64,000 nucleotides of DNA from Nostoc commune NIES-4072 (GTDB lineage Bacteria > Cyanobacteriota > Cyanobacteriia > Cyanobacteriales > Nostocaceae): NCBI RefSeq assembly GCF_003113895.1, contig NZ_BDUD01000002.1:496001-560000 (forward strand). The letters are read 5' to 3'. Below the pieces are notes generated by a model, which was not told the origin of the DNA, made no database searches, and saw nothing but the letters and a program-made list of their open reading frames with translations. A program made the position numbers and the translations under genes. How positions within the stretch are numbered: the stretch's first letter is position 1; each line of letters begins with the position of its first letter. This document shows, one piece after another, positions 1 through 64,000 of the stretch.

Positions 1-732
1 AATATCTTTAAATCCAATGGATTGTGCTGCCTCAAACCAATTTTTTACTTGTTGATGGAGTGTTGGATGATTATCTTTCAGACTCAGAATATAATCCGCA
101 TTAGCTGCAATAATTTTCTCGGCAATCAATTTCTGTGTACCCATCGCATCAATGGTAATGATGCAGCCAGAGATGTCTAATATGTCCAATAGTGCTGGAA
201 TTGCAGTGATTTCATTTGATTTAGAACTGACTTTTGTTTGTCCCAAAACTAAACGATGTTCACTCGACCAGGCACTCACTGTGTGCAAGGCTTTTAGTTT
301 TGATTCTCGGTCATAAGAGCCTCTATGAGTTTTGCCATCTATGGCTACTACTTCTACTCCCAATTTCTCAACCAAGGATTGAACCCACTGCCGAAAACAT
401 TGCTCAAATTCTTTTGGGTTAATTCTTTCAAACACCCTCCTAAAAGTATCGGGGCTGGGTATTCCGAATGGTAGTTGCAAAAACGTTTTCAACCACTCTT
501 GTTTACTGATTCCATACTCCTCAATATCTTCCCAACCTGACGCTCCTGCTATTACTGCCAAAATCGCTATGGTGATGATATCTGTGAGTAAATGATATCT
601 TGTCCTTTCCACTCTGGGATCTTTTATTTGTGTGAAGTATTCCTGAAACTTAGTGGTAATGTCTTTGCTATTTACACTGGGTGTAAAAGATGCTTTGGTT
701 TTGCTTTTCTTGTTCTCAAATCCTGCTGGCAT
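1..732 (-). CDS. ISAs1-family transposase (partial, C-terminus outside window)
   Basis: 244 codons are open from the ATG at 732-730 to the window edge. The protein starts MPAGFENKKSK and is almost the same as residues 1-245 of the transposase at 59955-61172, differing mainly by conservative substitutions. The family (DDE_Tnp_1-associated, H-repeat-like) moves by a DDE mechanism. Visible landmarks are the VAIDGKTHRGS and ITIDAMGTQK segments that carry the first two acidic residues. The part with the last catalytic acid lies beyond the edge. The copy appears intact as far as can be seen. Confidence 0.88.
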   Translation of the reverse strand, partial: MPAGFENKKSKTKASFTPSVNSKDITTKFQEYFTQIKDPRVERTRYHLLTDIITIAILAVIAGASGWEDIEEYGISKQEWLKTFLQLPFGIPSPDTFRRVFERINPKEFEQCFRQWVQSLVEKLGVEVVAIDGKTHRGSYDRESKLKALHTVSAWSSEHRLVLGQTKVSSKSNEITAIPALLDILDISGCIITIDAMGTQKLIAEKIIAANADYILSLKDNHPTLHQQVKNWFEAAQSIGFKDI

Positions 733-856
733 TACTCGAACCTTGCACCTAGATGGATTAAATCTTACCCTAGCCCGGATAGTGCCACTTTGTTTCCAAC
801 TTGATTGCTTATAGGTAAGTCCGCTTGTCAATAGGGTTTGAGACGCGCTAACCCTG
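1..856 (-). mobile_element. ISAs1-family insertion sequence, copy 1 (cut by window edge)
   Basis: The element carries a minus-strand transposase that runs off the left edge. It ends at 825-856 in a 32-bp terminal repeat that begins TTGTCAATAGGGTTTG and ends CTAACCCTG. The same 32 bp bound the complete copy at 59916-61576, in inverted orientation at its two ends. Only 93 bp separate the transposase start and the terminal repeat here, against 372 bp in the other copy, so the two copies differ by an indel of about 280 bp. The right edge of this copy abuts a 5'-truncated caspase-like gene. Confidence 0.9.
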
Positions 857-2627
857 CAGGTAAGCTAGTCGAGAGTGAAAATTGCTGGCGTGTCGCCCCG
901 GACAAAAAGTTAACTGGTAAGGAACTGGGTTCAGTATTGAGGATGTTTCTGCTGGAAAAAGCAAAAAATCACGAAGCACTGATTTATTTTGCCGGACATG
1001 GATTTGAAGCACCAACCTTAACAGGTAACCAGAAAGGGTATTTGGCAACTTTCGATTGTACTAGCGATGGGCAGAATGCGATCGCCTTTGACGACTTCAA
1101 CGATTTAATCCACAAATCTCAGCTTGCAAGTTTAGTGGTGTTGCTTGACTGCTGCTATGCTGGTTCATTTCTAGAAAAAAGTTTTCTCAGGTCAAGTTTC
1201 CCCGTTTTCAACAGCAAACTAAACTACCGTTTGATAACCGCCTCTCGTGAGTTTGAAAGAGCGCGGGAAGATATTGAAGGAGGCATTTTTACCCAAGCAA
1301 TTCTCAAAGGATTATCTCACGATAAAGCTGATGAAACGACTGGTGAAGTCAACGCCAGCGACTTGTTTAGCTTCATATCACGCCAACTTAAGCACAGTGG
1401 ACAAGAACCAATATTCATGGGCGGAGGAAGGTCAATTCCTCTGGTTTGGTATCCGCCAAAGAATCCGGTGGTGGTTGTGCGTGAGGAGTGTCCTTATCGA
1501 GGTTTGGAAGCTTTTGACAAGCAGCACGCTCAATTCTTCTTTGGTCGTAAGAAAGTTGTTGAGAATATTTTACAAAAACTCGCTCAGGCGCAGTTTGTTC
1601 CAATAATCGGCGCGTCTGGAAGTGGTAAATCTTCCGTGGTGCGGGCGGGTTTGATTCCTCAATTGGAGAACAATGGCTGGCGAGTCTTAGAGCCGATTAA
1701 ACCAGGAATTGAGCCATTGGCAAAATTGAGAGCAGCCTTTGAGCCATTTTTTCAACGTTCAAGAGAGATTCAGCAGCTTTATGAATTCATCCACAATCAT
1801 TGCGATGCCTTAAATCTAATCATTGAGCGCCTCCCTAGTTCAGAGCGTTTCTTGTTAGTTGTAGATCAATTTGAAGAAGTGTTTACGCTTTGTCCCAAGG
1901 AAGAGGAAAGACGCAAATTTATTGAACTGTTGACAAATTACTCTCTTGGTGGAAGGTTGGCAATTATTACCACCATGCGAGCATGCGAGCGGACTTTCTT
2001 GAACCTTGTCTGAGCTATCCACCGCTGACTCAACTGATTCAAAATCAGGCGGTGTATATGCCGCCGTTGCTAGGGGCAGATTTAGAGCGGGCGATCGCAT
2101 TACCAGCAAGCTTGCAAGGTTATCGCTTTGAGGACGGATTGCTAGGAGAGATTATGCAAGATGTGGGGAAAGAACATGGATGTTTACCACTGTTGCAGTT
2201 TGCTCTTACAGAACTTTGGGAAAAACGAGACAGTGAAAAGCATCAGCTAACAGTTGAGCAGTATCGGGTGATGGGTGGTGTAAATGGTGCGTTGGATCGT
2301 CACGCAGAAATGATTTATCACGATTTCATAGAGCAGGAGCAGGAATGGGTTAAGCGATTATTTTTGAAGCTAGTGCGAACGCATGAAGGCGATAAGGATA
2401 CAAGGCAACGGCAACCTAAAGCCAAAATGTTAGCTATTGGTGGTGAAAATGAAAGGGAGCAACGCGAAAAAGTGAGATCGGGGTTTAGTTCTCAATTACA
2501 CCCCTATATTCTCAACAAAATCTGGTTTTTTAGTTGCGATCGCATCCTGAAACAAGCTATATACGTCCCAGATTTTAGCACCTCACAAAATCGCGTTGCT
2601 CCCATACGCTACGTACAATCTTTATGA
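857..2627 (+). pseudogene. Caspase-like protease / nSTAND NTPase gene, truncated and frameshifted
   Basis: The frame opens inside the ISAs1 end (838) and continues as a peptidase C14 (metacaspase-type) domain with catalytic His in YFAGHG (about residue 54) and Cys in LLDCCYAG (about 105). After CPYRGLEAF comes an nSTAND1 NTPase with P-loop GASGSGKSS (about 258-266) and Walker-B-like VVDQFEE. Such proteins normally have a longer N-terminus and a C-terminal WD40 or other sensor domain, and act in cyanobacterial regulated cell death or defence-like signalling. Three lesions are visible: loss of the 5' end at the IS junction; an 8-bp tandem duplication at 1975-1990 that shifts the frame in the conserved MRADF motif; and loss of recognisable homology after about 2450, so no sensor domain follows. 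I regard it as non-functional unless the duplication reverts and the protease part works alone. Confidence 0.82.
1975..1990 (+). repeat. 8-bp tandem duplication (ATGCGAGC x2) causing frameshift
   Basis: ATGCGAGC occurs twice head to tail at 1975-1982 and 1983-1990. Removing one copy joins the two frames as TTMRADFLEP, which matches the usual STAND-NTPase motif LRADF. The duplication therefore looks like a recent slippage event in an otherwise conserved stretch. Confidence 0.9.
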
Positions 2628-2675
2628 TTTCATATTTTAGAAGTTGATGATTCACTTATAATTTTTACTTATTGA

Positions 2676-2867
2676 AATCTCAAGAGTAGTACATGTGTTC
2701 GCTGCCTTGGACGGTTAGCGATCGCTCTTGGGGGAAAAGTTTGTGATCTACTGACAATCAGAAATTGGGAATATGGCAAAGGATCAGAAACTTTTGCAAA
2801 AGTAGCAAGACTTTGTAAAGTGCTGGAATGTGATATTGAAGATTTGTTTGAGGAAGAAGCAGTGTGA
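2676..2867 (+). pseudogene. Xre/Cro-C1-type HTH protein, C-terminal fragment
   Basis: An open stretch without a usable start codon ends ..TIRNWEYGKGSETF, then a segment ending LCKVLECDIEDLFEEE, and a TGA at 2865. This pattern (recognition helix, then a helix ending in a Leu-rich Cys-x-hydrophobic-Glu-Asp-Leu motif) is typical of the second half of small cyanobacterial Xre-family antitoxin or phage-type regulators. The first helices are missing. It lies in the debris between the caspase remnant and the IS630 element, so I read it as a relic. Confidence 0.5.
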
Positions 2868-2922
2868 TGATTGAACCTGCTGAAGAACCTCTTTTTGTTC
2901 TAGCCTTTGTCTCATTTTATAA

Positions 2923-2951
2923 GCGATGCCTGCGCTGGGTTACGCCTACGC
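2923..2951 (+). repeat. Nostoc-type short dispersed repeat
   Basis: GCGATGCCTGCGCTGGGTTA followed by CGCCTACGC. The same unit with GGCGGGC in the middle occurs at 27023-27051. Both copies lie outside intact genes. Confidence 0.6.
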
Positions 2952-3034
2952 ATTTACCATCTACATTCAAAAGCTATGTTGCGATGTTGCGATTGACTTT
3001 GAGCAAATATCATTGAGCTAAAGGAGGTGGAAAC

Positions 3035-3295
3035 ATGAATAAGCCACCTTCTAGACGGAAAAAACCCACCCCTGCCGCATCTGATGACAGCACACTACCA
3101 AATGACCTTGCAGAAGAGGATATCTCCCCTCAAGAAAACCCAGCCTTAGCAACAATTGACGTTGCTGCTGTTGAAATTCCTGAATTAACCGAGCAGGAGC
3201 AGAGCGATCGCCTGCACTTGGAGCGTAGGGTAGAACGAGCGTTCTTTGAAGCAGGGAAGGCATTGACTGAGTTACGCGATCGCAGATTCGGGTGA
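3035..3295 (+). pseudogene. Small hydrophilic protein truncated by IS630 remnant
   Basis: 86 codons follow a strong ribosome binding site (AAAGGAGG, 3020-3027). The N-terminal 45 residues are Lys/Pro/Asp/Glu-rich and look disordered. The end (HLERRVERAFFEAGKALTEL) resembles the start of a DUF3102-like helical region seen in cyanobacterial plasmid and phage genes, where it continues for about 100 or more residues. Here it stops at RDRRFG where the IS630-related sequence begins, so the gene is probably 3'-truncated. Function unknown. Confidence 0.5.
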
Positions 3296-4383
3296 TTTGC
3301 GATCGCATTACATGGGTGTATTCGGGCGGGCTGGAGGAATCGGTGCAGAAGTTTTTGGAATCGTTGGGAGTCTGGAAAATCATTTGGAGTCAGTAGTTTA
3401 CGCTGTAGAATGCTGAACCAAATTTCGATTTGGTCTAACCAAGAAGCGTATTTTGGCAGCCAAACAACTTCCACTGTAAAGCTCCAACCTTCTTGTTTTT
3501 GTTTCTGATTCAACCAAGCCTGTAATTGTTTTGGGGCATGAGTAGAGCCATTGTCAAGGATTAAATAGATATGGCGTACACCACGACGAATGGCTTCTGG
3601 GATTAATACCGATATTATAAATGTCTGGAAATCGAGAAATGTTTTTGTCGGACTACAACAGCCATAGATTAAACCCTCGGCAACACTTAAAGCCGCGAAA
3701 AGATGTGTTGCTCCTTCCCTAACATATCGGGCTGCAAAGTGAACTGGTTGTTCTACACCTGCTGCTTTATTCGGATGCAAGCCAAGTCGTGCTTGGATAG
3801 AAGTTTTCTCATCTACACACACTACCCAAAATCCCGCAGAAAGTAAAAATTTAGCTTGGGCATATAATCTGAGTACGGGTGTTGCTTTTTCAACGAAATT
3901 ATCATCAATCCGGTGCATCCAAGCATGAAAGCGCCAAGGCTTTATCCTTTCAGATTTTAGCCATCGCCAAACTGTTGAAGTTGCGATGGCAACTACGATA
4001 CCCAGGGTTACTAAGTGTGCCCCAATATCGCTGCAACTCCATCTTGCTAAAGGGATATCAAAATCTGTCGGTTTGCTGCAAGCAATCGCTGTGACTTGTG
4101 CTTTTACGATCGCTTGAAAAAGACTTGGACGACCAGGGCGTGGAGCCTCTTCCAGGCTCCGGGTTTGACACCAACGTTTGCGCCATTTACGTACAAGAGC
4201 AGGTGAGCAGTTTATTTCTTCAGCTATTTGAGCATCCGTCCAATCTGGACTTTCGTCAACTTTTAGGATAATTTTTCCTCTTCTAGCTTTGCTTTGACCT
4301 GTTTTACGCGCAAGCACTTGTTGCTGTAACAGCTTTTTTTCTTCTGTCAGTTCTACCCTGTAAGTTTTTTGCCGACCAATCAT
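3130..4383 (-). CDS. IS630-family transposase, C-terminally truncated
   Basis: The frame starts with MIGRQKTYRVELTEEKK, has a winged HTH (about residues 45-110; AQIAEEINCSPALVRKWRKR) and the IS630/mariner-like DDE core: first Asp in VCVDEKTSIQ, second in LILDNGSTHAP, third acid in LDQIEIWF. Normal IS630 proteins end shortly after this last motif. Here the last ~85 residues (after QRFQKLLHRF, about 3350 downward) are an antisense reading of the small gene at 3035 and its flank. The transposase 3' end and right terminal repeat are therefore missing, and the element is probably immobile without help. Confidence 0.75.
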   Translation of the reverse strand: MIGRQKTYRVELTEEKKLLQQQVLARKTGQSKARRGKIILKVDESPDWTDAQIAEEINCSPALVRKWRKRWCQTRSLEEAPRPGRPSLFQAIVKAQVTAIACSKPTDFDIPLARWSCSDIGAHLVTLGIVVAIATSTVWRWLKSERIKPWRFHAWMHRIDDNFVEKATPVLRLYAQAKFLLSAGFWVVCVDEKTSIQARLGLHPNKAAGVEQPVHFAARYVREGATHLFAALSVAEGLIYGCCSPTKTFLDFQTFIISVLIPEAIRRGVRHIYLILDNGSTHAPKQLQAWLNQKQKQEGWSFTVEVVWLPKYASWLDQIEIWFSILQRKLLTPNDFPDSQRFQKLLHRFLQPARIHPCNAIANHPNLRSRNSVNAFPASKNARSTLRSKCRRSLCSCSVNSGISTAATSIVAKAGFS

Positions 4384-4427
4384 AGTACTGAATGGTTGAG
4401 GGATGTTTATACTTACCCTACAGTCAA

Positions 4428-4476
4428 AAAATTTCCCTTGTCAATTCGCTACGAACTTATGCAAAGCTGTACTTAG
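4428..4476. repeat. Half copy of palindromic MITE (family B here)
   Basis: AATTCGCTACGAACTTATG followed by CAAAGCTGTACTTAG at 4443-4476 matches the right arm of the elements at 48016-48130 and 55539-55662. The short AT-rich run before it also matches their interior. The left arm is absent because IS630-derived sequence begins just left of it. Confidence 0.65.
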
Positions 4477-4550
4477 TGGCATTCGACACTAAAAGTTCTT
4501 TCATCGCATCCCCGCCTTTTGTTTATTCGCGTCTGCCCTAAAGTTACAAC

Positions 4551-5348
4551 TTATTTGCTTTCCTGCATATTTCTAACTAGTTTAGTCACTAGCTTTCTGG
4601 GAGTAAATCTTACAGATTCAGCGAGGAGCTTATTTTTAATTCCAGGAACAACAACAGTTTTGTTTTCCAATAGGCCACGATAGCCGATCTGGGCTACTGT
4701 TTCCGCAGTCATAATTTTTTGACCGCTTACCAGCTTTGAATCTTCCATTGCGGCTCTTTGTTGAAAACCAGATTCTGTAGGCCCTGGACAAAGCGCCGTC
4801 ACTGACACACCTGTACCTTCTAATTCATTAGCGATCGCTTCTGAGAACGACAATACATAAGCTTTACTAGCGTAGTATACTGCCATTAGCGGCCCTGGTT
4901 GAAAAGCAGCAGTAGAGGCCACGTTTAAGATTTTTCCAGACCCTCGCTTAACCATACCCTTGAGGAATAATTTGGTTAAATGTGTGAGACATAAAATATT
5001 AACCTGTAGCAATTGCAGTTCAGCATTCAGGTCAATTTCGTTAAATAATCCGTAGGTAGCAAACCCCGCATTATTGATCAGCACATCAATATTAATACAT
5101 GCTTGTTCTAGCTCAGTAAAAATTTCTTCTGGGGCTAATGGTTTAGATAAATCCTTAGAAATAACTTTGACATCAATCCCAAATTTATTTTTAAATTCAT
5201 CGGCGATTTTATTCAGCTTTTCCCCACTTCTAGCTACTAACACAAGATTGTAACCATCTTGAGCAAATAACTTAACGAATTCATAACCAATGCCGCCAGA
5301 TGCACCAGTAATAAGAGCTGTTTGTTTACGATTACGATTACTCTGCAT
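4551..5348 (-). CDS. Short-chain dehydrogenase/reductase (SDR)
   Basis: 265 residues, the usual size for a classical SDR. It has the cofactor motif TGASGGIG (14-21), the NNAG motif (92-95) and the catalytic set Ser145, Tyr158, Lys162 (YYASK). After the catalytic Lys comes CPGPTESGF, the normal substrate-loop region. It should be a cytosolic NAD(P)(H)-dependent oxidoreductase of the DltE/YqjQ-like group; the substrate cannot be read from sequence. The start is the ATG with AGGAAAG seven to eight bases upstream. It is a single gene, with no operon partner within 120 bp on the same strand other than the hydrolase upstream. Confidence 0.9.
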   Translation of the reverse strand: MQSNRNRKQTALITGASGGIGYEFVKLFAQDGYNLVLVARSGEKLNKIADEFKNKFGIDVKVISKDLSKPLAPEEIFTELEQACINIDVLINNAGFATYGLFNEIDLNAELQLLQVNILCLTHLTKLFLKGMVKRGSGKILNVASTAAFQPGPLMAVYYASKAYVLSFSEAIANELEGTGVSVTALCPGPTESGFQQRAAMEDSKLVSGQKIMTAETVAQIGYRGLLENKTVVVPGIKNKLLAESVRFTPRKLVTKLVRNMQESK

Positions 5349-5471
5349 AAACTTTCCTATCTTAACTGCTTGAATAAAAATGAATTATTTGTCATTAATC
5401 ATTTGTCATTTGTGATTAGTTGTTAGTTATTAATTCTTCTCCCCCTGCCTCCCCTGCCTCCCCTACTTCCT

Positions 5472-6944
5472 TCATTGCCATCGAGAGATTTCCAAGCGAA
5501 CTGCCGCTTTTGTTCCTAAAACTTTTTGCCCACGTTCAGGTAGAGATATATATGCAACATATACACTTGAACTGGATTCGGAAGTTGGATTTAACTTCGT
5601 TACTGGCTCTTTTTCATCGGAATTCCAACTGTATTTAGCCTCGTATGTGCTATCTGATTCGGCAACATCAGTAATTAGATAGTCAGACCATAGGGGTACT
5701 TGGTCGAGATGATTGTCACGCAACCAATTCGTCTCTTGTTTTGTGAACGAATGCAGTGCTAAACGTAGGGCATATCTACAGACACTATCATCACTGGCTG
5801 AGTTTCTTGGGATTAAAAAGGCTGTAAACAGAGGAATGGGTTTATCCGTTCTTGTTAACTCTTGTGTAATTGGGCAATAATGAGCGATCGCTTGTTCGTA
5901 TATAGGAATAGGAAGACCACGCAAAGCAACCCTAGTTTCCAGTTGATAAAATTTTTTGTCCAAGTCTTTTAACTCAACATTGCTCAGAGACAGCTTCACC
6001 TGGATATCACCAAACAGAAAGCGTTGCAGATTTTGATAACCTTCTTCCGAGTTCACTATGCCATAACGCCCACCATGACAGCGATGAACATAAGCACGAT
6101 GAGATCCAAGGATGTAGGCTTTATCGATTTGAACTAAACCATCACTTTTTACCCCAACAGTTGTGCGTGAAAGACCAAAAGCTTCTTCATAATCATGTGC
6201 ATTAGTGCCGATCAAAGAAAAAACGCGGCTTGGCGAAAATGCATTATCGATGCTTTGTAGTTTTTCTAGCTGAAAGTTATCGGGTAACTTATCGGTTGGC
6301 TTGGCATTAGGTGTTAAATATTGGTACATTCGCTGAGGGCCAAAGTCATCAGAATTATTTAACTGGAATCTGTCTCTAAGGTTTTCGAGCAAGCCACCCC
6401 CGACTTCAAAATGAATCCCACCATGAGGTGTGGCATAGGTAAAGAATTTATCAATGTCATCGGCAGCTTGCTTGGCCTGTTCTGGATAAATCTTTTGAAT
6501 CAGGCTGCGACAAACAAGACCACCCATTGAGTGGGCGACAAGATAAACTTTGCCTGCACCCGTCGTTTCCTTGACATTTTGGATCAGTTTTCTTAAATCC
6601 TTTGCTATCTCCTCCATCTCCTTTCGGGCTACACTTGAAGAGCCAAAACTAGGTGTAGTTGCATCATAAAATCGATAGATCCAAATAGTTTTATTAAGTT
6701 GGCCAGACAATCTTCTAATCTGATTGCTTATATTCTGATTGTCAACAATCGGTTGATAACCATGATCGGTCATTAACCGCAGTAATGGACTCTCGAAAAA
6801 AAACTTCTGGGGATTTTCGTTCTCATCCACTCGAATATGGGTTGAACCACTATTGAATCCATAAAACGGATCGTCAACCGTTTGCTCAACGTCTTTTTGT
6901 GTACCTGCATATCCACGAACGAAGATGATTGGTAAATACTGCAT
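5472..6944 (-). CDS. Alpha/beta-hydrolase (lipase/PGAP1-like esterase)
   Basis: 490 residues. The N-terminus reads PIIFVRGYAGTQ, the oxyanion-side strand of many lipases, and the nucleophile elbow is VAHSMGG with Ser at about 139. An acidic residue and a His for the triad are plausible in the middle (YATPHGG and SHRAYVHRCHGG regions). The first ~310 residues form the hydrolase; the remaining ~180 residues form an extra beta-rich domain I do not recognise, ending in an Arg/Lys-rich strand pattern. No signal peptide. It may cleave lipid or ester bonds in the cytosol. It lies upstream of the SDR on the same strand with 123 bp between, so weak co-transcription is possible. Confidence 0.8.
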   Translation of the reverse strand: MQYLPIIFVRGYAGTQKDVEQTVDDPFYGFNSGSTHIRVDENENPQKFFFESPLLRLMTDHGYQPIVDNQNISNQIRRLSGQLNKTIWIYRFYDATTPSFGSSSVARKEMEEIAKDLRKLIQNVKETTGAGKVYLVAHSMGGLVCRSLIQKIYPEQAKQAADDIDKFFTYATPHGGIHFEVGGGLLENLRDRFQLNNSDDFGPQRMYQYLTPNAKPTDKLPDNFQLEKLQSIDNAFSPSRVFSLIGTNAHDYEEAFGLSRTTVGVKSDGLVQIDKAYILGSHRAYVHRCHGGRYGIVNSEEGYQNLQRFLFGDIQVKLSLSNVELKDLDKKFYQLETRVALRGLPIPIYEQAIAHYCPITQELTRTDKPIPLFTAFLIPRNSASDDSVCRYALRLALHSFTKQETNWLRDNHLDQVPLWSDYLITDVAESDSTYEAKYSWNSDEKEPVTKLNPTSESSSSVYVAYISLPERGQKVLGTKAAVRLEISRWQ

Positions 6945-7044
6945 ATATATCCTCGCTATTTAATTTAAGTATTTTGGCTCGTTCCCAGATTTAACCTGGA
7001 AAAGAGAAAAATATCTTTTTTAATAAATCTCACACTGCGCTTCT

Positions 7045-7177
7045 ATCCCGCCTTGGAATTTATTCCGAGTCTGAGAGCATTTAGTCCACGCTTGCTGAAC
7101 TAAATGCTCGTTCGTCAATTCAGTCTACTCAGTGTGGACTTTCACTATTAGCCCAGAACTCAAGTTCTGGGCGGGAT
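7045..7177. repeat. Cluster of nested hairpins, IS200/IS605-end-like
   Basis: Three inverted repeats are nested in 133 bp. ATCCCGCC (7045-7052) pairs with GGCGGGAT (7170-7177). GAGCATTTAGT (7075-7085) pairs with ACTAAATGCTC (7099-7109). CCCAGAACT (7152-7160) pairs with AGTTCTGGG (7163-7171). The layout resembles the subterminal hairpins of IS200/IS605 elements or their non-autonomous derivatives. The last hairpin could also act as a terminator for the cytochrome gene whose 3' end is at 7311. The 6945-7310 gap holds no gene. Confidence 0.45.
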
Positions 7178-7310
7178 GTCGGTGAGTCTGACAGTTTCAC
7201 TCTGACAAAAATGTGGATAGAGGATTTTTCGACTTGTGTACACCGTAGCTTTTTAAGGGGGGTTGGTGGATCTTCCAAGCCCAAATATCATGAACCCAAG
7301 CATATTGGTC

Positions 7311-9320
7311 TTAGAACGTTTTCACAAACTCAATTAGGGCTTTCTTATCTTCATCCGGTAGATTTGAGCCAAAATAATGACCCTTATCCTCAACAAAGTC
7401 AGGAGACTTATTAGCTCTTAAAAGCACGCGTGCCAACTTACCTTTGATTCCACCCTCTGGTTTTAAGTCTTGGAAAAGGTTGCCGATATTGAGAGATGTA
7501 ATCGCCTCTCTGATATTGATGCTTGCCAGCAAATTCACAGGCGTACCTTTAGGAACAGGAAGCCTAAATCTAGGATTCGGATCTCCTGGGGGAAGCTCTA
7601 ATTTGGTATCTCGATCTGTCCTGCTGATAATTCCTTGACGCTTTTCAGGCCACAACAGCTTTTCCATAGCATCCATATAGGCTTTCACACGTCCTTTCAC
7701 TGAAGGATCTTCGTTATATAGTCCTAGAGTGTTGTTGTGCAGAAGTGGTGCTGTTGCCCAAATACTTATTAGCGAAGGTGTGCGGTAATATCCCAAACCG
7801 CCGTCTGGTATCTTAAATTCGATGGGTTTTTTCTCATCAAAGGGATTGTACAGCGACAAAGTACCTGGTGATGGCAGTTCTTTGTAGGTCTTAGAGGAGA
7901 ACTGATCCCAAATATGCCCCTTGGTGGCATTTGTTCCTAGCGATCGCGCCGCATTAGTACCAATCAGTGTAACTGGATAACGCTGATCATCAGACAAGAA
8001 GTTGTGGTCTAGAAAATTACTACTGAGTACAGACTCTTCATACCATTTTTGAGCCTGTTCGGGGTCAATAGCAATCTCAGTAGGTGGCTTTTTGCTGGAA
8101 TGGCAACTAGCGCAAGTGCTAGCAAAAACAAGCTTGCCACGTTTGAGAACTTCTTCATCTTGGGTCAAGAACTCTTCACCACCCGGTGCATCTTTCAGGT
8201 GCATCGGCTTGATGCTTCTCAAGAATGCTTCGGCATCAGCCATGCGTGCTTCTGTCTGTCTCCAGCCTTCGCACTCCTTCCGCGCCTTTTCAATATCAAA
8301 AGGTTTTTGGGGAGTTCTGCCTAATAAAGGCTCATGGAGACTTGTCCAATAATCGCCGCACATCCCAATGTTGACGTAGACGCGTAGTGAAGCAGTTGCC
8401 ACTCCTGTAGAGTCCGCACCATCCTTGAGAATATGATTAACATCCTTGGTTGAACCATCGTTCATCACCTCTGGATATTTGGGGCGATCGCCTAAATTAA
8501 AAATGGCATTGATCGCATTCGGATTGTTAATATGATCGGTCGCAATCCGAGAAGTATCAGAAGTCCCCGGTTTCTGAGAGTTAAGTACTTGCTTAATAAA
8601 ACTATTTTCCGCGACGCTGGTATCAAAGAATTTGTTTTCCTTGATATACTGATTACCCAATGCTGCTACAAGGTTTTCCCATTTCGGGTGTTCCTTGTCT
8701 TTGGGTGGATTGAGCGGATCTAATGCTACATGACAGATGGCACAGGACTGCCCTATTACGTAGGGAGGCTCGACTTGTGAGTTTTTGGCATATTCAACGG
8801 GGTTCCATTTTGCCCGATCAAAGTTGGGGTTGGGGAACTTACGCAACCCAATAACGCCAGTTGAGAGCGGATCTTTACACTTATCTAGCAGTAATCCGTA
8901 TTCATCTGGCGCAGTTGCTTTTTCGCATCCAGGATCGTTAATTGCGCCATAACGTTGAAATCGCTCGTCATGCACACCCGAGTCAATCAGTTTTAGCAAG
9001 TCAGCACCACCACGCGTTCGCTTCGCTAAATCACGATAGTACTTTGAGTTACCGCCAGTCCATAAGTACCAGGTGCAACGACCCCGTTTCTCGGCATCTG
9101 TTAAATTTCCCTTGGTGTAGTCTGGGAGATAACCGAGACCATCACAGTTATCAGGGTATTCAGATACACCAGTATCAGAATATTCAGTACTTATAGCCGC
9201 AGGTGTCTCACTATACTCATCGGCTAGAGCTGTAGGCGTTCCATAAAAGCCACAGACTATAAACATAGTCACGAACAGGAGGAGCAGACAGCCCTTAAAA
9301 ATTAGACTTGTCTTTTTCAT
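7311..9320 (-). CDS. Secreted di-heme c-type cytochrome
   Basis: 669 residues. The N-terminus has a Lys-rich start, a hydrophobic core (about 6-26) and ALADEYS as the probable signal peptidase site, so it is exported to the periplasm or lumen. Two heme c sites are visible: CAICH (193-197) and CASCH (403-407). The length and two widely spaced CXXCH motifs recall the MauG/RoxA-type di-heme oxygenase and peroxidase group, and the tract YYRTPSLISIWATAPLLHNN resembles the conserved PYLHNGSVPTL segment of the two cytochromes at 11455 and 12953. Cys residues outside the heme sites (CDG, RCTW, GCEK) suggest disulfides. It is transcribed divergently from the redox operon with a 670-bp gap, which suggests shared control. 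The substrate is unknown. Confidence 0.85.
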   Translation of the reverse strand: MKKTSLIFKGCLLLLFVTMFIVCGFYGTPTALADEYSETPAAISTEYSDTGVSEYPDNCDGLGYLPDYTKGNLTDAEKRGRCTWYLWTGGNSKYYRDLAKRTRGGADLLKLIDSGVHDERFQRYGAINDPGCEKATAPDEYGLLLDKCKDPLSTGVIGLRKFPNPNFDRAKWNPVEYAKNSQVEPPYVIGQSCAICHVALDPLNPPKDKEHPKWENLVAALGNQYIKENKFFDTSVAENSFIKQVLNSQKPGTSDTSRIATDHINNPNAINAIFNLGDRPKYPEVMNDGSTKDVNHILKDGADSTGVATASLRVYVNIGMCGDYWTSLHEPLLGRTPQKPFDIEKARKECEGWRQTEARMADAEAFLRSIKPMHLKDAPGGEEFLTQDEEVLKRGKLVFASTCASCHSSKKPPTEIAIDPEQAQKWYEESVLSSNFLDHNFLSDDQRYPVTLIGTNAARSLGTNATKGHIWDQFSSKTYKELPSPGTLSLYNPFDEKKPIEFKIPDGGLGYYRTPSLISIWATAPLLHNNTLGLYNEDPSVKGRVKAYMDAMEKLLWPEKRQGIISRTDRDTKLELPPGDPNPRFRLPVPKGTPVNLLASINIREAITSLNIGNLFQDLKPEGGIKGKLARVLLRANKSPDFVEDKGHYFGSNLPDEDKKALIEFVKTF

Positions 9321-9993
9321 AAAACTCTCTGGTTATAACACCTAAACCTTCTCCACTGACCTCACCTTTGCAGGGGTACACTAATGCTCCATTACTGATT
9401 TCCCAATTTCCGGATTTAGCCTTGGGATATTTTGATGATTTAAAATGTACCTTAGTGAGGTCTGTTATGTATGAACTTACTACACAAGTTTGCAAAACGT
9501 CATCAATAAACTTTTATACATTTCTCAATCAAAATTTAAAAAATTGTAAACGAATGATAGACTTCAATAACCAATTTGTTATGGTTATATCGATTTGCTG
9601 GATAGTTGGCTAAGTTTGTAACAAATTGTTAGAATCTACTTTTAAGGTTGCCTTAACCTTTAAAGAAGAAATAAAAGACAAAAATTTTCACTTTTTTAAG
9701 AATTTGTTGGTTGATGCTGTAGGTTTACAAACTGCAAAAATCTTTATATAACTGTAAAAACCAACATCCTGGAACTTGATAGGCAAAGATAATTAACAAA
9801 AAATTAATATTTAGCGTTGGCGTAGCCCATGTAGGCATCACATCCGAAAACCTGCATTGTTGATTTGTAGAACTAAATAACTTCTTTTCCCAGAGACCCT
9901 ATAAATAATAGTTCTCTGGCAAGGGTATTAGTGCTACTAAAAATTCTAATACCTAATTTTATTGCCGAAATTACACAAAAAACAGAGGAACAG
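9321..9993. promoter_or_regulatory. Divergent intergenic region between cytochrome and redox operon
   Basis: About 670 AT-rich bases lie between two divergent 5' ends, so promoters for both must lie here. I cannot place a confident -10/-35 pair by eye. A Nostoc-type short repeat (GCGTTGGCGTAGCCCATG) lies around 9813-9835. A spurious upstream ATG at 9931 is in frame with the old yellow enzyme but lacks a ribosome binding site. Confidence 0.4.
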
Positions 9994-11388
9994 ATGGAAA
10001 ACGATATTATCTTTGAGCCATTGAGGTTTCGTAACCTCACGGTCAAAAATCGGATTTTTCGCTCTAGTATTTCTGGAAGATGGGATAACTATGATGGTTC
10101 AGGTACCCAAGCCCGAATCAACTGGGAAGAAAAGTTTGCTCGTGGTGGTGTAGGGGCTATTATTACTTCCTTTGTGCCAGTCGCCATTCGGGGAAGAATT
10201 ATGCCCAATTACGCCACTATTCACAGCGATGAGACTGTTCCCTTTTGGCGAAAAGTTGGAGAAAAAGTCCACGAATATGATTGTAAATTTATCTTGCAAT
10301 TAAGCCATTCTGGACGACAGCAAGATATTGGTGGTGTAGAAAACTTAGGGAAAAAAGCGTTAAGTTCCACCAGCCAAACTGAGCCATTCCACGGCTTTTT
10401 GTGTCAAGCGATGACACTAATAGAGATTCAAGAAACAATCCAATACTTTGCTGATGGTGCTAGACGTGTCCGTGAAGCAGGTTTGGATGGAATAGAATTG
10501 CACAGTGCTAATGGATATCTTTTTAACCAATTTCTCAGTTCTGGAATTAACGACCGTCAAGATGAATATGGTGGTTCATTAGAGAATCGAGCGCGGTTTT
10601 TGCTAGATGTAATTAGAGCAATCCGCAAAGAAGTAGGCAACGACTTTCACCTGCAATTTAAAATTAGTGCTGTTGACTATAACAACGCCGTCACCTTTTG
10701 GGAAAAACCAGGTAATACCATAGAAGATTCTATCCAAATTTGTAAATGGGCAGAAGAAGCTGGGGCTGATGGCGTCCATGTGTCAACTGGTAGCTTGTTT
10801 CCTCATCCACTCAATCCCATTGGTGATTTTAATTTCGATGTCATTAGTAAAACTTATGACACCATGTTGTCGAGTGGCGTAGAGACCACACGCAACTACA
10901 TTTTATTTCGCAAGTCATTTTTGCATCCCCTTTTCAATCTTTTATGGAATCGAGTCAAAAAGCAATTGCCTCCTCAACCATTTAGTGGTGATGAAGTAAA
11001 AGACCCGAAAATCAAGCAATTACTGATAGAGAACCAAGGCAGAAACTTGTTGGATGCCAGAGAAATTAAAAAGCATGTTAATATTCCCGTATTATGTACT
11101 GGTGGTTTGCAGCAGGCTTCTTATATTCGTCAGGCAATTAATGATAAGTATTGCGATGGCGTCACAATGGCTCGTACCCTAATTGCTAACAATGATCTAG
11201 TTAAAATTTTTCAGGCAGGTAAAGACCTGGCAGATAAACCCTGTACCTATTGCAATAAATGCCTGCTGAATGTAACTGAAAATCCTTTAGGTTGTTACGA
11301 GCAGGATCGCTTCAATAGCTATGAAGAGATGATGGCAGAAGTGATGTCAGTTTTTCATCCAACTCAGTTTGCAAATTCATCTAAATAA
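9994..11388 (+). CDS. Old yellow enzyme family NADH:flavin oxidoreductase
   Basis: I chose the ATG at 9994 (MENDIIFEPL) because AGAGGA precedes it at normal spacing; an in-frame ATG at 9931 has no such site. The protein is an FMN-binding TIM barrel. The N-terminal FEPLRFRNLTVKNRI, the active-site region LQLSHSGRQ and the FMN phosphate region LCTGGLQQ are characteristic. The substrate-side HSANGYLFNQFLS motif is also present. The end, CTYCNKCLLN then a fourth Cys (GCYEQ), resembles the cluster-binding Cys set of dienoyl-CoA-reductase-like members, but the second helper domain is absent. It would reduce an activated C=C bond with NAD(P)H. It is the first gene of a tight operon with the genes to 17269. 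Confidence 0.9.
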   Translation: MENDIIFEPLRFRNLTVKNRIFRSSISGRWDNYDGSGTQARINWEEKFARGGVGAIITSFVPVAIRGRIMPNYATIHSDETVPFWRKVGEKVHEYDCKFILQLSHSGRQQDIGGVENLGKKALSSTSQTEPFHGFLCQAMTLIEIQETIQYFADGARRVREAGLDGIELHSANGYLFNQFLSSGINDRQDEYGGSLENRARFLLDVIRAIRKEVGNDFHLQFKISAVDYNNAVTFWEKPGNTIEDSIQICKWAEEAGADGVHVSTGSLFPHPLNPIGDFNFDVISKTYDTMLSSGVETTRNYILFRKSFLHPLFNLLWNRVKKQLPPQPFSGDEVKDPKIKQLLIENQGRNLLDAREIKKHVNIPVLCTGGLQQASYIRQAINDKYCDGVTMARTLIANNDLVKIFQAGKDLADKPCTYCNKCLLNVTENPLGCYEQDRFNSYEEMMAEVMSVFHPTQFANSSK

Positions 11389-11454
11389 AAAAGCGATGGG
11401 TATCACATTGACAATTTCGCTTACAGATAATCTCCATAATAGAGGGAGCGTTTC

Positions 11455-12921
11455 ATGACTGAACAAACAAACCCTACCCTACTTTCTTCCCCGCTAAAGG
11501 GATTCTTCAAGCGGATTTGGGTTGTGATTGTGGGTGTTGTAGCAGTAGCAGTCTTTTTATTGTGGCCTGTTTTGTCTAACTCCCCAGTGGATTATGCTGA
11601 CATTGAAAACCACTTTAAATATGGTTCAATCGGTAGCGAACCCATCAATGGCATCCCTTACTGGATTTGGAAAGTTTTACCAGATTTATTCCCAGATAAA
11701 TTACCTGGGAAAGGTTATACTTCTCTGGGATTTATCAAAGAACCTGATAAAGATTTGCCTGTAGGTTTTTCGCAACGGAGAGTTTTTATTGATCGAGTTG
11801 GGTTGAATTGTGCTGTATGTCATACAGGGACATTGCGAGATACCCCTAATAGCGAACATCAAGTCATCACCACGATGCCTGCTAACGTGCTTAATTTGCA
11901 GGGATATATCAAATTCTTATCAGCAGTTGGTGTGGATGAGCGCTTTACTGCTAACCGGATGTTGCCAGAAATTGAAAAAATAAGTGGCGGCCTGAATCCC
12001 GTTGAAAAATTACTTTATCGCTTTATAGCAATTCCCCAAACTAGAGATGCCCTAATTAATCAGGCATATCGACTTAAGTTTGTTGAAGAACAACCAGATT
12101 GGGGTCCAGGAAGAGTAGATACTTTTAATCCTTATAAAGCAATTCAATTCCATTTTCCAATGGATAAATTGCGTCAGGATGAATTGATTGGTACTTCTGA
12201 TTTCCCTTCAGTTTGGAATCAAAAACCCCGCGAGGGATTGCAGTTACACTGGGATGGTAATAACACTTCCGTTGATGAACGAAATAAGAGTGCAGCTTTA
12301 GGGACTGGAGTCACACCCACAACCATCGATTTGCCTCGAATTCAACGCATTGCCGATTGGCTTTGGGAACTACCACCACCAAAATTCCCTTACGAAGTTA
12401 ATGAAACTTTAGCGGCCACAGGAAAACCACTTTTTGAAAGTAATTGCGCTAGCTGTCACGCTTTTGGTGGTGCGTATATCGGCAAAGTTATACCAATTCA
12501 AGAAATTGGTACAGACCGACATCGCCTAGATTCATTTACTTATGAAACCATTTCTAACCAAAATACTCTGTATGCAGGTTATCCGTGGCGCTTTGAGCAT
12601 TTCCGTAAGACTAATGGTTATGCAAATATGCCCCTTGATGGTGTTTGGTTACGCAGCCCTTATTTGCACAATGGTTCAGTCCCCACCCTCCGGGATTTAC
12701 TAGAAAAACCAGAGAACAGACCACAAGAATTCTATCGGGGCTACGACGTTATCGATAGAGCAAAAGTTGGCTTTGTCTCTGATGTCGCCGAAGAGAATGG
12801 TAAAAAATACTTCAAGTTCGATACAAAACTTGATGGTAACAGTAATAGCGGTCACTTGTACGGCGTTGATCTTTCTTCAGAACAGAAAGATGCAATTGTT
12901 GAGTACATGAAGAAACTTTGA
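11455..12921 (+). CDS. Membrane-anchored di-heme cytochrome c (first of tandem pair)
   Basis: 488 residues: a cytosolic N-terminus, one membrane anchor (about 21-40), then a periplasmic or lumenal domain with two heme sites, CAVCH (119-123) and CASCH (331-335). PYLHNGSVPTLRDLL near the end is the conserved distal-helix motif of this cytochrome group. AGAGGGAGCG upstream is a good ribosome binding site. It is a clear paralogue of the next gene, with the same motif order and near-identical stretches such as CASCHAFGG and RPQ.FYRG. It probably passes electrons from the oxidoreductases of the operon to a membrane or soluble acceptor. Confidence 0.88.
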   Translation: MTEQTNPTLLSSPLKGFFKRIWVVIVGVVAVAVFLLWPVLSNSPVDYADIENHFKYGSIGSEPINGIPYWIWKVLPDLFPDKLPGKGYTSLGFIKEPDKDLPVGFSQRRVFIDRVGLNCAVCHTGTLRDTPNSEHQVITTMPANVLNLQGYIKFLSAVGVDERFTANRMLPEIEKISGGLNPVEKLLYRFIAIPQTRDALINQAYRLKFVEEQPDWGPGRVDTFNPYKAIQFHFPMDKLRQDELIGTSDFPSVWNQKPREGLQLHWDGNNTSVDERNKSAALGTGVTPTTIDLPRIQRIADWLWELPPPKFPYEVNETLAATGKPLFESNCASCHAFGGAYIGKVIPIQEIGTDRHRLDSFTYETISNQNTLYAGYPWRFEHFRKTNGYANMPLDGVWLRSPYLHNGSVPTLRDLLEKPENRPQEFYRGYDVIDRAKVGFVSDVAEENGKKYFKFDTKLDGNSNSGHLYGVDLSSEQKDAIVEYMKKL

Positions 12922-12952
12922 AGGACACTTTAGCAAGGAGAAACCTAAGTTT

Positions 12953-14389
12953 ATGGCAATACTTAAGTCAAAATTAGGGAAAATAATCACCTCAATTGCT
13001 GTAGTTATTGTCCTTCTTTTTGGGGTTGTGGGTTACGTCGGATGGTACAACCTTTTCCGCGAAGTCCCTAGCGAAGTTTACAAGTCACCAGAGGATCATT
13101 TTAAATATGGTTCTATTGGTACAGAACAGGCGCAAGGTGTACCCTATTGGATTTGGTTAGTATTGCCACGGATATTTCCCGATAAGTTACCAGGACCAGG
13201 CGGTTATACTTCTTTGGGAATTACATGGGAAGAAGGTAAAGAACTACCAGTTGGTTTCGCTAAAAAAACAATTGGGTTTCCCAGAGTCGGGATAACTTGT
13301 GCTGTTTGTCATCATACCACTTATCGAGAAAACCTCAAAGATAAGCCAACAATCATTGCAGCCGGGCCTGCGAATAAATTCGATTCTCAAGGCTATATCC
13401 GCTTTCTTAGTAACGCTGCTAGCGATCCCAGATTTGAACCTGACTATATCCTTGATGAAATCAAATATAGCCATGAGTTTCCTTGGTGGGAAAACCTGCT
13501 TTATCGCTTTGTGATTATTCCCCAAACGAAGAAAGGACTGTTGCAACAAAAAGCAGACTTTGCTTGGACTGATTCTCGTCCCAATTGGGGGCCGGGTAGA
13601 ATTGACCCGTTTAACCCTGTGAAGTTCACTACCTTAAAGTTGCCTAAAGATGACACCATTGGGAACTCAGATATGATGCCTCTGTGGAATGAAAAGCAAC
13701 ACCAAAACTTTGCCCTGCATTGGGATGGTTTAGAAACTTCGCTACGAGAAACGGTGCAAACTGGAGCTATTGGTGATGGTGCAACTAAAGAGTCTCTACC
13801 AGTAGAGGATCTCCAAAGGGTAGAAGATTATATTTCGGAATTACCACCTCCCAAATATCCGTTTGCAGTTGATCAGCAACTAGCTACACAAGGAAAAGCA
13901 ATTTTTAACAATACTTGTGCCTCTTGTCATGCATTTGGCGGCGAAAGGACTGGTAAGGTGATTCCTGTTGAAGAAGTGGGAACTGACCGCCACCGTCTAG
14001 ATATGTGGACACAGCAAGCAGCAGATACTTACAACAAATTTGGTGATGGCTATTCTTGGGATTTTAGCCAGTTACGGAAGACTAATGGTTATGTATCTGT
14101 CTCCCTTGATGGTCTTTGGTTAAGAGCGCCTTATCTCCATAACGGTTCAGTACCATCCTTACAAGACTTGTTAGAAAAACCAGAGAATCGCCCTCAATCT
14201 TTTTATCGAGGATTTGATGTTTACGACCAGAAAAAAGTTGGCTTTATTTCCGAAGGGGAAGAAGCACAACGTGTAGGTTTTAAATACGATATTAACGTTC
14301 CTGGTAATAGTAACCAAGGACATATCTATGGCACCGATTTACCCACCAAAGATAAACAAGCATTAGTCGAATATCTCAAAACTTTATAA
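12953..14389 (+). CDS. Membrane-anchored di-heme cytochrome c (second of tandem pair)
   Basis: 478 residues with an N-terminal anchor (about 9-31) and heme sites CAVCH (116-120) and CASCH (322-326). Like its neighbour it carries DHFKYGSIG, PYWIW and PYLHNGSVPSLQDLL, so the two arose by tandem duplication and then diverged. The gap to the previous gene is 31 bp and to the next 7 bp, which implies one transcript. The ATG follows AAGGAGAAACC. Both copies keep all heme ligands visible by motif, so both are probably functional. Confidence 0.88.
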   Translation: MAILKSKLGKIITSIAVVIVLLFGVVGYVGWYNLFREVPSEVYKSPEDHFKYGSIGTEQAQGVPYWIWLVLPRIFPDKLPGPGGYTSLGITWEEGKELPVGFAKKTIGFPRVGITCAVCHHTTYRENLKDKPTIIAAGPANKFDSQGYIRFLSNAASDPRFEPDYILDEIKYSHEFPWWENLLYRFVIIPQTKKGLLQQKADFAWTDSRPNWGPGRIDPFNPVKFTTLKLPKDDTIGNSDMMPLWNEKQHQNFALHWDGLETSLRETVQTGAIGDGATKESLPVEDLQRVEDYISELPPPKYPFAVDQQLATQGKAIFNNTCASCHAFGGERTGKVIPVEEVGTDRHRLDMWTQQAADTYNKFGDGYSWDFSQLRKTNGYVSVSLDGLWLRAPYLHNGSVPSLQDLLEKPENRPQSFYRGFDVYDQKKVGFISEGEEAQRVGFKYDINVPGNSNQGHIYGTDLPTKDKQALVEYLKTL

Positions 14390-14396
14390 CCAAGCG

Positions 14397-15677
14397 ATGA
14401 ACAAATATGCTGTTTGGTTTCGCCGCATCGTCTGGCTAGGCGTGATCCAAGACTGGGCGATCGGCTTCCCGGCGATCTTTGCACCGAATTGGTTGCTGGA
14501 ATTACTCCACCAAAGACCTAGCCAAGACCCGGTATGGACTTCCTTTGCTGGCTTGTTAGTGGTTCTGCTGTCGCTGTTCTACATTCCTGGAGCAAATGAC
14601 CCATACCGCTATACTGCTAACGCCGTGTTAGCGACTCTTTCTCGTCCGCCTGGAGTCCTCTTCTTTTTCTTTCTTTACCCCAACATATATCCTGCCTTCG
14701 GAATTATTGACTTAGTTTTGTGCCTATTCCAAATTCCATTGTTGATACTAACTATGCTCAACAAACCTCAAGCTTCCACCCCGGATAAAGATGTTTTCGA
14801 GTATGACGGGTCTACTTATAACGAAGTAAAAGAAGTTGGTTTTAGTGGCCCCTACGGTCAACCACTGCCTTATCATGAGGGTCTGGGAATAACCAAGTTT
14901 TTACAGTTTCTCAACGATTCGGCGCGGAATATGTTCGATAAACGGGATATCCGCCCTTATTACGACAAGTTAATTCACGCCAATGGTGTTTGTTGCTCAG
15001 GCATTTGGCGAATTAGTGAGGATTCCCCTTATACAGGCTACTTCGCTAAGGGTTCAGAAGGCTTAGTGTTTGCCCGCCTCTCGGTTGCTGGTGCTGGAAT
15101 TAAGCGGGGTGATCGCAGGGCCTTTGGAATTGCGGGTAAGGTTTATCCTACCCTAAACCCCAACGAAAAGGTAAAACCAGGCAATTTTGTGACTGTCGAT
15201 TATCTGACAGGCATTAAGACAAAGCATATTACTGATACTGAGTTAACTAACTTTCCCTCTGTTGGTTTAGATATTGGAGCTAACTTAGTTAACCGAATCA
15301 TTTTCCGACTGATGGACAAAAGACCAGGGTTTCGTCAGCTATTCCCAATCTCAACTCTTGCCTTGGCGCCAGGAAGCAAAGTTGTTACCCCAGACCAATT
15401 TATGCTGAGGGTAATGGAAGGCACAGTCAAAATAGATGCAGAAGACTTCCGCGATGAATTGCGGTTAGAAAAGTATCCTGACCACAAATTGGTCTATACG
15501 ATCAACGTCAAAAACTTCAATGAAAAAGAGTGGACGAAGTTGGGTGTGATTGAATTCAATGACTATTCCATTTGTGAAGGTTGTGATAAACGGATACATT
15601 TTTGGATTCCCCGCGACATCCCAGTACCGGAAAGAGATAACCTTGCCCGTCCAGCAGATCCTGTAGTGATTAAGTAA
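14397..15677 (+). CDS. Four-TM domain fused to a catalase-like domain
   Basis: 426 residues. The first ~120 hold about four membrane helices, including a Phe-rich helix around residues 80-100. The rest is soluble. Its start, HANGVCCSGIWRISED then SPYTGYFAKGSEGLVFARLS, followed by RRAFGIAGKVYPT, follows the order of conserved strands of the catalase superfamily: His region, then a strand ending F.RLS, then a G.R.FGIAGK strand. A late CEGCDKRIHFW segment adds a Cys pair. I infer a membrane-tethered heme peroxidase or oxygenase-like protein. The catalase link is by pattern only and could be wrong. It sits between the cytochromes and the GMC oxidase, 5-7 bp from each. Confidence 0.55.
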   Translation: MNKYAVWFRRIVWLGVIQDWAIGFPAIFAPNWLLELLHQRPSQDPVWTSFAGLLVVLLSLFYIPGANDPYRYTANAVLATLSRPPGVLFFFFLYPNIYPAFGIIDLVLCLFQIPLLILTMLNKPQASTPDKDVFEYDGSTYNEVKEVGFSGPYGQPLPYHEGLGITKFLQFLNDSARNMFDKRDIRPYYDKLIHANGVCCSGIWRISEDSPYTGYFAKGSEGLVFARLSVAGAGIKRGDRRAFGIAGKVYPTLNPNEKVKPGNFVTVDYLTGIKTKHITDTELTNFPSVGLDIGANLVNRIIFRLMDKRPGFRQLFPISTLALAPGSKVVTPDQFMLRVMEGTVKIDAEDFRDELRLEKYPDHKLVYTINVKNFNEKEWTKLGVIEFNDYSICEGCDKRIHFWIPRDIPVPERDNLARPADPVVIK

Positions 15678-15682
15678 ATCCT

Positions 15683-17269
15683 ATGAGCCAGCAATTTGAT
15701 GTCATCGTGATTGGTAGCGGCTTTGGTGGGTCAGTAGTTACCTGCCGTTTGGCTGAATCAGGAGCGCGGGTTTTAGTGTTGGAACGCGGTCGGCGTTGGA
15801 CTAAAGACCAATACCCACGTCAAGCCAAAGATGCCTGGATTTATGAACACACCCAGCCGCAAAAACATAATGGCTGGCTCGATTTACGTTTCTTTAAGGG
15901 GATGGCTGTTGCTCAGGGGGCGGGGGTTGGTGGCGGTTCTCTATGCTATTCCAGCGTGGTTTTGGAGGCGAATCCAACACGATTTGAGCAGGGCTGGCCA
16001 CCGGAAATTACTTACAGTGAATTGCTGCCTTACTACGATCGCGTGCGGAAAATGATGGGTGTGCATCCCATACCCCCAGGGCAGCATACCCAACGGGCGA
16101 AATTGATGCAACAAGCGGCGCAAAAGGTGGGGTATGGTGATCGCTTCCAAAGTATGCCCCTAGCAATCTCCTTCGATCCAGACTGGAACTACCAACTGGA
16201 AGACCCATTGAATGAAAAGCACTCCCGGCAATTTGTCAATGCCCAAGGACAAAAACAAGGCACTTGTATCCATCTGGGTAATTGCGATTTGGGATGTGAT
16301 GTCCACGCCAAGAACACCCTCGATTTGAACTATATCCCCGCAGGGGAAAATAAAGGGGCAGAAGTGCGATCGCTCCACTTGGTACGTTATATTCAACCAG
16401 ATGAGGGCGGCTATCGTGTCATCTTCGACCGCATCGAAGACGGTCAACTAATTCGTGGGGAAGAGAGGGGCAAAATAATTGTCATTGCCGCAGGTTCCCT
16501 TGGCTCCACCGAATTGCTACTGAACAGCCGCGATAAATACGGCACTTTACCCAAAATTAGTAGGCAGCTCGGTAAAAATTGGAGTGCTAACGCCAACGTT
16601 CTTACACCGGATTTCTACAGCAAAGATGTTGAGGTTAAGCAGTCCATGGGCCCAACTATTACCGCAGGTATGGATTTTACTGACGGTAGCTTTGAGGGAG
16701 AGAGTTTTATTATTGAAGATGATGGCTTTCCCAACATGTTGCTTAATGCCATTAGCAGCAAACTAAATTCTGGCAAATTCAGCTTATTTGCCTTAGCTTT
16801 ACGCAACCACTTGCAGCGTGGGTTGGACGAAAAGAATCCTTTAAGCAACGTTATGGTTTGGCTAGGTGCGGGTGTTGATGCTGCCGATGGGCAACTTTCT
16901 CTTGGTCGCAACTGGCTCAAACCTTGGGAAACAGACTTAAAACTTGATTGGAATATCCAGCGCTCAAAGGCTGCAATTGATGCCATCCTCAATCTGCAAA
17001 AGCAACTTTCTCAAGCCAACGGCGGTAAACTTTACATTCCCTTCTACTGGTCGGTTCTCCGCAGTTTGTTAACAGTGCATCCCCTTGGAGGATGCAAAAT
17101 GGGGACGACAGAGGAAGATGGCGTTGTCGATCACAAAGGCGAAGCCTTCGGCTACAAAAATCTTTACGTTGCTGATGGGGCTATTTTACCTCAAGCTGTT
17201 GGGCGCAACCCTTCCATGACCATCGCTGCTTTAGCAGAACGGGTGGCTCACTTGATGATGAGCAACTGA
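15683..17269 (+). CDS. GMC-type FAD oxidoreductase (cholesterol-oxidase-like)
   Basis: 528 residues. The N-terminal FAD motif GSGFGGSVVTCRLAESG is followed by LERGRRW. The middle has GVGGGSLCYSSV, the GMC flavin-contact region. The C-terminal signature HPLGGCKMG, then NLYVADGAILPQAVGRNPSM, is typical of GMC enzymes. HPLGG carries the usual active-site His; the Asn of GRNPS is the second catalytic residue. It would oxidise an alcohol, possibly a sterol-like or hydrophobic one, passing electrons to oxygen or to the cytochromes of the operon. No signal peptide. It ends the operon. Confidence 0.85.
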   Translation: MSQQFDVIVIGSGFGGSVVTCRLAESGARVLVLERGRRWTKDQYPRQAKDAWIYEHTQPQKHNGWLDLRFFKGMAVAQGAGVGGGSLCYSSVVLEANPTRFEQGWPPEITYSELLPYYDRVRKMMGVHPIPPGQHTQRAKLMQQAAQKVGYGDRFQSMPLAISFDPDWNYQLEDPLNEKHSRQFVNAQGQKQGTCIHLGNCDLGCDVHAKNTLDLNYIPAGENKGAEVRSLHLVRYIQPDEGGYRVIFDRIEDGQLIRGEERGKIIVIAAGSLGSTELLLNSRDKYGTLPKISRQLGKNWSANANVLTPDFYSKDVEVKQSMGPTITAGMDFTDGSFEGESFIIEDDGFPNMLLNAISSKLNSGKFSLFALALRNHLQRGLDEKNPLSNVMVWLGAGVDAADGQLSLGRNWLKPWETDLKLDWNIQRSKAAIDAILNLQKQLSQANGGKLYIPFYWSVLRSLLTVHPLGGCKMGTTEEDGVVDHKGEAFGYKNLYVADGAILPQAVGRNPSMTIAALAERVAHLMMSN

Positions 17270-17305
17270 TATCATATCCCCAGAGCTAGAACACCGATTT
17301 AGTAA

Positions 17306-17622
17306 TCACGATGAAGTAACAGAATGCTCAGTAGTGTGAGTAAAAATTTTGGCAAGGACATGAAGATTGTGAACAACGGCGGTACGGCGAAGGTCAAAGA
17401 GATTTTTGCGAGAACCAACATAACGAGCTTGCTCCCCCTGCCATCGACCAATGTGGAATAAAGAATGCTCAACAGCAACACGTTCTCTGAGCTTGGCACG
17501 GCCAGCAGGAGTTAATTGACGTTGTTTTAATTCTTGGAACAATGGTTCATCAGGATGAATCGAAACACTGCGTCCAGTTTTAGAAGTAGTGCAGCGTTCT
17601 CTTAGTGGACAAGGTTACAACC
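17306..17622 (-). pseudogene. IS1182-type transposase, C-terminal fragment
   Basis: Read on the minus strand, the frame runs PCPLRERCTTSKTGRSV, then KLRERVAVEHSLFHIGRWQG, and NLFDLRRTAVVHNLHVLA. This is the Cys-rich insert plus terminal catalytic helix region of IS1182-like DDE transposases. Nothing of the first 300 or so residues remains. The 5' end joins a Tn3 transposase fragment at about 17622, so two unrelated elements were fused by deletion. Confidence 0.75.
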
Positions 17623-17948
17623 ATAAGCAAAGGTAGTTAGTAAATAACGCTCAATAGCATGTTCTAACTTGGGGTCAGAGCCGCTCATTGGCCCAAAATG
17701 TCTTGTAAAATTAGTCCAATAATCAACATTTTTCAGAATATCAATTAAATTGCGTTCTGGAAAACGTTCTTCAACTGCTTCTATCAGTGCCTTGGCTTGG
17801 AGACTCAATTCATGACGTGGCGGCTTTTTTAATACTGGTTCTCCTTGGTCATTAATAACAACTTGACGGTTATCAGGATAAGCTTCATCTACTTGAAGTG
17901 CTGTATCAGCAAGCATTGACTTTAATTGCTGAACAAAGCTATCGGCAG
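17615..17948 (-). pseudogene. Tn3-family transposase (TnpA), internal fragment
   Basis: The minus-strand frame contains ERNLIDILKNVDYWTNFTRH, FGPMSGSDPKLE and YLLTTFAYGCNL, the strongly conserved middle of Tn3 TnpA. The frame extends further upstream to 18279, but that part is repeat-rich and not transposase-like. The C-terminal catalytic part is absent, being cut at the IS1182 junction. Another Tn3 fragment (N-terminal) lies at 30037-30195 on the opposite strand. These may be pieces of one old Tn3 element. Confidence 0.75.
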
Positions 17949-17954
17949 TTGAAC

Positions 17955-18125
17955 CAAGAGGCAGGGGGAAGGGGGCACTTAGCTGGGGGAAGTGCCCCCT
18001 TCCTCCTGCTGTGGAATGAAGGGGGGAACATGGGTCTGATTCCCCCACTTCTCCTAAGTGGTTCAAGTGAGGGTGGGGTCGAATCCCCATCTGAACTATC
18101 CCCCCTGCTCCCTGCTCCCTGCCCC
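17955..18125. repeat. G/C-tract repeats with hairpin
   Basis: Purine-rich GGGG runs and their complements alternate here (CCTGCTCCCTGCCCC type). GGGGGCACTT pairs with AAGTGCCCCC across a short loop near 17967-17999. Similar CCCCTGCCTCCCCTGC tracts occur at about 5440-5465 and at 58966-59000. They are common intergenic filler in Nostoc genomes and not coding. Confidence 0.5.
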
Positions 18126-18300
18126 TTTTCCTCTTTTTCAACACACTATTCGCTACACAGAACTCACGAGCGATCGCTTCCAGAAATTTTGGCTCGACTG
18201 AACCTAGTTTTGGTTCAAAATTTCTACAAATCAATGCTTTCAGCCGGATTTCTTTACAAAACTTTACAACGTGTCCCATTTTACACGTATTTCGTCATGA

Positions 18301-19371
18301 CCCCAAGAAGGAACCATTGAGGCAGACGCACCAAATCGTTGGCAACAGATTGTTACCTTTGCTGATGGTGAGAGGCTGCTTATCAACAATACTGATTTAG
18401 ATGCTACCAGTGTTCCCTTTCCCAAAGAGCAGACTTATCCACCAGAATATACGGAAGCGATCGCTCAAATTAAAGAACAGCATCAGAGAGAGTTAGAACG
18501 ACTTTCCAAGGAATTGAGGATTGGTTTGCAAGCAGAAGCAGCTACTACAGCCGAAGCCCAAGTGCAAGAACAAATCCAATCCCTCCAAAACCTATACAAG
18601 CAGCAGAGAGAACAAAATATCCAGTTGCAGCAGCGATTGGATGAGATGGAGGGGTTACGGAAACTGGAAATTGAAAACCAACAACTCCTTTTTCGCATTC
18701 AGGAATTAGAAAACGCCGTACAACAGCGCCCTTCTCAAGAATGGGGGAATACCATGACCCAGCAGGCAACCAAAGCGTTGAATAAGCAGGTAAAGCAAGC
18801 ACTGGAGAAGACAATTGATTTGCGATCGCTAGCCCAGGAACCACCCAAAGAGAATGCTCAGGAATGCTTACGACTCATGGGCATGGCATTAAAGAATCTC
18901 GCCAGCGCGATGAACAATACCCAAGCACTCGAAGCTGCGGCCATAATTCTGGGCAGTAGTCCAACTCCTGAAGCGATCGCTTACCGAGCCGAGCAATTGT
19001 CAATGTTGCCCCAAGCGGTTAGCGACATTCGGCAGATACTTGCAAAACCCGGGTGTACTTGGCAGGAGTTTTGGGCAGTGGCTCAAGAGTACGAGGTAAT
19101 TAAGTCGGATTACTGGGCAGAACTTACCACCCAGGAAACAGAGTTAATTAAAACTCTCAAAAACACATCTACTGAACCTCGGACAATTGGCATTGGTTCT
19201 ATTGTTGCTCATGCTGACCCATACCGAACTCTGTATTTGCAGAGGGGCGAAGTTGTGGACGAGGTAGGGGGCAAAGTAGTTGTTGCCTGGGATCACTGGC
19301 GCAATGAGTTGAAAAAGACTCAAAGCTATTCCAGGGAAGAGTTGCGGTTTTGGCAGGGCGAAAACCAGTAA
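18301..19371 (+). pseudogene. Gene A, copy 1: coiled-coil protein of unknown function (5'-truncated)
   Basis: Open from the stop at 18298 with no ATG or GTG in the conserved part. It reads PQEGTIEADAPNRWQQI, then FADGERLLINNTD, then a long coiled coil (about 18450-18720, Gln/Glu/Leu-rich), then a conserved C-terminal domain (ECLRLMGMALKNLASAMNNT; VIKSDYWAELTTQE; IVAHADPYRTLYL). In another frame just upstream the sequence reads VFRHDPK, so a frameshift near 18300 and an N-terminal loss at the Tn3 junction are likely. I do not recognise the family. It is followed 90 bp later by gene B, and the A-B order is repeated at 22068-24199. Confidence 0.6.
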
Positions 19372-19460
19372 ATAAAGACTCGCTAAGAGAATAGCCAAAA
19401 AACTTAAACGTGGCATTGCAAACATGCCGCTCATATTGTCATGCAAATTTTGGAGGAATT

Positions 19461-20885
19461 ATGACTACAGCGTTAAAAGCAATCAACGGTGGCAGCAAAC
19501 AGCGAAGTGATCGCAAACAAGCTTTAGAAGATAAATCGATTAGACCACATTGCAAAGTATCGATTGAGGATATTAACTGGGTTCGTCAACAGCCTCCGTC
19601 AGTCCAACAGCTTTGGTTAGATAGTGTGGCGGCTGAACAATTCGGGGGTTCTGCTCATAAACTCGATACTAGCCTTACCTACAAATCTTTACAAAAAGCA
19701 GGGGCGGCGTTAAGCGCCCAAGGACTGTTTCAGTTTGAGGAAGTGTTTGGCCGCTTACCCTCTGGTAGACCAGGATTGATTAGTTACCGTGTCCGTAACC
19801 TTCACGGTTATTACAATCGCTTTTATTGGGAATCGTCCACGTCTGCGGAAACCAATTCTTGTGACGAAAAAGCCGTCCACGCCGAGGAGAAAGTAAATCA
19901 CCCCGAACGGAATCAAAATTACCCCAAAGTGGAACAAATTCAGTCTGATTTGAAATCATTCCAAAAGAATGGTCAAAAAAGTGAGGAATTGCAAGGGTTC
20001 CAAAATCCTAACAACGTTTTTAACTACCCGTTAACTAGCTACCAACAACCTTAGTTGGTTGTTGGTATGGTAGTTGGTTCTGACGCGCCAACTGAAAATC
20101 TGCGTGTTGAAGAAACGGCTCATGCGCCCTTGGGAGGCGCGTCGCCTTCACATATCGAAAGCGCGTCAGAACTTGAAGAATTGCCTGTGGCAATGGGCTG
20201 TACGACGCTGGCGCTTGTGGATGATGCAGAGGGTGAATCTGCTTTGTTGTTGGGTGAAAAGCAGGATTGTAGCGTTGAATCGAGGGATTGTCATGAAGGC
20301 AGTTGTTCCGCCGCGCCCGTTGCACAAAATGAATTTTCTGACAAGGAAGCGATCGCATATCAAAAAATAGAACCGAGTCGTCCCTCTGCTTCCTTGTTGG
20401 CCGAAAACTTGGTTTTTGGTGATGAGGATAAAGTAGATCATGAAGGCACAAGTTCGGCCGCGCCCGTATCATTAAATCAAAGTGAGATATTTGAATGGTT
20501 GGATAGAGCAAACCTTGGAGAATGCCCCCCATTGTGGGTAATTCAATATTTGCTCTCCAGCAAGTATTACGCCAGCATGAGAGCAACAATCAGCAAGTTT
20601 GAGAAGCAGTGGAATCTATCGGTAGTCAATTATCAGGTGCAAAAATCTAGTGAGGCGTTGTTTACCCCCGAACACATCGCCATTAGATCCAAGGCTAGAC
20701 TATTGCGAATGGAGAAACTGAAAATGGCTTCTTTGGTTGGGGAAAATCCTGGTTTTGACTTCCTCCAACAATGCTGGAATGATGACCCTGCCTTGCAGAT
20801 TGTGATCAAGAAATTGCTGGCGAAGTTTCCGCAGTGGGGAATTGCGATCGTGGATGGAGTGTTGGTGGATTGGAGGATTAGTTAG
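19461..20885 (+). pseudogene. Gene B, copy 1: interrupted by an in-frame TAG
   Basis: Start ATG 19461 follows TGGAGGAATT. The first part (to 20051) contains a probable winged-helix-like DNA-binding region (KVSIEDINWVRQQPPSVQQL; SLQKAGAALSAQGLFQFEE; GLISYRVRNLHGYYNRFYW). A TAG at 20052-20054 ends this frame, but the same frame continues from 20055 to 20885 with the second half (EIFEWLDRANLGECPPLWV; NPGFDFLQQCWNDDPALQ; WGIAIVDGVLVDW). The intact sister copy at 22850-24199 has no stop here. The stop comes from inversion of a 6-bp hairpin loop. Function unknown; a plasmid or primosome-type DNA-binding role is only a guess from the winged-helix look. Confidence 0.7.
20040..20067. repeat. Perfect 11-bp inverted repeat with inverted 6-bp loop
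   Basis: TACCAACAACC (20040-20050) pairs with GGTTGTTGGTA (20057-20067). The loop is TTAGTT here and AACTAA in the other copy (23440-23445), its exact reverse complement, while both stems are identical. The inverted loop supplies the TAG that splits gene B copy 1. Confidence 0.95.
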
Positions 20886-20911
20886 GAGAGAGGCAAGACC
20901 TTCTGTGAACA

Positions 20912-21030
20912 CTATGTCAATATTTCCTCGCCCATAACTCGTCCAAGAGGCTTTTTATAATTGAAAGTGAAAGTGTTACCATTTTTAATCGCTTGTCGCA
21001 TCTCTTCGCACATTGGATATTCGCCTACAC
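20912..21030 (-). other. Short unassigned reading frame in debris
   Basis: On the minus strand a frame reads VGEYPMCEEMRQAIKNG, then FNYKKPLGRVMGEEILT and a stop. It has no convincing start and I do not recognise it. It may be the tail of a transposon accessory gene. The rest of 20886-21146 shows nothing else. Confidence 0.2.
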
Positions 21031-21146
21031 CAGTTAAGCTTACCCAAGCCTATGCTTACGGCAACCCTTTCAGGGAACGCACTGTCTTGCTACTTAATCC
21101 TAAGCCACTTGCTTAAATCTCAGCCCTTCCAATTGATTCTGCTCTA

Positions 21147-21741
21147 CTAATGGGACTTAAACAAAAATTAAGCCCAAATGTAGCCTAAACTAGCTTTATA
21201 AGCGGCAAATACGTCACGGTTATGGGTTAACCAATCAAAAAAACGATAAGACATAGCTGTTCTAAAGGCTTCCAATGCTTCAGTAAAGGTGTTCAAAGGT
21301 TTGTTTGCCCACCTGCGTCTCAACCCTCCTGTCATTTGATGCCAAAGAATAAAAGTATAGGCACAGAAAACCAAGATAAAATGTCGAAGTAGACTTCTTT
21401 TATCCCGAACTTGATATTCTTTTAGCCCCAGCCATCCCTTAGCTTCTCTATAAAAAACTTCAACCCAATTTCTTTGAGAATAGGTATTAACTATCCATTC
21501 TGGTGTGACAGTTGATGTAGAAACATTGGTGATAAAATAATCAATATCAGTGGCTTCAGAGAAAGTCGAAGCGTTCATGACGATGGCAATATTTCGCTTT
21601 CCTTTCAGTTGTGATATCTCTATTTCTCTAGTTACTACCCATACTATTCTAGGTTTATCCAAATTTAATTGGATTTCTGTGAAAGCTTCTTTAGGTAAGC
21701 TCTGTGCTAATTCATCTATCCTAATCGTATTCTGCAACAGT
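21147..21741 (-). mobile_element. IS701-family element, 3' fragment
   Basis: The minus-strand frame 21168-21737 (RIDELAQSLPKEAF to YKASLGYIWA) has the same amino-acid sequence as the second half of the IS701 transposase at 28750-30014. The end at 21147 keeps the terminal repeat GGGACTTAAAC. The first 240 codons and the other end are missing; at about 21741 the sequence switches to unrelated DNA that leads into a Tn5/IS4-type fragment. The close identity suggests recent copying from, or of, the element at 28672. Confidence 0.85.
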
Positions 21742-21770
21742 TTCCGCCGTCATTTGGCAGTGCGGCTCTA

Positions 21771-21965
21771 TTAGCTTGTTAAATTCCACTTTCGGGTTGG
21801 CAAAAACTCGTATGCTCTCTTGAGTACAGTTTTGTTGCTGAAGATTTCCGACAGTGCTTTGCCAAATCCAAGACTTAAAGCATAACCTATTGACATTGCA
21901 CGCTCATTCAATCTGCGATCGCCAAACTCACAGGTCGCAAAATTTTTCTCCCACCAGTCCAACAT
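21771..21965 (-). pseudogene. IS4/Tn5-type transposase, N-terminal fragment
   Basis: 64 residues start MLDWWEKNFATCEFGDRRLN and continue with a short segment ending VLKRAYEFL. This is the N-terminal DNA-binding domain (Tnp_DNA_bind) of Tn5-like IS4 transposases, where the pattern F...FGD.R...R is standard. The catalytic core is missing because the IS701 fragment lies directly downstream. The ATG region abuts a palindrome at 22000-22017. Confidence 0.65.
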
Positions 21966-21999
21966 TGCTTGTTACCTTTAACACCGAATTTTAATTACT

Positions 22000-22017
22000 G
22001 TACCGTATATACGGTAC
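22000..22017. promoter_or_regulatory. 18-bp perfect palindrome
   Basis: GTACCGTATATACGGTAC is its own reverse complement. It lies 35 bp upstream of the IS4/Tn5-type fragment start and 50 bp upstream of gene A copy 2. It could be an operator or an element end; the sequence does not decide. Confidence 0.4.
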
Positions 22018-22067
22018 TTTACCCAAAATCCTTTGTGAGAAAGCTTTTTGAGACTTAACGGGAAAAG

Positions 22068-22758
22068 TCAACTCCAGCAACGCATTCAGGAATTGGAAAA
22101 CGCCGTACAACAGCGCCCTTCTCAAGAATGGGGGAATACCATGACTCAGCAAGCGACTAAAGCGTTGAACAAGCAGGTGAAACAGGCGTTAGAAAAAACT
22201 ATTGATCTGCGATCGCTGGCCCAGGAACCCCCCAAAGAAAATGCCCAAGAATGTCTACGGCTCATGGGTATGGCTTTGAAGAATCTCGCCAGTGCTATGA
22301 ACAACACCCAAGCCCTGGAAGCTGCGGCGATAATTCTGGGGAGTGAGCCGACACCACAGGCTATCGCTTACCGAGCCGAGCAATTGTCAATGTTGCCCCA
22401 AGCGGTTAGTGACATTAGACGGGTGTTGTCAAAGCCTGGATGTACGTGGCAGGACTATTGGGCAGTAGCGCAAGAATATGAGGTGATTAAATCAGATTAC
22501 TGGGCAGAACTTACTACCCAGGAAACAGAATTAATTACCGCACTCCAGAACGCATCCTCTCAACCTGACACAATCGGGCTTGGTTCTATTGTTGCCCATG
22601 CTGATCCATATCGCACTTTGTATGTGGAGAGGGGCGAAGTTGTAGAGGATTTGGGCGAAGAGTTGATAGTAGCCTGGGATCACTGGAAGGAGCAATCGAA
22701 AAAGACTGATAGGTATTTCCGAGATGAATTGCGGTTTTGGGAGGACGAGAACCAGTAG
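22068..22758 (+). pseudogene. Gene A, copy 2 (N-terminally truncated duplicate)
   Basis: From 22068 the frame (QRIQELENAVQQRPSQEW..) matches gene A copy 1 from about 18690 on, at high identity to the end. The first ~125 residues of copy 1, including the coiled coil, are missing. An alternative TTG at 22048 could start a 236-residue product with a new 11-residue beginning. It keeps the conserved C-terminal domain (LRLMGMALKNLASAMNNTQ; DYWAELTTQE). Gene B copy 2 follows after 91 bp. Confidence 0.65.
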
Positions 22759-22849
22759 ATAACAACTCGCTAAGAGAATAGCCAAAAAACTTAAACGCGG
22801 CATTGCAACCATGTCGCTCACATTGTCATGCAAATTTAGGAGATAATTT

Positions 22850-24199
22850 ATGACTACAGCGTTAAAAGCAATCAACGGTGGCAGCAAGCAGCGAAACGAG
22901 CGCAGACAAGCAGACGCAGATAAATCGATTAGACCACATTGCAAAGTATCGATTGAGGATATCAACTGGGTTCGTCAACAGCCTCCATCTGTGCAGCAGC
23001 TTTGGTTAGATAGCGTGGCGGCTGAACAATTCGGGGGTTCTGCCCACAAACTCGATACTAACCTCACCTACAAATCTTTGCAAAAAGCAGGGGCGGCGTT
23101 AACGGCTCAGGGACTGTTCCAGTTTGAGGAAGTGTTTGGTCGCTTACCTTCTGGTAGACCTGGGCTGATTAGTTACCGTGTTCGTAACTTGCACGGTTAT
23201 TACAATCGCTTTTACTGGGAATCTTCCATGTCTGGGGAAACCAATTCTTGTGATGAGAAAGCTGTCCATGCCGGGGAGAAAACCAACCACGCCAGACCGA
23301 ATGAAAATTACCCCAAAGTGGAACAAATCCATGCTGATTTGGAATCATTCCAAAAGAATATTCAAAAAAGTGAGGATTTGCAAGGGTTCCAAAAACCTAA
23401 CAACGTTTCTAACAACCCGTTAACTACCTACCAACAACCAACTAAGGTTGTTGGTATGGTAGTTGGTTCTGACGCGCCAACTGAAAATCCGCGTGTTAAG
23501 GAAACGGCTCACGCGCCCTTGAGGGGCGCGTCGCCTCAGTTTGTTCAAAGCGTGTCAGAGTTGGAAGAAGAGTTACCTGCGGTAAAGGACTGTACATCGC
23601 TAACGCTTGTGGATGATGCACAGAGTAATCCCGCTTCGTTGTTGGCTGAAAAACAGGATTGTGGCGTTGAGCCGAGAGACTGTCATGAAGGTACTTGTTC
23701 CGCCGCGCCGCCTGCCCAAATTGAAAAATCTTCAACTTCAGCGATCGCTAATCAAGCGCCCGTGTCATTAAATCAAAGTGAGATATTTGAATGGTTGGAT
23801 AGAGCAGACCTTGGAGAATGTCCCCCATTGTGGGTAATTCAATATTTGCTCTCCAGCAAGTATTACGCCAGCATGAGAGCAACAATCAGCAAGTTTGAGA
23901 AGCAGTGGAATATATCTGTAGTCAATTATCAGGTGCAAAAATCAAGTGAGGCGTTGTTTACCACCGTTCGCGGAGCGTCTCGTAGAGAAGATATCGCCAT
24001 GAGATCCCAAGCTAGACTATTACGAATGGAGAAACTGAAGATGGCTTCTCTGGTTGGGGAAAATCCTGGTTTTGACTTTCTCCAACAATGCTGGAGTGAT
24101 GATCCGGCTTTGCAGATTGTGATCAAGAAATTGGTGGTGAAGTTTCCGCAGTGGGGGATTGCGATTGTTGATGGGGTGTTGGTGGATTGGGAGGGGTAG
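22850..24199 (+). CDS. Gene B, copy 2: intact protein of unknown function
   Basis: 449 residues; the ATG follows AGGAGATAATTT. Residues 1-130 hold a likely winged-helix region with YKSLQKAGAALTAQGLFQFE and ISYRVRNLHGYYNRFYW. A long low-complexity linker (about 130-300, Asn/Gln/Glu/Ala-rich) follows, then a C-terminal domain with SEIFEWLDRADLGECPPLW, KFEKQWNISVVNYQV and GFDFLQQCWSDDPALQ, ending FPQWGIAIVDGVLVDW. In the C-terminal domain a 21-bp insertion (VRGASRR, at 23966-23990) derived from a dispersed Nostoc repeat is absent from copy 1. I do not know the family. Pairing with gene A twice implies a joint role, probably on plasmids. Confidence 0.7.
   Translation: MTTALKAINGGSKQRNERRQADADKSIRPHCKVSIEDINWVRQQPPSVQQLWLDSVAAEQFGGSAHKLDTNLTYKSLQKAGAALTAQGLFQFEEVFGRLPSGRPGLISYRVRNLHGYYNRFYWESSMSGETNSCDEKAVHAGEKTNHARPNENYPKVEQIHADLESFQKNIQKSEDLQGFQKPNNVSNNPLTTYQQPTKVVGMVVGSDAPTENPRVKETAHAPLRGASPQFVQSVSELEEELPAVKDCTSLTLVDDAQSNPASLLAEKQDCGVEPRDCHEGTCSAAPPAQIEKSSTSAIANQAPVSLNQSEIFEWLDRADLGECPPLWVIQYLLSSKYYASMRATISKFEKQWNISVVNYQVQKSSEALFTTVRGASRREDIAMRSQARLLRMEKLKMASLVGENPGFDFLQQCWSDDPALQIVIKKLVVKFPQWGIAIVDGVLVDWEG
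23966..23990 (+). repeat. Nostoc dispersed repeat inserted in a coding sequence
   Basis: GTTCGCGGAGCGTCTCG followed by TAGAGAAG is a common Nostoc-type repeat. Compared with gene B copy 1 it adds exactly seven codons and keeps the frame. A related unit lies in the histidine kinase gene at 39305-39329. Confidence 0.8.
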
Positions 24200-24249
24200 C
24201 GATCGCTTATCATAGAAAGAGATCGCGCAAATCTTGCGAGTTATACGTT

Positions 24250-24828
24250 ATGTCTCTGACAATCAAAGACTTAGAACAATTACAGTCACAGAATCCCGAT
24301 TGGCAGATGGAGCTAGTAGAGGGAAACATCATCGTTATGGGTCCATGCGATTATGAATCAGACGAAATTGGTTCTCGCTTGTTAACGTTTCTTAATATTT
24401 GGGTTATGCCTCGCAAGCTAGGCAGAGTTACAGGTTCGAGCGCTGGCTTTATCTTGCCAAGCATTGAAACCGATGAAACTACGGGCGACCCGGAAAAAAG
24501 AAACTTACGCGCTCCAGATGTTTCATTTGTTCGGGCAGAACGACTCAAGAAAACTCAGCGTGATTTTGTGCAGTTAGTTCCCGATCTCACGGTTGAGGTG
24601 AAATCTAAAAGCGATCGCATCAAACCATTGGAAGAGAAAATTAAACTATTCCTAGAACTTGGTTCTACAGTAGGTATTCTTATTGACCCTGACAAACTTT
24701 TAGTTACAGTTTATCGCCCTAACCAGGAACCAGTTATTTTAAGAGATAACGACAAATTAGTAATACCAGAGTTACTTCCAGGTTGGGAATTAGCTCTAGC
24801 AGAATTATGGCCACCTGAATTTGAATAA
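24250..24828 (+). CDS. Uma2-family (DUF820) putative endonuclease
   Basis: 192 residues from the ATG at 24250 (MSLTIKDLEQL); the longer frame from 24187 overlaps gene B and has no ribosome binding site. The fold markers are MELVEGNIIVMGP at the N-terminus, then APDVSFVRAERL, VPDLTVEVKSKSDR and EKIKLFLELGSTVGILID. The VE.SK pattern contains the Glu and Lys of the PD-(D/E)XK nuclease core. Uma2 proteins are abundant in cyanobacteria, often in mobile regions, and their substrates are mostly unknown. It sits between gene B copy 2 and a third B fragment. Confidence 0.88.
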   Translation: MSLTIKDLEQLQSQNPDWQMELVEGNIIVMGPCDYESDEIGSRLLTFLNIWVMPRKLGRVTGSSAGFILPSIETDETTGDPEKRNLRAPDVSFVRAERLKKTQRDFVQLVPDLTVEVKSKSDRIKPLEEKIKLFLELGSTVGILIDPDKLLVTVYRPNQEPVILRDNDKLVIPELLPGWELALAELWPPEFE

Positions 24829-24869
24829 CTCAATTAGGGATTAAAACAGAGAATAAACGAGGAAAATAA

Positions 24870-25124
24870 AATTGTTCTGCCGCGTCCGTGCCAAATCCTG
24901 AGAAATGGTCACATGAGGCGATTGTTGCAAGGTCAAATATGCGACCGGAGCGTATGCAGAAACTCAAGGTTGCAGCGAATTCGGGGCAGAATCCGGGGTT
25001 TGACTTTTTGCAGGAGTGTTGGGATGATCCGGCGTTGCAGATTGTGATCAAGAAGTTGCTGGTGAAGCCTCCGCAGTGGGGGATTGCGATTGTTGATGGG
25101 GTGTTGGTTGATTGGGAGGAGTAG
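24870..25124 (+). pseudogene. Gene B, copy 3: C-terminal fragment
   Basis: The frame reads MRPERMQKLKVAANSG, then NPGFDFLQECWDDPALQIV and WGIAIVDGVLVDWEE, clearly homologous to the last ~75 residues of gene B copies 1 and 2 but more diverged (one codon is missing at the CW-DDP site). No N-terminal part remains. It shows that the A-B region has been duplicated more than once. Confidence 0.75.
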
Positions 25125-25348
25125 TAAGTCTGTACAACAGCCCATAAATAGTTATCTTCATCATGTCCACTGTAACTTCTTTTTTGTCACAAATATAAAG
25201 TTATGTAACAAAATTACAAATTGGCGAAAATTTTGATTTTGAAATTGATAACACTATAGAGTCAAAAACTAAGACAAACAGTGGTAGGTCTCTAGTCGCC
25301 TGTTGTAGTATATCGAGTGGGACAAAATTAGTACTCTCATGATACTTT

Positions 25349-25581
25349 CAGTAGACCGAAAACTTTTGAAAGTTGACGAAATCATCAGGGTTTGAGGCGA
25401 TGCTTTTCCCCGTTACTTCACAAGCACAGGCGATCGCTCTATTTATCCATCTGGAACAGAGATGCTTGAAAGGTTGATTGGAAGCTAATTTCGGCAGATG
25501 GCGATCGCAACGTCAAAACAATTCAAAAAAATGGTCAAATTAAGGACTGATAAGCCTTTTGGAAAACTTTTCGGTCTACTG
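25349..25581. repeat. Inverted-repeat-bounded segment (CAGTAGACCG family)
   Basis: CAGTAGACCGAAAACTTTT at 25349-25367 is mirrored by AAAACTTTTCGGTCTACTG at 25563-25581, with one mismatch. The 233 bp between hold no gene. The same 10-bp core occurs as a second inverted pair at 26619-26628 and 26796-26805. A MITE or transposon-end origin is plausible. The rest of the 25125-25638 gap shows nothing else. Confidence 0.6.
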
Positions 25582-25638
25582 ACTTTGACTTAAATGTATT
25601 TTATTTCCCCCTATCTAAGTTATGTATAAAATTTTAAA

Positions 25639-25821
25639 TTGGAAGTTGATGTTGGTGGTGGTTCCCGTTCAATGGAGCGGTTTCAACATACTGCCAATTT
25701 GTTGACTGTGGTGCAAACCTGCCGCCGTCAAGGTAGGTCTGTGATTGATTTTTTTGCACAAGCACTGCTGGCTAATTCCAATAATTCTCTGTCTCGCCCA
25801 TCCCTGCTTCCTAAATATTAG
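25639..25821 (+). pseudogene. IS66-type transposase, C-terminal fragment
   Basis: The frame reads ERFQHTANLLTVVQTCRR, then GRSVIDFFAQAL and PSLLPKY before the stop, the usual tail of IS66-related transposases in Nostoc. Only about 50 conserved residues remain. It runs into the 3' end of the RTX gene on the opposite strand and has replaced that gene's own C-terminus. Confidence 0.65.
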
Positions 25822-26508
25822 ACCTGAATCCTTACGTTGTGGTGTTGCTCTCAGCCCAATCTCAAACTCAGCCGACAGATCCCCATCAGTGCTAGCTTGA
25901 AGGATACCTTCTGAATAACGAACCTGACCGGCTGCGGTGAATGCGCCAGATCCAATGAAAGTAAAGGCTTGGTTGCCCCCTACAGTGGAGTTAGCATCAA
26001 TGGTAGATAGATCGATTTGATCACCTGCAAAGATACCATTTCCAACGAAGTCAGTGATAACATCCCGTGACAAACCAGCAGGACTATCTGAAACTGAGTT
26101 GAAATTGAAAATATCGTTACCAGCACCGCCAGTGAGAGAATCAGTCCCAGCGCCGCCAGTGAGAATATCGCTGCTAGCACCCCCATTTAAGCTATCATTG
26201 CCAGCACCGCCATTTAAGGTATCGCTGCTAGCACCCCCATTTAAGGTATCGCTACCAGCACCCCCATTTAGGATATCGTCCTCGGCATTGCCGTTGAGGA
26301 TATCGCTACCAGCACCCCCATTTAGGATATCGTCCCCGGCATTGCCGTTAAGGATATCGCTGCCAGCACCCCCATTTAGGATATCGTCCCCGGCATTGCC
26401 GTTGAGGATATCGCTGCCAGCACCCCCATCTAGGGCAGGGAGCAAGATTAGCGGGGAACCGTTGACGGTATTGTTGTCATTAAAAATGGTACCGTTGATA
26501 ATTGCCAT
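25669..26508 (-). pseudogene. RTX calcium-binding repeat protein, C-terminus replaced
   Basis: 279 codons. After MAIINGTIFNDNNTVNG come about ten nonapeptide repeats of the GGAGSDILNG / GNAGDDILNG type, which bind calcium in a parallel beta roll. A standard RTX tail follows (GNDIFNFNSVSDSPAGLS; DVITDF; GDQIDLSTIDAN; GQVRYSEGILQ). The last ~55 residues (after FEIGLRATP) are an antisense reading of the IS66 fragment, so the native end is lost. Secreted RTX proteins need a C-terminal export signal; its loss probably abolishes secretion by a type I system. Confidence 0.7.
26257..26418. repeat. Three 54-bp tandem repeats inside RTX gene
   Basis: The unit starting AGCACCCCCATTTAGGATAT recurs at 26257, 26311 and 26365 with exactly 54-bp spacing and one to three differences. 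Each unit encodes two RTX nonapeptides. The high identity at DNA level indicates recent expansion by slippage or unequal exchange. Confidence 0.9.
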
Positions 26509-26618
26509 TAGTGAGTTTTTCCTGAATTTAAACGACTTTAACTTATTAAAGAGAAGCAGACGGCAGGTTTTTGCTCATCTATTTACCCTCAAACAAATGC
26601 TTGAATTTTTACGTCAAA

Positions 26619-26805
26619 CAGTAGACCGCAACTATGGGGTAGCCTGCGAAGTTTGTTTACCATCTGACTGATTTTGGTTGATTTTTGGAGCTTATCTATA
26701 AGCTAATCTTATTACTCAACTCTCACAATCACCTTTTGTAAATTTCCCAAAAACGGTATCATACACTACCATTTTTTAGCGATCGCAGAAGTTTTCGGTC
26801 TACTG
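26619..26805. repeat. Second CAGTAGACCG inverted pair
   Basis: CAGTAGACCG at 26619-26628 and CGGTCTACTG at 26796-26805, the latter preceded by AGAAGTTTT as in the first pair. The 187-bp segment contains no gene. Together the two pairs flank the RTX/IS66 remnant. Confidence 0.5.
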
Positions 26806-26894
26806 AATATTTTTAACCTCTAATTCCATTTGGTTTGCGTCTCTCATATCGCTTTTAGTCTAAACTCCAGTTGAAAAGCGAGTCATGCTTGTTT

Positions 26895-26973
26895 TTGGTT
26901 GAAGAAGGCACTTATGCTGAGGGCAGACGACTTCGTACCCATCCATGCCGGGTATCATCACATCTAATAACCC
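26895..26973 (-). pseudogene. Response-regulator receiver fragment
   Basis: On the minus strand the sequence reads LGLLDVMIPGMDGYEVVCPQ, the phosphoacceptor Asp and following loop of a CheY-like receiver. Only about 25 residues are preserved. Its upstream end forms one arm of an 18-bp perfect hairpin: CATCACATCTAATAACCC (26956-26973) with its complement at 26981-26998. Confidence 0.6.
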
Positions 26974-28394
26974 AAGTTGCGGGTTATTAGATGTGATGCG
27001 TGTTTGTCACCCTTCAATTTATGCGATGCCTGCGGCGGGCTACGCCTACGCGTACAAAAAAATGGCGGTGGCGCGTAGCGTCACTGCACCTGAGAGTTGA
27101 TTGAGCATTCATTTCCTGAAATGATTTTAAGTTCTATAAATTACTCATTCTCTAAAAGCTTGTTGAAGAGTAAAAGAAAAAATAAATGCTTGTAGCTTAA
27201 GTAAAAACCCTTGATACGTAACCGCATGAATGGATTTTGGGAAAAAATTAGTAATACCACTAAACACGGTTTCAATATAATGCCGGGTATCAATACTGCT
27301 CGGTTAAGCATTATTAACTCGGCATTGGGTTTGGGGAAAAGGTTAAAGGGTAAAGGTTAAAGGTTTTTTCTTTCCCCTTTCCCCTTCCCCTTTTCCCCCC
27401 TTTTTCTATTCCTAAAGAATATTACTTAATATTAGCGCGATGTTCTATATTCTTCCGGTAGACATAGGGTTAAAATTCTCCGTAATTGTGAGATATGCAT
27501 ATCTCCCACACGGGTATCTATATGAACCTCTGGTACAAAACCTCACAATTGCTGTAACACCATCAGTCATATTTTGGGAACCAATGGTTCCCATTCGCTG
27601 CCCAAGTGCTGCGTCATCACCTCAAGGGAGCAATCTTAGGCTGTAGAGGGCGGTTGTAACAAGGGATAAGGGAGGCGATCGCTTATGGTAAGCGTACTTT
27701 CACAAAAATACTCTACCGAGTTATTCACCCCGATAGAGTATATAAATTTACTATAATCATCTTTTACCAACAATTCAGTTTATATTTTTGCAACTATTTA
27801 TACCTCTGTACAAGTACTGCAAATCTTGCCTACAGCGATCGCATAAAGCACTGCATAAGGGCAATCACTCCAAAATATACTCTCATCACTGCTGCTACAA
27901 TACTGCTCGGTTAAGCATTTTTAACTCGGCACCTACAATAGTACGTTATTAGCACTACCATAATAGCTATTCAAATTTTACCTAAAACTTTTATATAGCT
28001 TTTTTACAATTTTTAATAAAAAGCTACTTGCTATCATTACCTTTTACAGGATATAAGTTTAGAGTGCTACATTGCATAAATAATAACACGTCCTCAAAAA
28101 ATGTCATTAAAGCTACGATTGAGCTTTAAGTACAATAACTCAAGGAGGCAGAGGCTCAGGTGCAAATTTTGGAAGGTAGTAGTGGAGGCAAAATCTGCGG
28201 TAAGTACCGTCTGAGCGAAAGTCTCTTTCTATTAGACATTATCTAAGGTTATCACAAGTCCTTAGATACTCCCAAAACACTTATGGACTATGGAGATATT
28301 GAAAACTCAAAACCAAAAAAGAAGATAGCGTCGATACTAGGCGACTAAAACTTCTGTAAAATCAAGCTAATTGAAGCAAAACATGGAGGTAAAT

Positions 28395-28460
28395 ATGAAA
28401 CAATCAAAAAGCCTAAAGCACAAAGCGCCACTAAGGAGTAGGCGCTTTGTCTGTTTGTAA
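28395..28460 (+). other. Possible 21-residue ORF with strong ribosome binding site and hairpin
   Basis: ATGAAACAATC follows GGAGGTAAAT, a near-ideal ribosome binding site, and the frame encodes MKQSKSLKHKAPLRSRRFVC plus one residue. AAAGCGCC (28422-28429) pairs with GGCGCTTT (28441-28448) and is followed by T-rich sequence, so it may be a terminator or attenuator overlapping the ORF. Translation is not proven. Confidence 0.25.
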
Positions 28461-28474
28461 AATTCATCGTTTAA

Positions 28475-28651
28475 AAGAGCGGGTTTGATCTCGAAGGAAC
28501 AAAAGAAGTTGTCGCTAAAGTTTGGGCACTGGTGCGACTACTAAAATTGTCCGAGAGTTTTTACCGCGCTGCCAGATCCATTATAGGGTCTGCCGCTTGG
28601 AAAGTCCATTCCTTGCGGGATGTTTTTGCTGTCAAAATTCATAAATCTTAG
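28475..28651 (+). other. Unassigned reading-frame fragment left of IS701
   Basis: The frame KSGFDLEGTKEVVAKVWALV continues with LLKLSESFYRAARSIIGS and VHSLRDVFAVKIHKS to a TAG. It has no start codon and looks like the end of a longer gene. I do not recognise it. The IS701 element begins 20 bp downstream. Confidence 0.3.
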
Positions 28652-28671
28652 GTAAAGTTAAGTTTGGTTAA

Positions 28672-30031
28672 CGGGACTTAAACAAAATAGAAGGAAAAAA
28701 TAGAGTATAATGCTTTGCTAGCATAGCTTTTACGTTGAAGTAAGACCCAATGAAAGAAACAACTCCCGCAGCCATGCCCCCGTGTTTTGAAAAATGGTGT
28801 CATCGCTTTGATGAAGCGTTTACTCATAAAGCCCAAAAAAGAGGTTTTAGGCACTATTTAGGGGGATTATTGGGGGAAAGCGAGAGAAAAAACCTGTCTC
28901 AACTCGCTTTGAATGCGATAGGAGTTGAATACCATCAATTGCACCACTTTTTAACTGAAGCACCTTGGTCTGACTCCAAGATCAATGAACTTCGATTAGA
29001 GATTATGAACCAGTGTAGTCAAACCAGAATTAGTCGAGGATTTAGCTTAATAATTGATGATTCTGGTCACAGAAAAAGCGGTAATTTTACTGATGGAGTG
29101 GGAAGGCAGTACATTGGAGAAATCGGCAAAACAGATAATGGCATAGTAGTGGTAACAACTCATTTATATGATGGACGAAAAAGCTTGCCATTAGATATAG
29201 AGTTATATCAGCACGCGAATTCTTTACCAGAAGGTAAACAAGATTCAGAATTTGAGAAAAAAACTGAACTAGCAATTAAGTTAATAGACAGAACTATAGA
29301 ACGGAAATATCAACCAGGAATTGTAATTATAGATGCTGGATATGGCAACAATACATCCTTTTTATTAGAGTTAGAAAAGAGACAATTAAAATACTTAGGA
29401 GGAGTAGCTAAAAATCGAAAAATAACTATTAATATATCAGAAAATATTCAACAAACATTAGGATAGATGAATTAGCACAGAGCTTACCTAAAGAAGCTTT
29501 CACAGAAATCCAATTAAATTTGGATAAACCTAGAATAGTATGGGTAGTAACTAGAGAAATAGAGATATCACAACTGAAAGGAAAGCGAAATATTGCCATC
29601 GTCATGAACGCTTCGACTTTCTCTGAAGCCACTGATATTGATTATTTTATCACCAATGTTTCTACATCAACTGTCACACCAGAATGGATAGTTAATACCT
29701 ATTCTCAAAGAAATTGGGTTGAAGTTTTTTATAGAGAAGCTAAGGGATGGCTGGGGCTAAAAGAATATCAAGTTCGGGATAAAAGAAGTCTACTTCGACA
29801 TTTTATCTTGGTTTTCTGTGCCTATACTTTTATTCTTTGGCATCAAATGACAGGAGGGTTGAGACGCAGGTGGGCAAACAAACCTTTGAACACCTTTACT
29901 GAAGCATTGGAAGCCTTTAGAACAGCTATGTCTTATCGTTTTTTTGATTGGTTAACCCATAACCGTGACGTATTTGCCGCTTATAAAGCTAGTTTAGGCT
30001 ACATTTGGGCTTAATTTTTGTTTAAGTCCCA
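28672..30031 (+). mobile_element. IS701-family element, full length, transposase frameshifted
   Basis: The ends are inverted repeats containing GGGACTTAAACAAAA (left, from 28673) and its complement (right, to 30030). TTAA flanks both sides (28668-28671 and 30032-30035), consistent with a 4-bp target duplication. Length is 1360 bp. The right half matches the fragment at 21147-21741. Sequence right of the element is a Tn3 fragment. Confidence 0.85.
28750..30014 (+). pseudogene. IS701-family transposase with a one-base frameshift
   Basis: The first part (28750-29466) has the DDE superfamily endonuclease start (IIDDSGHRKSG, then VIIDAGYGNN) and stops at 29466. The second part (from about 29462) continues in another frame (RIDELAQSLPKEAF, RNWVEVFYREAKGWLGL with the last catalytic Glu, to SLGYIWA). 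Comparison with the fragment at 21147 (ACGATTAGG) shows one base missing here (ACATTAGG). Together the two parts would make about 421 residues, the normal size. Probably inactive unless ribosomes shift. Confidence 0.8.
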
Positions 30032-30036
30032 TTAAG

Positions 30037-30195
30037 CCGAAGTTTTTCAAAAAATATGCGGTACGAGATACCACTCGCCGGGAGCATTTAGCAGAACTTC
30101 AGAAAGTTTTAGGCTATGACTCTATTGACAACTGTTTTCGGAATCACCGCTTATTTGACCCCACGGAACGTAGTTCAATGCGAGTATTGAGGTAA
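30037..30195 (+). pseudogene. Tn3-family transposase, N-terminal fragment
   Basis: Open frame PKFFKKYAVRDTTRREHLAE, then LQKVLGYDSI, resembles the N-terminal DUF4158 region of Tn3 TnpA, where RYAVRR.TR.EHLAELQ is usual. It is about 53 codons long and lies between the IS701 right end and the end of the YgjP remnant, with which it overlaps on the opposite strand. Confidence 0.55.
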
Positions 30196-30299
30196 TTTTT
30201 GCGAGTTTGCCAGTCTGGAATGATGGTTTCTAAGAGTTTGTAAAAGCTTGGGGAATGATTATGAATACGAATATGGCACAGTTCGTGGATAATTACATA

Positions 30300-32026
30300 G
30301 GGGTTGCTGAAAAAGTATGAAAAAGCAATCTTAAGGGTTGACTAGTTATTCAAGCAAAATCAAAGATAAGCTTTTCTTGTTTATAACTAATAAAATCATA
30401 ATTTTCAGTTATACGGAACTGCAAAAAAGGTGCAGTTTTCAAAAATAGACATAAAAAAGCATAAAACACCCGCGACAGGTGAGTAGAAAGATTCATCACT
30501 AGAAAAGTAATAGCAATTGCAGTTTCAGAAGTGTGGGAAAGTTTCGCCATCACTCGATTGAGGCTAAACCTTCTTTTAGCTTGCCCAAATTTTCCTTCAA
30601 TACAATTACGAATTCTCTCAGATTCTAAATCTTGTTTCTTTTTTTCTTTACTAACATTGGCTGGTGGTCTTCCCAAAGGAGGACCACTCATGATAATACC
30701 TCTTCCTTTGCACCAAGCTCTATTCTCTCTTGTGCGATAAATTTTATCTACATGAACCGATTCTGGATAATAGCCAGTATAGTTTTTATATGCTTCTACT
30801 TGTGATTTTAAGTCTCCTGATTCATTAAAATTATCCCAACTAATATGGTCTAAAAATACATACCCATCAAAATAACTAGCTGATAATTTTGCCCCAAATT
30901 CCACGGCTTTCCCAGCTTTTCCACGGACAATTGGGCGGATATGTGGTTGGCTTAAACTAACGATTCGGTCATCAATACTCTGTTTTTTATTTTCATACAA
31001 CCATAGTTGTTGACGATAAACTTCTACAACTACAAGCAACATTTTATATTGTTTAGTACTTAGTTTTTCTAGAGTTGCTCCCGATCTGATTAGCTGGTCA
31101 ATATGAGATAAGTTTCTTTTGATATATTGAAGCTGCTTTTTAATCGCTTTTTTCCTATCTTTTTGGGATACACGACGTTTTTTAGCGACTTCTAAGTAGT
31201 TTTTTCTCGCTATTTCCCGATAAGTCCTTGGTTTTTTCTCTAATGTACCTTTTATCTGTTCATAAAGAAGGTCTATTATTCGTTCTGTCTGTTTTCTTGC
31301 TTGATTTAATAGCTCGAAATCTGTTGGATAGCTGATGTCTGCTGGCGCACAAGTCGCATCTAATATTAATTTTCCCCGATTTTTCGGCGTGTTATCTTCT
31401 TTTTCTAATTCTTCTATTTTTTTTTGAGTTGATTCAGTTGATTCAGTTGATTCAGTTGCTAAAGTCGAAGATGTTGTCTCTAGCATCCTTTTAACAGTTT
31501 CTTGATTTACTTTGTTTACTAAGTCTGCACTAATTCTTTCACGAAAATGGACTAGCATAGATGGATCAAATGGAGCTTCATTAATATAAGATGATATTCC
31601 TATGAAGTACTGTAGATAAGGGTTTTCTTTAATTTGTTCTACTGTTTCTCTGTCGCTTATTCCTAGTTTTTCTTTGATTATTAATGCGCCTAATGCCACC
31701 CGAAATGATTTTGCTGGCGCTCCCATCTCTGCCGAAAAAAATGAAGAATATTCCTCTTCAAATTCCGCCCACGGTATTAAATCAGCCATAATTACCCAAC
31801 GATTATCTTCTGATAATTTTCCTTCAAACGGAAGTTCAAAGTTTTCTGGTGGGATTGTAGTTTGCTCCTGCTTTCGGTACATGGTTACTAATGACACACT
31901 TTAGTCCTGCTAGTCACGGTGATGCAAGGATTTTGGGTTATTTTACCCTCAACTCTTGCACCTGAATATCTTTCTTTGGTCTGATAATCTAGAGACTGTA
32001 ACCTTTTCTTTTTTTTCAGCAACCCC
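30300..32026 (-). mobile_element. IS5/IS1182-like insertion sequence, apparently intact
   Basis: 1727 bp bounded by GGGGTTGCTGAAAAA inverted repeats (30300-30314 and the complement ending at 32026). TACATA flanks both ends (30294-30299 and 32027-32032), a 6-bp target duplication. It carries one uninterrupted transposase gene. The clean duplication and intact gene suggest recent insertion into the YgjP gene. Confidence 0.9.
30350..31882 (-). CDS. IS5/IS1182-like transposase
   Basis: About 510 residues from the ATG at 31882 (MYRKQEQTT); a GTG at 31897 is an alternative. The N-terminal DUF772-type region (ALIIKEKLGISDRETVEQIK; PYLQYFIG) is followed by a DDE core: LILDATCAPADISYP holds the first Asp, HVDKIYRTRENRAWCKG the second, and IEGKFGQAKRRFSLNRV the last Glu. 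A Lys/Arg-rich coiled-coil insert (about 225-310) is typical of this large form. Serine-threonine-glutamate repeats (TESTEST, about 155) are a minor oddity. It appears functional. Confidence 0.88.
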   Translation of the reverse strand: MYRKQEQTTIPPENFELPFEGKLSEDNRWVIMADLIPWAEFEEEYSSFFSAEMGAPAKSFRVALGALIIKEKLGISDRETVEQIKENPYLQYFIGISSYINEAPFDPSMLVHFRERISADLVNKVNQETVKRMLETTSSTLATESTESTESTQKKIEELEKEDNTPKNRGKLILDATCAPADISYPTDFELLNQARKQTERIIDLLYEQIKGTLEKKPRTYREIARKNYLEVAKKRRVSQKDRKKAIKKQLQYIKRNLSHIDQLIRSGATLEKLSTKQYKMLLVVVEVYRQQLWLYENKKQSIDDRIVSLSQPHIRPIVRGKAGKAVEFGAKLSASYFDGYVFLDHISWDNFNESGDLKSQVEAYKNYTGYYPESVHVDKIYRTRENRAWCKGRGIIMSGPPLGRPPANVSKEKKKQDLESERIRNCIEGKFGQAKRRFSLNRVMAKLSHTSETAIAITFLVMNLSTHLSRVFYAFLCLFLKTAPFLQFRITENYDFISYKQEKLIFDFA

Positions 32027-32505
32027 TACATAGTCAATGCAATCTTTTGGGGCGCTGACCAGCAAAGGGTTGAGTATTATCTTACCTTCCTTGGTACAGC
32101 TTCCCCAGCGTTTGTGCATGGTGCGTAGCTCAAACCCTCGCTCATGTTGAATTCCGTATTGGGCTACTAGCCGGATGCAATGCTGGTAACGTTCCAAATA
32201 TATCTGTTGTGCGCGTTCTCTGTACCAGCGCTTGACTAAATTTTCTACCTGCTTGCTGTTTTCTCTTTGATGAGTGCTGACTTCTAATTTACCGTGCCAA
32301 AGTCGCACAGTTTCCTGATTACTTTCAATTACTTTTAAGCGGTATTGTCTGCCCAGATAGCGATACCCCTCTCCAGAAACATATTCCAGGGCGGGTAATG
32401 TAGGGGCGTATTGGGCGAATTGCCGTTGCTGCTTGGTTATCCATCTTCCACGGTTGCTAACTCTAGTCTGGATAGCTTCTAGGGGTGAATTATGGGGGGC
32501 TTTAA

Positions 32506-32680
32506 CCCGGATTTCTCACAAAGGTTTAAACGAGTAGCCCAAAACGCTTATGCCACTTAGACTTGAGATAAAATACGCCGTTCACATATTGTTGTGATTC
32601 GTGCAGTGTCTAAAACGCTCAAAATCTAAGCCTGATAAAGGTTTGGTAATAGCGATCGCACCGCTTGTGAGAAATGCGGG
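32506..32680. repeat. 175-bp MITE (family A), copy 1, in YgjP gene
   Basis: The ends are CCCGGATTTCTCACAA and TTGTGAGAAATGCGGG, near-perfect inverted repeats. TTTAA lies directly on each side (32501-32505, 32681-32685). No coding capacity. A second, inverted copy of the same length lies at 34555-34729. The insertion splits the YgjP coding sequence at VVVK/APHNS. Confidence 0.9.
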
Positions 32681-32769
32681 TTTAACTACAACGCTACTGT
32701 CTGGGTGGACTTCAATGCCCAGAGTTTTGCGATCGCTGTATTCAAGCACAAACAAAATTGACTTCACTG

Positions 32770-32981
32770 AAAGCGTGAGTTTGTCCCCGGTGTTGAATTT
32801 GATTTAGTTTGCGAAGTTGGGTTGTGAGGATTTCTTCTAGAACAATCTTAGAACGTTTTCCCCCACGTTTGGCTAGGGCTGACTGTGGTGTGAGATATTC
32901 ATAGCCCATGTTTTGCAGAAGAGTAAGGGCTGGAAGTTGGGAGATGATATTTTCTAGCCAGTCACTTGGGGATAGGTTCAT
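32770..32981 (-). pseudogene. Type I restriction subunit R (HsdR), N-terminal fragment
   Basis: The frame starts MNLSPSDWLENIISQLPAL and contains LLQNMGYEYLTPQSALAKRG, then VVLEEILTTQL-type residues and NQIQHRGQTHAFSE, the usual HsdR start. Normal HsdR is about 1000 residues; here about 65 remain before the sequence passes into the YgjP gene. A deletion fused hsdR to ygjP. The DUF3368 toxin ends 12 bp upstream. Confidence 0.75.
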
Positions 32982-32993
32982 TGTCAGATTGTT

Positions 32994-33479
32994 TTAAATT
33001 TCTCTTGCTGTAATTAGAGCATAATCATAAATTTTTGGGCTGATTCTTGTTCCTTTACTGATTAAATCATCTAAAATATACTTGACATTATCAATCAATT
33101 CTTGCTCTTTTGCTAAAATAATCACTCCAACTAAACCAATAATTGGCAAGCCTCTACTAATAGCAACTTTTCTCCCAGCTTTTTCATCAATTAAAAGTTG
33201 ATCTGCTTTTAATTCTTCTGCCAAAATAATTGCCGAACATTCTCCTAAATCCAAGTCGGTTTCTAATTGTAATTGTTCAATGAGTTGGTTATTACTTATA
33301 GAAAGAACTTCTAGCCATAAGGCTGATTTTACAGCTAAAACTGCGGGATGATCCCCCGTTGTTAATTCTGCATAGACTTGTTGAGGAATTATTACTCTAC
33401 CAAAAACAGCCTGAAGCAAGTCTAATCTACCAACTTTAGAAAGTTCACTTAATGGGGTTGTATCTGAGACAACAATCAT
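32994..33479 (-). CDS. DUF3368 PIN-like toxin
   Basis: 161 residues starting MIVVSDTTPLSELSKVGRLD. PIN-type acidic residues are visible at VSDTTPL (Asp), DLGECSAIILAEE (Glu) and LLIDEKAGRKVA (Asp/Glu), with the strand IPQQVYAEL between. DUF3368 proteins are ribonuclease toxins usually paired with a UPF0175 antitoxin, which is the gene just upstream, overlapping by ATGA. A product of this type can stabilise a plasmid or a restriction locus. Confidence 0.88.
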   Translation of the reverse strand: MIVVSDTTPLSELSKVGRLDLLQAVFGRVIIPQQVYAELTTGDHPAVLAVKSALWLEVLSISNNQLIEQLQLETDLDLGECSAIILAEELKADQLLIDEKAGRKVAISRGLPIIGLVGVIILAKEQELIDNVKYILDDLISKGTRISPKIYDYALITAREI

Positions 33480-33754
33480 AGATTATTGCCTTGTAATTTC
33501 ACTTTTGCTTGATTAACTTCTTGCTGAAATTCCTCTAAAGTCATACTATCGTCAAATAGGGATATTTCATGCTTAGACATTAAATCTATTACGTCTAGTC
33601 TAGGAATTCCTAGTAATTGACTAGCCTTACCACTGCTAATTTCTCCATATTTAAGTAGAGTCATCACATAAGCTTCTTTGGCTTTAGTTTCTGCTTCTTT
33701 TCTAATGGTATTATTAACAGAATGAACGGGAATATTAAATTCTACTTTAGTCAT
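33476..33754 (-). CDS. UPF0175 antitoxin
   Basis: 92 residues. The centre GEISSGKASQLLGIPRLDVIDLM is the UPF0175 helix-turn-helix, and the end (TLEEFQQEVNQAKVKL) is the toxin-binding tail. It precedes and overlaps the DUF3368 toxin by 4 bp, the normal translationally coupled arrangement. The promoter must lie in 33755-33800; the gene should autoregulate the pair. Confidence 0.88.
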   Translation of the reverse strand: MTKVEFNIPVHSVNNTIRKEAETKAKEAYVMTLLKYGEISSGKASQLLGIPRLDVIDLMSKHEISLFDDSMTLEEFQQEVNQAKVKLQGNNL

Positions 33755-34166
33755 AATTCCAGAATATTTTCTTTGTAATGTTTCATTTTCAACAGGGTTG
33801 ATATTATATAATATATCGTTTTTCTATCGGCTAAAGTCGAGTTATTCGGCGATTCCAACTAGTCAATTTTACTACGGTAGTATCAAGTGTACACGGTTAA
33901 TAATGCTTATGCCTCCTGACAGGACTTTAGACTGCACAAATAATCAATCCGTTTCCAAGCGATCGCAGCTTGCCTTGGAGAACAACTCAAGCCATAAGCA
34001 CGACGGGCATCATAATCACCCTTGATTCCCTTGTTCCCTTCTCTTCTCTACGAGAGGCTGCGCCAACGAGACGCACTCACGTTCGGTCACTTTCTGTGGG
34101 AGGAGGCAGTATTCCCTTCTGCCTTCAGCAAGAACTGCCCTCTGCTTTTCTTGATAACTTCTGGGT
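33755..34166. other. Intergenic stretch with Nostoc repeat
   Basis: No gene seen. TTCTCTACGAGAGGCTGCGC followed by CAACGAGACGC (34047-34077) is the reverse of the dispersed repeat found in gene B and in the histidine kinase. The antitoxin promoter should lie at the left end. Confidence 0.4.
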
Positions 34167-34520
34167 TTAGAACGGTTCAAAACAGTCATAGGTTCTTTGA
34201 CAGATTATCTTGCCATCCTCAAATTCGATAAACTGTGCAAAATAAGCTTTCATCTTTCCTCCGGCAGGAGTTTGCCCGATTGGAACAGCAATTTCTGCTG
34301 TCCATATTGTTTCTAAAATTACTGTGTTACCAGCAACATAAGACTTTTGAATGTCATAATTCTGACTTATCAGAACTGATTTACCTCTAAGAGTTGCTTC
34401 CTTTAAATCGAAAAGATTTCTTGTTGCTCCTTCAGGAAATAGGCGATTAGGGTATTCTATTTGCTTTACTGACTCAGAATAATAAATAGCAAGTTCATCC
34501 CCTGTTTTACCTTCTGCAAT
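34167..34520 (-). pseudogene. NTF2/SnoaL-like protein, N-terminus lost
   Basis: The native part reads DELAIYYSESVKQIEYPN, then FPEGATRNLFDLKEA, SYVAGNTVILETIWTAEI and FAQFIEFEDGKIICQRTYDC. This matches the last three quarters of a SnoaL-like (nuclear transport factor 2 fold) protein of about 130 residues. The open frame continues upstream to 34634, but that part is MITE A and an IS-end-like direct repeat, so the N-terminal helix is missing. Probably not functional. Confidence 0.65.
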
Positions 34521-34554
34521 ATCGAATGGCACTAAGAAAAGCCAAAACGCTTGT

Positions 34555-34729
34555 CCCGCATTTCTCACAAGCGGTGCGATCGCTATTACCAAACCTTTAT
34601 CAGGCTTAGATTTTGAGCGTTTTAGACACTGCACGAATCACAACAATATGTGAACGGCGTATTTTATCTCAAGTCTAAGTGGCATAAGCGTTTTGGGCTA
34701 CTCGTTTAAACCTTTGTGAGAAATCCGGG
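34555..34729. repeat. 175-bp MITE (family A), copy 2
   Basis: Same length and nearly the same sequence as the copy at 32506-32680, in opposite orientation. Ends are CCCGCATTTCTCACAA and TTGTGAGAAATCCGGG. TTGT lies on both sides (34551-34554, 34730-34733), consistent with a short target duplication. The AT-rich 34730-34995 region to its right shows no gene. Confidence 0.88.
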
Positions 34730-34995
34730 TTGTGTATTAAGCAGTTTGCAACTGCTTTCGTCAGCAATTCTCATTTTGAAAACAAAAGAAGATAAAATCC
34801 TCTTCTTTACATAGAAAACTTCTATCTAATTATGATTTTTTGAAAGATAATCATGATAATTAACTGAAGAGAAATAATTTTAAATATCTGCCCATTAAAA
34901 AATAGATTTTAACTTATAAATATAGCTGAAATTCCGACCTTTTTTGTAAGTTCTCTCAATTAATAATCTTTACCTCCCCTCGAATTTTGACATTT

Positions 34996-35268
34996 TTAAC
35001 TAGAATTTCCTTTTGTGAGCGGGATATATTCGGCAAGAATAAATAAGAAAAACTCCGACCAACTTTTAAACCAAATAAATTTTAATAAGGTACGAATATC
35101 ATTAAAAAAACTAGTCCGAGTTGCTAATAGCTCACGAACTTTTTGATAAGTATAATTAACTAAATCTAAAACAGTATGGAATAAAAAAGCTAGTAAATTT
35201 AAAGACAATAAAAATTCGCACAGATGATTTTGACCATGACCGAATGGCACTAAGAAAAGCCGAAACAC
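34996..35268 (-). pseudogene. Transposase C-terminal fragment (family uncertain)
   Basis: The frame reads FGHGQNHLCEFLLSLNLLAF, then FHTVLDLVNYTYQKVREL and FFNDIRTLLKFIWFKSW, which resembles the helical end of DDE transposases that carry NFGHG..NL. The upstream two thirds are absent. The first residues overlap the direct repeat at 35241. Confidence 0.45.
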
Positions 35269-35275
35269 TTGCGGG

Positions 35276-35737
35276 TTAAGCAGTTTGCAATTGGTTTCGT
35301 AATTCGTGCCGAGGTTTCGTCATTAAAGGGTAAGCTTTCGGGCGACGTTTACGAACTCGTGGTTCACTTCTTGCGGGGCGATCGCTGACAGGCTTGTGGG
35401 CAATAACTTTTAGTAAAGTACGATAAATTCGCTGACGTTTTGTTGAAGTTGCGGCTAACAGTTCGGGAATAAAGTTAATTAAATGATGTCGAGTACCTTG
35501 AAGTGATAAACGGTTTGGAGGAGTATTGTAAGTAGTCCCAGCCGACCACATTAAGCTCCGAAGTAAATTGTAAGCCAGTAAATAAATATGAATTTCTTTG
35601 CGGATCATTGAAGGAGTTTTACATCGTAAGATATCCATACCCAAGGTAGTTTTTATATGTCTCAAATCCAATTCAACATCCCAACGTTTACCGTAAAGTC
35701 CAACAATTTCGAGAGTAGAATAAGTTGCTTTATTTAA
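35276..35737 (-). pseudogene. IS4-family transposase, C-terminal fragment
   Basis: The frame from about 35737 reads ATYSTLEIVGLYGKRWDVEL, then DLRHIKTTLGMDILRCKTP and YLLAYNLLRSLMW. The WDVELDLRHIK segment holds the last catalytic Glu of IS4 transposases. The N-terminal two thirds are missing. The 5' side abuts a 33-bp tandem duplication at 35758-35823. Confidence 0.75.
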
Positions 35738-35757
35738 AAGATTCGCCTTTAGACCTT

Positions 35758-35823
35758 ATATTTTCCGAATCTAAAGTTTTGTAACAAAATATATTTTCCG
35801 AATCTAAAGTTTTGTAACAAAAT
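35758..35823. repeat. 33-bp perfect tandem duplication
   Basis: The unit beginning ATATTTTCCGAATCTAAAGT and ending GTAACAAAAT occurs twice, at 35758-35790 and 35791-35823, without mismatch. It lies between the IS4 fragment and the aroF remnant, so it could affect the promoter of the latter. Confidence 0.95.
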
Positions 35824-35958
35824 CCAAATTTTGCAGAAAAGCCCACCTAAAAAAGCTGATAGATAAAGAGAAGTACTTCACTACCTTTGATTTTGCCACT
35901 CTCCAAATGTACGGAGCTTTTTCAGAAATCAAATATTAGTCCTATATCAGGAAAAACA

Positions 35959-36408
35959 ATGACAAAGATTTTGGTTACAGCACGGCGAGTTAAAGCAGCA
36001 GGAGCGCAGTTTTTACGAGGAGGAGGATACAAACCCCGCACGTCACCCTATGCTTTTCAAGGTCATGGTGAAAGTGCTTTAGAGTTATTAGCTTTAGCTC
36101 GAGAAGCTACAGGCTTAGGGATTATTACAGAAGTCATGGATACAGCAGACTTAGACAAGGTAGCTAAAGTGGCAGATATAATCCAAATTGGCGCTCGTAA
36201 TATGCAGAATTTTTCCTTGCTCAAGAAAGTAGGAGCGACAGGTAAGCCAGTACTGTTAAAGCGCGGACTTGCAGCCACAATTGAAGATTGGTTTATGTCA
36301 GAGGATAATCCCAATGTGATTTTGTGTGAGCGGGGAATTCGGACTTTTGACCGCCAATATACACGGAATACCCTGGATATATCTGCAATCCGCAAAAGCT
36401 ATCGTTGA
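35959..36408 (+). pseudogene. aroF: 3-deoxy-7-phosphoheptulonate synthase fragment (AroF type Ibeta)
   Basis: From the ATG at 35959 the frame has [20 protein letters not shown], then [52 protein letters not shown] and [14 protein letters not shown]. These are core motifs of type I DAHP synthase, the first enzyme of the shikimate pathway. A normal protein is about 340-360 residues; here the N-terminal third and the last ~90 residues (with the PSHGTG metal-binding motif) are missing, and about six residues are deleted after EDWFMS. It should lack activity. It lies 12 bp upstream of the response regulator gene, so it may be a relic whose promoter now serves that gene. Confidence 0.75.
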
Positions 36409-36420
36409 GTAGTAGTGTTT

Positions 36421-38085
36421 ATGGTAAAACCAGTAATTTTAACCGTCGATGATGATCCAGAGGTGCTGCAAGCAGTGTCACGAGATTTACGCTATCAGTA
36501 TGGTGATCGCTTCCGCATTATCCGGGCAGATTCCGGTATTGCTGCTCTGAATACGGTGCAGCAACTCAAATTGCGTAATGAACCAGTTGCCCTATTTTTA
36601 GTGGATCAAAGAATGCCCCAAATGGGTGGTGTGGAGTTTCTCGAACGGGCAAAAGACATCTTTCCTGATGCAAAACGTACTTTGCTGACGGCGTATGCAG
36701 ATACAGATGCTGCCATTAAGTCAATTAATAGTGCCAAACTTGATTATTATTTACTCAAGCCTTGGAATCCACCAGAAGAGCGGCTATATCCTGTTTTGGA
36801 TGATTTGCTAGATGACTGGTTATTGGCATTCCGCCCACCCTTTGAAGGGATTCGAGTCATTGGTAATCGCTGGTCGCCCTTTTCCCATCAGGTGAAAGAC
36901 TTCCTGGCGCGTAACCAAATTCCCTACAACTGGTTAGATATTGAACTAGAAGAGGATGCCGTAAAATTGGTGAAATACGCAGAAGCCAATGGCAGAGAGC
37001 AATTGCCCTTAGTGCTGTTTCCCGATGGCTCCCGATTAATTCAACCATCTAATTTAGAGATTGCTACTAAAATTGGACTGCAAACCCAGGCAGAGCGTCC
37101 GTTTTATGACTTGGCGATCATCGGTGCTGGCCCTGCGGGACTGGCAGCAGCCGTCTATGGCGCTTCTGAAGGATTGAATACTGTCTTAATTGAGCGTGAA
37201 GCACCAGGCGGACAAGCAGGCACGAGTTCACGCATTGAGAACTATCTGGGGTTTCCTGTTGGCTTGAGCGGCAACGATTTGGCAAGGCGGGCAGTCACTC
37301 AGGCGCGGCGATTTGGGGTAGAGATTCTCACTCCTCAAGCAGTAACTGGGGTTAGGCTGGAAGATCCTTATCGGGTTCTGGAATTGGTCGATGGCAGCGA
37401 AATTAGTTGTCATGCACTTTTAATTGCAACCGGCGTTTCCTACCGTTGGCTAAATATCCCAGGAGCCAAGAAGCTGACAGGAGCAGGAATTTACTACGGT
37501 GCTGCTATGACTGAAGCAATCACCTGTAGGAATGAGGAGATTTACTTGGTAGGCGGGGCAAATTCTGCTGGACAGGCAGCAATGTACTTTTCTAAGTATG
37601 CCAACAAAGTGATCATGCTGGTGCGGGGTGAATCGCTCTCATCCAGTATGTCGCAATACTTGATTGACCAGATTGCGGCTACTGAAAATATCAAAGTCTG
37701 CACAGGTTGCAGCGTTGTTGAAGTCAAGGGAGATGAACATTTAGAAGAAATTGTCATTGCCCATACCCAGACGGGACAAACTGAAACCGTCCCAACCCGA
37801 TCGCTTTTTATCTTTATCGGTGCCAGCCCCAAAACGGATTGGCTCGATGGCGTTATTCAACGCGATATTCAGGGGTTTATCATCACTGGGCCCGATTTGA
37901 TGCATAATGGCAAACCTTCTCAAGGTTGGCATTTGGAACGCTCTCCTTTCTTACTAGAAGCCAGTGTTCCTGGGATCTTTGCAGCCGGAGATGTGCGACA
38001 CGGGTCAACTAAGCGGGTGGCATCCAGTGTGGGTGAAGGTGCGATCGCTATTCAATTTGTTCACCGCTATCTAAGCAATGTTTAG
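36421..38085 (+). CDS. Response regulator / thioredoxin-reductase-like fusion
   Basis: About 554 residues (ATG 36421; GTG 36415 is in frame). Residues 1-125: CheY-like receiver with ILTVDDDPEV and phosphoacceptor Asp in LFLVDQRMP. Residues about 140-220: a thioredoxin/glutaredoxin-like strand-helix region (RWSPFSHQVKDFLARNQIPY) without a CXXC. Residues about 230-554: FAD/NAD(P) reductase with LAIIGAGPAGLAAA, LVGGANSAGQAA and GIFAAGDVR. The usual redox CXXC of thioredoxin reductase is replaced around YYGAAMTEA, so it cannot reduce thioredoxin in the normal way. The histidine kinase follows 31 bp downstream. It may sense NAD(P)H or flavin redox state under kinase control. Confidence 0.9.
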   Translation: MVKPVILTVDDDPEVLQAVSRDLRYQYGDRFRIIRADSGIAALNTVQQLKLRNEPVALFLVDQRMPQMGGVEFLERAKDIFPDAKRTLLTAYADTDAAIKSINSAKLDYYLLKPWNPPEERLYPVLDDLLDDWLLAFRPPFEGIRVIGNRWSPFSHQVKDFLARNQIPYNWLDIELEEDAVKLVKYAEANGREQLPLVLFPDGSRLIQPSNLEIATKIGLQTQAERPFYDLAIIGAGPAGLAAAVYGASEGLNTVLIEREAPGGQAGTSSRIENYLGFPVGLSGNDLARRAVTQARRFGVEILTPQAVTGVRLEDPYRVLELVDGSEISCHALLIATGVSYRWLNIPGAKKLTGAGIYYGAAMTEAITCRNEEIYLVGGANSAGQAAMYFSKYANKVIMLVRGESLSSSMSQYLIDQIAATENIKVCTGCSVVEVKGDEHLEEIVIAHTQTGQTETVPTRSLFIFIGASPKTDWLDGVIQRDIQGFIITGPDLMHNGKPSQGWHLERSPFLLEASVPGIFAAGDVRHGSTKRVASSVGEGAIAIQFVHRYLSNV

Positions 38086-38116
38086 TTGGAGCGGCAAAGA
38101 TTAAGGAGGTTGCTCG

Positions 38117-39628
38117 ATGTTGTGTCTTGAAGATTTGATTAACTTAGACCCGTTTCAACAGCTTTCCAAAGAGCGATTGGAGTGGATGTGCGATCGCGCT
38201 CAAATATTTGAACTCCGTGCTGGAGAAGTCTTGGTGCATGAGGGAGACCTTGTAGATAACTTATTTATCCTAGTCAAAGGTAAAATCAACCTTACCCGTC
38301 GCAGTGAAGGAATTGAAATTCCCATCGGACAACACCAAGCTCCATCCTTTTTTGGTGAAATTTTCATCCTTACAGATGATCCTGTACATGTGACAGTACG
38401 GGCATTTACAGATTGTAACTTTTATCAAGTTAAGGGAGAGGACTTCCGTAAACTACTGCATGAGTGTCGCAATTTTGAGCGGATGGTCTTCCGCATTGTG
38501 GAGCGTCGGATCAGAGGAATAGAGTCCTTTATTCGGGGACGTGAAAAGATGGCAGCTTTGGGCACACTTGCTGCCGGTCTAGCTCATGAACTCAACAACC
38601 CAGCCGCAGCACTTGTTCGTGGTTTAGGGGAAATGCCAAGCGCTCTCTTGGAGCTACAACGAATGAGCTTAATTTATGGGCAATCCCATGTTGAAGAAGC
38701 CCATACTGAACAATGGTTAAAAGTGCGTGATCAAGGCTATGATGCGATTTTGCATAATCGTTTAGATCCGGTGACACTAAGCGATCGCGAAACTGTATTA
38801 TTGGAATGGTTAGAAGATTACGGTGTGAAGCAAGCATGGAAATTAGCGGAACCTTTAGCAGAAGGCGGCATTGAGCCGGAAACCCTAGAAAAGCTCACAG
38901 AACGTTGGCGCAACCATGACACAGAATTGCGAGAAATGAGATTGCAGTGGCTATCGCTCTCATTTGAAGTCATGTCGATGATTAAACATGGTTCGCGATC
39001 AGCTCAGAGGATTTCCGAACTTGTGCAAGCGATGAAGTCTTATAGTTATCTCGATCAAGGCATTCAGCAAGAAGTAAATATACATCAAGGCTTAGAAGAT
39101 ACGCTGCGATTATTTGCTCATAAACTCAAGTCCGGCATCCAAGTGCAACGCAATTATGATCAACATCTCCCTAAAATTTTTGCCTATGGTAGTGAACTCA
39201 ATCAAGTGTGGACGAACTTAATTGACAACGCTATTGATGCAATGGATGGTAAGGGACTGCTGGAAATTACAACTCAGCAAAGAGGTTGGACAAACGACAG
39301 TGCTGTTGGCGAACCTTCTCGAAGAGAAGACAATTGCTTTGCTCAGATTGACATTATTGACTCGGGCAGTGGAATTCCACCTGAAATTCAAACACGCATT
39401 TTTGAACCATTCTTCACGACCAAATCAGTGGGACGTGGTTCAGGACTCGGTTTGGAAACCGTTCGCCGGATTGTAGAGAATCGCCACCACGGTACACTCT
39501 CATTTGAATCCCAACCAGGCAGAACATGTTTCACTATTTGCTTGCCCTTCCCTTGTCAAATAAATGAGTCATTTGAGAAAAAAAGAATCCAAAATACAGA
39601 ATTTCAAATCGATTTGATAAACTCATAA
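38117..39628 (+). CDS. cNMP-binding-domain sensor histidine kinase
   Basis: 503 residues after AAGGAGG. The N-terminus (about 1-140) is a cyclic-nucleotide-binding-type domain (AGEVLVHEGDLVDNLFILVK; FFGEIFILTDDP). The H-box is GLAHELNNPAAA with His at about 156. The ATPase part has NLIDNAIDAM (N box), DSGSGIPPE (G1), FEPFFTTKSVG (F box) and GSGLGLETVRR (G2). No membrane helix, so cytosolic. It is co-transcribed with the response regulator fusion and most likely phosphorylates it. Residues about 394-403 (VGEPSRRED) come from a dispersed repeat inserted between the N and G1 boxes. Confidence 0.9.
   Translation: MLCLEDLINLDPFQQLSKERLEWMCDRAQIFELRAGEVLVHEGDLVDNLFILVKGKINLTRRSEGIEIPIGQHQAPSFFGEIFILTDDPVHVTVRAFTDCNFYQVKGEDFRKLLHECRNFERMVFRIVERRIRGIESFIRGREKMAALGTLAAGLAHELNNPAAALVRGLGEMPSALLELQRMSLIYGQSHVEEAHTEQWLKVRDQGYDAILHNRLDPVTLSDRETVLLEWLEDYGVKQAWKLAEPLAEGGIEPETLEKLTERWRNHDTELREMRLQWLSLSFEVMSMIKHGSRSAQRISELVQAMKSYSYLDQGIQQEVNIHQGLEDTLRLFAHKLKSGIQVQRNYDQHLPKIFAYGSELNQVWTNLIDNAIDAMDGKGLLEITTQQRGWTNDSAVGEPSRREDNCFAQIDIIDSGSGIPPEIQTRIFEPFFTTKSVGRGSGLGLETVRRIVENRHHGTLSFESQPGRTCFTICLPFPCQINESFEKKRIQNTEFQIDLINS
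39305..39329 (+). repeat. Dispersed Nostoc repeat inside the histidine kinase gene
   Basis: GTTGGCGAACCTTCTCGAAG followed by AGAAG is a variant of the repeat at 23966. It encodes VGEPSRRE in a surface loop of the ATPase domain and keeps the frame. Confidence 0.7.
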
Positions 39629-39836
39629 GTTTTCATATGAGGTTTTAGATGAGTTTTTGAGCCACCTTTAACCAAAAACAATGTTATAATAATCAGTAAT
39701 ATACTGAAATAAACACCCATAGTTTAGTTACGTCGGTAGATTTATTATCGGTATTTAATTGAGAATTATTTATTAGCCCCTAGACAGAATTGCCCCAGTT
39801 TCAACAACAGACTTTATACTTTATATGGAGAATAAC

Positions 39837-40181
39837 ATGGCATACAAAAATGCAGTTTTAGACGACAAAGAACTTCAAGAAAGTTTAAAGTCTATTAATC
39901 CCAAGTTTGGTGACTTTGTGACTCGTGTAGCAGGCGAAGCATGGGGTCTGCCATTAATTGATCAAAAAACTAAGGCTTTAATCACGATCGCAGTTGATAT
40001 TGCCAATCAAGACCATACAGGCCCAGGTAATCCTTTTGGAGCGCACGTGAGTATGGCTCTTAAACAAGGAGCCACTCGCCAAGAAATCGAGGAAGTTCTT
40101 TTATTCATGTGTGCTTATGCGGGATTCAATAAGGTCGCCGGTTGCTTCGGCACACTGAATGAGATTTGGAATTCTCTATAA
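39837..40181 (+). CDS. Carboxymuconolactone decarboxylase-like (CMD/AhpD) protein
   Basis: 114 residues from ATG 39837, chosen because GGAG lies at the right spacing. The fold markers are KFGDFVTRVAGEAWGLPLID, KTKALITIAVDIAN and EEVLLFMCAYAGFNKVAGC. The AhpD CXXC motif is absent, so it is CMD-like rather than an AhpD peroxidase partner. It is closely related to residues 1-115 of the fusion protein at 42092. In the sister arrangement this unit is fused to the EthD unit; here they are separate genes divided by 350 bp that include a degenerate MITE. Confidence 0.88.
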   Translation: MAYKNAVLDDKELQESLKSINPKFGDFVTRVAGEAWGLPLIDQKTKALITIAVDIANQDHTGPGNPFGAHVSMALKQGATRQEIEEVLLFMCAYAGFNKVAGCFGTLNEIWNSL

Positions 40182-40245
40182 TATTCAAAATCAGAAATAG
40201 CAGGGCTATTTCTGATAGAAGTTCAGTATTTACCATAACTTCTAT

Positions 40246-40345
40246 TAAATACAGGATTTCACAAGTTCGTAGCGTTATTAAATTTCCCAAAGCCTTATTA
40301 TTAGGCAGCTTAATTCGTCACGAATTTATGAAATGCTTTACTGAG
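40246..40345. repeat. Degenerate palindromic MITE (family B)
   Basis: AATACAGGATTTCACAAGTT and the mirror segment near 40314-40345 (AATTCGTCACGAATTTATG) resemble the two arms of the elements at 48016 and 55539, with many changes. It sits in the 350-bp gap between the CMD and EthD genes. The rest of the gap shows no gene. Confidence 0.45.
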
Positions 40346-40533
40346 TTGGTCGCCAAGGATGTGTGCGGTGGCGCGGTCGAGCGCTGCGGGCATTGAATTC
40401 CTGATCAGCCTCCAGACTATCTCACCCACCTACTTCTCGCTTTCTTCAATATTAAAGCTAGTAGAACTCCATCAGCAACCAACTCCTGTGCAGTGGAAAT
40501 CTGAATATAATAACCTCTACAAGGATAGCAGCA

Positions 40534-42090
40534 ATGATGTCAGCAATCAGAAAGGCTGATTATGCCTTACGCGATCAAAATGGTGTAGCAGTCTTCTATG
40601 TTCTCTTATGGAAACGAAAGTCAATAACATTAGATCTATTCGATGACTACTGGAGAGACGTTCACGGCCCAGTTTGCGCCCGACTACCAGGGCAGCATCA
40701 ATACTGGCAGTTCCATTTGGCTCATAATCAGGGTGATTTATGGCCAACTATTGACGGCATCGAATACACCACTGGGTTTGAAGACCAGTTCGATGGCATT
40801 GCAGAATTAACCTTTGAGACAGAAGCCGACCGTCAAACATGGTTCAAAGCTGCTGCCATTTTGATGGATGATGAACACAATTTGTTCAGTAAGGCGATTG
40901 GATATAATACCATCCCTGGTAATTCCAAAACTTATGTTGATGGCATTCCCACGGGAGATCCAAACGGAGAACTGGGTATCCTGAAGTTTCATGTCATGGT
41001 CAAAAAAGCAGATGCCGTCAGTCTGCATGAGTTTCACAAATATATGACAGACAGCTTTGCTGCTGCTGTTGTCCAGAGTGACTCGGTTCTCAAGTTCCGA
41101 CTGCATCTGTTTGAAGAAGTAGATAATTCTCGTCCCGATGCTGCTGGAGTATCTCATTATGAACCTCCACATAAGCAGTATCAGGCAGCTTTTGAAATTG
41201 CATTTTCCAATCCTCTAGGAATGGAAAACTTCTTTGCTTCAAAAGAATATGCAAAAGCTGTAAAAAACCAAGCAAAGTATATCAAACAAATCAATCCATT
41301 TCCAGAGCGATCTGCTTACACTTTTGTCTACAACGGTCAGATAACATTAGCAGGTCAACGGAGTTCCACAGTGGCAGACCTGATCGTAAACCTTGGTGCA
41401 ACCAATCAATTAAAGGAGGATATAACTTCTCTTATGCTAGATCAAAAACTGGTCATTTCCAATTCCAATGGCTCTCAGAATGGTTCTCTTAATCATTCAC
41501 AAAATACTGCAAATAGTCCAACTAAGACTCGGAATAATTATTACAAAGATTTAGCAGCAGATTATTCTAGACCAGGACTTGTGACTCCTTATGTCGCCAA
41601 AAAACTCATAGAAGATGCCGAAAAGTATGTGGCGATGAAAGAAAAGAACCAGCCACAAATAGATTCTTATTATACTCTCAAACAAATTGAACAAGAAAAC
41701 AAAGAATGGTGGCCTACTCATTGCGAAGCATTGAGGCAGGGACGAGGCGATATCCTAACTGGTGAATATCGTGATGACTTGGTTTATTTTTGCCAAGATG
41801 GGCCTTATCAAGGCTTAGAACAACAAAAAGAGCGTGAGCAACATTGGTGGGCATTAATTGCCCAACCAGGTGTAACTATGTGTTGGCCAATCGTCATGTT
41901 TCATGGGGAAGTGACCTACTTTGAATGGAAGTGTGTAGATAATGAAACTAACGAAACACTTGCTAAAGGAAATGTCACATGGATGCGACGCGGACACAGA
42001 GGCGGATGTTATCTCAAAACTGAGCAATTGACTTTCTATCGAGATGTTTTTGCCCCCAATGGACTACTGAAATTGATCACCACAGCCTAA
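40534..42090 (+). CDS. Tandem EthD-domain protein with SnoaL-like C-terminal domain
   Basis: 518 residues. Two dimeric alpha/beta-barrel repeats are visible: VFYVLLWKRKSITLDLFDDY with HGPVCARLPG (about 20-130) and ILKFHVMVKKADAVSLHEFH with DSVLKFRLHLFEE (about 148-260), the EthD pattern. A Ser/Asn-rich linker (about 305-335) leads to an NTF2/SnoaL-like domain (EWWPTHCEALRQGRGDILTG; YFEWKCVDNET) at about 360-518. EthD-type proteins include polyketide cyclases and accessory proteins of ether degradation. The first ~300 residues are closely similar to residues 128-428 of the following fusion protein, but the C-terminal domain differs. The next gene starts 1 bp after the stop. Confidence 0.82.
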   Translation: MMSAIRKADYALRDQNGVAVFYVLLWKRKSITLDLFDDYWRDVHGPVCARLPGQHQYWQFHLAHNQGDLWPTIDGIEYTTGFEDQFDGIAELTFETEADRQTWFKAAAILMDDEHNLFSKAIGYNTIPGNSKTYVDGIPTGDPNGELGILKFHVMVKKADAVSLHEFHKYMTDSFAAAVVQSDSVLKFRLHLFEEVDNSRPDAAGVSHYEPPHKQYQAAFEIAFSNPLGMENFFASKEYAKAVKNQAKYIKQINPFPERSAYTFVYNGQITLAGQRSSTVADLIVNLGATNQLKEDITSLMLDQKLVISNSNGSQNGSLNHSQNTANSPTKTRNNYYKDLAADYSRPGLVTPYVAKKLIEDAEKYVAMKEKNQPQIDSYYTLKQIEQENKEWWPTHCEALRQGRGDILTGEYRDDLVYFCQDGPYQGLEQQKEREQHWWALIAQPGVTMCWPIVMFHGEVTYFEWKCVDNETNETLAKGNVTWMRRGHRGGCYLKTEQLTFYRDVFAPNGLLKLITTA

Positions 42091-42091
42091 G

Positions 42092-45000
42092 ATGACAGAT
42101 AATCGGGTGTACAAAAATGCGGTTTTAGATGATTTAGAACTACAAGCAGGTTTAAAAAGTATTAACCCGAAGTTTGGTGACTTTGTGATTCGTGTAGCTG
42201 GTGAAGCATGGGATCTGCCATTAATTGACCAAAAAACCAAGGCGCTGATGGCGATCGCAATTGATGTTGTCAATCAGAATCACAAAGGCCCCGGTAATCC
42301 TTTCGCAGCACATCTGGATATGGCTTTTAAACAGGGAGCTGCTTATGAGGAAATTGAGGAACTTCTTTTGTTCATGTGTGTTTATGCAGGATTTAATAAA
42401 GTCGCAAGCTGCTTCGGCACACTAAATAAGATTTTTGAGCAAAGTAGTGTTGAACTAAGGAATGCAGCAATGATATCAGCAATCAAAAAAGCCGATTATG
42501 CCATACGCGATCAAAATGGCACAGCAGTTTTCTACGTTCTGTTATGGAAACGAAAGTCAATAACGTTAGATTTATTCGATGACTACTGGAGAAATGTGCA
42601 TGGTCCTGTTTGTGCTAGACTACCAGGACAACATCAATACTGGCAGTTCCATTTGGCTAATAATCAGGGAGACTTGTGGCCAACTATTGAGGGTATTGAG
42701 TACGACTTACCACCAGAAGATCAGTTTGATGGCATTGCAGAATTAACCTTTGAGACAGAAGTTGACCGTCAAACTTGGTTTAAATCTGCGGCCATTCTCA
42801 TGGATGATGAGCGCAATATATTCAGTAAGGCGATTGGTTACATAACTAATTCTGGCAATTCTCAAACCTATATTGACAGTATCCCTACAGGAGCTCCCAA
42901 CGGAAACCTAAATGTGATTAAGTTCCACGTCATGGTAAAGAAATCTGATGCCGTGAGTGTAGAAGCTTTTCGCAGATATATGACAGACAGCTTTGCACCA
43001 GCTGTTGTCCAGAGTGATTCTGTTGTGAAATTCCGACTGCATTTGTTGGAAGAAGTAGATAATTCCCGTCCAGATGCGCCTGGGGTATCTCATTATGAAG
43101 CGCCAGAAAAGCAGTATCAAGCGGCCTTTGAAATTGCTTTTGCCAATCCTCTGGAGATGGAAACATTTTTCGCCTCAAAAGAATACGCTATTGCTGTTCA
43201 AGACCAGGCTAAATATGTCCAACAGATTCTACCATTTCCGGAACGAACTGCTTACACATTCGTTTACGAAAGCAAAATAACTCTAGCGGGTCAATGTAGT
43301 TCTAAGGTTGCAGATTTGATTATGAAAGTAGGTGCAACAAATCAACTTAAAGATGATATAGTTTCTCTGATGAACGGCACTCAGAATCAACAGAATGGGA
43401 AGTCGGGATTGGGGCATTATCTACAAGGTGTGCAACACTTTGGGATCACAGTTTATGATATGCCAAAATCCTTAGAGTTTTACCTCGAAGTACTAGGAGG
43501 TAAAGTCGCTATTGGTGGAGATGGATTTTACGGCGAAGCCTTGCACAATCTGCTCTTTCAAAAAGAGGAAGTTGAAGCGATAGAAAAGGGGATTGATCCG
43601 AAAGCTTTGGGTGTTGCTAACATTAGAGATGGTTCAGACATGGCTTTAGATGTCAGGTTCATTTCTTTTGGCAACACAGTCGTTGAAATCATTCATTTCC
43701 GAGATGCGAAATTAACGCTTGCTGCACCAAATGCTTTTGAAAAAATACCTTCTTCTGTTGGTTACACCAATGCACCGCACCTTTCTTTCTATGTGAAAGA
43801 TGATGTAGATATTGATGTCTTTGCAAAAGAATTGGAAGATGAATGTCAAAGACGAGGTTTAACTGAGGTAGTTGTTAACCGGATTGTCCGGGCCAACTCC
43901 GCAGAAGAAATGAAAAAACTTGCTCCCAAATTTGCTAAGACAGATTTTACTGACGATTTTGAAGGATGGGCATTATTCTACTGTAAAGGGCCAAACGGCG
44001 AACAGCTAGAGTTCAACCAAGTGACTCGGAAAGCCAAAGAAAACTTTACTAGAGCCGAAACAGAATACAACCAAGCTAATGGCACAAATTACTGGTTTTT
44101 AAATTCCCAAAAACCAAAATCAAATACTCAGGGACTGTACGCCACATATAGTATTCCTGTGAATGCTCCTTTGGAAACTGTTTGGGATGTTTTACTGGAC
44201 AAAATGCAAAACCCCCAACCATATATTCCCCATGTAGTTGAAGAATTTAAAATTTTAGAAAGATATAACAATGGCATTCTCCGTAAAATTAGAACACCGC
44301 GAATGCAGATGAAAGAAAAAGTCACCGTAGATGAGCAAGCTAAAAAAGTAATATTTACTCTCGTAGATCATCCACTTTTTACTGGTGAGTTGAGTAATCA
44401 GGTAACGCTACCTGCTAATCATAATTCTGGATCTTTACCGATTGTAACTTACACAATAGATTTGCAACCTACTAATGACAAAGCTCTGGAACAAGAGGAA
44501 GCTGAATGGTTTATTAAAGCTGCTCAACCAGAAGCGATCGCTCAAGCTGTCCACCATCTCAAAAATATCATTGAAAATCAAGTTAATCAGGAGAGTAATA
44601 CAATGATACTGGCACATTCACAAACATTTGTTGGGACAAAATCTGAAATCGTTAAACGAATGTTCCAAGCTGGCGAATCGATGAATGTGGAAAACTTCAT
44701 CAAGTTTTACACCGATGATGCTCACTACCAATTCAGCAACTTCCCCGTTGCTTATGGACCGCAAGGTATTAGAGACTCTTCTGTTGATTTCTTGGCAACA
44801 GTTGCAAAAGTTTACCACCACATTAAGAATATGTGGGAAGTCGGAGATACAGTTATCTGTGAAATGGATGTTACCTACATTCGCCATGACGGCAAAGTGT
44901 TTACGCTTCCTTGCTGCGACACTATTGTTTTCAAAGGTGATAAAGTTCAGGAATTACGAATTTATATGAATATCGATCCGGTATTCGTATTTGATAATAA

Positions 45001-45400
45001 TGAAACACAGTCTAAACCTGCTAGTTCTAGTGGTTCCTTGACGAAAACGCTGGAGAAAATGTATGCGGCTCTCCACGCCGAAAATTGGGATGAATTTATG
45101 ACATTCTTCACTCCCAATCTCCTCTACAAAATTGGTGCAAATGATCCTGTGATTGGGCCAGAAGCCTGTCGTGATCTTTTAAGTCATATCTATAAAACTC
45201 TGAAATTGACAACTCACAATACTCGCGGCATGTGGGAAATTGGCAATACGATTATTTTGGAAATGGATGCTAACTATATCCATAAAGTAGACAAGCGATT
45301 CGTTCAGGTTCCTTGTACCGATATCTATCGTTTTGATGGCGATAAGATTTATGAATGGCGAGTTTATCCAGATGCTTCTCAGACTGGTGTCCGCATTTAA
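42092..45400 (+). CDS. Six-part fusion: CMD, EthD x2, VOC, SRPBCC, SnoaL x2
   Basis: 1102 residues without a break. Approximate order: CMD-like 1-118; two EthD repeats 135-410; VOC/glyoxalase-like 440-670 (GVQHFGITVYDMPKSLEFYL, then LSFYVKDDVDI and NGEQLEFNQV with a probable metal Glu); SRPBCC/DUF1857-like 680-835 (ATYSIPVNAPLETVWDVLLD; KEKVTVDEQAKKVIFTLVD); SnoaL-like 838-965 (MNVENFIKFYTDDAHYQF; NMWEVGDTVICEMDVTY); second SnoaL-like 979-1102 (ALHAENWDEFMTFFTPN; RGMWEIGNTIILEMDANY). The two SnoaL parts are paralogous. No signal or membrane segment. The first 430 residues duplicate the two genes just upstream. All parts are small-molecule enzyme folds, so this looks like a one-chain assembly line. 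Substrate unknown. Confidence 0.85.
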   Translation: MTDNRVYKNAVLDDLELQAGLKSINPKFGDFVIRVAGEAWDLPLIDQKTKALMAIAIDVVNQNHKGPGNPFAAHLDMAFKQGAAYEEIEELLLFMCVYAGFNKVASCFGTLNKIFEQSSVELRNAAMISAIKKADYAIRDQNGTAVFYVLLWKRKSITLDLFDDYWRNVHGPVCARLPGQHQYWQFHLANNQGDLWPTIEGIEYDLPPEDQFDGIAELTFETEVDRQTWFKSAAILMDDERNIFSKAIGYITNSGNSQTYIDSIPTGAPNGNLNVIKFHVMVKKSDAVSVEAFRRYMTDSFAPAVVQSDSVVKFRLHLLEEVDNSRPDAPGVSHYEAPEKQYQAAFEIAFANPLEMETFFASKEYAIAVQDQAKYVQQILPFPERTAYTFVYESKITLAGQCSSKVADLIMKVGATNQLKDDIVSLMNGTQNQQNGKSGLGHYLQGVQHFGITVYDMPKSLEFYLEVLGGKVAIGGDGFYGEALHNLLFQKEEVEAIEKGIDPKALGVANIRDGSDMALDVRFISFGNTVVEIIHFRDAKLTLAAPNAFEKIPSSVGYTNAPHLSFYVKDDVDIDVFAKELEDECQRRGLTEVVVNRIVRANSAEEMKKLAPKFAKTDFTDDFEGWALFYCKGPNGEQLEFNQVTRKAKENFTRAETEYNQANGTNYWFLNSQKPKSNTQGLYATYSIPVNAPLETVWDVLLDKMQNPQPYIPHVVEEFKILERYNNGILRKIRTPRMQMKEKVTVDEQAKKVIFTLVDHPLFTGELSNQVTLPANHNSGSLPIVTYTIDLQPTNDKALEQEEAEWFIKAAQPEAIAQAVHHLKNIIENQVNQESNTMILAHSQTFVGTKSEIVKRMFQAGESMNVENFIKFYTDDAHYQFSNFPVAYGPQGIRDSSVDFLATVAKVYHHIKNMWEVGDTVICEMDVTYIRHDGKVFTLPCCDTIVFKGDKVQELRIYMNIDPVFVFDNNETQSKPASSSGSLTKTLEKMYAALHAENWDEFMTFFTPNLLYKIGANDPVIGPEACRDLLSHIYKTLKLTTHNTRGMWEIGNTIILEMDANYIHKVDKRFVQVPCTDIYRFDGDKIYEWRVYPDASQTGVRI

Positions 45401-45441
45401 AAGCCTTCTGATTTTGATATAGCAGCAGTTGAATCAACTAT

Positions 45442-45465
45442 AGGGGCGTACATCTATGCGCCCCT
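45442..45465 (+). terminator. Hairpin after the fusion gene
   Basis: AGGGGCG (45442-45448) pairs with CGCCCCT (45459-45465) across 10 bases, 42 bp after the fusion gene stop. There is no clear T run after it, so it may be a weak terminator or a dispersed repeat. Confidence 0.4.
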
Positions 45466-45646
45466 ACCTCTTCCTCACCAAAACGCCAACAGTATCAGCA
45501 CCAAACAGCCTGATTCACCATAAAAATCAACATTAACTGTAGATTCACGCCGATGACACATAATACAGGACCTTACAAAGGTGAGGACTGAAGGAGACTG
45601 AGCCTGAGACTTCCAGCAGAGTATTAACCCCTGATAAGGAACTAAA

Positions 45647-45964
45647 ATGATTACGATTAGCGAAAAAGCTGGTTTACTGACTGTAATCAACGTCTTCACT
45701 GTTGAAAATCATCAACAGCAGCAACGTTTAGTAGATCACCTCGTAAGTAACATCGAAAAAGCTAAGAAGCAAGAAGGCTTCATTTCTGTTAATATCCACA
45801 AAAGTTTGGATGGTACACGAGTCGTAAACTATGCCCAGTGGAGCAGCAAAGAAGCACTGGACACAGCTCTTAAAAGCCAAGAATTTATGGCTCCCGTGGA
45901 GAAGGCTGTAGAATTCCCTCACGATTTTCACTTGTACGAAGTTGTTTATACAACACAGCCATAG
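45647..45964 (+). CDS. Antibiotic biosynthesis monooxygenase (ABM) family protein
   Basis: 105 residues after AAGGAACTAAA. The ferredoxin-like fold is visible in LLTVINVFTVENHQQQQRLV, EGFISVNIHKSLDGTRVVNY and AQWSSKEALDTALKSQEF. Such proteins are cofactor-free oxygenases or detoxifying enzymes acting on quinones and polyketides. The following MFS gene starts 31 bp later. Its placement after the CMD/EthD/VOC fusion suggests it acts on the same compound. Confidence 0.85.
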   Translation: MITISEKAGLLTVINVFTVENHQQQQRLVDHLVSNIEKAKKQEGFISVNIHKSLDGTRVVNYAQWSSKEALDTALKSQEFMAPVEKAVEFPHDFHLYEVVYTTQP

Positions 45965-45995
45965 CGATCGCTTCCCAAATGACACAATAAATCCT

Positions 45996-47423
45996 ATGGT
46001 CACTAAGACTGCATTAGATTCCCGTCGCTGGATAGCACTTATCCTACTCTGTGCCACACAGTTTATTTTTGTGCTTGACGTGTCGATCATCAACATTGCT
46101 CTTCCCTCAATCCAACAAGCGTTCAATTTCTCGCAACAGAACCTCCAATGGGTGATCAATGCTTACACACTTGCTTTTGGGGGTTTTCTCCTCCTGGGAG
46201 GACGAGCAGGAGACTTACTCGGTCACCGCCGCGTTTTTATATTTGGACTTAGCCTCTTTGCCCTTGCTTCCCTGATAGGCGGTTTCGCGCAGTCTGGAAC
46301 TATTTTAATTGCAGCGCGTAGCGCTCAGGGTCTAGGTGGCGCTCTTAGCTCTCCGACGGCATTGTCGATTCTCACCATGACCTTTAGTGAAGGCTCAGAG
46401 CGGAACCGCGCGTTAGGTGTTTGGGGGGCTACGGGTGCATCAGGTGGCGCAGCTGGTGTACTTCTGGGCGGACTAATTACTGGTCTGCTCGGTTGGGAAT
46501 GGGTGCTATTTGTCAATGTGCCGATCGCGGGATCAGCAGCCCTTTTAGCTCCAATATTCCTGAGTGAGAGCGTCACTAACAACAAGTCTCGGCAATTCGA
46601 TTTAGCTGGCGCTTTCTGTAGTACAACAGGATTGATCCTGCTTGTGTTTACAATCGTCAACGCTGAAGGACACTTGGCACGGACACTTGGATTTCTCTTT
46701 TTGTGTGTATCGCTGTTTCTTGGCTTCATGTTCATTGAGCAGCGCTCACCTGCACCACTAGTGCCGTTACGAATCTTTCGTCTGCGTAATCTCACTGGAG
46801 CTAACCTAATCACTCTGGTTCACGGCACTGGGCCGTTGTGTACCTTGTTCTTTATCTCACTCTACCTCCAGCAAGTGTTAGGTTTATCAGCGCTCAACTC
46901 AGGACTGGCCTTCTTACCTTTTGCACTGGCGGGTGGTATTTCCTCTGGATTGGCCTCGGTGCTGGTGAATCGGTTTGGTGTCAAGCCTGTTTTGACAGTC
47001 GGGATGCTCTTAATGGCCATTGGTCTGGTACTCTTTGCCCAGGTTTCTGTCGGTGGCAGCTATGTAATCCATGTGCTACCTGCTTCGCTTGTTGTTGGTG
47101 CTAGTGCTGGTTTCTCCTTTGTGCCGTTAACTATTGCTGCTTTCATGTCGGTCAAAGATGAAGACGCTGGACTAGCCTCTGGGTTACTAGCTACTAGTCA
47201 GCAGGTAGGTGCTGCTATAGTTTTGGCGTTGCTAGTGGCGATCGCCAGCGCTCACTCTAAAGGAATTATTGCCGCGCAAGGTAGCTCGCCAGCAGTATTG
47301 GCAAGGGCTTTGACCGAAGGCTTTCAATCTGCCTTCTACCTCGGCGCTGGTTTAGTGGCACTTGGTGCGATCGTTGCGTTTTTAGTGATCCAACAACAAA
47401 CCAAACACTTAAATCATGATTGA
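45996..47423 (+). CDS. MFS exporter, DHA2 (EmrB/QacA) type
   Basis: 475 residues from the ATG at 45996. About 14 membrane helices; motif A-like loop GGRAGDLLGHRRVFIFG after helix 2, motif C-type GATGASGGAAGVLLGG in helix 5, and FVLDVSIINIALPSIQ in helix 1 as usual for this family. DHA2 proteins export drugs and hydrophobic metabolites by proton antiport across the inner membrane. An in-frame ATG at 45942 overlaps the ABM gene and is less likely. Confidence 0.9.
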   Translation: MVTKTALDSRRWIALILLCATQFIFVLDVSIINIALPSIQQAFNFSQQNLQWVINAYTLAFGGFLLLGGRAGDLLGHRRVFIFGLSLFALASLIGGFAQSGTILIAARSAQGLGGALSSPTALSILTMTFSEGSERNRALGVWGATGASGGAAGVLLGGLITGLLGWEWVLFVNVPIAGSAALLAPIFLSESVTNNKSRQFDLAGAFCSTTGLILLVFTIVNAEGHLARTLGFLFLCVSLFLGFMFIEQRSPAPLVPLRIFRLRNLTGANLITLVHGTGPLCTLFFISLYLQQVLGLSALNSGLAFLPFALAGGISSGLASVLVNRFGVKPVLTVGMLLMAIGLVLFAQVSVGGSYVIHVLPASLVVGASAGFSFVPLTIAAFMSVKDEDAGLASGLLATSQQVGAAIVLALLVAIASAHSKGIIAAQGSSPAVLARALTEGFQSAFYLGAGLVALGAIVAFLVIQQQTKHLNHD

Positions 47424-47581
47424 ATTGCACAAAAAAACTCCAAATTTTTGGACTGTAAATCAGGCGATCGCCTCAGCCAAAATACCAAAATTAAGTTAAA
47501 AGATCATTTGCTTAATAGTACAAATATTCATGTTCAAAGGGCTAGTTCTAGAAACTTGAATCTCATAGGGAGGTTATTCTC

Positions 47582-47965
47582 ATGGCAAGATCAAACAGAC
47601 TAAACAAGATCGCATTGTGGAGTGTCACTACTCTCTTAGCTGCGGCTTTCCTGATGTTCGGAACCTTAAAGCTTACAGGCGCTCAACAACTCGTAGCAGA
47701 ATTTATTAAGTGGGGTTATCCCACCTGGTTTCGTTTCTTTGTTGGTGTGGCTGAAATTGGCGGGGCGGTGCTGCTGCTGTTTCCACGCACTGTGACGCTG
47801 GCAAGTGTCGGTCTGGGCATATTAATGGCTGGCTGTGTGTTCTCGCATCTCAAGGCTGGGGAAGGGCCACAGGCGATCCCGGCGCTTGTGCTACTGACTC
47901 TGCTTACTGTGGTTGGCTACGCCCGCCGTTCTTACGTGACGGGGTTTAGAAGTCAGATTGATTAG
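47582..47965 (+). CDS. DoxX-family membrane protein
   Basis: 127 residues with four membrane helices. DoxX markers are FLMFGTLKLTG in helix 1, FVGVAEIGGAVLLLFPRTVT in helices 2-3 and GLGILMAGCVFSHLKAGEG before the last helix. A good AGGGAGGTTATTCTC site precedes the ATG. DoxX proteins are often linked to thiol or oxidative stress defence, and the role here is not defined. It stands alone, with 158 bp upstream. Confidence 0.88.
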   Translation: MARSNRLNKIALWSVTTLLAAAFLMFGTLKLTGAQQLVAEFIKWGYPTWFRFFVGVAEIGGAVLLLFPRTVTLASVGLGILMAGCVFSHLKAGEGPQAIPALVLLTLLTVVGYARRSYVTGFRSQID

Positions 47966-48015
47966 CATCACCCATATCAAGCTAAAGAGTTGAATGTCAC
48001 TAAGAAAAAGAAACT

Positions 48016-48130
48016 GACTTAGTACAACATTTCATGAATTCGTAGTGAATTATCTGCAAGGCGAAGCCCCTATACGTTTAAATTTCAACCCTCAATTCGC
48101 CACGATTTTATGCAAAGTTGTACTTAGTCA
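48016..48130. repeat. Palindromic MITE (family B), complete copy
   Basis: 115 bp. The left arm TTAGTACAACATTTCATGAA and the right arm (ending GCAAAGTTGTACTTAG) are imperfect inverted repeats of about 37 bp, joined by a short GC-rich centre (GGCGAAGCCCC). No coding capacity. It lies between DoxX and DJ-1, and related copies lie at 55539, 40246 and 4428. Confidence 0.8.
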
Positions 48131-48216
48131 AAGGAAATTACCTCATTGTTCAAAGTCCGAGGTTAGTTTGAATTCGTTACAAAAAAGTAAATCCTAATAA
48201 TAACGAGAAAAATATC

Positions 48217-48894
48217 ATGACATCTACACCTTTAATAAATAACGGTAGAATTGGCGACCCAATTAAGGGGAAAATTGGCGTCCTAATTGAGGAACATTTC
48301 GATCAAACTGAATTTCGCAGATTCAACGAATATTTTCCCACTCAAGGCTATCAAGTCGAGTATATTTCTCATCTCTGGGATAATCCAGAGTTAACCTTTG
48401 GGGCAAACCCTGATACTGGTGTAGTTGAGGATCATGTTACAGTTACAACAGAAATCAATGATGTTGCTCCGGCAGATTACAAGGGAATAATTTGTATTGG
48501 TGCCTATGCTACAGATCGTCTGAGATATCAGGTTTCTGTAAAGAAAGGTCAGAAAAATCAAGCTCCGGCAGTTGTATTTCTGGGAAAGGCTCTACAGATA
48601 GATGGTTTGAAAATAGGAACAATCTGTCATAGCTTGTGGCTGTTCTGCGCTGATTCAGATTTAATCAAAGGTCGCAAAGTTACTTGTGCCCACAACATCA
48701 TCTGTGATGTTGAAAATGCTGGTGGTGAAGTTATCTATGATGGGGATGCAACTGCTGATTTGGTGATAGATGACAACCTGATTTCAGCAAAACATCCTGG
48801 AGTTGTCGATGAATTTATGGAAGTTTTTGTAGCAGAGATTCAAAAGCAGGAAAAAATGCAGAAACTCCCAGTGGGTAAATCATCATTTGTGTGA
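48217..48894 (+). CDS. DJ-1/PfpI-family protein
   Basis: 225 residues. GKIGVLIEEHFDQTEF gives the conserved Glu near the start, and the nucleophile elbow is IGTICHSLW with Cys at about 143. CAHNIICDVENAGGEVIYD follows, as in class I glutamine amidotransferase-like stress proteins. Members act as glyoxalases, deglycases or chaperones; activity cannot be chosen from sequence. The protein has a ~25-residue extension at each end compared with short DJ-1 forms. Confidence 0.85.
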   Translation: MTSTPLINNGRIGDPIKGKIGVLIEEHFDQTEFRRFNEYFPTQGYQVEYISHLWDNPELTFGANPDTGVVEDHVTVTTEINDVAPADYKGIICIGAYATDRLRYQVSVKKGQKNQAPAVVFLGKALQIDGLKIGTICHSLWLFCADSDLIKGRKVTCAHNIICDVENAGGEVIYDGDATADLVIDDNLISAKHPGVVDEFMEVFVAEIQKQEKMQKLPVGKSSFV

Positions 48895-49006
48895 TGCCTG
48901 AGAGTAGAACTGAAAAATTATCTCTGCTCTTTGGTAATCTCTTGCTAGTAGATAAAAATTTGATCACATACAGCCACTTTACTTTAACAATCCTGGAGTT
49001 AACCTC

Positions 49007-50836
49007 ATGGATCACATGAGCTTTTCATTTTCTGACACCATTGCTGGGTACGTCACTGACTTTAACCGTAGCGAAAAAAGCTTTGGAATCAAGACATCAG
49101 ATGGACGGAAATTTCAGGCTTACCTGACTCCAACCACCTATGGCCGGATTACCCAAAACTTACAGGAACCTTACAACGACTGTACCCAACGCCTTGCAGA
49201 GATGCTAACCCCTGGTCAGCCTGTGTTTGCCTACGGTATTTTCTACCCACAGGGGGAAGGGTACAAATTTGAAGTTAAGTCCTTTGTCTTTCCTGGAGAT
49301 GCTCCCAGTGTATATCGGCATGAAGAGCCGGATTGGTGGGTCAAGCAAGTGCGTTCAATTGCTGATAGTTACCTCTATTGGCAGTTCAATTATCCCGAAA
49401 ACGAAATAGATTATCGGCAATATCGGACTTTTCTAAGGGTAACTGGTGTCAAAAAGCGCGAAGATGATTACCTGCAAGAAACCGACACTGTTTCCCGCTT
49501 AGTTTATGGTTTTGCCTCAGCCTACTTGATGACGGGCGAAGACCGCTTTCTAGAAGCTGCTGAAAAAGGCACTGAATATCTGCGTCAGCACATGCGGTTT
49601 TATGACCCTGATGAAAACCTGATTTACTGGTATCACGGCATTAAGGTAACGGGCAATCGTGAGCAAAAACTCTTAACCTCTGAGTTTAGCGATGATTACG
49701 ACGCTATCCCGGCATACGAGCAAATTTATGCTTTGGCAGGCCCGATTCAAACTTACCGGATTACTGGGGATCAGCGCATTCTCAAAGATGCCGAGATGAC
49801 TGTAGATTTATTTGACAAATTCTTCTTGGATAAAGAAGGCGCTGGCTATTTTTCCCACATTGACCCCATCACCCTCGATCCACGTGCTGAGTCACTAGGT
49901 AACAACCGCGCTCGCAAGAACTGGAACTCCGTTGGAGATCACGCTCCAGCTTATCTGATCAACCTGTGGCTGGCAACTGGCGAACAGAAATATGCCGATA
50001 TGCTGGAGTATACCTTTGATGCGATCGCTAAATATTTCCCAGACTACGACAACAGCCCCTTTGTCCAAGAAAAGTTCCATGAAGATTGGAGCCACGACAC
50101 AACTTGGGGCTGGCAGCAAAACCGCGCTGTCATCGGGCATAATCTGAAAATTGCCTGGAACCTCATGCGGATGCAAAGTCTCAAACCCAAAGATCAGTAT
50201 GTGGCTTTGGCGGAAAAAATTGCCTCCCTCATGCCCAAAATAGGTAGTGACCAGCAGCGTGGTGGCTGGTACGACGTTATGGAGCGCGTATTAGACGAAG
50301 GGGAAGAACAACACCGCCTCGTTTGGCACGATCGCAAAGCTTGGTGGCAGCAGGAACAAGCTATCTTAGCTTACCTGATCCTAAATGGCATCACTGAGAA
50401 TCCAGAATATTTGCGTCATGCTCGTGAAGCCGCAGCCTTCTATAATGCCCACTTCCTTGACCATGAAGATGGCGGCATTTATTTCAACGTCTTGGCAAGC
50501 GGGCTACCCTTCTTGATGGGTAATGAGCGATTTAAAGGTAGTCACTCAATGAGCGGTTATCATTCAACTGAACTGTGTTATCTGGCTTCAGTTTATACTA
50601 ATCTGCTGTTCACTAAACAGCCAATGGACTTTTACTTCAAACCTCTACCTGGAGCCTTTAAGGATAATATTCTACGGGTGTCACCAGATATTCTCCCGCC
50701 CGGTAGTGTAAAGATTAATGCTTGTTGGCTTAACGAAGAACCATATAACAATTTTGACGCTGATGCCCTGACGGTTAAACTGCCGGATACGAAAGAACAA
50801 GTGAAAGTCAAAGTTCAAATCGTCCCTAATCAGTGA
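49007..50836 (+). CDS. AGE-fold (alpha/alpha)6-barrel protein with N-terminal OB-like domain
   Basis: 609 residues after TGGAGTTAACCTC. Residues 10-100 look like a small beta-barrel (GYVTDFNRSEKSFGIKTSDG; PVFAYGIFYPQGEGYKFEVK), not usual in this family. From about 115 on the helical barrel begins (YLMTGEDRFLEAAEKGTEYL; DHAPAYLINLWLATGEQKYA; RAVIGHNLKIAWNLMRMQ; AWWQQEQAILAYLILNG). GHNLKIAWN and AWWQQEQA carry the His and Glu residues found in N-acylglucosamine 2-epimerases and cellobiose epimerases. It probably isomerises or hydrolyses a sugar. The STAS gene follows after 24 bp. Confidence 0.75.
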   Translation: MDHMSFSFSDTIAGYVTDFNRSEKSFGIKTSDGRKFQAYLTPTTYGRITQNLQEPYNDCTQRLAEMLTPGQPVFAYGIFYPQGEGYKFEVKSFVFPGDAPSVYRHEEPDWWVKQVRSIADSYLYWQFNYPENEIDYRQYRTFLRVTGVKKREDDYLQETDTVSRLVYGFASAYLMTGEDRFLEAAEKGTEYLRQHMRFYDPDENLIYWYHGIKVTGNREQKLLTSEFSDDYDAIPAYEQIYALAGPIQTYRITGDQRILKDAEMTVDLFDKFFLDKEGAGYFSHIDPITLDPRAESLGNNRARKNWNSVGDHAPAYLINLWLATGEQKYADMLEYTFDAIAKYFPDYDNSPFVQEKFHEDWSHDTTWGWQQNRAVIGHNLKIAWNLMRMQSLKPKDQYVALAEKIASLMPKIGSDQQRGGWYDVMERVLDEGEEQHRLVWHDRKAWWQQEQAILAYLILNGITENPEYLRHAREAAAFYNAHFLDHEDGGIYFNVLASGLPFLMGNERFKGSHSMSGYHSTELCYLASVYTNLLFTKQPMDFYFKPLPGAFKDNILRVSPDILPPGSVKINACWLNEEPYNNFDADALTVKLPDTKEQVKVKVQIVPNQ

Positions 50837-50860
50837 GCTTAGTACTCAAGAAGCATAATC

Positions 50861-51301
50861 ATGGATATTAATATCAAGACACTCCAAGTAACAGCAATGG
50901 AAGCGGCTGTTAAGGTAGATGTCAATACTACACCTCCAATCCAAAAAGAAATCAGTGCCCTACAAATTCAACCAGTATCCGTAATCGAAATGATCGGTGA
51001 TGTAGATAGTAGTACTGCACCTTTAGTTCAAAAGCAAGTTTTGCCACTAGTCCAACCAGGGAGCCAGATTCTTCTAGATATGACTAAAGTCCCTTATATG
51101 TCTAGTGCCGGTTTGCGGTTGTTACTGTCGCTGTACCGACTAGTCTTAAGTCAAAACGGACAGCTGTTGCTGGTGGGGGTTGCCGAAGAAATTAAGGACA
51201 CCATGTCCATTACTGGCTTTCTCGACTTTTTTCAAATCAGTGACACCCTTGATTCAGGATTAAAAGCTCTCAATTTCAAGCTTCACGTTTTTTCCACTTA
51301 G
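50861..51301 (+). CDS. STAS-domain anti-sigma factor antagonist (RsbV-like)
   Basis: 146 residues. A ~45-residue N-terminal extension precedes the STAS fold (VSVIEMIGDVDSSTAPLVQ; ILLDMTKVPYMSSAGLRLLL). MSSAGLR carries the Ser phosphorylated by RsbW-type kinases. It should act in a partner switch with the kinase at 59257 and the phosphatase at 54061. It sits between the AGE enzyme and glgX. Confidence 0.88.
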   Translation: MDINIKTLQVTAMEAAVKVDVNTTPPIQKEISALQIQPVSVIEMIGDVDSSTAPLVQKQVLPLVQPGSQILLDMTKVPYMSSAGLRLLLSLYRLVLSQNGQLLLVGVAEEIKDTMSITGFLDFFQISDTLDSGLKALNFKLHVFST

Positions 51302-51474
51302 CCTCAAATAGTTATTACCAAGACTTACGCAAAATCATGAAAAAACGAACCGCATTAGCGAATGCGTCTCCCCCTGGCAGAAGGACCCAAAGGAATAAGA
51401 GTTTCAGAGAGTTATTGCGTAAGTCCTAATTACCTAAATATTTGTCGATAAATTTTAATTAGGAGAAGGCAGAA

Positions 51475-53598
51475 ATGGAGCTAGAAAGAATAGACATTCA
51501 TCCAACCCACACCTACGGCAACTTCAAGCTGCGTGTCGGTCGTCCATTGTCCCCTGGAGCTACTTTAGTGCCGGGAGGAGTTAATTTCTCGATATATTCA
51601 CGGTATGCTAAATCCTGTACCTTAGTGCTATTCAAAAAGAATGCCCCGGAACCGATGGCGGAAATTCTCTTTCCGAAAGAGTTTCGGATTGGAAATGTCT
51701 ATAGCATGATCGTATTTGACTTGGATTACGAAAATATTGAATACGGCTACCGCATGGACGGGCCTTTCAACCCTAGTGAAGGTCACTGGTTTGATTCTGG
51801 TAAAATTCTTCTAGACCCCTACGCTAAAGTCATCAGTGGTAGGGATATTTGGGGAGAAACGCCTGACTGGAATAACATCTACCAACATCGAGGGCGTCTT
51901 GCCTTTGACGATTTTGACTGGGAAAATGACTGTCCTCTGGAAATCCCACCGGAGGATCAGATTATTTATGAGATGCACGTCCGCAGCTTTACCCGTCATC
52001 CTTCCTCTGGAGTCAAGCATCCAGGAACATTTGCTGCTATCCGCGAAAAAATTTCCTATCTCAAAGAGCTAGGCATCAACAGTGTTGAACTGATGCCTAT
52101 CTATGAATTCGATGAATTTGAAAACAGTCGCCCTAACCCGCAAACCGGGGAACTGTTAATGAATTATTGGGGTTATAGTACCGTCGGCTTCTTTGCTCCC
52201 AAGGCTGGCTATGCGGCTACAGGCAAATTCGGGATGCAAGTTGATGAACTCAAAACCCTAGTTAAAGAATTACATAAAAATGGCATTGAGGTAATTCTGG
52301 ATGTTGTCTTCAACCATACGGCGGAAGGAAACGAGCATGGCCCGACAATTTCGTTCCGGGGGATCGACAACCAAACCTACTACATGCTAACGCCGGATGG
52401 GTACTACTTTAACTTCAGTGGCACTGGTAACACGCTCAACTGTAACAACCCAGTTGTTCGCCATATGGTGCTTGATTGTCTGCGCTACTGGGCCGCTGAG
52501 TATCACATCGACGGCTTCCGATTTGACCTAGCTTCGATTCTCGGTCGTGACCCTTGGGGTGCGCCAATGGCTAACCCGCCTTTGCTAGAAGCTTTGGCAT
52601 TTGACCCAATTCTGGCAAAATGCAAACTCATTGCTGAGGCTTGGGATGCAGGGGGTCTCTACCAAGTTGGTTCCTTCCCAGCTTTTGGCCGCTGGGCTGA
52701 GTGGAACGGCAAGTATCGCGACGGCATTCGCAAATTCCTCAAAGGAGAGCCAGGTCGGGTAGGAGATATGGCACAGCGACTACAAGGTTCACCAGACTTG
52801 TATGCTTGGGCAGGTCGTGCGCCAGCCACATCAATTAATTTCATCACTTGTCACGACGGTTTTACCCTCGCCGACCTAGTTTCTTTTAACCACAAGCACA
52901 ACGAGGCTAACGGGGAAAATAACAACGACGGTGGCAATGATAACGACAGCTGGAACTGTGGGGCAGAAGGATGGACGGACGATCCGAGTATCAATGCTCT
53001 GCGGCAGCGACAGATCAAAAATGCCGTGGCTATCTTAATGGTCAGCCAGGGAGTGCCAATGATCCTCATGGGCGATGAGGTGGCCCGAAGTCAAAAAGGC
53101 AACAACAATGCCTATTGCCACGACAATCAACTTAACTGGATGGACTGGACGCTGTTGGAGTCCAATAAAGACTTATTTCAGTTTTTCAAACACTGCATCG
53201 CCTTTCGCAACGCTCACCCAGTACTGAGAAATTCGTGGCACTTCCGTAATCAAGACTATGTAGGTAGTGATTATGCTGATATCACCTGGCATGGCATCCA
53301 AGCATGGAATGCTGACTGGTCTGACTCCAGTCGCACTCTCGCTTTTATGCTTTGTGGAAAGCACGCAAAGGAGGGTACTGTTGACGACAATTACATTTAC
53401 GTAGCTATGAATATGCATCATCAAGCTAACTGGTTTGAAATTCCAGGATTGCCAAATTCAATGAAGTGGCATGTGTTTGCCAACACTGGTGTCACTCCAC
53501 CATTGGATTGTTGGAAACCTGGCACGGAACCTGTGCTGGAGAATCAGTACGGATTACTCATGGGCGATCGCTCTGTAGTCATTCTGGTTGGTAAATGA
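51475..53598 (+). CDS. glgX: Glycogen debranching enzyme (GlgX, GH13)
   Basis: 707 residues after AGGAGAAGGC. An N-terminal CBM48-type region (PLSPGATLVPGGVNFSIYSR) is followed by the GH13 barrel: DVVFNHTAEGN (region I), GFRFDLASILG (region II with nucleophile Asp), IAEAWDAGGLY (region III with acid Glu) and FITCHDGFTLAD (region IV). It hydrolyses alpha-1,6 branches of glycogen limit dextrin in the cytosol. A gene flanked by two STAS genes is unusual and hints at co-control of glycogen use with the stress switch. Confidence 0.93.
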   Translation: MELERIDIHPTHTYGNFKLRVGRPLSPGATLVPGGVNFSIYSRYAKSCTLVLFKKNAPEPMAEILFPKEFRIGNVYSMIVFDLDYENIEYGYRMDGPFNPSEGHWFDSGKILLDPYAKVISGRDIWGETPDWNNIYQHRGRLAFDDFDWENDCPLEIPPEDQIIYEMHVRSFTRHPSSGVKHPGTFAAIREKISYLKELGINSVELMPIYEFDEFENSRPNPQTGELLMNYWGYSTVGFFAPKAGYAATGKFGMQVDELKTLVKELHKNGIEVILDVVFNHTAEGNEHGPTISFRGIDNQTYYMLTPDGYYFNFSGTGNTLNCNNPVVRHMVLDCLRYWAAEYHIDGFRFDLASILGRDPWGAPMANPPLLEALAFDPILAKCKLIAEAWDAGGLYQVGSFPAFGRWAEWNGKYRDGIRKFLKGEPGRVGDMAQRLQGSPDLYAWAGRAPATSINFITCHDGFTLADLVSFNHKHNEANGENNNDGGNDNDSWNCGAEGWTDDPSINALRQRQIKNAVAILMVSQGVPMILMGDEVARSQKGNNNAYCHDNQLNWMDWTLLESNKDLFQFFKHCIAFRNAHPVLRNSWHFRNQDYVGSDYADITWHGIQAWNADWSDSSRTLAFMLCGKHAKEGTVDDNYIYVAMNMHHQANWFEIPGLPNSMKWHVFANTGVTPPLDCWKPGTEPVLENQYGLLMGDRSVVILVGK

Positions 53599-53639
53599 GA
53601 TTGGTCATCAGTTAAAAGTAAATGATAAAGGACAAGATT

Positions 53640-53978
53640 ATGGCTTTCAACGCAACACTAGAAACAAGCAAGGGTATCGCTAAAATTACTTTAGCTGGAG
53701 AGTTGGATTCAATTTCTGCACCAATTTTCCAAAAAGAGGTAGAAAATGCAGCTACGGAACATCCAAGACATCTCGTTCTAATGATGCAAGACCTAGAATA
53801 TATATCCAGTGCAGGTCTGCGGGTACTCATATTCATTAAGCAAAAGATGGGTGTTGATACTGACATCTATGTTGTTGGCATTCAGGAGATGGTATTAGAC
53901 ACCCTTGAGAAAACTGGATTTGACCAAAGTGTGATTTTGGTGGATGAATATGACCAAGACAAGATAGCAAAAGTCTAA
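53640..53978 (+). CDS. STAS-domain anti-sigma factor antagonist (second RsbV-like)
   Basis: 112 residues from ATG 53640 (MAFNATLET). STAS markers: IAKITLAGELDSISAPIFQ, then LVLMMQDLEYISSAGLRVLI with the phospho-Ser in ISSAGLR. It is 82 bp upstream of the RsbU-type phosphatase, its probable activator. A longer start at 53622 is possible. Confidence 0.88.
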   Translation: MAFNATLETSKGIAKITLAGELDSISAPIFQKEVENAATEHPRHLVLMMQDLEYISSAGLRVLIFIKQKMGVDTDIYVVGIQEMVLDTLEKTGFDQSVILVDEYDQDKIAKV

Positions 53979-54060
53979 GGTCAGTTGTTAGTTTTTGGTT
54001 GTGAGAAATCTGGGACTAACAACTAAGTTGCTACTAGTTTCATTACTTAGGATTAAGAGC

Positions 54061-55542
54061 ATGATTGAAAACAATCATCAATCTAAAGAAGAACAATTAA
54101 TCGCAGAATTGGAACTGCTGCGCCGAGAGGTAGCTGAACTCAAAACAGAAAAAGCTGCTTTTGAGACTCAAACAGAACTACTTGAGCATTTGGTGGCGAT
54201 GGCACGCTGTTCATTTTGTGAAGAAATGCTAAAAGCCACCTTACAAGAAACTGTACATGTCTCCAGCAAGTTAAGCGGCGCCGAGAAAGGTAGTCTGTTT
54301 TTATTCAATAGCAACGGTGTTGTTACTGACAGCATCCTGACGCAAGAGGAAGACGCTTGCCAGATCGGCAGTATTTTGGACAAGGGACTCCCTGGCTGGC
54401 TGGCTGGCTGGGTGTTCCACCACCATAAAGTGGGATTAATTACCGACACCGAAACTGACGATCGCTGGCTGATACAACCCAATCAGCCTTACAGTGTTCG
54501 TTCAGCCTTGGCTGTTCCCATTCTCAGGGATGATGAGTTACTAGGCATTATCACTCTGTTGCACCAAGAGCCTGGACAATTTAGCCCTGAAACCGCCTAT
54601 TTGATGCAGGTGGCTGCCCACCAAATAGCCCTAGTCCTAGAAAATGCCCGACTTTATCGGAAACTAGAAGAATCTTACCAATCATTAAACAACGCAAAAC
54701 TTGCGATCGAAGCCTATTCAGAAGCCCTCGACTCTGAACTAGAAAAGGGTAGGCAGATTCAGCGAGATTTTCTACCTAGAGAAATCCCACAGCTACCAAA
54801 TTGGGAGATTGCAACTTGTTTCTATCCTGCTCGTCAGGTAGGTGGCGACTTCTATGACGCTTTTATGCTCCCCGGTGACTACTTAGGTATAGTGATTGCT
54901 GATGTCTGTGATAAAGGTGTGGGTGCAGCACTATTTATGGCTTTATTTCGCAGCTTAATCCGAGTCTTTTCTGGACAAACCAACTTGGACGGATTGTCGA
55001 TAATTGGCAGAGACGAGGGCTTGGATTGTTTGATAGACCCCCTAGTCATAACCGACTTTAACCAAATCAACGCCTTGAAGGCCGTTGCCCTCACAAATAA
55101 CTACATCGCCCAAGAACACGGTGAGATGAATATGTTTGCTACACTCTTTTTTGGAGTGCTAAATCCTGCAAACGGCTGTTTGACTTACATCAATGCTGGA
55201 CATGAACCTCTTTTTATCGTCGGTGACTCTGGGGTAAAGAAAAGTCTCAAATCCACCGGACCAGTGGTGGGAATAATGCCCAACATCAAATTTAAAATTC
55301 AGCAGGTTCATCTGGAACCGGGAGATATCTTAATTGGCTATACCGACGGTGTAACAGAAGCTCGTGCCCCTAGCCGTGAATTCTTTTCTAACAAACGATT
55401 GCTATCACTGCTGAATCAGAAAGCCTTTTCAGCCTATGACTTACTAGAAGACATCAAAACTAATTTGTTTACTCACATTGACAACGCCCAACAATTTGAT
55501 GACATTACCATGTTGGCTGTGCGGCGGATCAGCATAACCTAA
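54061..55542 (+). CDS. GAF-PP2C (RsbU/SpoIIE-type) phosphatase
   Basis: 493 residues from ATG 54061. N-terminal coiled coil (about 5-40), GAF domain (about 50-200; VRSALAVPILRDDELLGIIT), signalling helix, then a SpoIIE-type phosphatase (about 245-493) with GRQIQRDFLPREIPQ, ARQVGGDFYDAF, GIVIADVCDKGVGAALFMA, INAGHEPLF, GYTDGVTEAR and FDDITMLAVRR. The Asp pairs that bind Mn or Mg are present. It would dephosphorylate the STAS proteins nearby when its GAF domain senses a ligand. Its TAA stop is formed by the left end of a MITE B copy. Confidence 0.92.
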   Translation: MIENNHQSKEEQLIAELELLRREVAELKTEKAAFETQTELLEHLVAMARCSFCEEMLKATLQETVHVSSKLSGAEKGSLFLFNSNGVVTDSILTQEEDACQIGSILDKGLPGWLAGWVFHHHKVGLITDTETDDRWLIQPNQPYSVRSALAVPILRDDELLGIITLLHQEPGQFSPETAYLMQVAAHQIALVLENARLYRKLEESYQSLNNAKLAIEAYSEALDSELEKGRQIQRDFLPREIPQLPNWEIATCFYPARQVGGDFYDAFMLPGDYLGIVIADVCDKGVGAALFMALFRSLIRVFSGQTNLDGLSIIGRDEGLDCLIDPLVITDFNQINALKAVALTNNYIAQEHGEMNMFATLFFGVLNPANGCLTYINAGHEPLFIVGDSGVKKSLKSTGPVVGIMPNIKFKIQQVHLEPGDILIGYTDGVTEARAPSREFFSNKRLLSLLNQKAFSAYDLLEDIKTNLFTHIDNAQQFDDITMLAVRRISIT

Positions 55543-55662
55543 GTACAACGTTTTATTAATTCGTAGCGAATTCTCTGCGCTCCTTTGCGTTTGCCTTTGC
55601 GAACCTTTGCGTTTAAATTTCAACCCTCAATTCGCCACGATTTTACGCAAAGCTGTATTAAG
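55539..55662. repeat. Palindromic MITE (family B), second complete copy
   Basis: 124 bp. The left arm AAGTACAACGTTTTATTAAT and the right arm ending GCAAAGCTGTATTAAG are inverted relatives, with CTTTGCGTTTGCCTTTGCG in the centre. The left end overlaps the last codons of the phosphatase gene. Confidence 0.78.
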
Positions 55663-55765
55663 AACCATGTCCTGCTGAATATAAACCAGTTTTCGCTGGT
55701 TTTAACTTCTTACCTCTTAACTTTTTTACTGACTATATTTAATCATCAATGGAGATTAAGAAATA

Positions 55766-57508
55766 ATGTTAACTAGAAGGCAATTAATACTAGCAAGTAC
55801 AGGGATTGGAGCAGGATTTCTCATTTCTGAGATATTTAAGGCGAAGAAAAGCTATGCCGTTTTACCGGAAATATCAAAATTTACCGAACCTCTGCCAATT
55901 TCATTTGCTAGTGCTGCACCTAGTAGTTTGGTAATCGCACCGAGTTCACATTCCTTTCATAAGGATTTAGGTGCAGGGGCTACTTGGGGCTACAACGGGG
56001 CTGACTACCTTGGCCCGACTTTCGAGATCACCAGGGGTACACCGCTACAACTAACTGCACACAACAACCTTGGAACCCATCCCTTTGCCAACTCTCTGGA
56101 CTTGAGATTGCACGGCATACAAGAGTCTGACAAAACCAACCCACGTTTGTCATTGCACCTCCACGGCAGCAATACCGAAGCAAAAAGTGACGGTTATCCA
56201 ACGAACACATTTACGCCGGGACAGAGCTATGTATACAATTTTAATAACAATCAGGAAGCGGCAACGCTCTGGTATCATGACCATACGCTCGGTATGACTA
56301 GCCTGAACGTCATGGCTGGATTGGCTGGAGTATACCTGATTAGAGATGTTGATGATCCTGTAGGTGGTAACGGGCCCCTCGGTATTCCCGCAGGGCCTCC
56401 CTATGAGATACCGTTAGTGCTGCAAGACCGCTTATTCAACCCAGATGGTTCACTGTTCTATCCCCCAGCTCCGTGGACACCTGAGTTTTTGGGTAATGTT
56501 GCTACAGTTAATGGCAAAGCTTGGCCAAATTTGAATGTTGAGCGCACCATTTATCGTTTCCGGATTGTTAATGGCTCAAATGCTCGCACCTACCACCTCA
56601 AACTGTCATCAAACCAGCCAATTATCCAAATTGGCACTGATGGAGGAATGCTCAACACTCCTGTAGAATTGTCTAGGCTACTGCTTGCTCCTGGTGAGCG
56701 TGCTGACGTGCTGATCGACTTCTCCAAAAATCTGCCAGGAGAAAAGATTGTCTGGCAAAATGATGCTACTTCACCCTTTCCTTTTGGCAGAGCTAACGCC
56801 GTCTTCAATCTAAGTTTCCCACTGCCTGAAATCATGCAGTTTACAGTAAAAGCGGGTGCTGCCAATCCTAAGCCTATACCTCAAACACTGCGATTACATA
56901 AACCACTCATCAAACCAATTGCCAATAAACCAGTGCGGCAGCGTTTCTTGACGCTTGGAGAGATCGTCGGGCCACTTGGGCCACTAGTCTTGCTGCAAAA
57001 CTTTATCTACTGGGATGAGGCCGAGAACTACCCAGAATTAATGGAGCGTCCGAAGGTAGATACGGTAGAGCAGTGGAATATTATTAACCTTCAGCCAGTT
57101 GCCCACCCAGTTCACCTGCACCTAGTTTTCTTCCAAATCCTGAATCGACAAAAGATTAATCTGACTCGATATCTGAAATCATATCTTACTACTACTGGTT
57201 CTCCTCGCCAGGTAAGAACACACCACATACCATTAGGAGGACCAACAGTGCCAGCTAATTATCCACCGCCAGACCCTACACCCTTTGCAGTTGCTCCACC
57301 AAGACCGCCAGCACCAAACGAGTCTGGGTGGAAGGATACGGTATTAGTATACCCTGGTGAGGTTACTCGCCTGATTGTTCCCTTTGGGGCCCAAGCTGCG
57401 GAAAACTTGCCTTTCGGCAATTCGTTCACCGGACGTTACGTATGGCATTGCCATATGCTCGACCATGAAGACAACGAGATGATGTTGCCCTACGAGGTAG
57501 TACCTTAA
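55766..57508 (+). CDS. Multicopper oxidase (CotA/bilirubin-oxidase-like)
   Basis: 580 residues. The N-terminus MLTRRQLILASTGIGAG has a Tat-like twin Arg and hydrophobic stretch, so export folded is likely. Copper sites: LHLHGSNTE (about 129), WYHDHTLG (about 168), HPVHLHLVFF (about 446) and WHCHMLDHEDNEMM (about 559), the last holding the HCH of the trinuclear and type 1 sites. HE.NEMM places Met as a possible axial ligand. It would oxidise phenols, metals or bilins with O2. It starts 104 bp after the MITE. Confidence 0.9.
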   Translation: MLTRRQLILASTGIGAGFLISEIFKAKKSYAVLPEISKFTEPLPISFASAAPSSLVIAPSSHSFHKDLGAGATWGYNGADYLGPTFEITRGTPLQLTAHNNLGTHPFANSLDLRLHGIQESDKTNPRLSLHLHGSNTEAKSDGYPTNTFTPGQSYVYNFNNNQEAATLWYHDHTLGMTSLNVMAGLAGVYLIRDVDDPVGGNGPLGIPAGPPYEIPLVLQDRLFNPDGSLFYPPAPWTPEFLGNVATVNGKAWPNLNVERTIYRFRIVNGSNARTYHLKLSSNQPIIQIGTDGGMLNTPVELSRLLLAPGERADVLIDFSKNLPGEKIVWQNDATSPFPFGRANAVFNLSFPLPEIMQFTVKAGAANPKPIPQTLRLHKPLIKPIANKPVRQRFLTLGEIVGPLGPLVLLQNFIYWDEAENYPELMERPKVDTVEQWNIINLQPVAHPVHLHLVFFQILNRQKINLTRYLKSYLTTTGSPRQVRTHHIPLGGPTVPANYPPPDPTPFAVAPPRPPAPNESGWKDTVLVYPGEVTRLIVPFGAQAAENLPFGNSFTGRYVWHCHMLDHEDNEMMLPYEVVP

Positions 57509-57609
57509 TCTTTGCTACAACAAGATCCATGCACATAAGATGCACTGATGTGCGTGAGTAGGTAAAACCAGACCTATGCAACTGTATTTTGTTTATTAAG
57601 GTAATACTC

Positions 57610-58773
57610 ATGAAAGCCCTTTCTGCTTTAGCTTTTAGTACTGCTTGGTCAATTTCGCTCAGTTATATTGCTACCATTCAACCTGTTTTTGCAGCACTTG
57701 AGAATGAACCCAATAACTCTTTTAACACTAGACAATTTCTTCCTTCTAGTACAACTACTGTAAATGGACAACTAGAAAGTGGAGATGTTGACTTTTTTGG
57801 GTTCTCAAATCTTGATACTGGAAGTTTGTTTACAGCAGACATTAATTCAAAGACAATTGATCCACTTTTAGGATTACTTGATGATTCTGGTAATATCCAG
57901 GCGATAAACGATAATAAATCCGACAATAGTGTTCTCTCTCTATTAAGTGGGAAAGTACCAGCAAGTGGTAGTTTGAATTTTGCCGTATCTGGCTTAAGGG
58001 ATATTAACCTAATAGGAGATCATTTAGAATCTGGTTCTTATACACTGTCATTAAATACATTTAATCTGCCTAAAGCCTCCACTAACCCAACTATTCTAAA
58101 TGGTGGTTTTGAAACTGGTAATTTTAGTGATTGGACAACACTAGGTGAAACTACTATTGAGACAAAAACTTTTGGCAGTAATCCAACTGAAGGAAATTAT
58201 CAAGCTTTACTTTCAACTGGTAATAAAACATTTTATAGCTCAATTATTGAAGAATTTTTAGGGTTAGAAGCAGGAAGCTTGGATAATCTTGGCAAAAGCT
58301 TAGATCCTTTTCCTTTCCCCGGTGGGCAGGCCACTCAAGGCTCTGCTATTCAACAAATATTTACAGGGAAAGCAGGAGATATTTTGACTTTCGATTGGAA
58401 TTTTCTCTCGAATGAAGAACAGTTTCCTTCGCTTAACGATTTTGCCTTTGTCTCAATTAGTTCTTTGTCAGACCTAGCTGATGTATTATCACCCACTGTG
58501 ATTTCTTCTACGACAGACTTTTTTAAAGAGACTGGATTTAACACTTTTTCCTTTAAGATACCAACTACCGGAATATACTCTTTGGGTATCGGAGTTACAG
58601 ATTGGAGAGATAGCGGCACCGATTCTGGATTGTTAATTGACAATGTTAAAATCGTTTCTGTTCCTGAATCCAATTATGGATTAAGTCTTTTGGGATTTGG
58701 TGTATTAGGTCTAATTTTAAGATTGAAGAGCAAGCAACAAAACAAAGTCAAATCTATTTCAGTCCATCGGTGA
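57610..58773 (+). CDS. PEP-CTERM-type secreted protein with PPC-like domain
   Basis: 387 residues from ATG 57610. A signal peptide (about 1-28) is followed by ENEPNNSFNTRQFLPSS and VNGQLESGDVDFFGF, a pre-peptidase C-terminal-type domain. A beta-rich part follows (ILNGGFETGNFSDWTTLGE; DWRDSGTDSGLLIDNVKIV). The end VPESNYGLSLLGFGVLGLI, then RLKSKQQNK, is a PEP-CTERM-like sorting tail, though the motif reads VPES instead of VPEP. It should be anchored and cleaved by an exosortase. Function unknown. Confidence 0.75.
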   Translation: MKALSALAFSTAWSISLSYIATIQPVFAALENEPNNSFNTRQFLPSSTTTVNGQLESGDVDFFGFSNLDTGSLFTADINSKTIDPLLGLLDDSGNIQAINDNKSDNSVLSLLSGKVPASGSLNFAVSGLRDINLIGDHLESGSYTLSLNTFNLPKASTNPTILNGGFETGNFSDWTTLGETTIETKTFGSNPTEGNYQALLSTGNKTFYSSIIEEFLGLEAGSLDNLGKSLDPFPFPGGQATQGSAIQQIFTGKAGDILTFDWNFLSNEEQFPSLNDFAFVSISSLSDLADVLSPTVISSTTDFFKETGFNTFSFKIPTTGIYSLGIGVTDWRDSGTDSGLLIDNVKIVSVPESNYGLSLLGFGVLGLILRLKSKQQNKVKSISVHR

Positions 58774-59256
58774 GCCAAGAAAGCAGTTCTTGAGCAGGGG
58801 AGGTTGAGGAGCAGGGGGAGCAAACCCCACAACTAAAGTTAGGGGCTTCAAATAAGGACGCTTTTTTCCTCGCACTATGTGTCTCGTAAAAAATATTTTT
58901 TCTTTCTCATAAATAAATTTAGGGGCAACAGAAACCCCTTCTGAGCAGGAGAGGTATTTTCTTCCCCCCTGCTTCTCTTCTTCCCCTGCCTCCCCTGCTC
59001 TTTTCGGTGAGAGGTCAGCAATTCTCATTTTGGAAATTTTGCGCGGCCTATTAGAAATATTTCTTATAGCATTTCCTAGTCTAGTGAGGTACAGTAACAA
59101 CAATGAGTAAACCAATTATAAATGTCATTTAAAGAGACTTTATTAAAAGCTATTTCAAGAGCTAATGCAAAATTTGGATAATTTGTGGCACCAATAGAAC
59201 GCAGTATGCTTTTAATCTTTGACCGACAATTGTAAGGTAACAATTATTGTTTAGCA
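58774..59256. other. 480-bp gap with G/C-tract inverted repeat
   Basis: No gene seen. GAGCAGGGGAGG (58792-58803) is mirrored by CCTCCCCTGCTC (58989-59000), with pyrimidine tracts before the latter. It may act as a terminator for the PEP-CTERM gene. The RsbW gene promoter should lie near its right end. Confidence 0.45.
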
Positions 59257-59700
59257 ATGAAGCCATTGCTTATGGAATCTTTAACGGTATTTGGAACACT
59301 AAGCTCTTTGGGAATGATCGCCAAATATGCGAAGGAAGCAGCCGCAGTTGCTGGACTAGATAAAAAAGCCTCCTATAACCTTCGCTTGGCAGTGGAAGAA
59401 ATCGCCACTAATATCATTGTTTACGGCTATCAGGAAACGGGTCGTGAAGGGGTACTAGATTTGCGCGTGAGTATCGACGAGCAAGCCCTGTCCCTATTTA
59501 TTGAGGATACCAGTGAACCCTTTAACCCGTTCCAGAAATTGAATGTGGAGGAAGAACAGATAAACTTGCCAATAGAACAGCGACCTATTGGCGGACTGGG
59601 ATTGTATCTGGCGATTCATGGCGTTGATAAATTCTTCTATGAACGTATTGGAGACCGGAATCGAAACATTTTAGTGGTGAATTTACCAACTGGAGTTTAG
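59257..59700 (+). CDS. RsbW-type anti-sigma kinase (HATPase_c)
   Basis: 147 residues. YNLRLAVEEIATNIIVYGYQ is the N box (Glu-Glu-x-x-x-Asn), FIEDTSEPFNP the G1 box and PIGGLGLYLAIHGVDKFFYE the G2 box. This short serine-kinase fold phosphorylates STAS antagonists and sequesters a sigma factor or another partner. Together with 50861, 53640 and 54061 it completes a partner-switching set. No sigma factor gene lies in the window, so the output is elsewhere. Two ATGs (59257, 59272) are possible starts. Confidence 0.88.
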   Translation: MKPLLMESLTVFGTLSSLGMIAKYAKEAAAVAGLDKKASYNLRLAVEEIATNIIVYGYQETGREGVLDLRVSIDEQALSLFIEDTSEPFNPFQKLNVEEEQINLPIEQRPIGGLGLYLAIHGVDKFFYERIGDRNRNILVVNLPTGV

Positions 59701-59954
59701 ACTAAATCAGTCTCCGCAACACTGCGACCGCGTGCAATTAAGCGAATGGGTAGCTCGGCGATCGCAAATTATAACGTCCGAATCTTCTTGTGTTCTTGAT
59801 GATATTGAAGTCGAACACAAGAAAAAAAATGAGAAAAAAGCATCTACTAGCAACCACTCAACCCAAAAACGAAGAAACAGTAAACCACAAACTTTTGAAA
59901 ACCAACGTAATAATACAGGGTTAGCGCGTCTCAAACCCTATTGACAAATGGATT

Positions 59955-61172
59955 CTAGGAGAGTGTTGAGTTTGGGAGAGCCGTCGCTAAGACAGAAACC
60001 ATATACTGATCATTCATCGCGGCTCGCCGTGATTTTTGGCGGATACTGCGATGAAAAGATGTTTCTCGTTCTAAGGCATTGAGAGCAATCCGACGTAGTA
60101 AAGCAAAATTCTGTGGGCTGTGCAGAGAACGAATTCGACATTCATCTTCATTAAAAGTGACATCTAATGTCCAATGAACAGAATTTTCAATACCCCAGTG
60201 CTGTCGAATTGCACTACCAATCTTGTGAGCATCGCAGGCGAGACTAGTAATATAAAATTGCACCTCATGGGTAGTCTGATTCCAATGCTGAATCGAACGC
60301 ACTACCATAACTACTGTTGTCAAACTAGTCCACAAATCTTGTTCATGAAGTGCAGGAAGTTTTGACACTGGCACGGTGTAAACCTGACGATTTTCGACTC
60401 GGTGATGCCCTTTTTCTACCCGTTGACTAACATTCACATCAACATCTTTAAACCCAAGAGATTGTGCTATTTCAAACCAATTTTTCACTTGTTGATGCAG
60501 CGTAGGGTGATTATCTTTCAGGCTCAAAATGTAATCAGAACCAGCCGCGATGATTTTCTGGGCAATCGATTTTTGTGTACCCATTGCATCAATTGTGATG
60601 ATGCAGCCAGATATGTCTAGCATTTCTAACAGTGCTGGAATTGCGGTGATTTCATTGGATTTGTCACTGACCTTTGTTTGTCCCAAGACCAGACGGTGTT
60701 CACTCGACCAGGCACTGACCGTATGTAAAGCTTTTAGCTGAGATTCCCGATCATATGAGCCTCTATGAGTTTTGCCATCTATGGCTACTACTTCTACTCC
60801 CAATTTCTCAATTAATGATTGTACCCACTCCCGAAAACATTGCTCAAATTCTTTTGGGTTAATTCTTTCAAACACCCTCCTAAAAGTATCGGGGCTGGGT
60901 ATCCCAAATGGTAGTTGTAAAAATGTTTTCAACCACTCCTGTTTATTGATTCCATACTCTTCAATATCTTCCCAACCTGACGCTCCTGCTATTACTGCCA
61001 AAATCGCTATGGTGATGATATCTGTGAGTAAATGATATCTTGTCCTTTCCACTCTGGGGTCTTTTATTTGTGTGAAGTATTCCTGAAACTTAGTGGTAAT
61101 GTCTTTACTATCTATGCTAGGTGCAAAAGATGCTTTGGTTTTGCTTTTCTTGTTCTCAAATCCTATTGGCAT
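59955..61172 (-). CDS. ISAs1-family transposase
   Basis: 405 residues, full length for the family. The DDE core is visible: VAIDGKTHRGSYDRE (first Asp), CIITIDAMGTQKSIAQ (second Asp), HWGIENSVHWTLDVTFNEDE (last Glu), then FALLRRIALNAL. The gene is uninterrupted, so this copy may be active and may also mobilise copy 1. Confidence 0.93.
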   Translation of the reverse strand: MPIGFENKKSKTKASFAPSIDSKDITTKFQEYFTQIKDPRVERTRYHLLTDIITIAILAVIAGASGWEDIEEYGINKQEWLKTFLQLPFGIPSPDTFRRVFERINPKEFEQCFREWVQSLIEKLGVEVVAIDGKTHRGSYDRESQLKALHTVSAWSSEHRLVLGQTKVSDKSNEITAIPALLEMLDISGCIITIDAMGTQKSIAQKIIAAGSDYILSLKDNHPTLHQQVKNWFEIAQSLGFKDVDVNVSQRVEKGHHRVENRQVYTVPVSKLPALHEQDLWTSLTTVVMVVRSIQHWNQTTHEVQFYITSLACDAHKIGSAIRQHWGIENSVHWTLDVTFNEDECRIRSLHSPQNFALLRRIALNALERETSFHRSIRQKSRRAAMNDQYMVSVLATALPNSTLS

Positions 61173-61257
61173 GACTTTGATCTTGCACCTAGATGAATTA
61201 AATCTTACCCTACCTCAGATAGCGCCACTTTCTTTTAAACTAATTCTCAATTGTAGT

Positions 61258-61426
61258 CTTTCCCCATGTATTACACGGAAACAAGACTCCGACCATGCCT
61301 ATTAATAGGTAAATAACAGCCTCTAAATGAATTCAATTTAATTTCATGGAGTACATCCAACAAATTAATTTCCTTTTTCCATGTAATACACCGTTAATCT
61401 CAAACCTTTCCCCAAGTATTACACGG
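61258..61426. repeat. Three iteron-like direct repeats
   Basis: A 21-bp unit with core CCCATGTATTACACGG occurs at 61258-61278 and 61406-61426 (one mismatch), with a weaker copy (CCATGTAATACACCG) at 61373-61393. They lie inside the ISAs1 copy 2 boundary but in the stretch missing from copy 1, about 1 kb upstream of the Rep-like gene. Confidence 0.7.
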
Positions 61427-61847
61427 TATTAGCTTGATTAAGATCCAGAATCAGGTTGTTTCCTTGGACAGTAAGCTATTAATTCCTCTCACCGTTCAAT
61501 CAGGAGCGAACGTACAGTACAGTTCCTAATTCAAACAAATCCCCTTGTCAATAGGGTTTGAGACGCGCTAACCCTGCTTTAGTCAAAACTATCAAAATTA
61601 ATGAGTCTCTCAAAAATATTGATAAATACAATCAACTTAAATGGGCAAGGATTGTCAGCTTACTAGCTAGAAAGAGTACACAGAAATTTCCCTCACAGCA
61701 AGATTTAGCTTTGCGAGTTAAGCAAGTTGATTCACGCTTTCCGCTTCCCGAAAACCCTCAAGCTATTTCTAATAATTCTGGACTAACATTCAAAGAAGTC
61801 GGCAGCATGATTAATCAAAACAAATCTGACAGTGGAATTTGATTGTT

Positions 61848-62339
61848 ATGAAAATGACTATTGAAGAATTGAAAATTCCTAATTTTGAACTAATCCAAAC
61901 ACTATTTCCAGAAAAAATTTTAGCGAATAGTAGTTTTATTGATATTAGTCTGCCTCCCCTTCAAATTATTCAGGAGTTTAAGACTTTATCTAAAACTAGA
62001 CCAAAGCTGAGAAATTTGGGCATATATACTATCATCAGCTTAAAAAACACTTACATTCAACTAAATCAAGAATCTTGCCGGAAAATTGTTGACCAATATA
62101 TTCACGGTGTCGGCTGGCATGATTTGCAGTATATCTGTTTTTTAGATGTTCAATCTAGCAATATTTATATTCATATTATTTTTAATCGCGTTACACCCCA
62201 AGGTAAGCTCATGGATATCAAATGCTTAGGGGCTAACTGGCAACAATATGAGGTTCTGCGCCAATCTTGTTCTCTCATCATCGACAACCCTGTTCATAAC
62301 AAATATTTGCAAAGACGATTTTGCAACTGTTGCGGTTAG
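61848..62339 (+). CDS. Relaxase-like protein, degenerate or short
   Basis: 163 residues from ATG 61848. The segment YICFLDVQSSNIYIHIIFNR, followed by VTPQGKLMDIK, matches the metal-binding motif of mobilisation relaxases (H-x-H-x-x-x-N-R-x), but the first His is Tyr. The N-terminal catalytic Tyr region seen in relaxases is not evident. It may be a plasmid mobilisation relic or a distant replication-associated HUH protein. It lies 80 bp upstream of the Rep-like gene. Confidence 0.5.
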   Translation: MKMTIEELKIPNFELIQTLFPEKILANSSFIDISLPPLQIIQEFKTLSKTRPKLRNLGIYTIISLKNTYIQLNQESCRKIVDQYIHGVGWHDLQYICFLDVQSSNIYIHIIFNRVTPQGKLMDIKCLGANWQQYEVLRQSCSLIIDNPVHNKYLQRRFCNCCG

Positions 62340-62422
62340 ACAAGAATTTAGAAAGGAAAGGAAAAGTGAAAAAGAATGAATTTTAATCCGTTTACCCTTT
62401 ACTCTGCTACACCCAAATAAAT

Positions 62423-64000
62423 ATGTTTGATGAACGACATTTGCAACTCACTTCCGCTTACGCTAGAGCTAGTCAGCATTTTATTAGAGCTTTTATTTAT
62501 CCTTTAGGAGAGTTTATTTATAAATCAATCGAATCAGCTATTGATTTAAAATGTCGAATTGAAATAGGAGAAGAAACTTATTTTCTTACTCCTGATGAGG
62601 ATGGTGGCTGGAAATGGTCTAAAAATAACTTTGAAGGTGTAACAGATGAGGAAATAGAACAAGTAGAAGAGACGATGGCATATTTATTGCCTAAACTTCT
62701 CCCCGGTAGTAATGATATAACACCGTCAAATTTTCCTCCTGATCCTGATTTACCTCCAGTTTTACCCAACCCCAATTCCCCCTTAATTCTTCCGCCTTCT
62801 GCCACATCTGTTGAGTTTTTAACTATACCATTCGATTCTCAAAATCCCCAGGAATATCTACCTATTAAAGACCAAGAAAATCTAGATTTAAATGCTTCCA
62901 TCCAGAGAAATGTTTTTTTTACAGTTGAAAGCGCCAACAATGGCATAAGTAGTAAAAAACTTGAGCTACAAAATACTCAACATATCCCGCCTCACCCAGA
63001 ACATATTGATCCGCAACATTGGCACGAACTCGTAGTAGGCAGTGCGATCGCACCTCTTATTGCACATCTCAACTTTGAAAGTCTTCATTTTAGCTATGTC
63101 GGTGGCGAACATGAAGCTTGGGAACGGCTCATGATCAGCGACAAACTCTCACGTACAAATACAGGTAGCCTCTCTATTAGGCTTTTAGAACTCTATTCCC
63201 ACCTAGATGCAGGTGGCTGGTGGTGTAATTCAGGAGTAGATCCGCGCACATTTGCTAATCTTACCCCTGGTGAGCAACCTCAAATTAAAGAATGGGGATG
63301 CTATAAGCCAAACCGCCCCAGACCCAAAACCGTGAAAAAAGATGGGTTCACTGTTGTGGTTGAAGGCAAGTTCATCAAATATGAGCATCCACCATCAGTT
63401 GATTTGAGTATTTTCTTGCTAGATGTCCCAAGCGTGATTGCCCAAAATATTTACTCAAAAGCTGGAGTAAACCCCACCGACAGCGATCGCTTGAATGGTT
63501 TTTGGTATTGTGTGTATAAACACAATATTCCACTCGTCATTACAGAGGGGGCGAAGAAGGCGGCTAGTCTGTTAAGCCAAGGTCACGCAGCCATCGGACT
63601 ACCGGGAATTTCCTCCGGCTATCGCTCACCGAAAAACGAGTGGGGCAAGAAAATTGGTGATTCCTATCTGGCTGATGAGTTAGCTGTTTTCGCAACTTCT
63701 GGTAGAGTTTTCAAAATCTGCTTTGATTATGAAACGAAGCCTGAAACTAAGCTCAATATCCAAAGAGATATTTGGAAAACAGGAAGCTTATTACAAGAAT
63801 TTGGTGCTGTCGTTAAAGTAGTAACGCTGCCAGGGCCGGATAAAGGTGTAGATGATTTTATAGTTTCACAAGGAAAAGAAGCTTTTGAAAAGTTATCTGC
63901 CGGGGCTATATCTTTAGAGGAGTGGCATCAAAATCAACTTGATAAAAAACGTTTTACTATCAAGCTCAAGGATGGCACAGTCAAAAAAATTGAAGAGGAG
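62423..64000 (+). CDS. CyRepA1/DUF3854-type plasmid replication protein (partial)
   Basis: 526 codons are open from ATG 62423 to the window edge. After a variable Pro-rich region (about 95-140), the conserved part starts around HWHELVVGSAIAPLI and contains LSIRLLELYSHLDAGGWWC, SGVDPRTF, WGCYKPNRPRPK, IKYEHPPSVD and the Toprim-like strand PLVITEGAKKAASLLSQGH with AAIGLPGISSGYR. LPGPDKGVDDFIVSQG follows. This order is typical of cyanobacterial plasmid Rep proteins with DUF3854, which continue into a helicase domain that is outside the window. The family call is by recall of the pattern, not by search. Confidence 0.65.
   Translation, partial: MFDERHLQLTSAYARASQHFIRAFIYPLGEFIYKSIESAIDLKCRIEIGEETYFLTPDEDGGWKWSKNNFEGVTDEEIEQVEETMAYLLPKLLPGSNDITPSNFPPDPDLPPVLPNPNSPLILPPSATSVEFLTIPFDSQNPQEYLPIKDQENLDLNASIQRNVFFTVESANNGISSKKLELQNTQHIPPHPEHIDPQHWHELVVGSAIAPLIAHLNFESLHFSYVGGEHEAWERLMISDKLSRTNTGSLSIRLLELYSHLDAGGWWCNSGVDPRTFANLTPGEQPQIKEWGCYKPNRPRPKTVKKDGFTVVVEGKFIKYEHPPSVDLSIFLLDVPSVIAQNIYSKAGVNPTDSDRLNGFWYCVYKHNIPLVITEGAKKAASLLSQGHAAIGLPGISSGYRSPKNEWGKKIGDSYLADELAVFATSGRVFKICFDYETKPETKLNIQRDIWKTGSLLQEFGAVVKVVTLPGPDKGVDDFIVSQGKEAFEKLSAGAISLEEWHQNQLDKKRFTIKLKDGTVKKIEEE

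Follow-up and report, generated by a model that had tools for sequence, protein, structure and literature searches.

A seven-domain fusion protein encoded within a probable icfG-type operon of Nostoc commune NIES-4072

The closest described relative of the locus analyzed here is the icfG operon of Synechocystis (slr1852-slr1862), for whose gene content we rely on the consulted portions of three reports (PMC8670252, PMC12329169, and PMC3564720). In the portions consulted, slr1852-1862 is listed among the salt-repressed operons (PMC8670252), slr1854 is described as a butanol-induced general stress protein (PMC3726282), and slr1853 and slr1854 show ratios of approximately 1.6-2.7 under ethanol (PMC3564720). 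The icfG papers, as far as the consulted text extends, address kinase, phosphatase, and sigma-factor links, and that text offers no chemistry for slr1852, CMD, slr1854, or AGE.

The window, a stretch of 64,000 nucleotides, carries a cluster of this type, in which every gene given below with coordinates lies on the forward strand. As in the gene lists of PMC8670252 and PMC3564720, in the parts consulted, GlgX, AGE, DJ-1, and CMD genes are all present. The features shared with Synechocystis include a separate CMD gene (slr1853; 39825..40181 in the window, identified by Pfam), an AGE-family epimerase-like gene of the icfG-type core (slr1855; 49007..50836), the glycogen debranching enzyme GlgX (slr1857; 51475..53598, above the TIGR02100 cut-off), two STAS anti-sigma-factor antagonists (slr1856 and slr1859; 50861..51301 and 53622..53978), a GAF-SpoIIE phosphatase of the RsbU/IcfG type (IcfG, slr1860; 53995..55542), and an RsbW-type kinase or anti-sigma factor (slr1861; 59257..59700). 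The two STAS proteins, the phosphatase, and the kinase make up a partner-switch set, the kinase being assigned by its Pfam ATPase domain (HATPase_c_2), with the RsbW models below cut-off. A DJ-1/PfpI gene, also part of the icfG-type core, lies at 48217..48894; judging by position, we take slr1854 to be of the DJ-1 type and this gene to be its counterpart.

Relative to Synechocystis, the window has no separate NTF2u gene and adds an EthD2-NTF2u fusion, a seven-domain fusion, and ABM, MFS, DoxX, and multicopper oxidase genes. The initial annotation placed an ABM monooxygenase and a DHA2 exporter after the fusion; Pfam supports an ABM monooxygenase-like gene (45647..45964; PF03992, 1.2e-9) and an MFS transporter (45942..47423; PF07690, 4e-51), which is best called DHA2-like, as it scores 212 bits against the NCBIfam DHA2 model, just below the cut-off of 230. 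A DoxX-like membrane protein follows at 47582..47965 (Pfam). In five other loci (L016, L077, L078, L081, and L082), ABM is joined to Nif11-SnoaL(-SnoaL). Upstream of the separate CMD gene lie a gene that joins a response regulator to a thioredoxin reductase-like domain (36415..38085) and a cyclic-nucleotide-binding histidine kinase (38117..39628), found in 6 and 8, respectively, of the 32 fusion loci described below. A defence library gave no match for the fusion, the partner gene, or the response regulator, and only three weak matches for the histidine kinase, over its cNMP-binding part. Rfam returned no matches in 33000-62000, and a Pfam scan of 42 ORFs in the window (38 of the 48 that reach 130 aa, plus four smaller ones) found no ketosynthase or polyketide synthase.

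The fused gene (42092..45400) is a single intact frame of 1102 amino acids without an internal stop. Although it had been annotated as a six-domain assembly, the count is seven domains of five folds, in the order CMD-EthD-EthD-VOC-SRPBCC-SnoaL-SnoaL; the domain calls themselves hold, and the VOC, AtaL, and SnoaL assignments, like those of CMD and EthD, pass Pfam cut-offs. The curated thresholds were exceeded by SnoaL_2 twice (5e-26), EthD twice (3e-15), SnoaL (5e-10), AtaL (PF08982, 1e-8), CMD (PF02627, 1.5e-7), and Glyoxalase/VOC (7e-5; 23.6 bits versus a cut-off of 20.6). The CMD domain spans 42167..42415 (residues 26-108) and is followed by a first EthD domain (42557..42823, residues 156-244; PF07110) that keeps the conserved His170, and by a second (42950..43219; PF07110) with, by eye, Phe at that place. 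The VOC module (43403..44131, residues 438-680) precedes an SRPBCC/AtaL domain of aromatase/cyclase-like fold (44138..44626) and two SnoaL/NTF2-like domains, one at 44627..44986 (PF12680 and fold comparison) and the other at 45017..45397 (Pfam, profile alignment, and fold comparison). A dN/dS of 0.11-0.12 across the whole protein in four comparisons indicates purifying selection and leads us to reject gene decay; an assembly artefact is likewise rejected, as genomes from several genera share the order, the complete HT-58-2 chromosome among them.

The first 430 residues do duplicate the upstream genes, as had been proposed: identity is 74% between residues 1-117 and the separate CMD gene (39825-40181) and 78% between residues 106-430 and the EthD gene (40534-42090). 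Fused and less-fused forms do stand side by side, although the EthD gene, described as unfused, is itself an EthD-EthD-NTF2u fusion (40534..42090; Pfam and comparison between loci). The gap between the stop of this partner gene and the start of the seven-domain fusion is one base, which suggests that the two are translationally coupled. All four EthD matches in the genome, each above the Pfam cut-off, fall within these two genes. In some relatives, the EthD2 segment appears to have undergone gene conversion with the adjoining gene, while EthD2 pairs of moderate identity may reflect repeated independent fusion instead.

The last part of the partner, which we label NTF2u, is a predicted module of 184 aa (41536..42087; partner residues 335-518), and the name implies no established fold. 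It is highly conserved, missing from the 1102-aa protein, and a separate gene in many icfG-type clusters. The window copy has no Pfam match at E up to 10, comparison of NTF2u with the PDB gave none at E up to 1, and 25 members yielded scattered Pfam matches to five families, with one or two members each and a best E of 0.014. Identity between the window copy and 24 other aligned copies, out of 73 distinct copies, those of Acidobacteria and Nitrospirae included, is at least 65%; the module was found in 25 of 386 genomes of the phylum, where the lowest identity was 59%. DJ-1 or AGE lies in the stretch around it in 20 of the 24 genomes whose surroundings were examined, and neither was found in the stretches of the other four (G489, G582, G083, and G117). 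In one locus (L108), NTF2u comes first, followed by CMD, DJ-1, AGE, STAS, and GlgX; judged by gene position alone, NTF2u may be the counterpart of Slr1852.

Fusion loci recur beyond the window. EthD and VOC share one frame in 32 of 90 distinct loci, which were collected by similarity to the fused protein, so that this proportion is not a frequency. The full domain order occurs in 13 of the 32, window included. The initial annotation had put the system forward as a candidate for an undescribed one: no description or characterization of the seven-domain architecture was found in the consulted portions of the literature, yet the architecture is a recurrent one, present in 15 of 291 genomes of the order. 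The neighbors in the 32 fusion loci, counted in stretches that often stop at contig or fetch ends, were EthD2-NTF2u (30), separate CMD (28), DJ-1 (26), AGE (25), STAS (24), GlgX (24), SpoIIE (12), and RsbW (7). DoxX was detected in one, using a profile from the window's gene that missed an annotated DoxX in L068. The conserved context of the fusion is thus a predicted icfG-type carbon/sigma-factor operon, a type of operon that is already known.

The same modules also occur as separate genes. Symploca (L024 and L025), an Acidobacteria MAG (L029), and a Nitrospirae MAG (L032) have CMD, NTF2u, and EthD2 unfused and adjoining. In L128, a single 20-kb stretch carries CMD, NTF2u, VOC, and EthD2, each as a gene of its own, with VOC and EthD2 approximately 4-7 kb from NTF2u, and in five genomes (L114-L118, of which L065 and L066 represent shorter pieces of two) a VOC gene lies near NTF2u, DJ-1, and AGE. 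Where SRPBCC was found as a separate gene, the stretch lacked the core cluster genes (L119 and L120). Plasmid pNOS3756_1 of Nostoc NIES-3756 shares CMD, EthD2-NTF2u, DJ-1, AGE, STAS, and GlgX with the window but differs in a shorter EthD2-SRPBCC-SnoaL fusion and in separate DoxX, NTF2-family, and VOC-family genes, the last without a match to the fusion's VOC profile. In a plasmid collection, 20 records matched, and no single location in any of them covered 80% of the fusion. The SRPBCC and second SnoaL domains have no match in many relatives, and therefore not all domains can be obligatory steps; the CMD of the fusions in L072, L074, L078, and L110 is strongly diverged.

Residue conservation bears on which domains may be catalytic. 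The VOC metal ligands H449, E532, H563, and E640 are invariant (H/E/H/E in 41 of 41 sequences), so the module looks like a metalloenzyme with a full metal site, and with catalytic-type residues nearly invariant in CMD, first EthD, and VOC, all three appear to be catalytic. The second EthD seems to have a structural role, as one half of an intramolecular dimer, and the SnoaL domains may form a pair of the same kind. Several named activities were rejected. PcaC (4-carboxymuconolactone decarboxylase) scored 25.7 bits for the fusion and 45.3 for the separate CMD against an NCBIfam cut-off of 155.7, and AhpD peroxidase does not fit a CMD domain with no CxxC (Cys96 and Cys107 lie in that stretch). 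For limonene-1,2-epoxide hydrolase, whose catalytic residues we take to be Asp101-Arg99-Asp132, profile alignments place no Arg or Asp at the Arg99 and Asp132 positions in either SnoaL domain. The whole-chain structure prediction (mean pLDDT 54, pTM 0.31) succeeded in part, being usable for residues ~683-1100 and unreliable before ~680, so that the CMD, EthD, and VOC calls rest on sequence; the EthD2-NTF2u model (mean pLDDT 38) was left out. A Foldseek match to iota-carbonic anhydrase was discarded (TM 0.10-0.20, rmsd 27-28), as was a link to the cold/osmotic gene lti2, a term not found in the consulted portions of the literature.

We consider it probable that the fusion is a product of domain accretion in an expanded icfG-type operon, in which tethered, switch-coupled steps act on one metabolite. 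CMD, VOC, and the EthD pair, separate genes elsewhere, would have been joined with SRPBCC and SnoaL modules into one chain, made beside and probably coupled with its EthD2-NTF2u partner. The tethered enzymes would act one after another on a single reactive metabolite (a small organic acid, a carbonyl, or an aromatic compound) linked to glycogen or sugar breakdown, and the STAS/SpoIIE/RsbW switch would couple this chemistry to carbon or stress status. From domains, intactness, conservation, cluster membership, and separate-gene forms, all seen in the sequence, we infer channeling, a shared substrate, and regulation.

A specific form of this explanation is detoxification or repair, in which VOC (glyoxalase-like), DJ-1, CMD, and AGE would clear reactive carbonyl or quinone by-products of sugar breakdown and stress. 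The intact VOC metal site, the DJ-1 gene in most fusion loci, and the alcohol responses of slr1853 and slr1854 cited above are consistent with it, but the salt repression of slr1852-1862, the CMD domain without the AhpD CxxC, and VOC profile matches to solved enzymes that span the first 30-70 residues only argue against it, and we regard it as rather unlikely. Nor are SRPBCC and SnoaL domains known as a usual feature of detoxification systems. Domains of the kinds joined in the fusion occur in the tailoring of aromatic polyketides, and the initial annotation read the locus as a compact process-and-export pathway. A stand-alone specialized-metabolite pathway of polyketide or aromatic type, with export by the DHA2-like transporter, would suit the ABM and MFS genes after the fusion, the SRPBCC domain, similar in fold to TcmN/ZhuI aromatase/cyclases and AtaL, and the SnoaL pair, similar to the polyether epoxide hydrolases Lsd19/MonBI (10-12% identity; 243 residues align with an Lsd19-like tandem at a high rmsd of 4.9). 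It is nonetheless improbable: the scanned ORFs include no polyketide synthase, L002 alone of 35 loci has a closely similar MFS gene (88%) in the neighborhood of the fusion (stretch ends may hide others), and the steady neighbors are icfG-type genes.

The chain could also be mostly a scaffold or ligand sensor for the partner switch, with little catalysis. The second EthD without the first one's His, the SnoaL domains without epoxide hydrolase residues, and the position among sigma-factor switch genes agree with such a role, but the near-invariance of the catalytic-type residues in CMD, first EthD, and VOC makes it very improbable.

Returning to domain accretion in the icfG-type operon, a bolder extension, which we hold to be doubtful, is that the metabolic half of this operon represents an undescribed route from a reactive glycogen- or sugar-derived metabolite to a partner-switch-linked product, welded into one chain in Nostocales and others, with dimer pairs and with gene conversion matching EthD to its partner in some lineages. 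Because modules fused here are separate in icfG-type operons elsewhere, these natural fusions, with EthD and SnoaL added, provide Rosetta-stone evidence of one shared process and suggest that the unexplained enzymes of the icfG operon work together on one small molecule. NTF2u emerges as a family worth a structure, and the question becomes testable through the substrate of one purified chain.

The gene at 42092-45400 (+), on the 806,781-base contig C2, is an open frame throughout its 1102 residues and is present as a single copy in the 8.2-Mb genome. Pfam places CMD, two EthD, Glyoxalase/VOC, AtaL (SRPBCC) and two SnoaL_2 domains on the protein, all over the cut-offs, which upholds the domain calls that the initial annotation had made beyond CMD and EthD. 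It had also described the first 430 residues as duplicated in unfused CMD and EthD genes immediately upstream. The duplication stands, with 74% identity between the matching part and the separate CMD gene (39825-40181) and 78% for the first part of the partner gene (40534-42090, +); the latter is not unfused, however, since it closes with an additional 184-residue module that we label NTF2u, a name that implies no fold. The window copy of NTF2u had no Pfam match and no sequence match in the PDB. One base lies between the stop codon of the partner gene and the start of the fusion in the window; across the 30 loci having both genes, this gap measures 1-2 bases in 13, and the two are far apart in 2. 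Near the cluster, a further weak SnoaL_2-like protein (34167-34634, -) lies below cut-off.

Whole-protein dN/dS, calculated for 4 of the 19 aligned relatives and with several dS values saturated, was 0.118 (L001), 0.122 (L002), 0.113 (L003) and 0.122 (L009). The CMD part of the fusion gene of L002, from a Nostoc desertorum MAG (L002:11589-14831), is interrupted by an in-frame stop.

The fusion is more than a chance event. A GTDB scan gave 35 loci, and the annotated set grew from 79, including the window, to 96 (90 distinct) as stretches of other genomes were added; because these were collected by similarity to the window's proteins, shares among the 90 are not frequencies. EthD and VOC occur in a single frame in 32 of the 90, which do not equal 32 genomes because L078 and L110 belong to the same one. 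These 32 comprise the CMD-EthD2-VOC-SRPBCC-SnoaL2 form (13 loci, EthD2 being the EthD-EthD pair), the CMD-EthD2-VOC-SnoaL2 order with no SRPBCC match (8), CMD-EthD2-VOC-SnoaL (5) and other forms (6), some of them truncated where the contig ends (L010, L110). Shorter forms among the 90 loci are EthD2-SnoaL-SnoaL (6), EthD2-SRPBCC-SnoaL (2) and EthD2-SnoaL (2), alongside EthD2-NTF2u (35) and EthD2 alone (22). At the level of the order, 71 of 291 genomes had some match, and we examined the surroundings in 49 of them, our own included, the other 22 having single-domain matches only. The EthD-VOC fusion was carried by 15 of the 291, a count that leaves out G159 (L088), where the parts lie in separate frames.

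In content, the window's gene set matches the icfG operon of Synechocystis. It runs from a response regulator/thioredoxin reductase gene through cNMP kinase, CMD, EthD2-NTF2u, the fusion, ABM, MFS, DoxX and DJ-1 to AGE, STAS, GlgX, STAS, GAF-SpoIIE, a multicopper oxidase, a 394-aa protein and RsbW. Steady neighbours across the 32 EthD-VOC loci are the separate CMD (28), EthD2-NTF2u (30), DJ-1 (26), AGE (25), STAS (24) and GlgX (24), with SpoIIE (12) and RsbW (7) counts lowered by contig or stretch ends; 13 of the loci have ABM, either as its own gene or as part of a SnoaL protein, 6 have an MFS match of any kind and 1 has DoxX. The multicopper oxidase (55766-57508) has relatives in stretches L018, L019, L023 and L121. 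In Synechocystis, slr1852-1862 is described as one salt-repressed operon with AGE, STAS, GlgX and IcfG (PMC8670252). Slr1861 is reported as a kinase and anti-SigC factor with Slr1856 and Slr1859 as substrates, Slr1856 as the target of the phosphatase IcfG, and icfG mutants as failing at low carbon with glucose (PMC12329169). The gene slr1853 is listed as CMD (PMC3564720) and Slr1852 is annotated "hypothetical" (PMC5341163); gene position in L108 suggests NTF2u as the slr1852 counterpart.

NTF2u occurs in 25 of 386 genomes of the phylum, and DJ-1 or AGE in 20 of the 24 surroundings analyzed (G470 left out; exceptions G582, G083, G117 and G489). In L101-L109, NTF2u and CMD are separate genes with no EthD in the stretch, and DJ-1 and AGE adjoin in 7 of the 9; L103 and L104 hold the NTF2u-CMD pair only. 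Five genomes (L114-L118) have a separate VOC gene near NTF2u and DJ-1, with no CMD in the stretch. L128 has CMD, NTF2u, VOC and EthD2 each separate inside 20 kb, with RsbW, STAS, GlgX, STAS, AGE and DJ-1, the distance from NTF2u to VOC and EthD2 being about 4-7 kb. Unfused CMD, NTF2u and EthD2 also occur in L024, L025, L029 and L032, and separate SnoaL genes adjoin several fusions (e.g., L071, L073, L076); separate SRPBCC genes were found only in stretches without core genes (L119, L120). The fusion thus for the most part combines genes of a single cluster, and these separate-gene forms are the strongest evidence for a putative process common to the parts.

Many loci have, downstream of the fusion, a SnoaL-SnoaL gene with an N-terminal Nif11 domain and sometimes a C-terminal ABM (L005:13760-14938, L014:10363-11541, L016:14766-16286, L082:12420-13928 and others). 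Nif11 (PF07862; 3e-11 to 1.2e-10 in the four genes tested with Pfam, others by similarity) is a RiPP-leader-type domain, here on an enzyme-like chain. A conserved insert of 66-70 aa with the motif HFAEH..PKW..GP.W separates the two SnoaL domains in the fusions of L005, L006, L008, L012, L013, L014, L016, L018, L072, L074, L077, L078, L081 and L082; the L005 insert had no Pfam match, and the window fusion has a 17-aa linker in its place.

Partner and fusion genes of the same genome share identical-codon runs in EthD2 DNA, the two domain pieces combined, of 161 (L003), 111 (L016), 54 (L007) and 45 (L081) codons, with CMD third-position identity of 49-58% in these loci; most loci have no long identical run. 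Same-genome pairs are sisters in the EthD2 tree, with strong support in L003, L009, L016 and L076 and weaker support in L007. CMD copies group mainly by fused versus separate; among the copies listed, the label changes 5 times, compared with about 23 on average after shuffling, in a tree of few columns. These sequences are most simply explained if EthD2 underwent local gene conversion in certain lineages. The window points to no recent EthD2 event, as its longest identical run is 11 codons and EthD identities are 85% and 77%. Its CMD copies may have undergone some exchange, given a third-position identity of 68%, the highest of the loci compared, and the placement of the separate CMD among fused CMDs, at a weak fork.

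The cluster may belong to a mobile island or a large plasmid: transposase genes flank it and a piece of a MobA/VirD2-type relaxase is present (28750-31897, 59955-61172, 61839-62339), the contig measures 807 kb, and the three same-genus genomes scanned have none of the cluster genes. A DAHP synthase fragment comprising the middle part only (35887-36408) immediately precedes the response regulator/thioredoxin reductase gene and looks like a remnant. The window also contains a row (9931-17269) of an old-yellow-enzyme-type protein, two RoxA-like cytochrome c proteins, a 426-aa protein and a GMC oxidoreductase, and a caspase-like/nSTAND1 gene in two overlapping frames (838-2627), perhaps split.

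No paper on this fusion was found in the literature searched, mostly outside subscription journals; the operon type is already known, and the fused form is new. Since relatives lack SRPBCC and SnoaL, the enzyme role of these domains is putative. The chain would tether successive enzymes of one short route, probably with a benefit from tethering; this route may be linked to the breakdown of glycogen or sugar and would be set by the partner switch (STAS/SpoIIE/RsbW).
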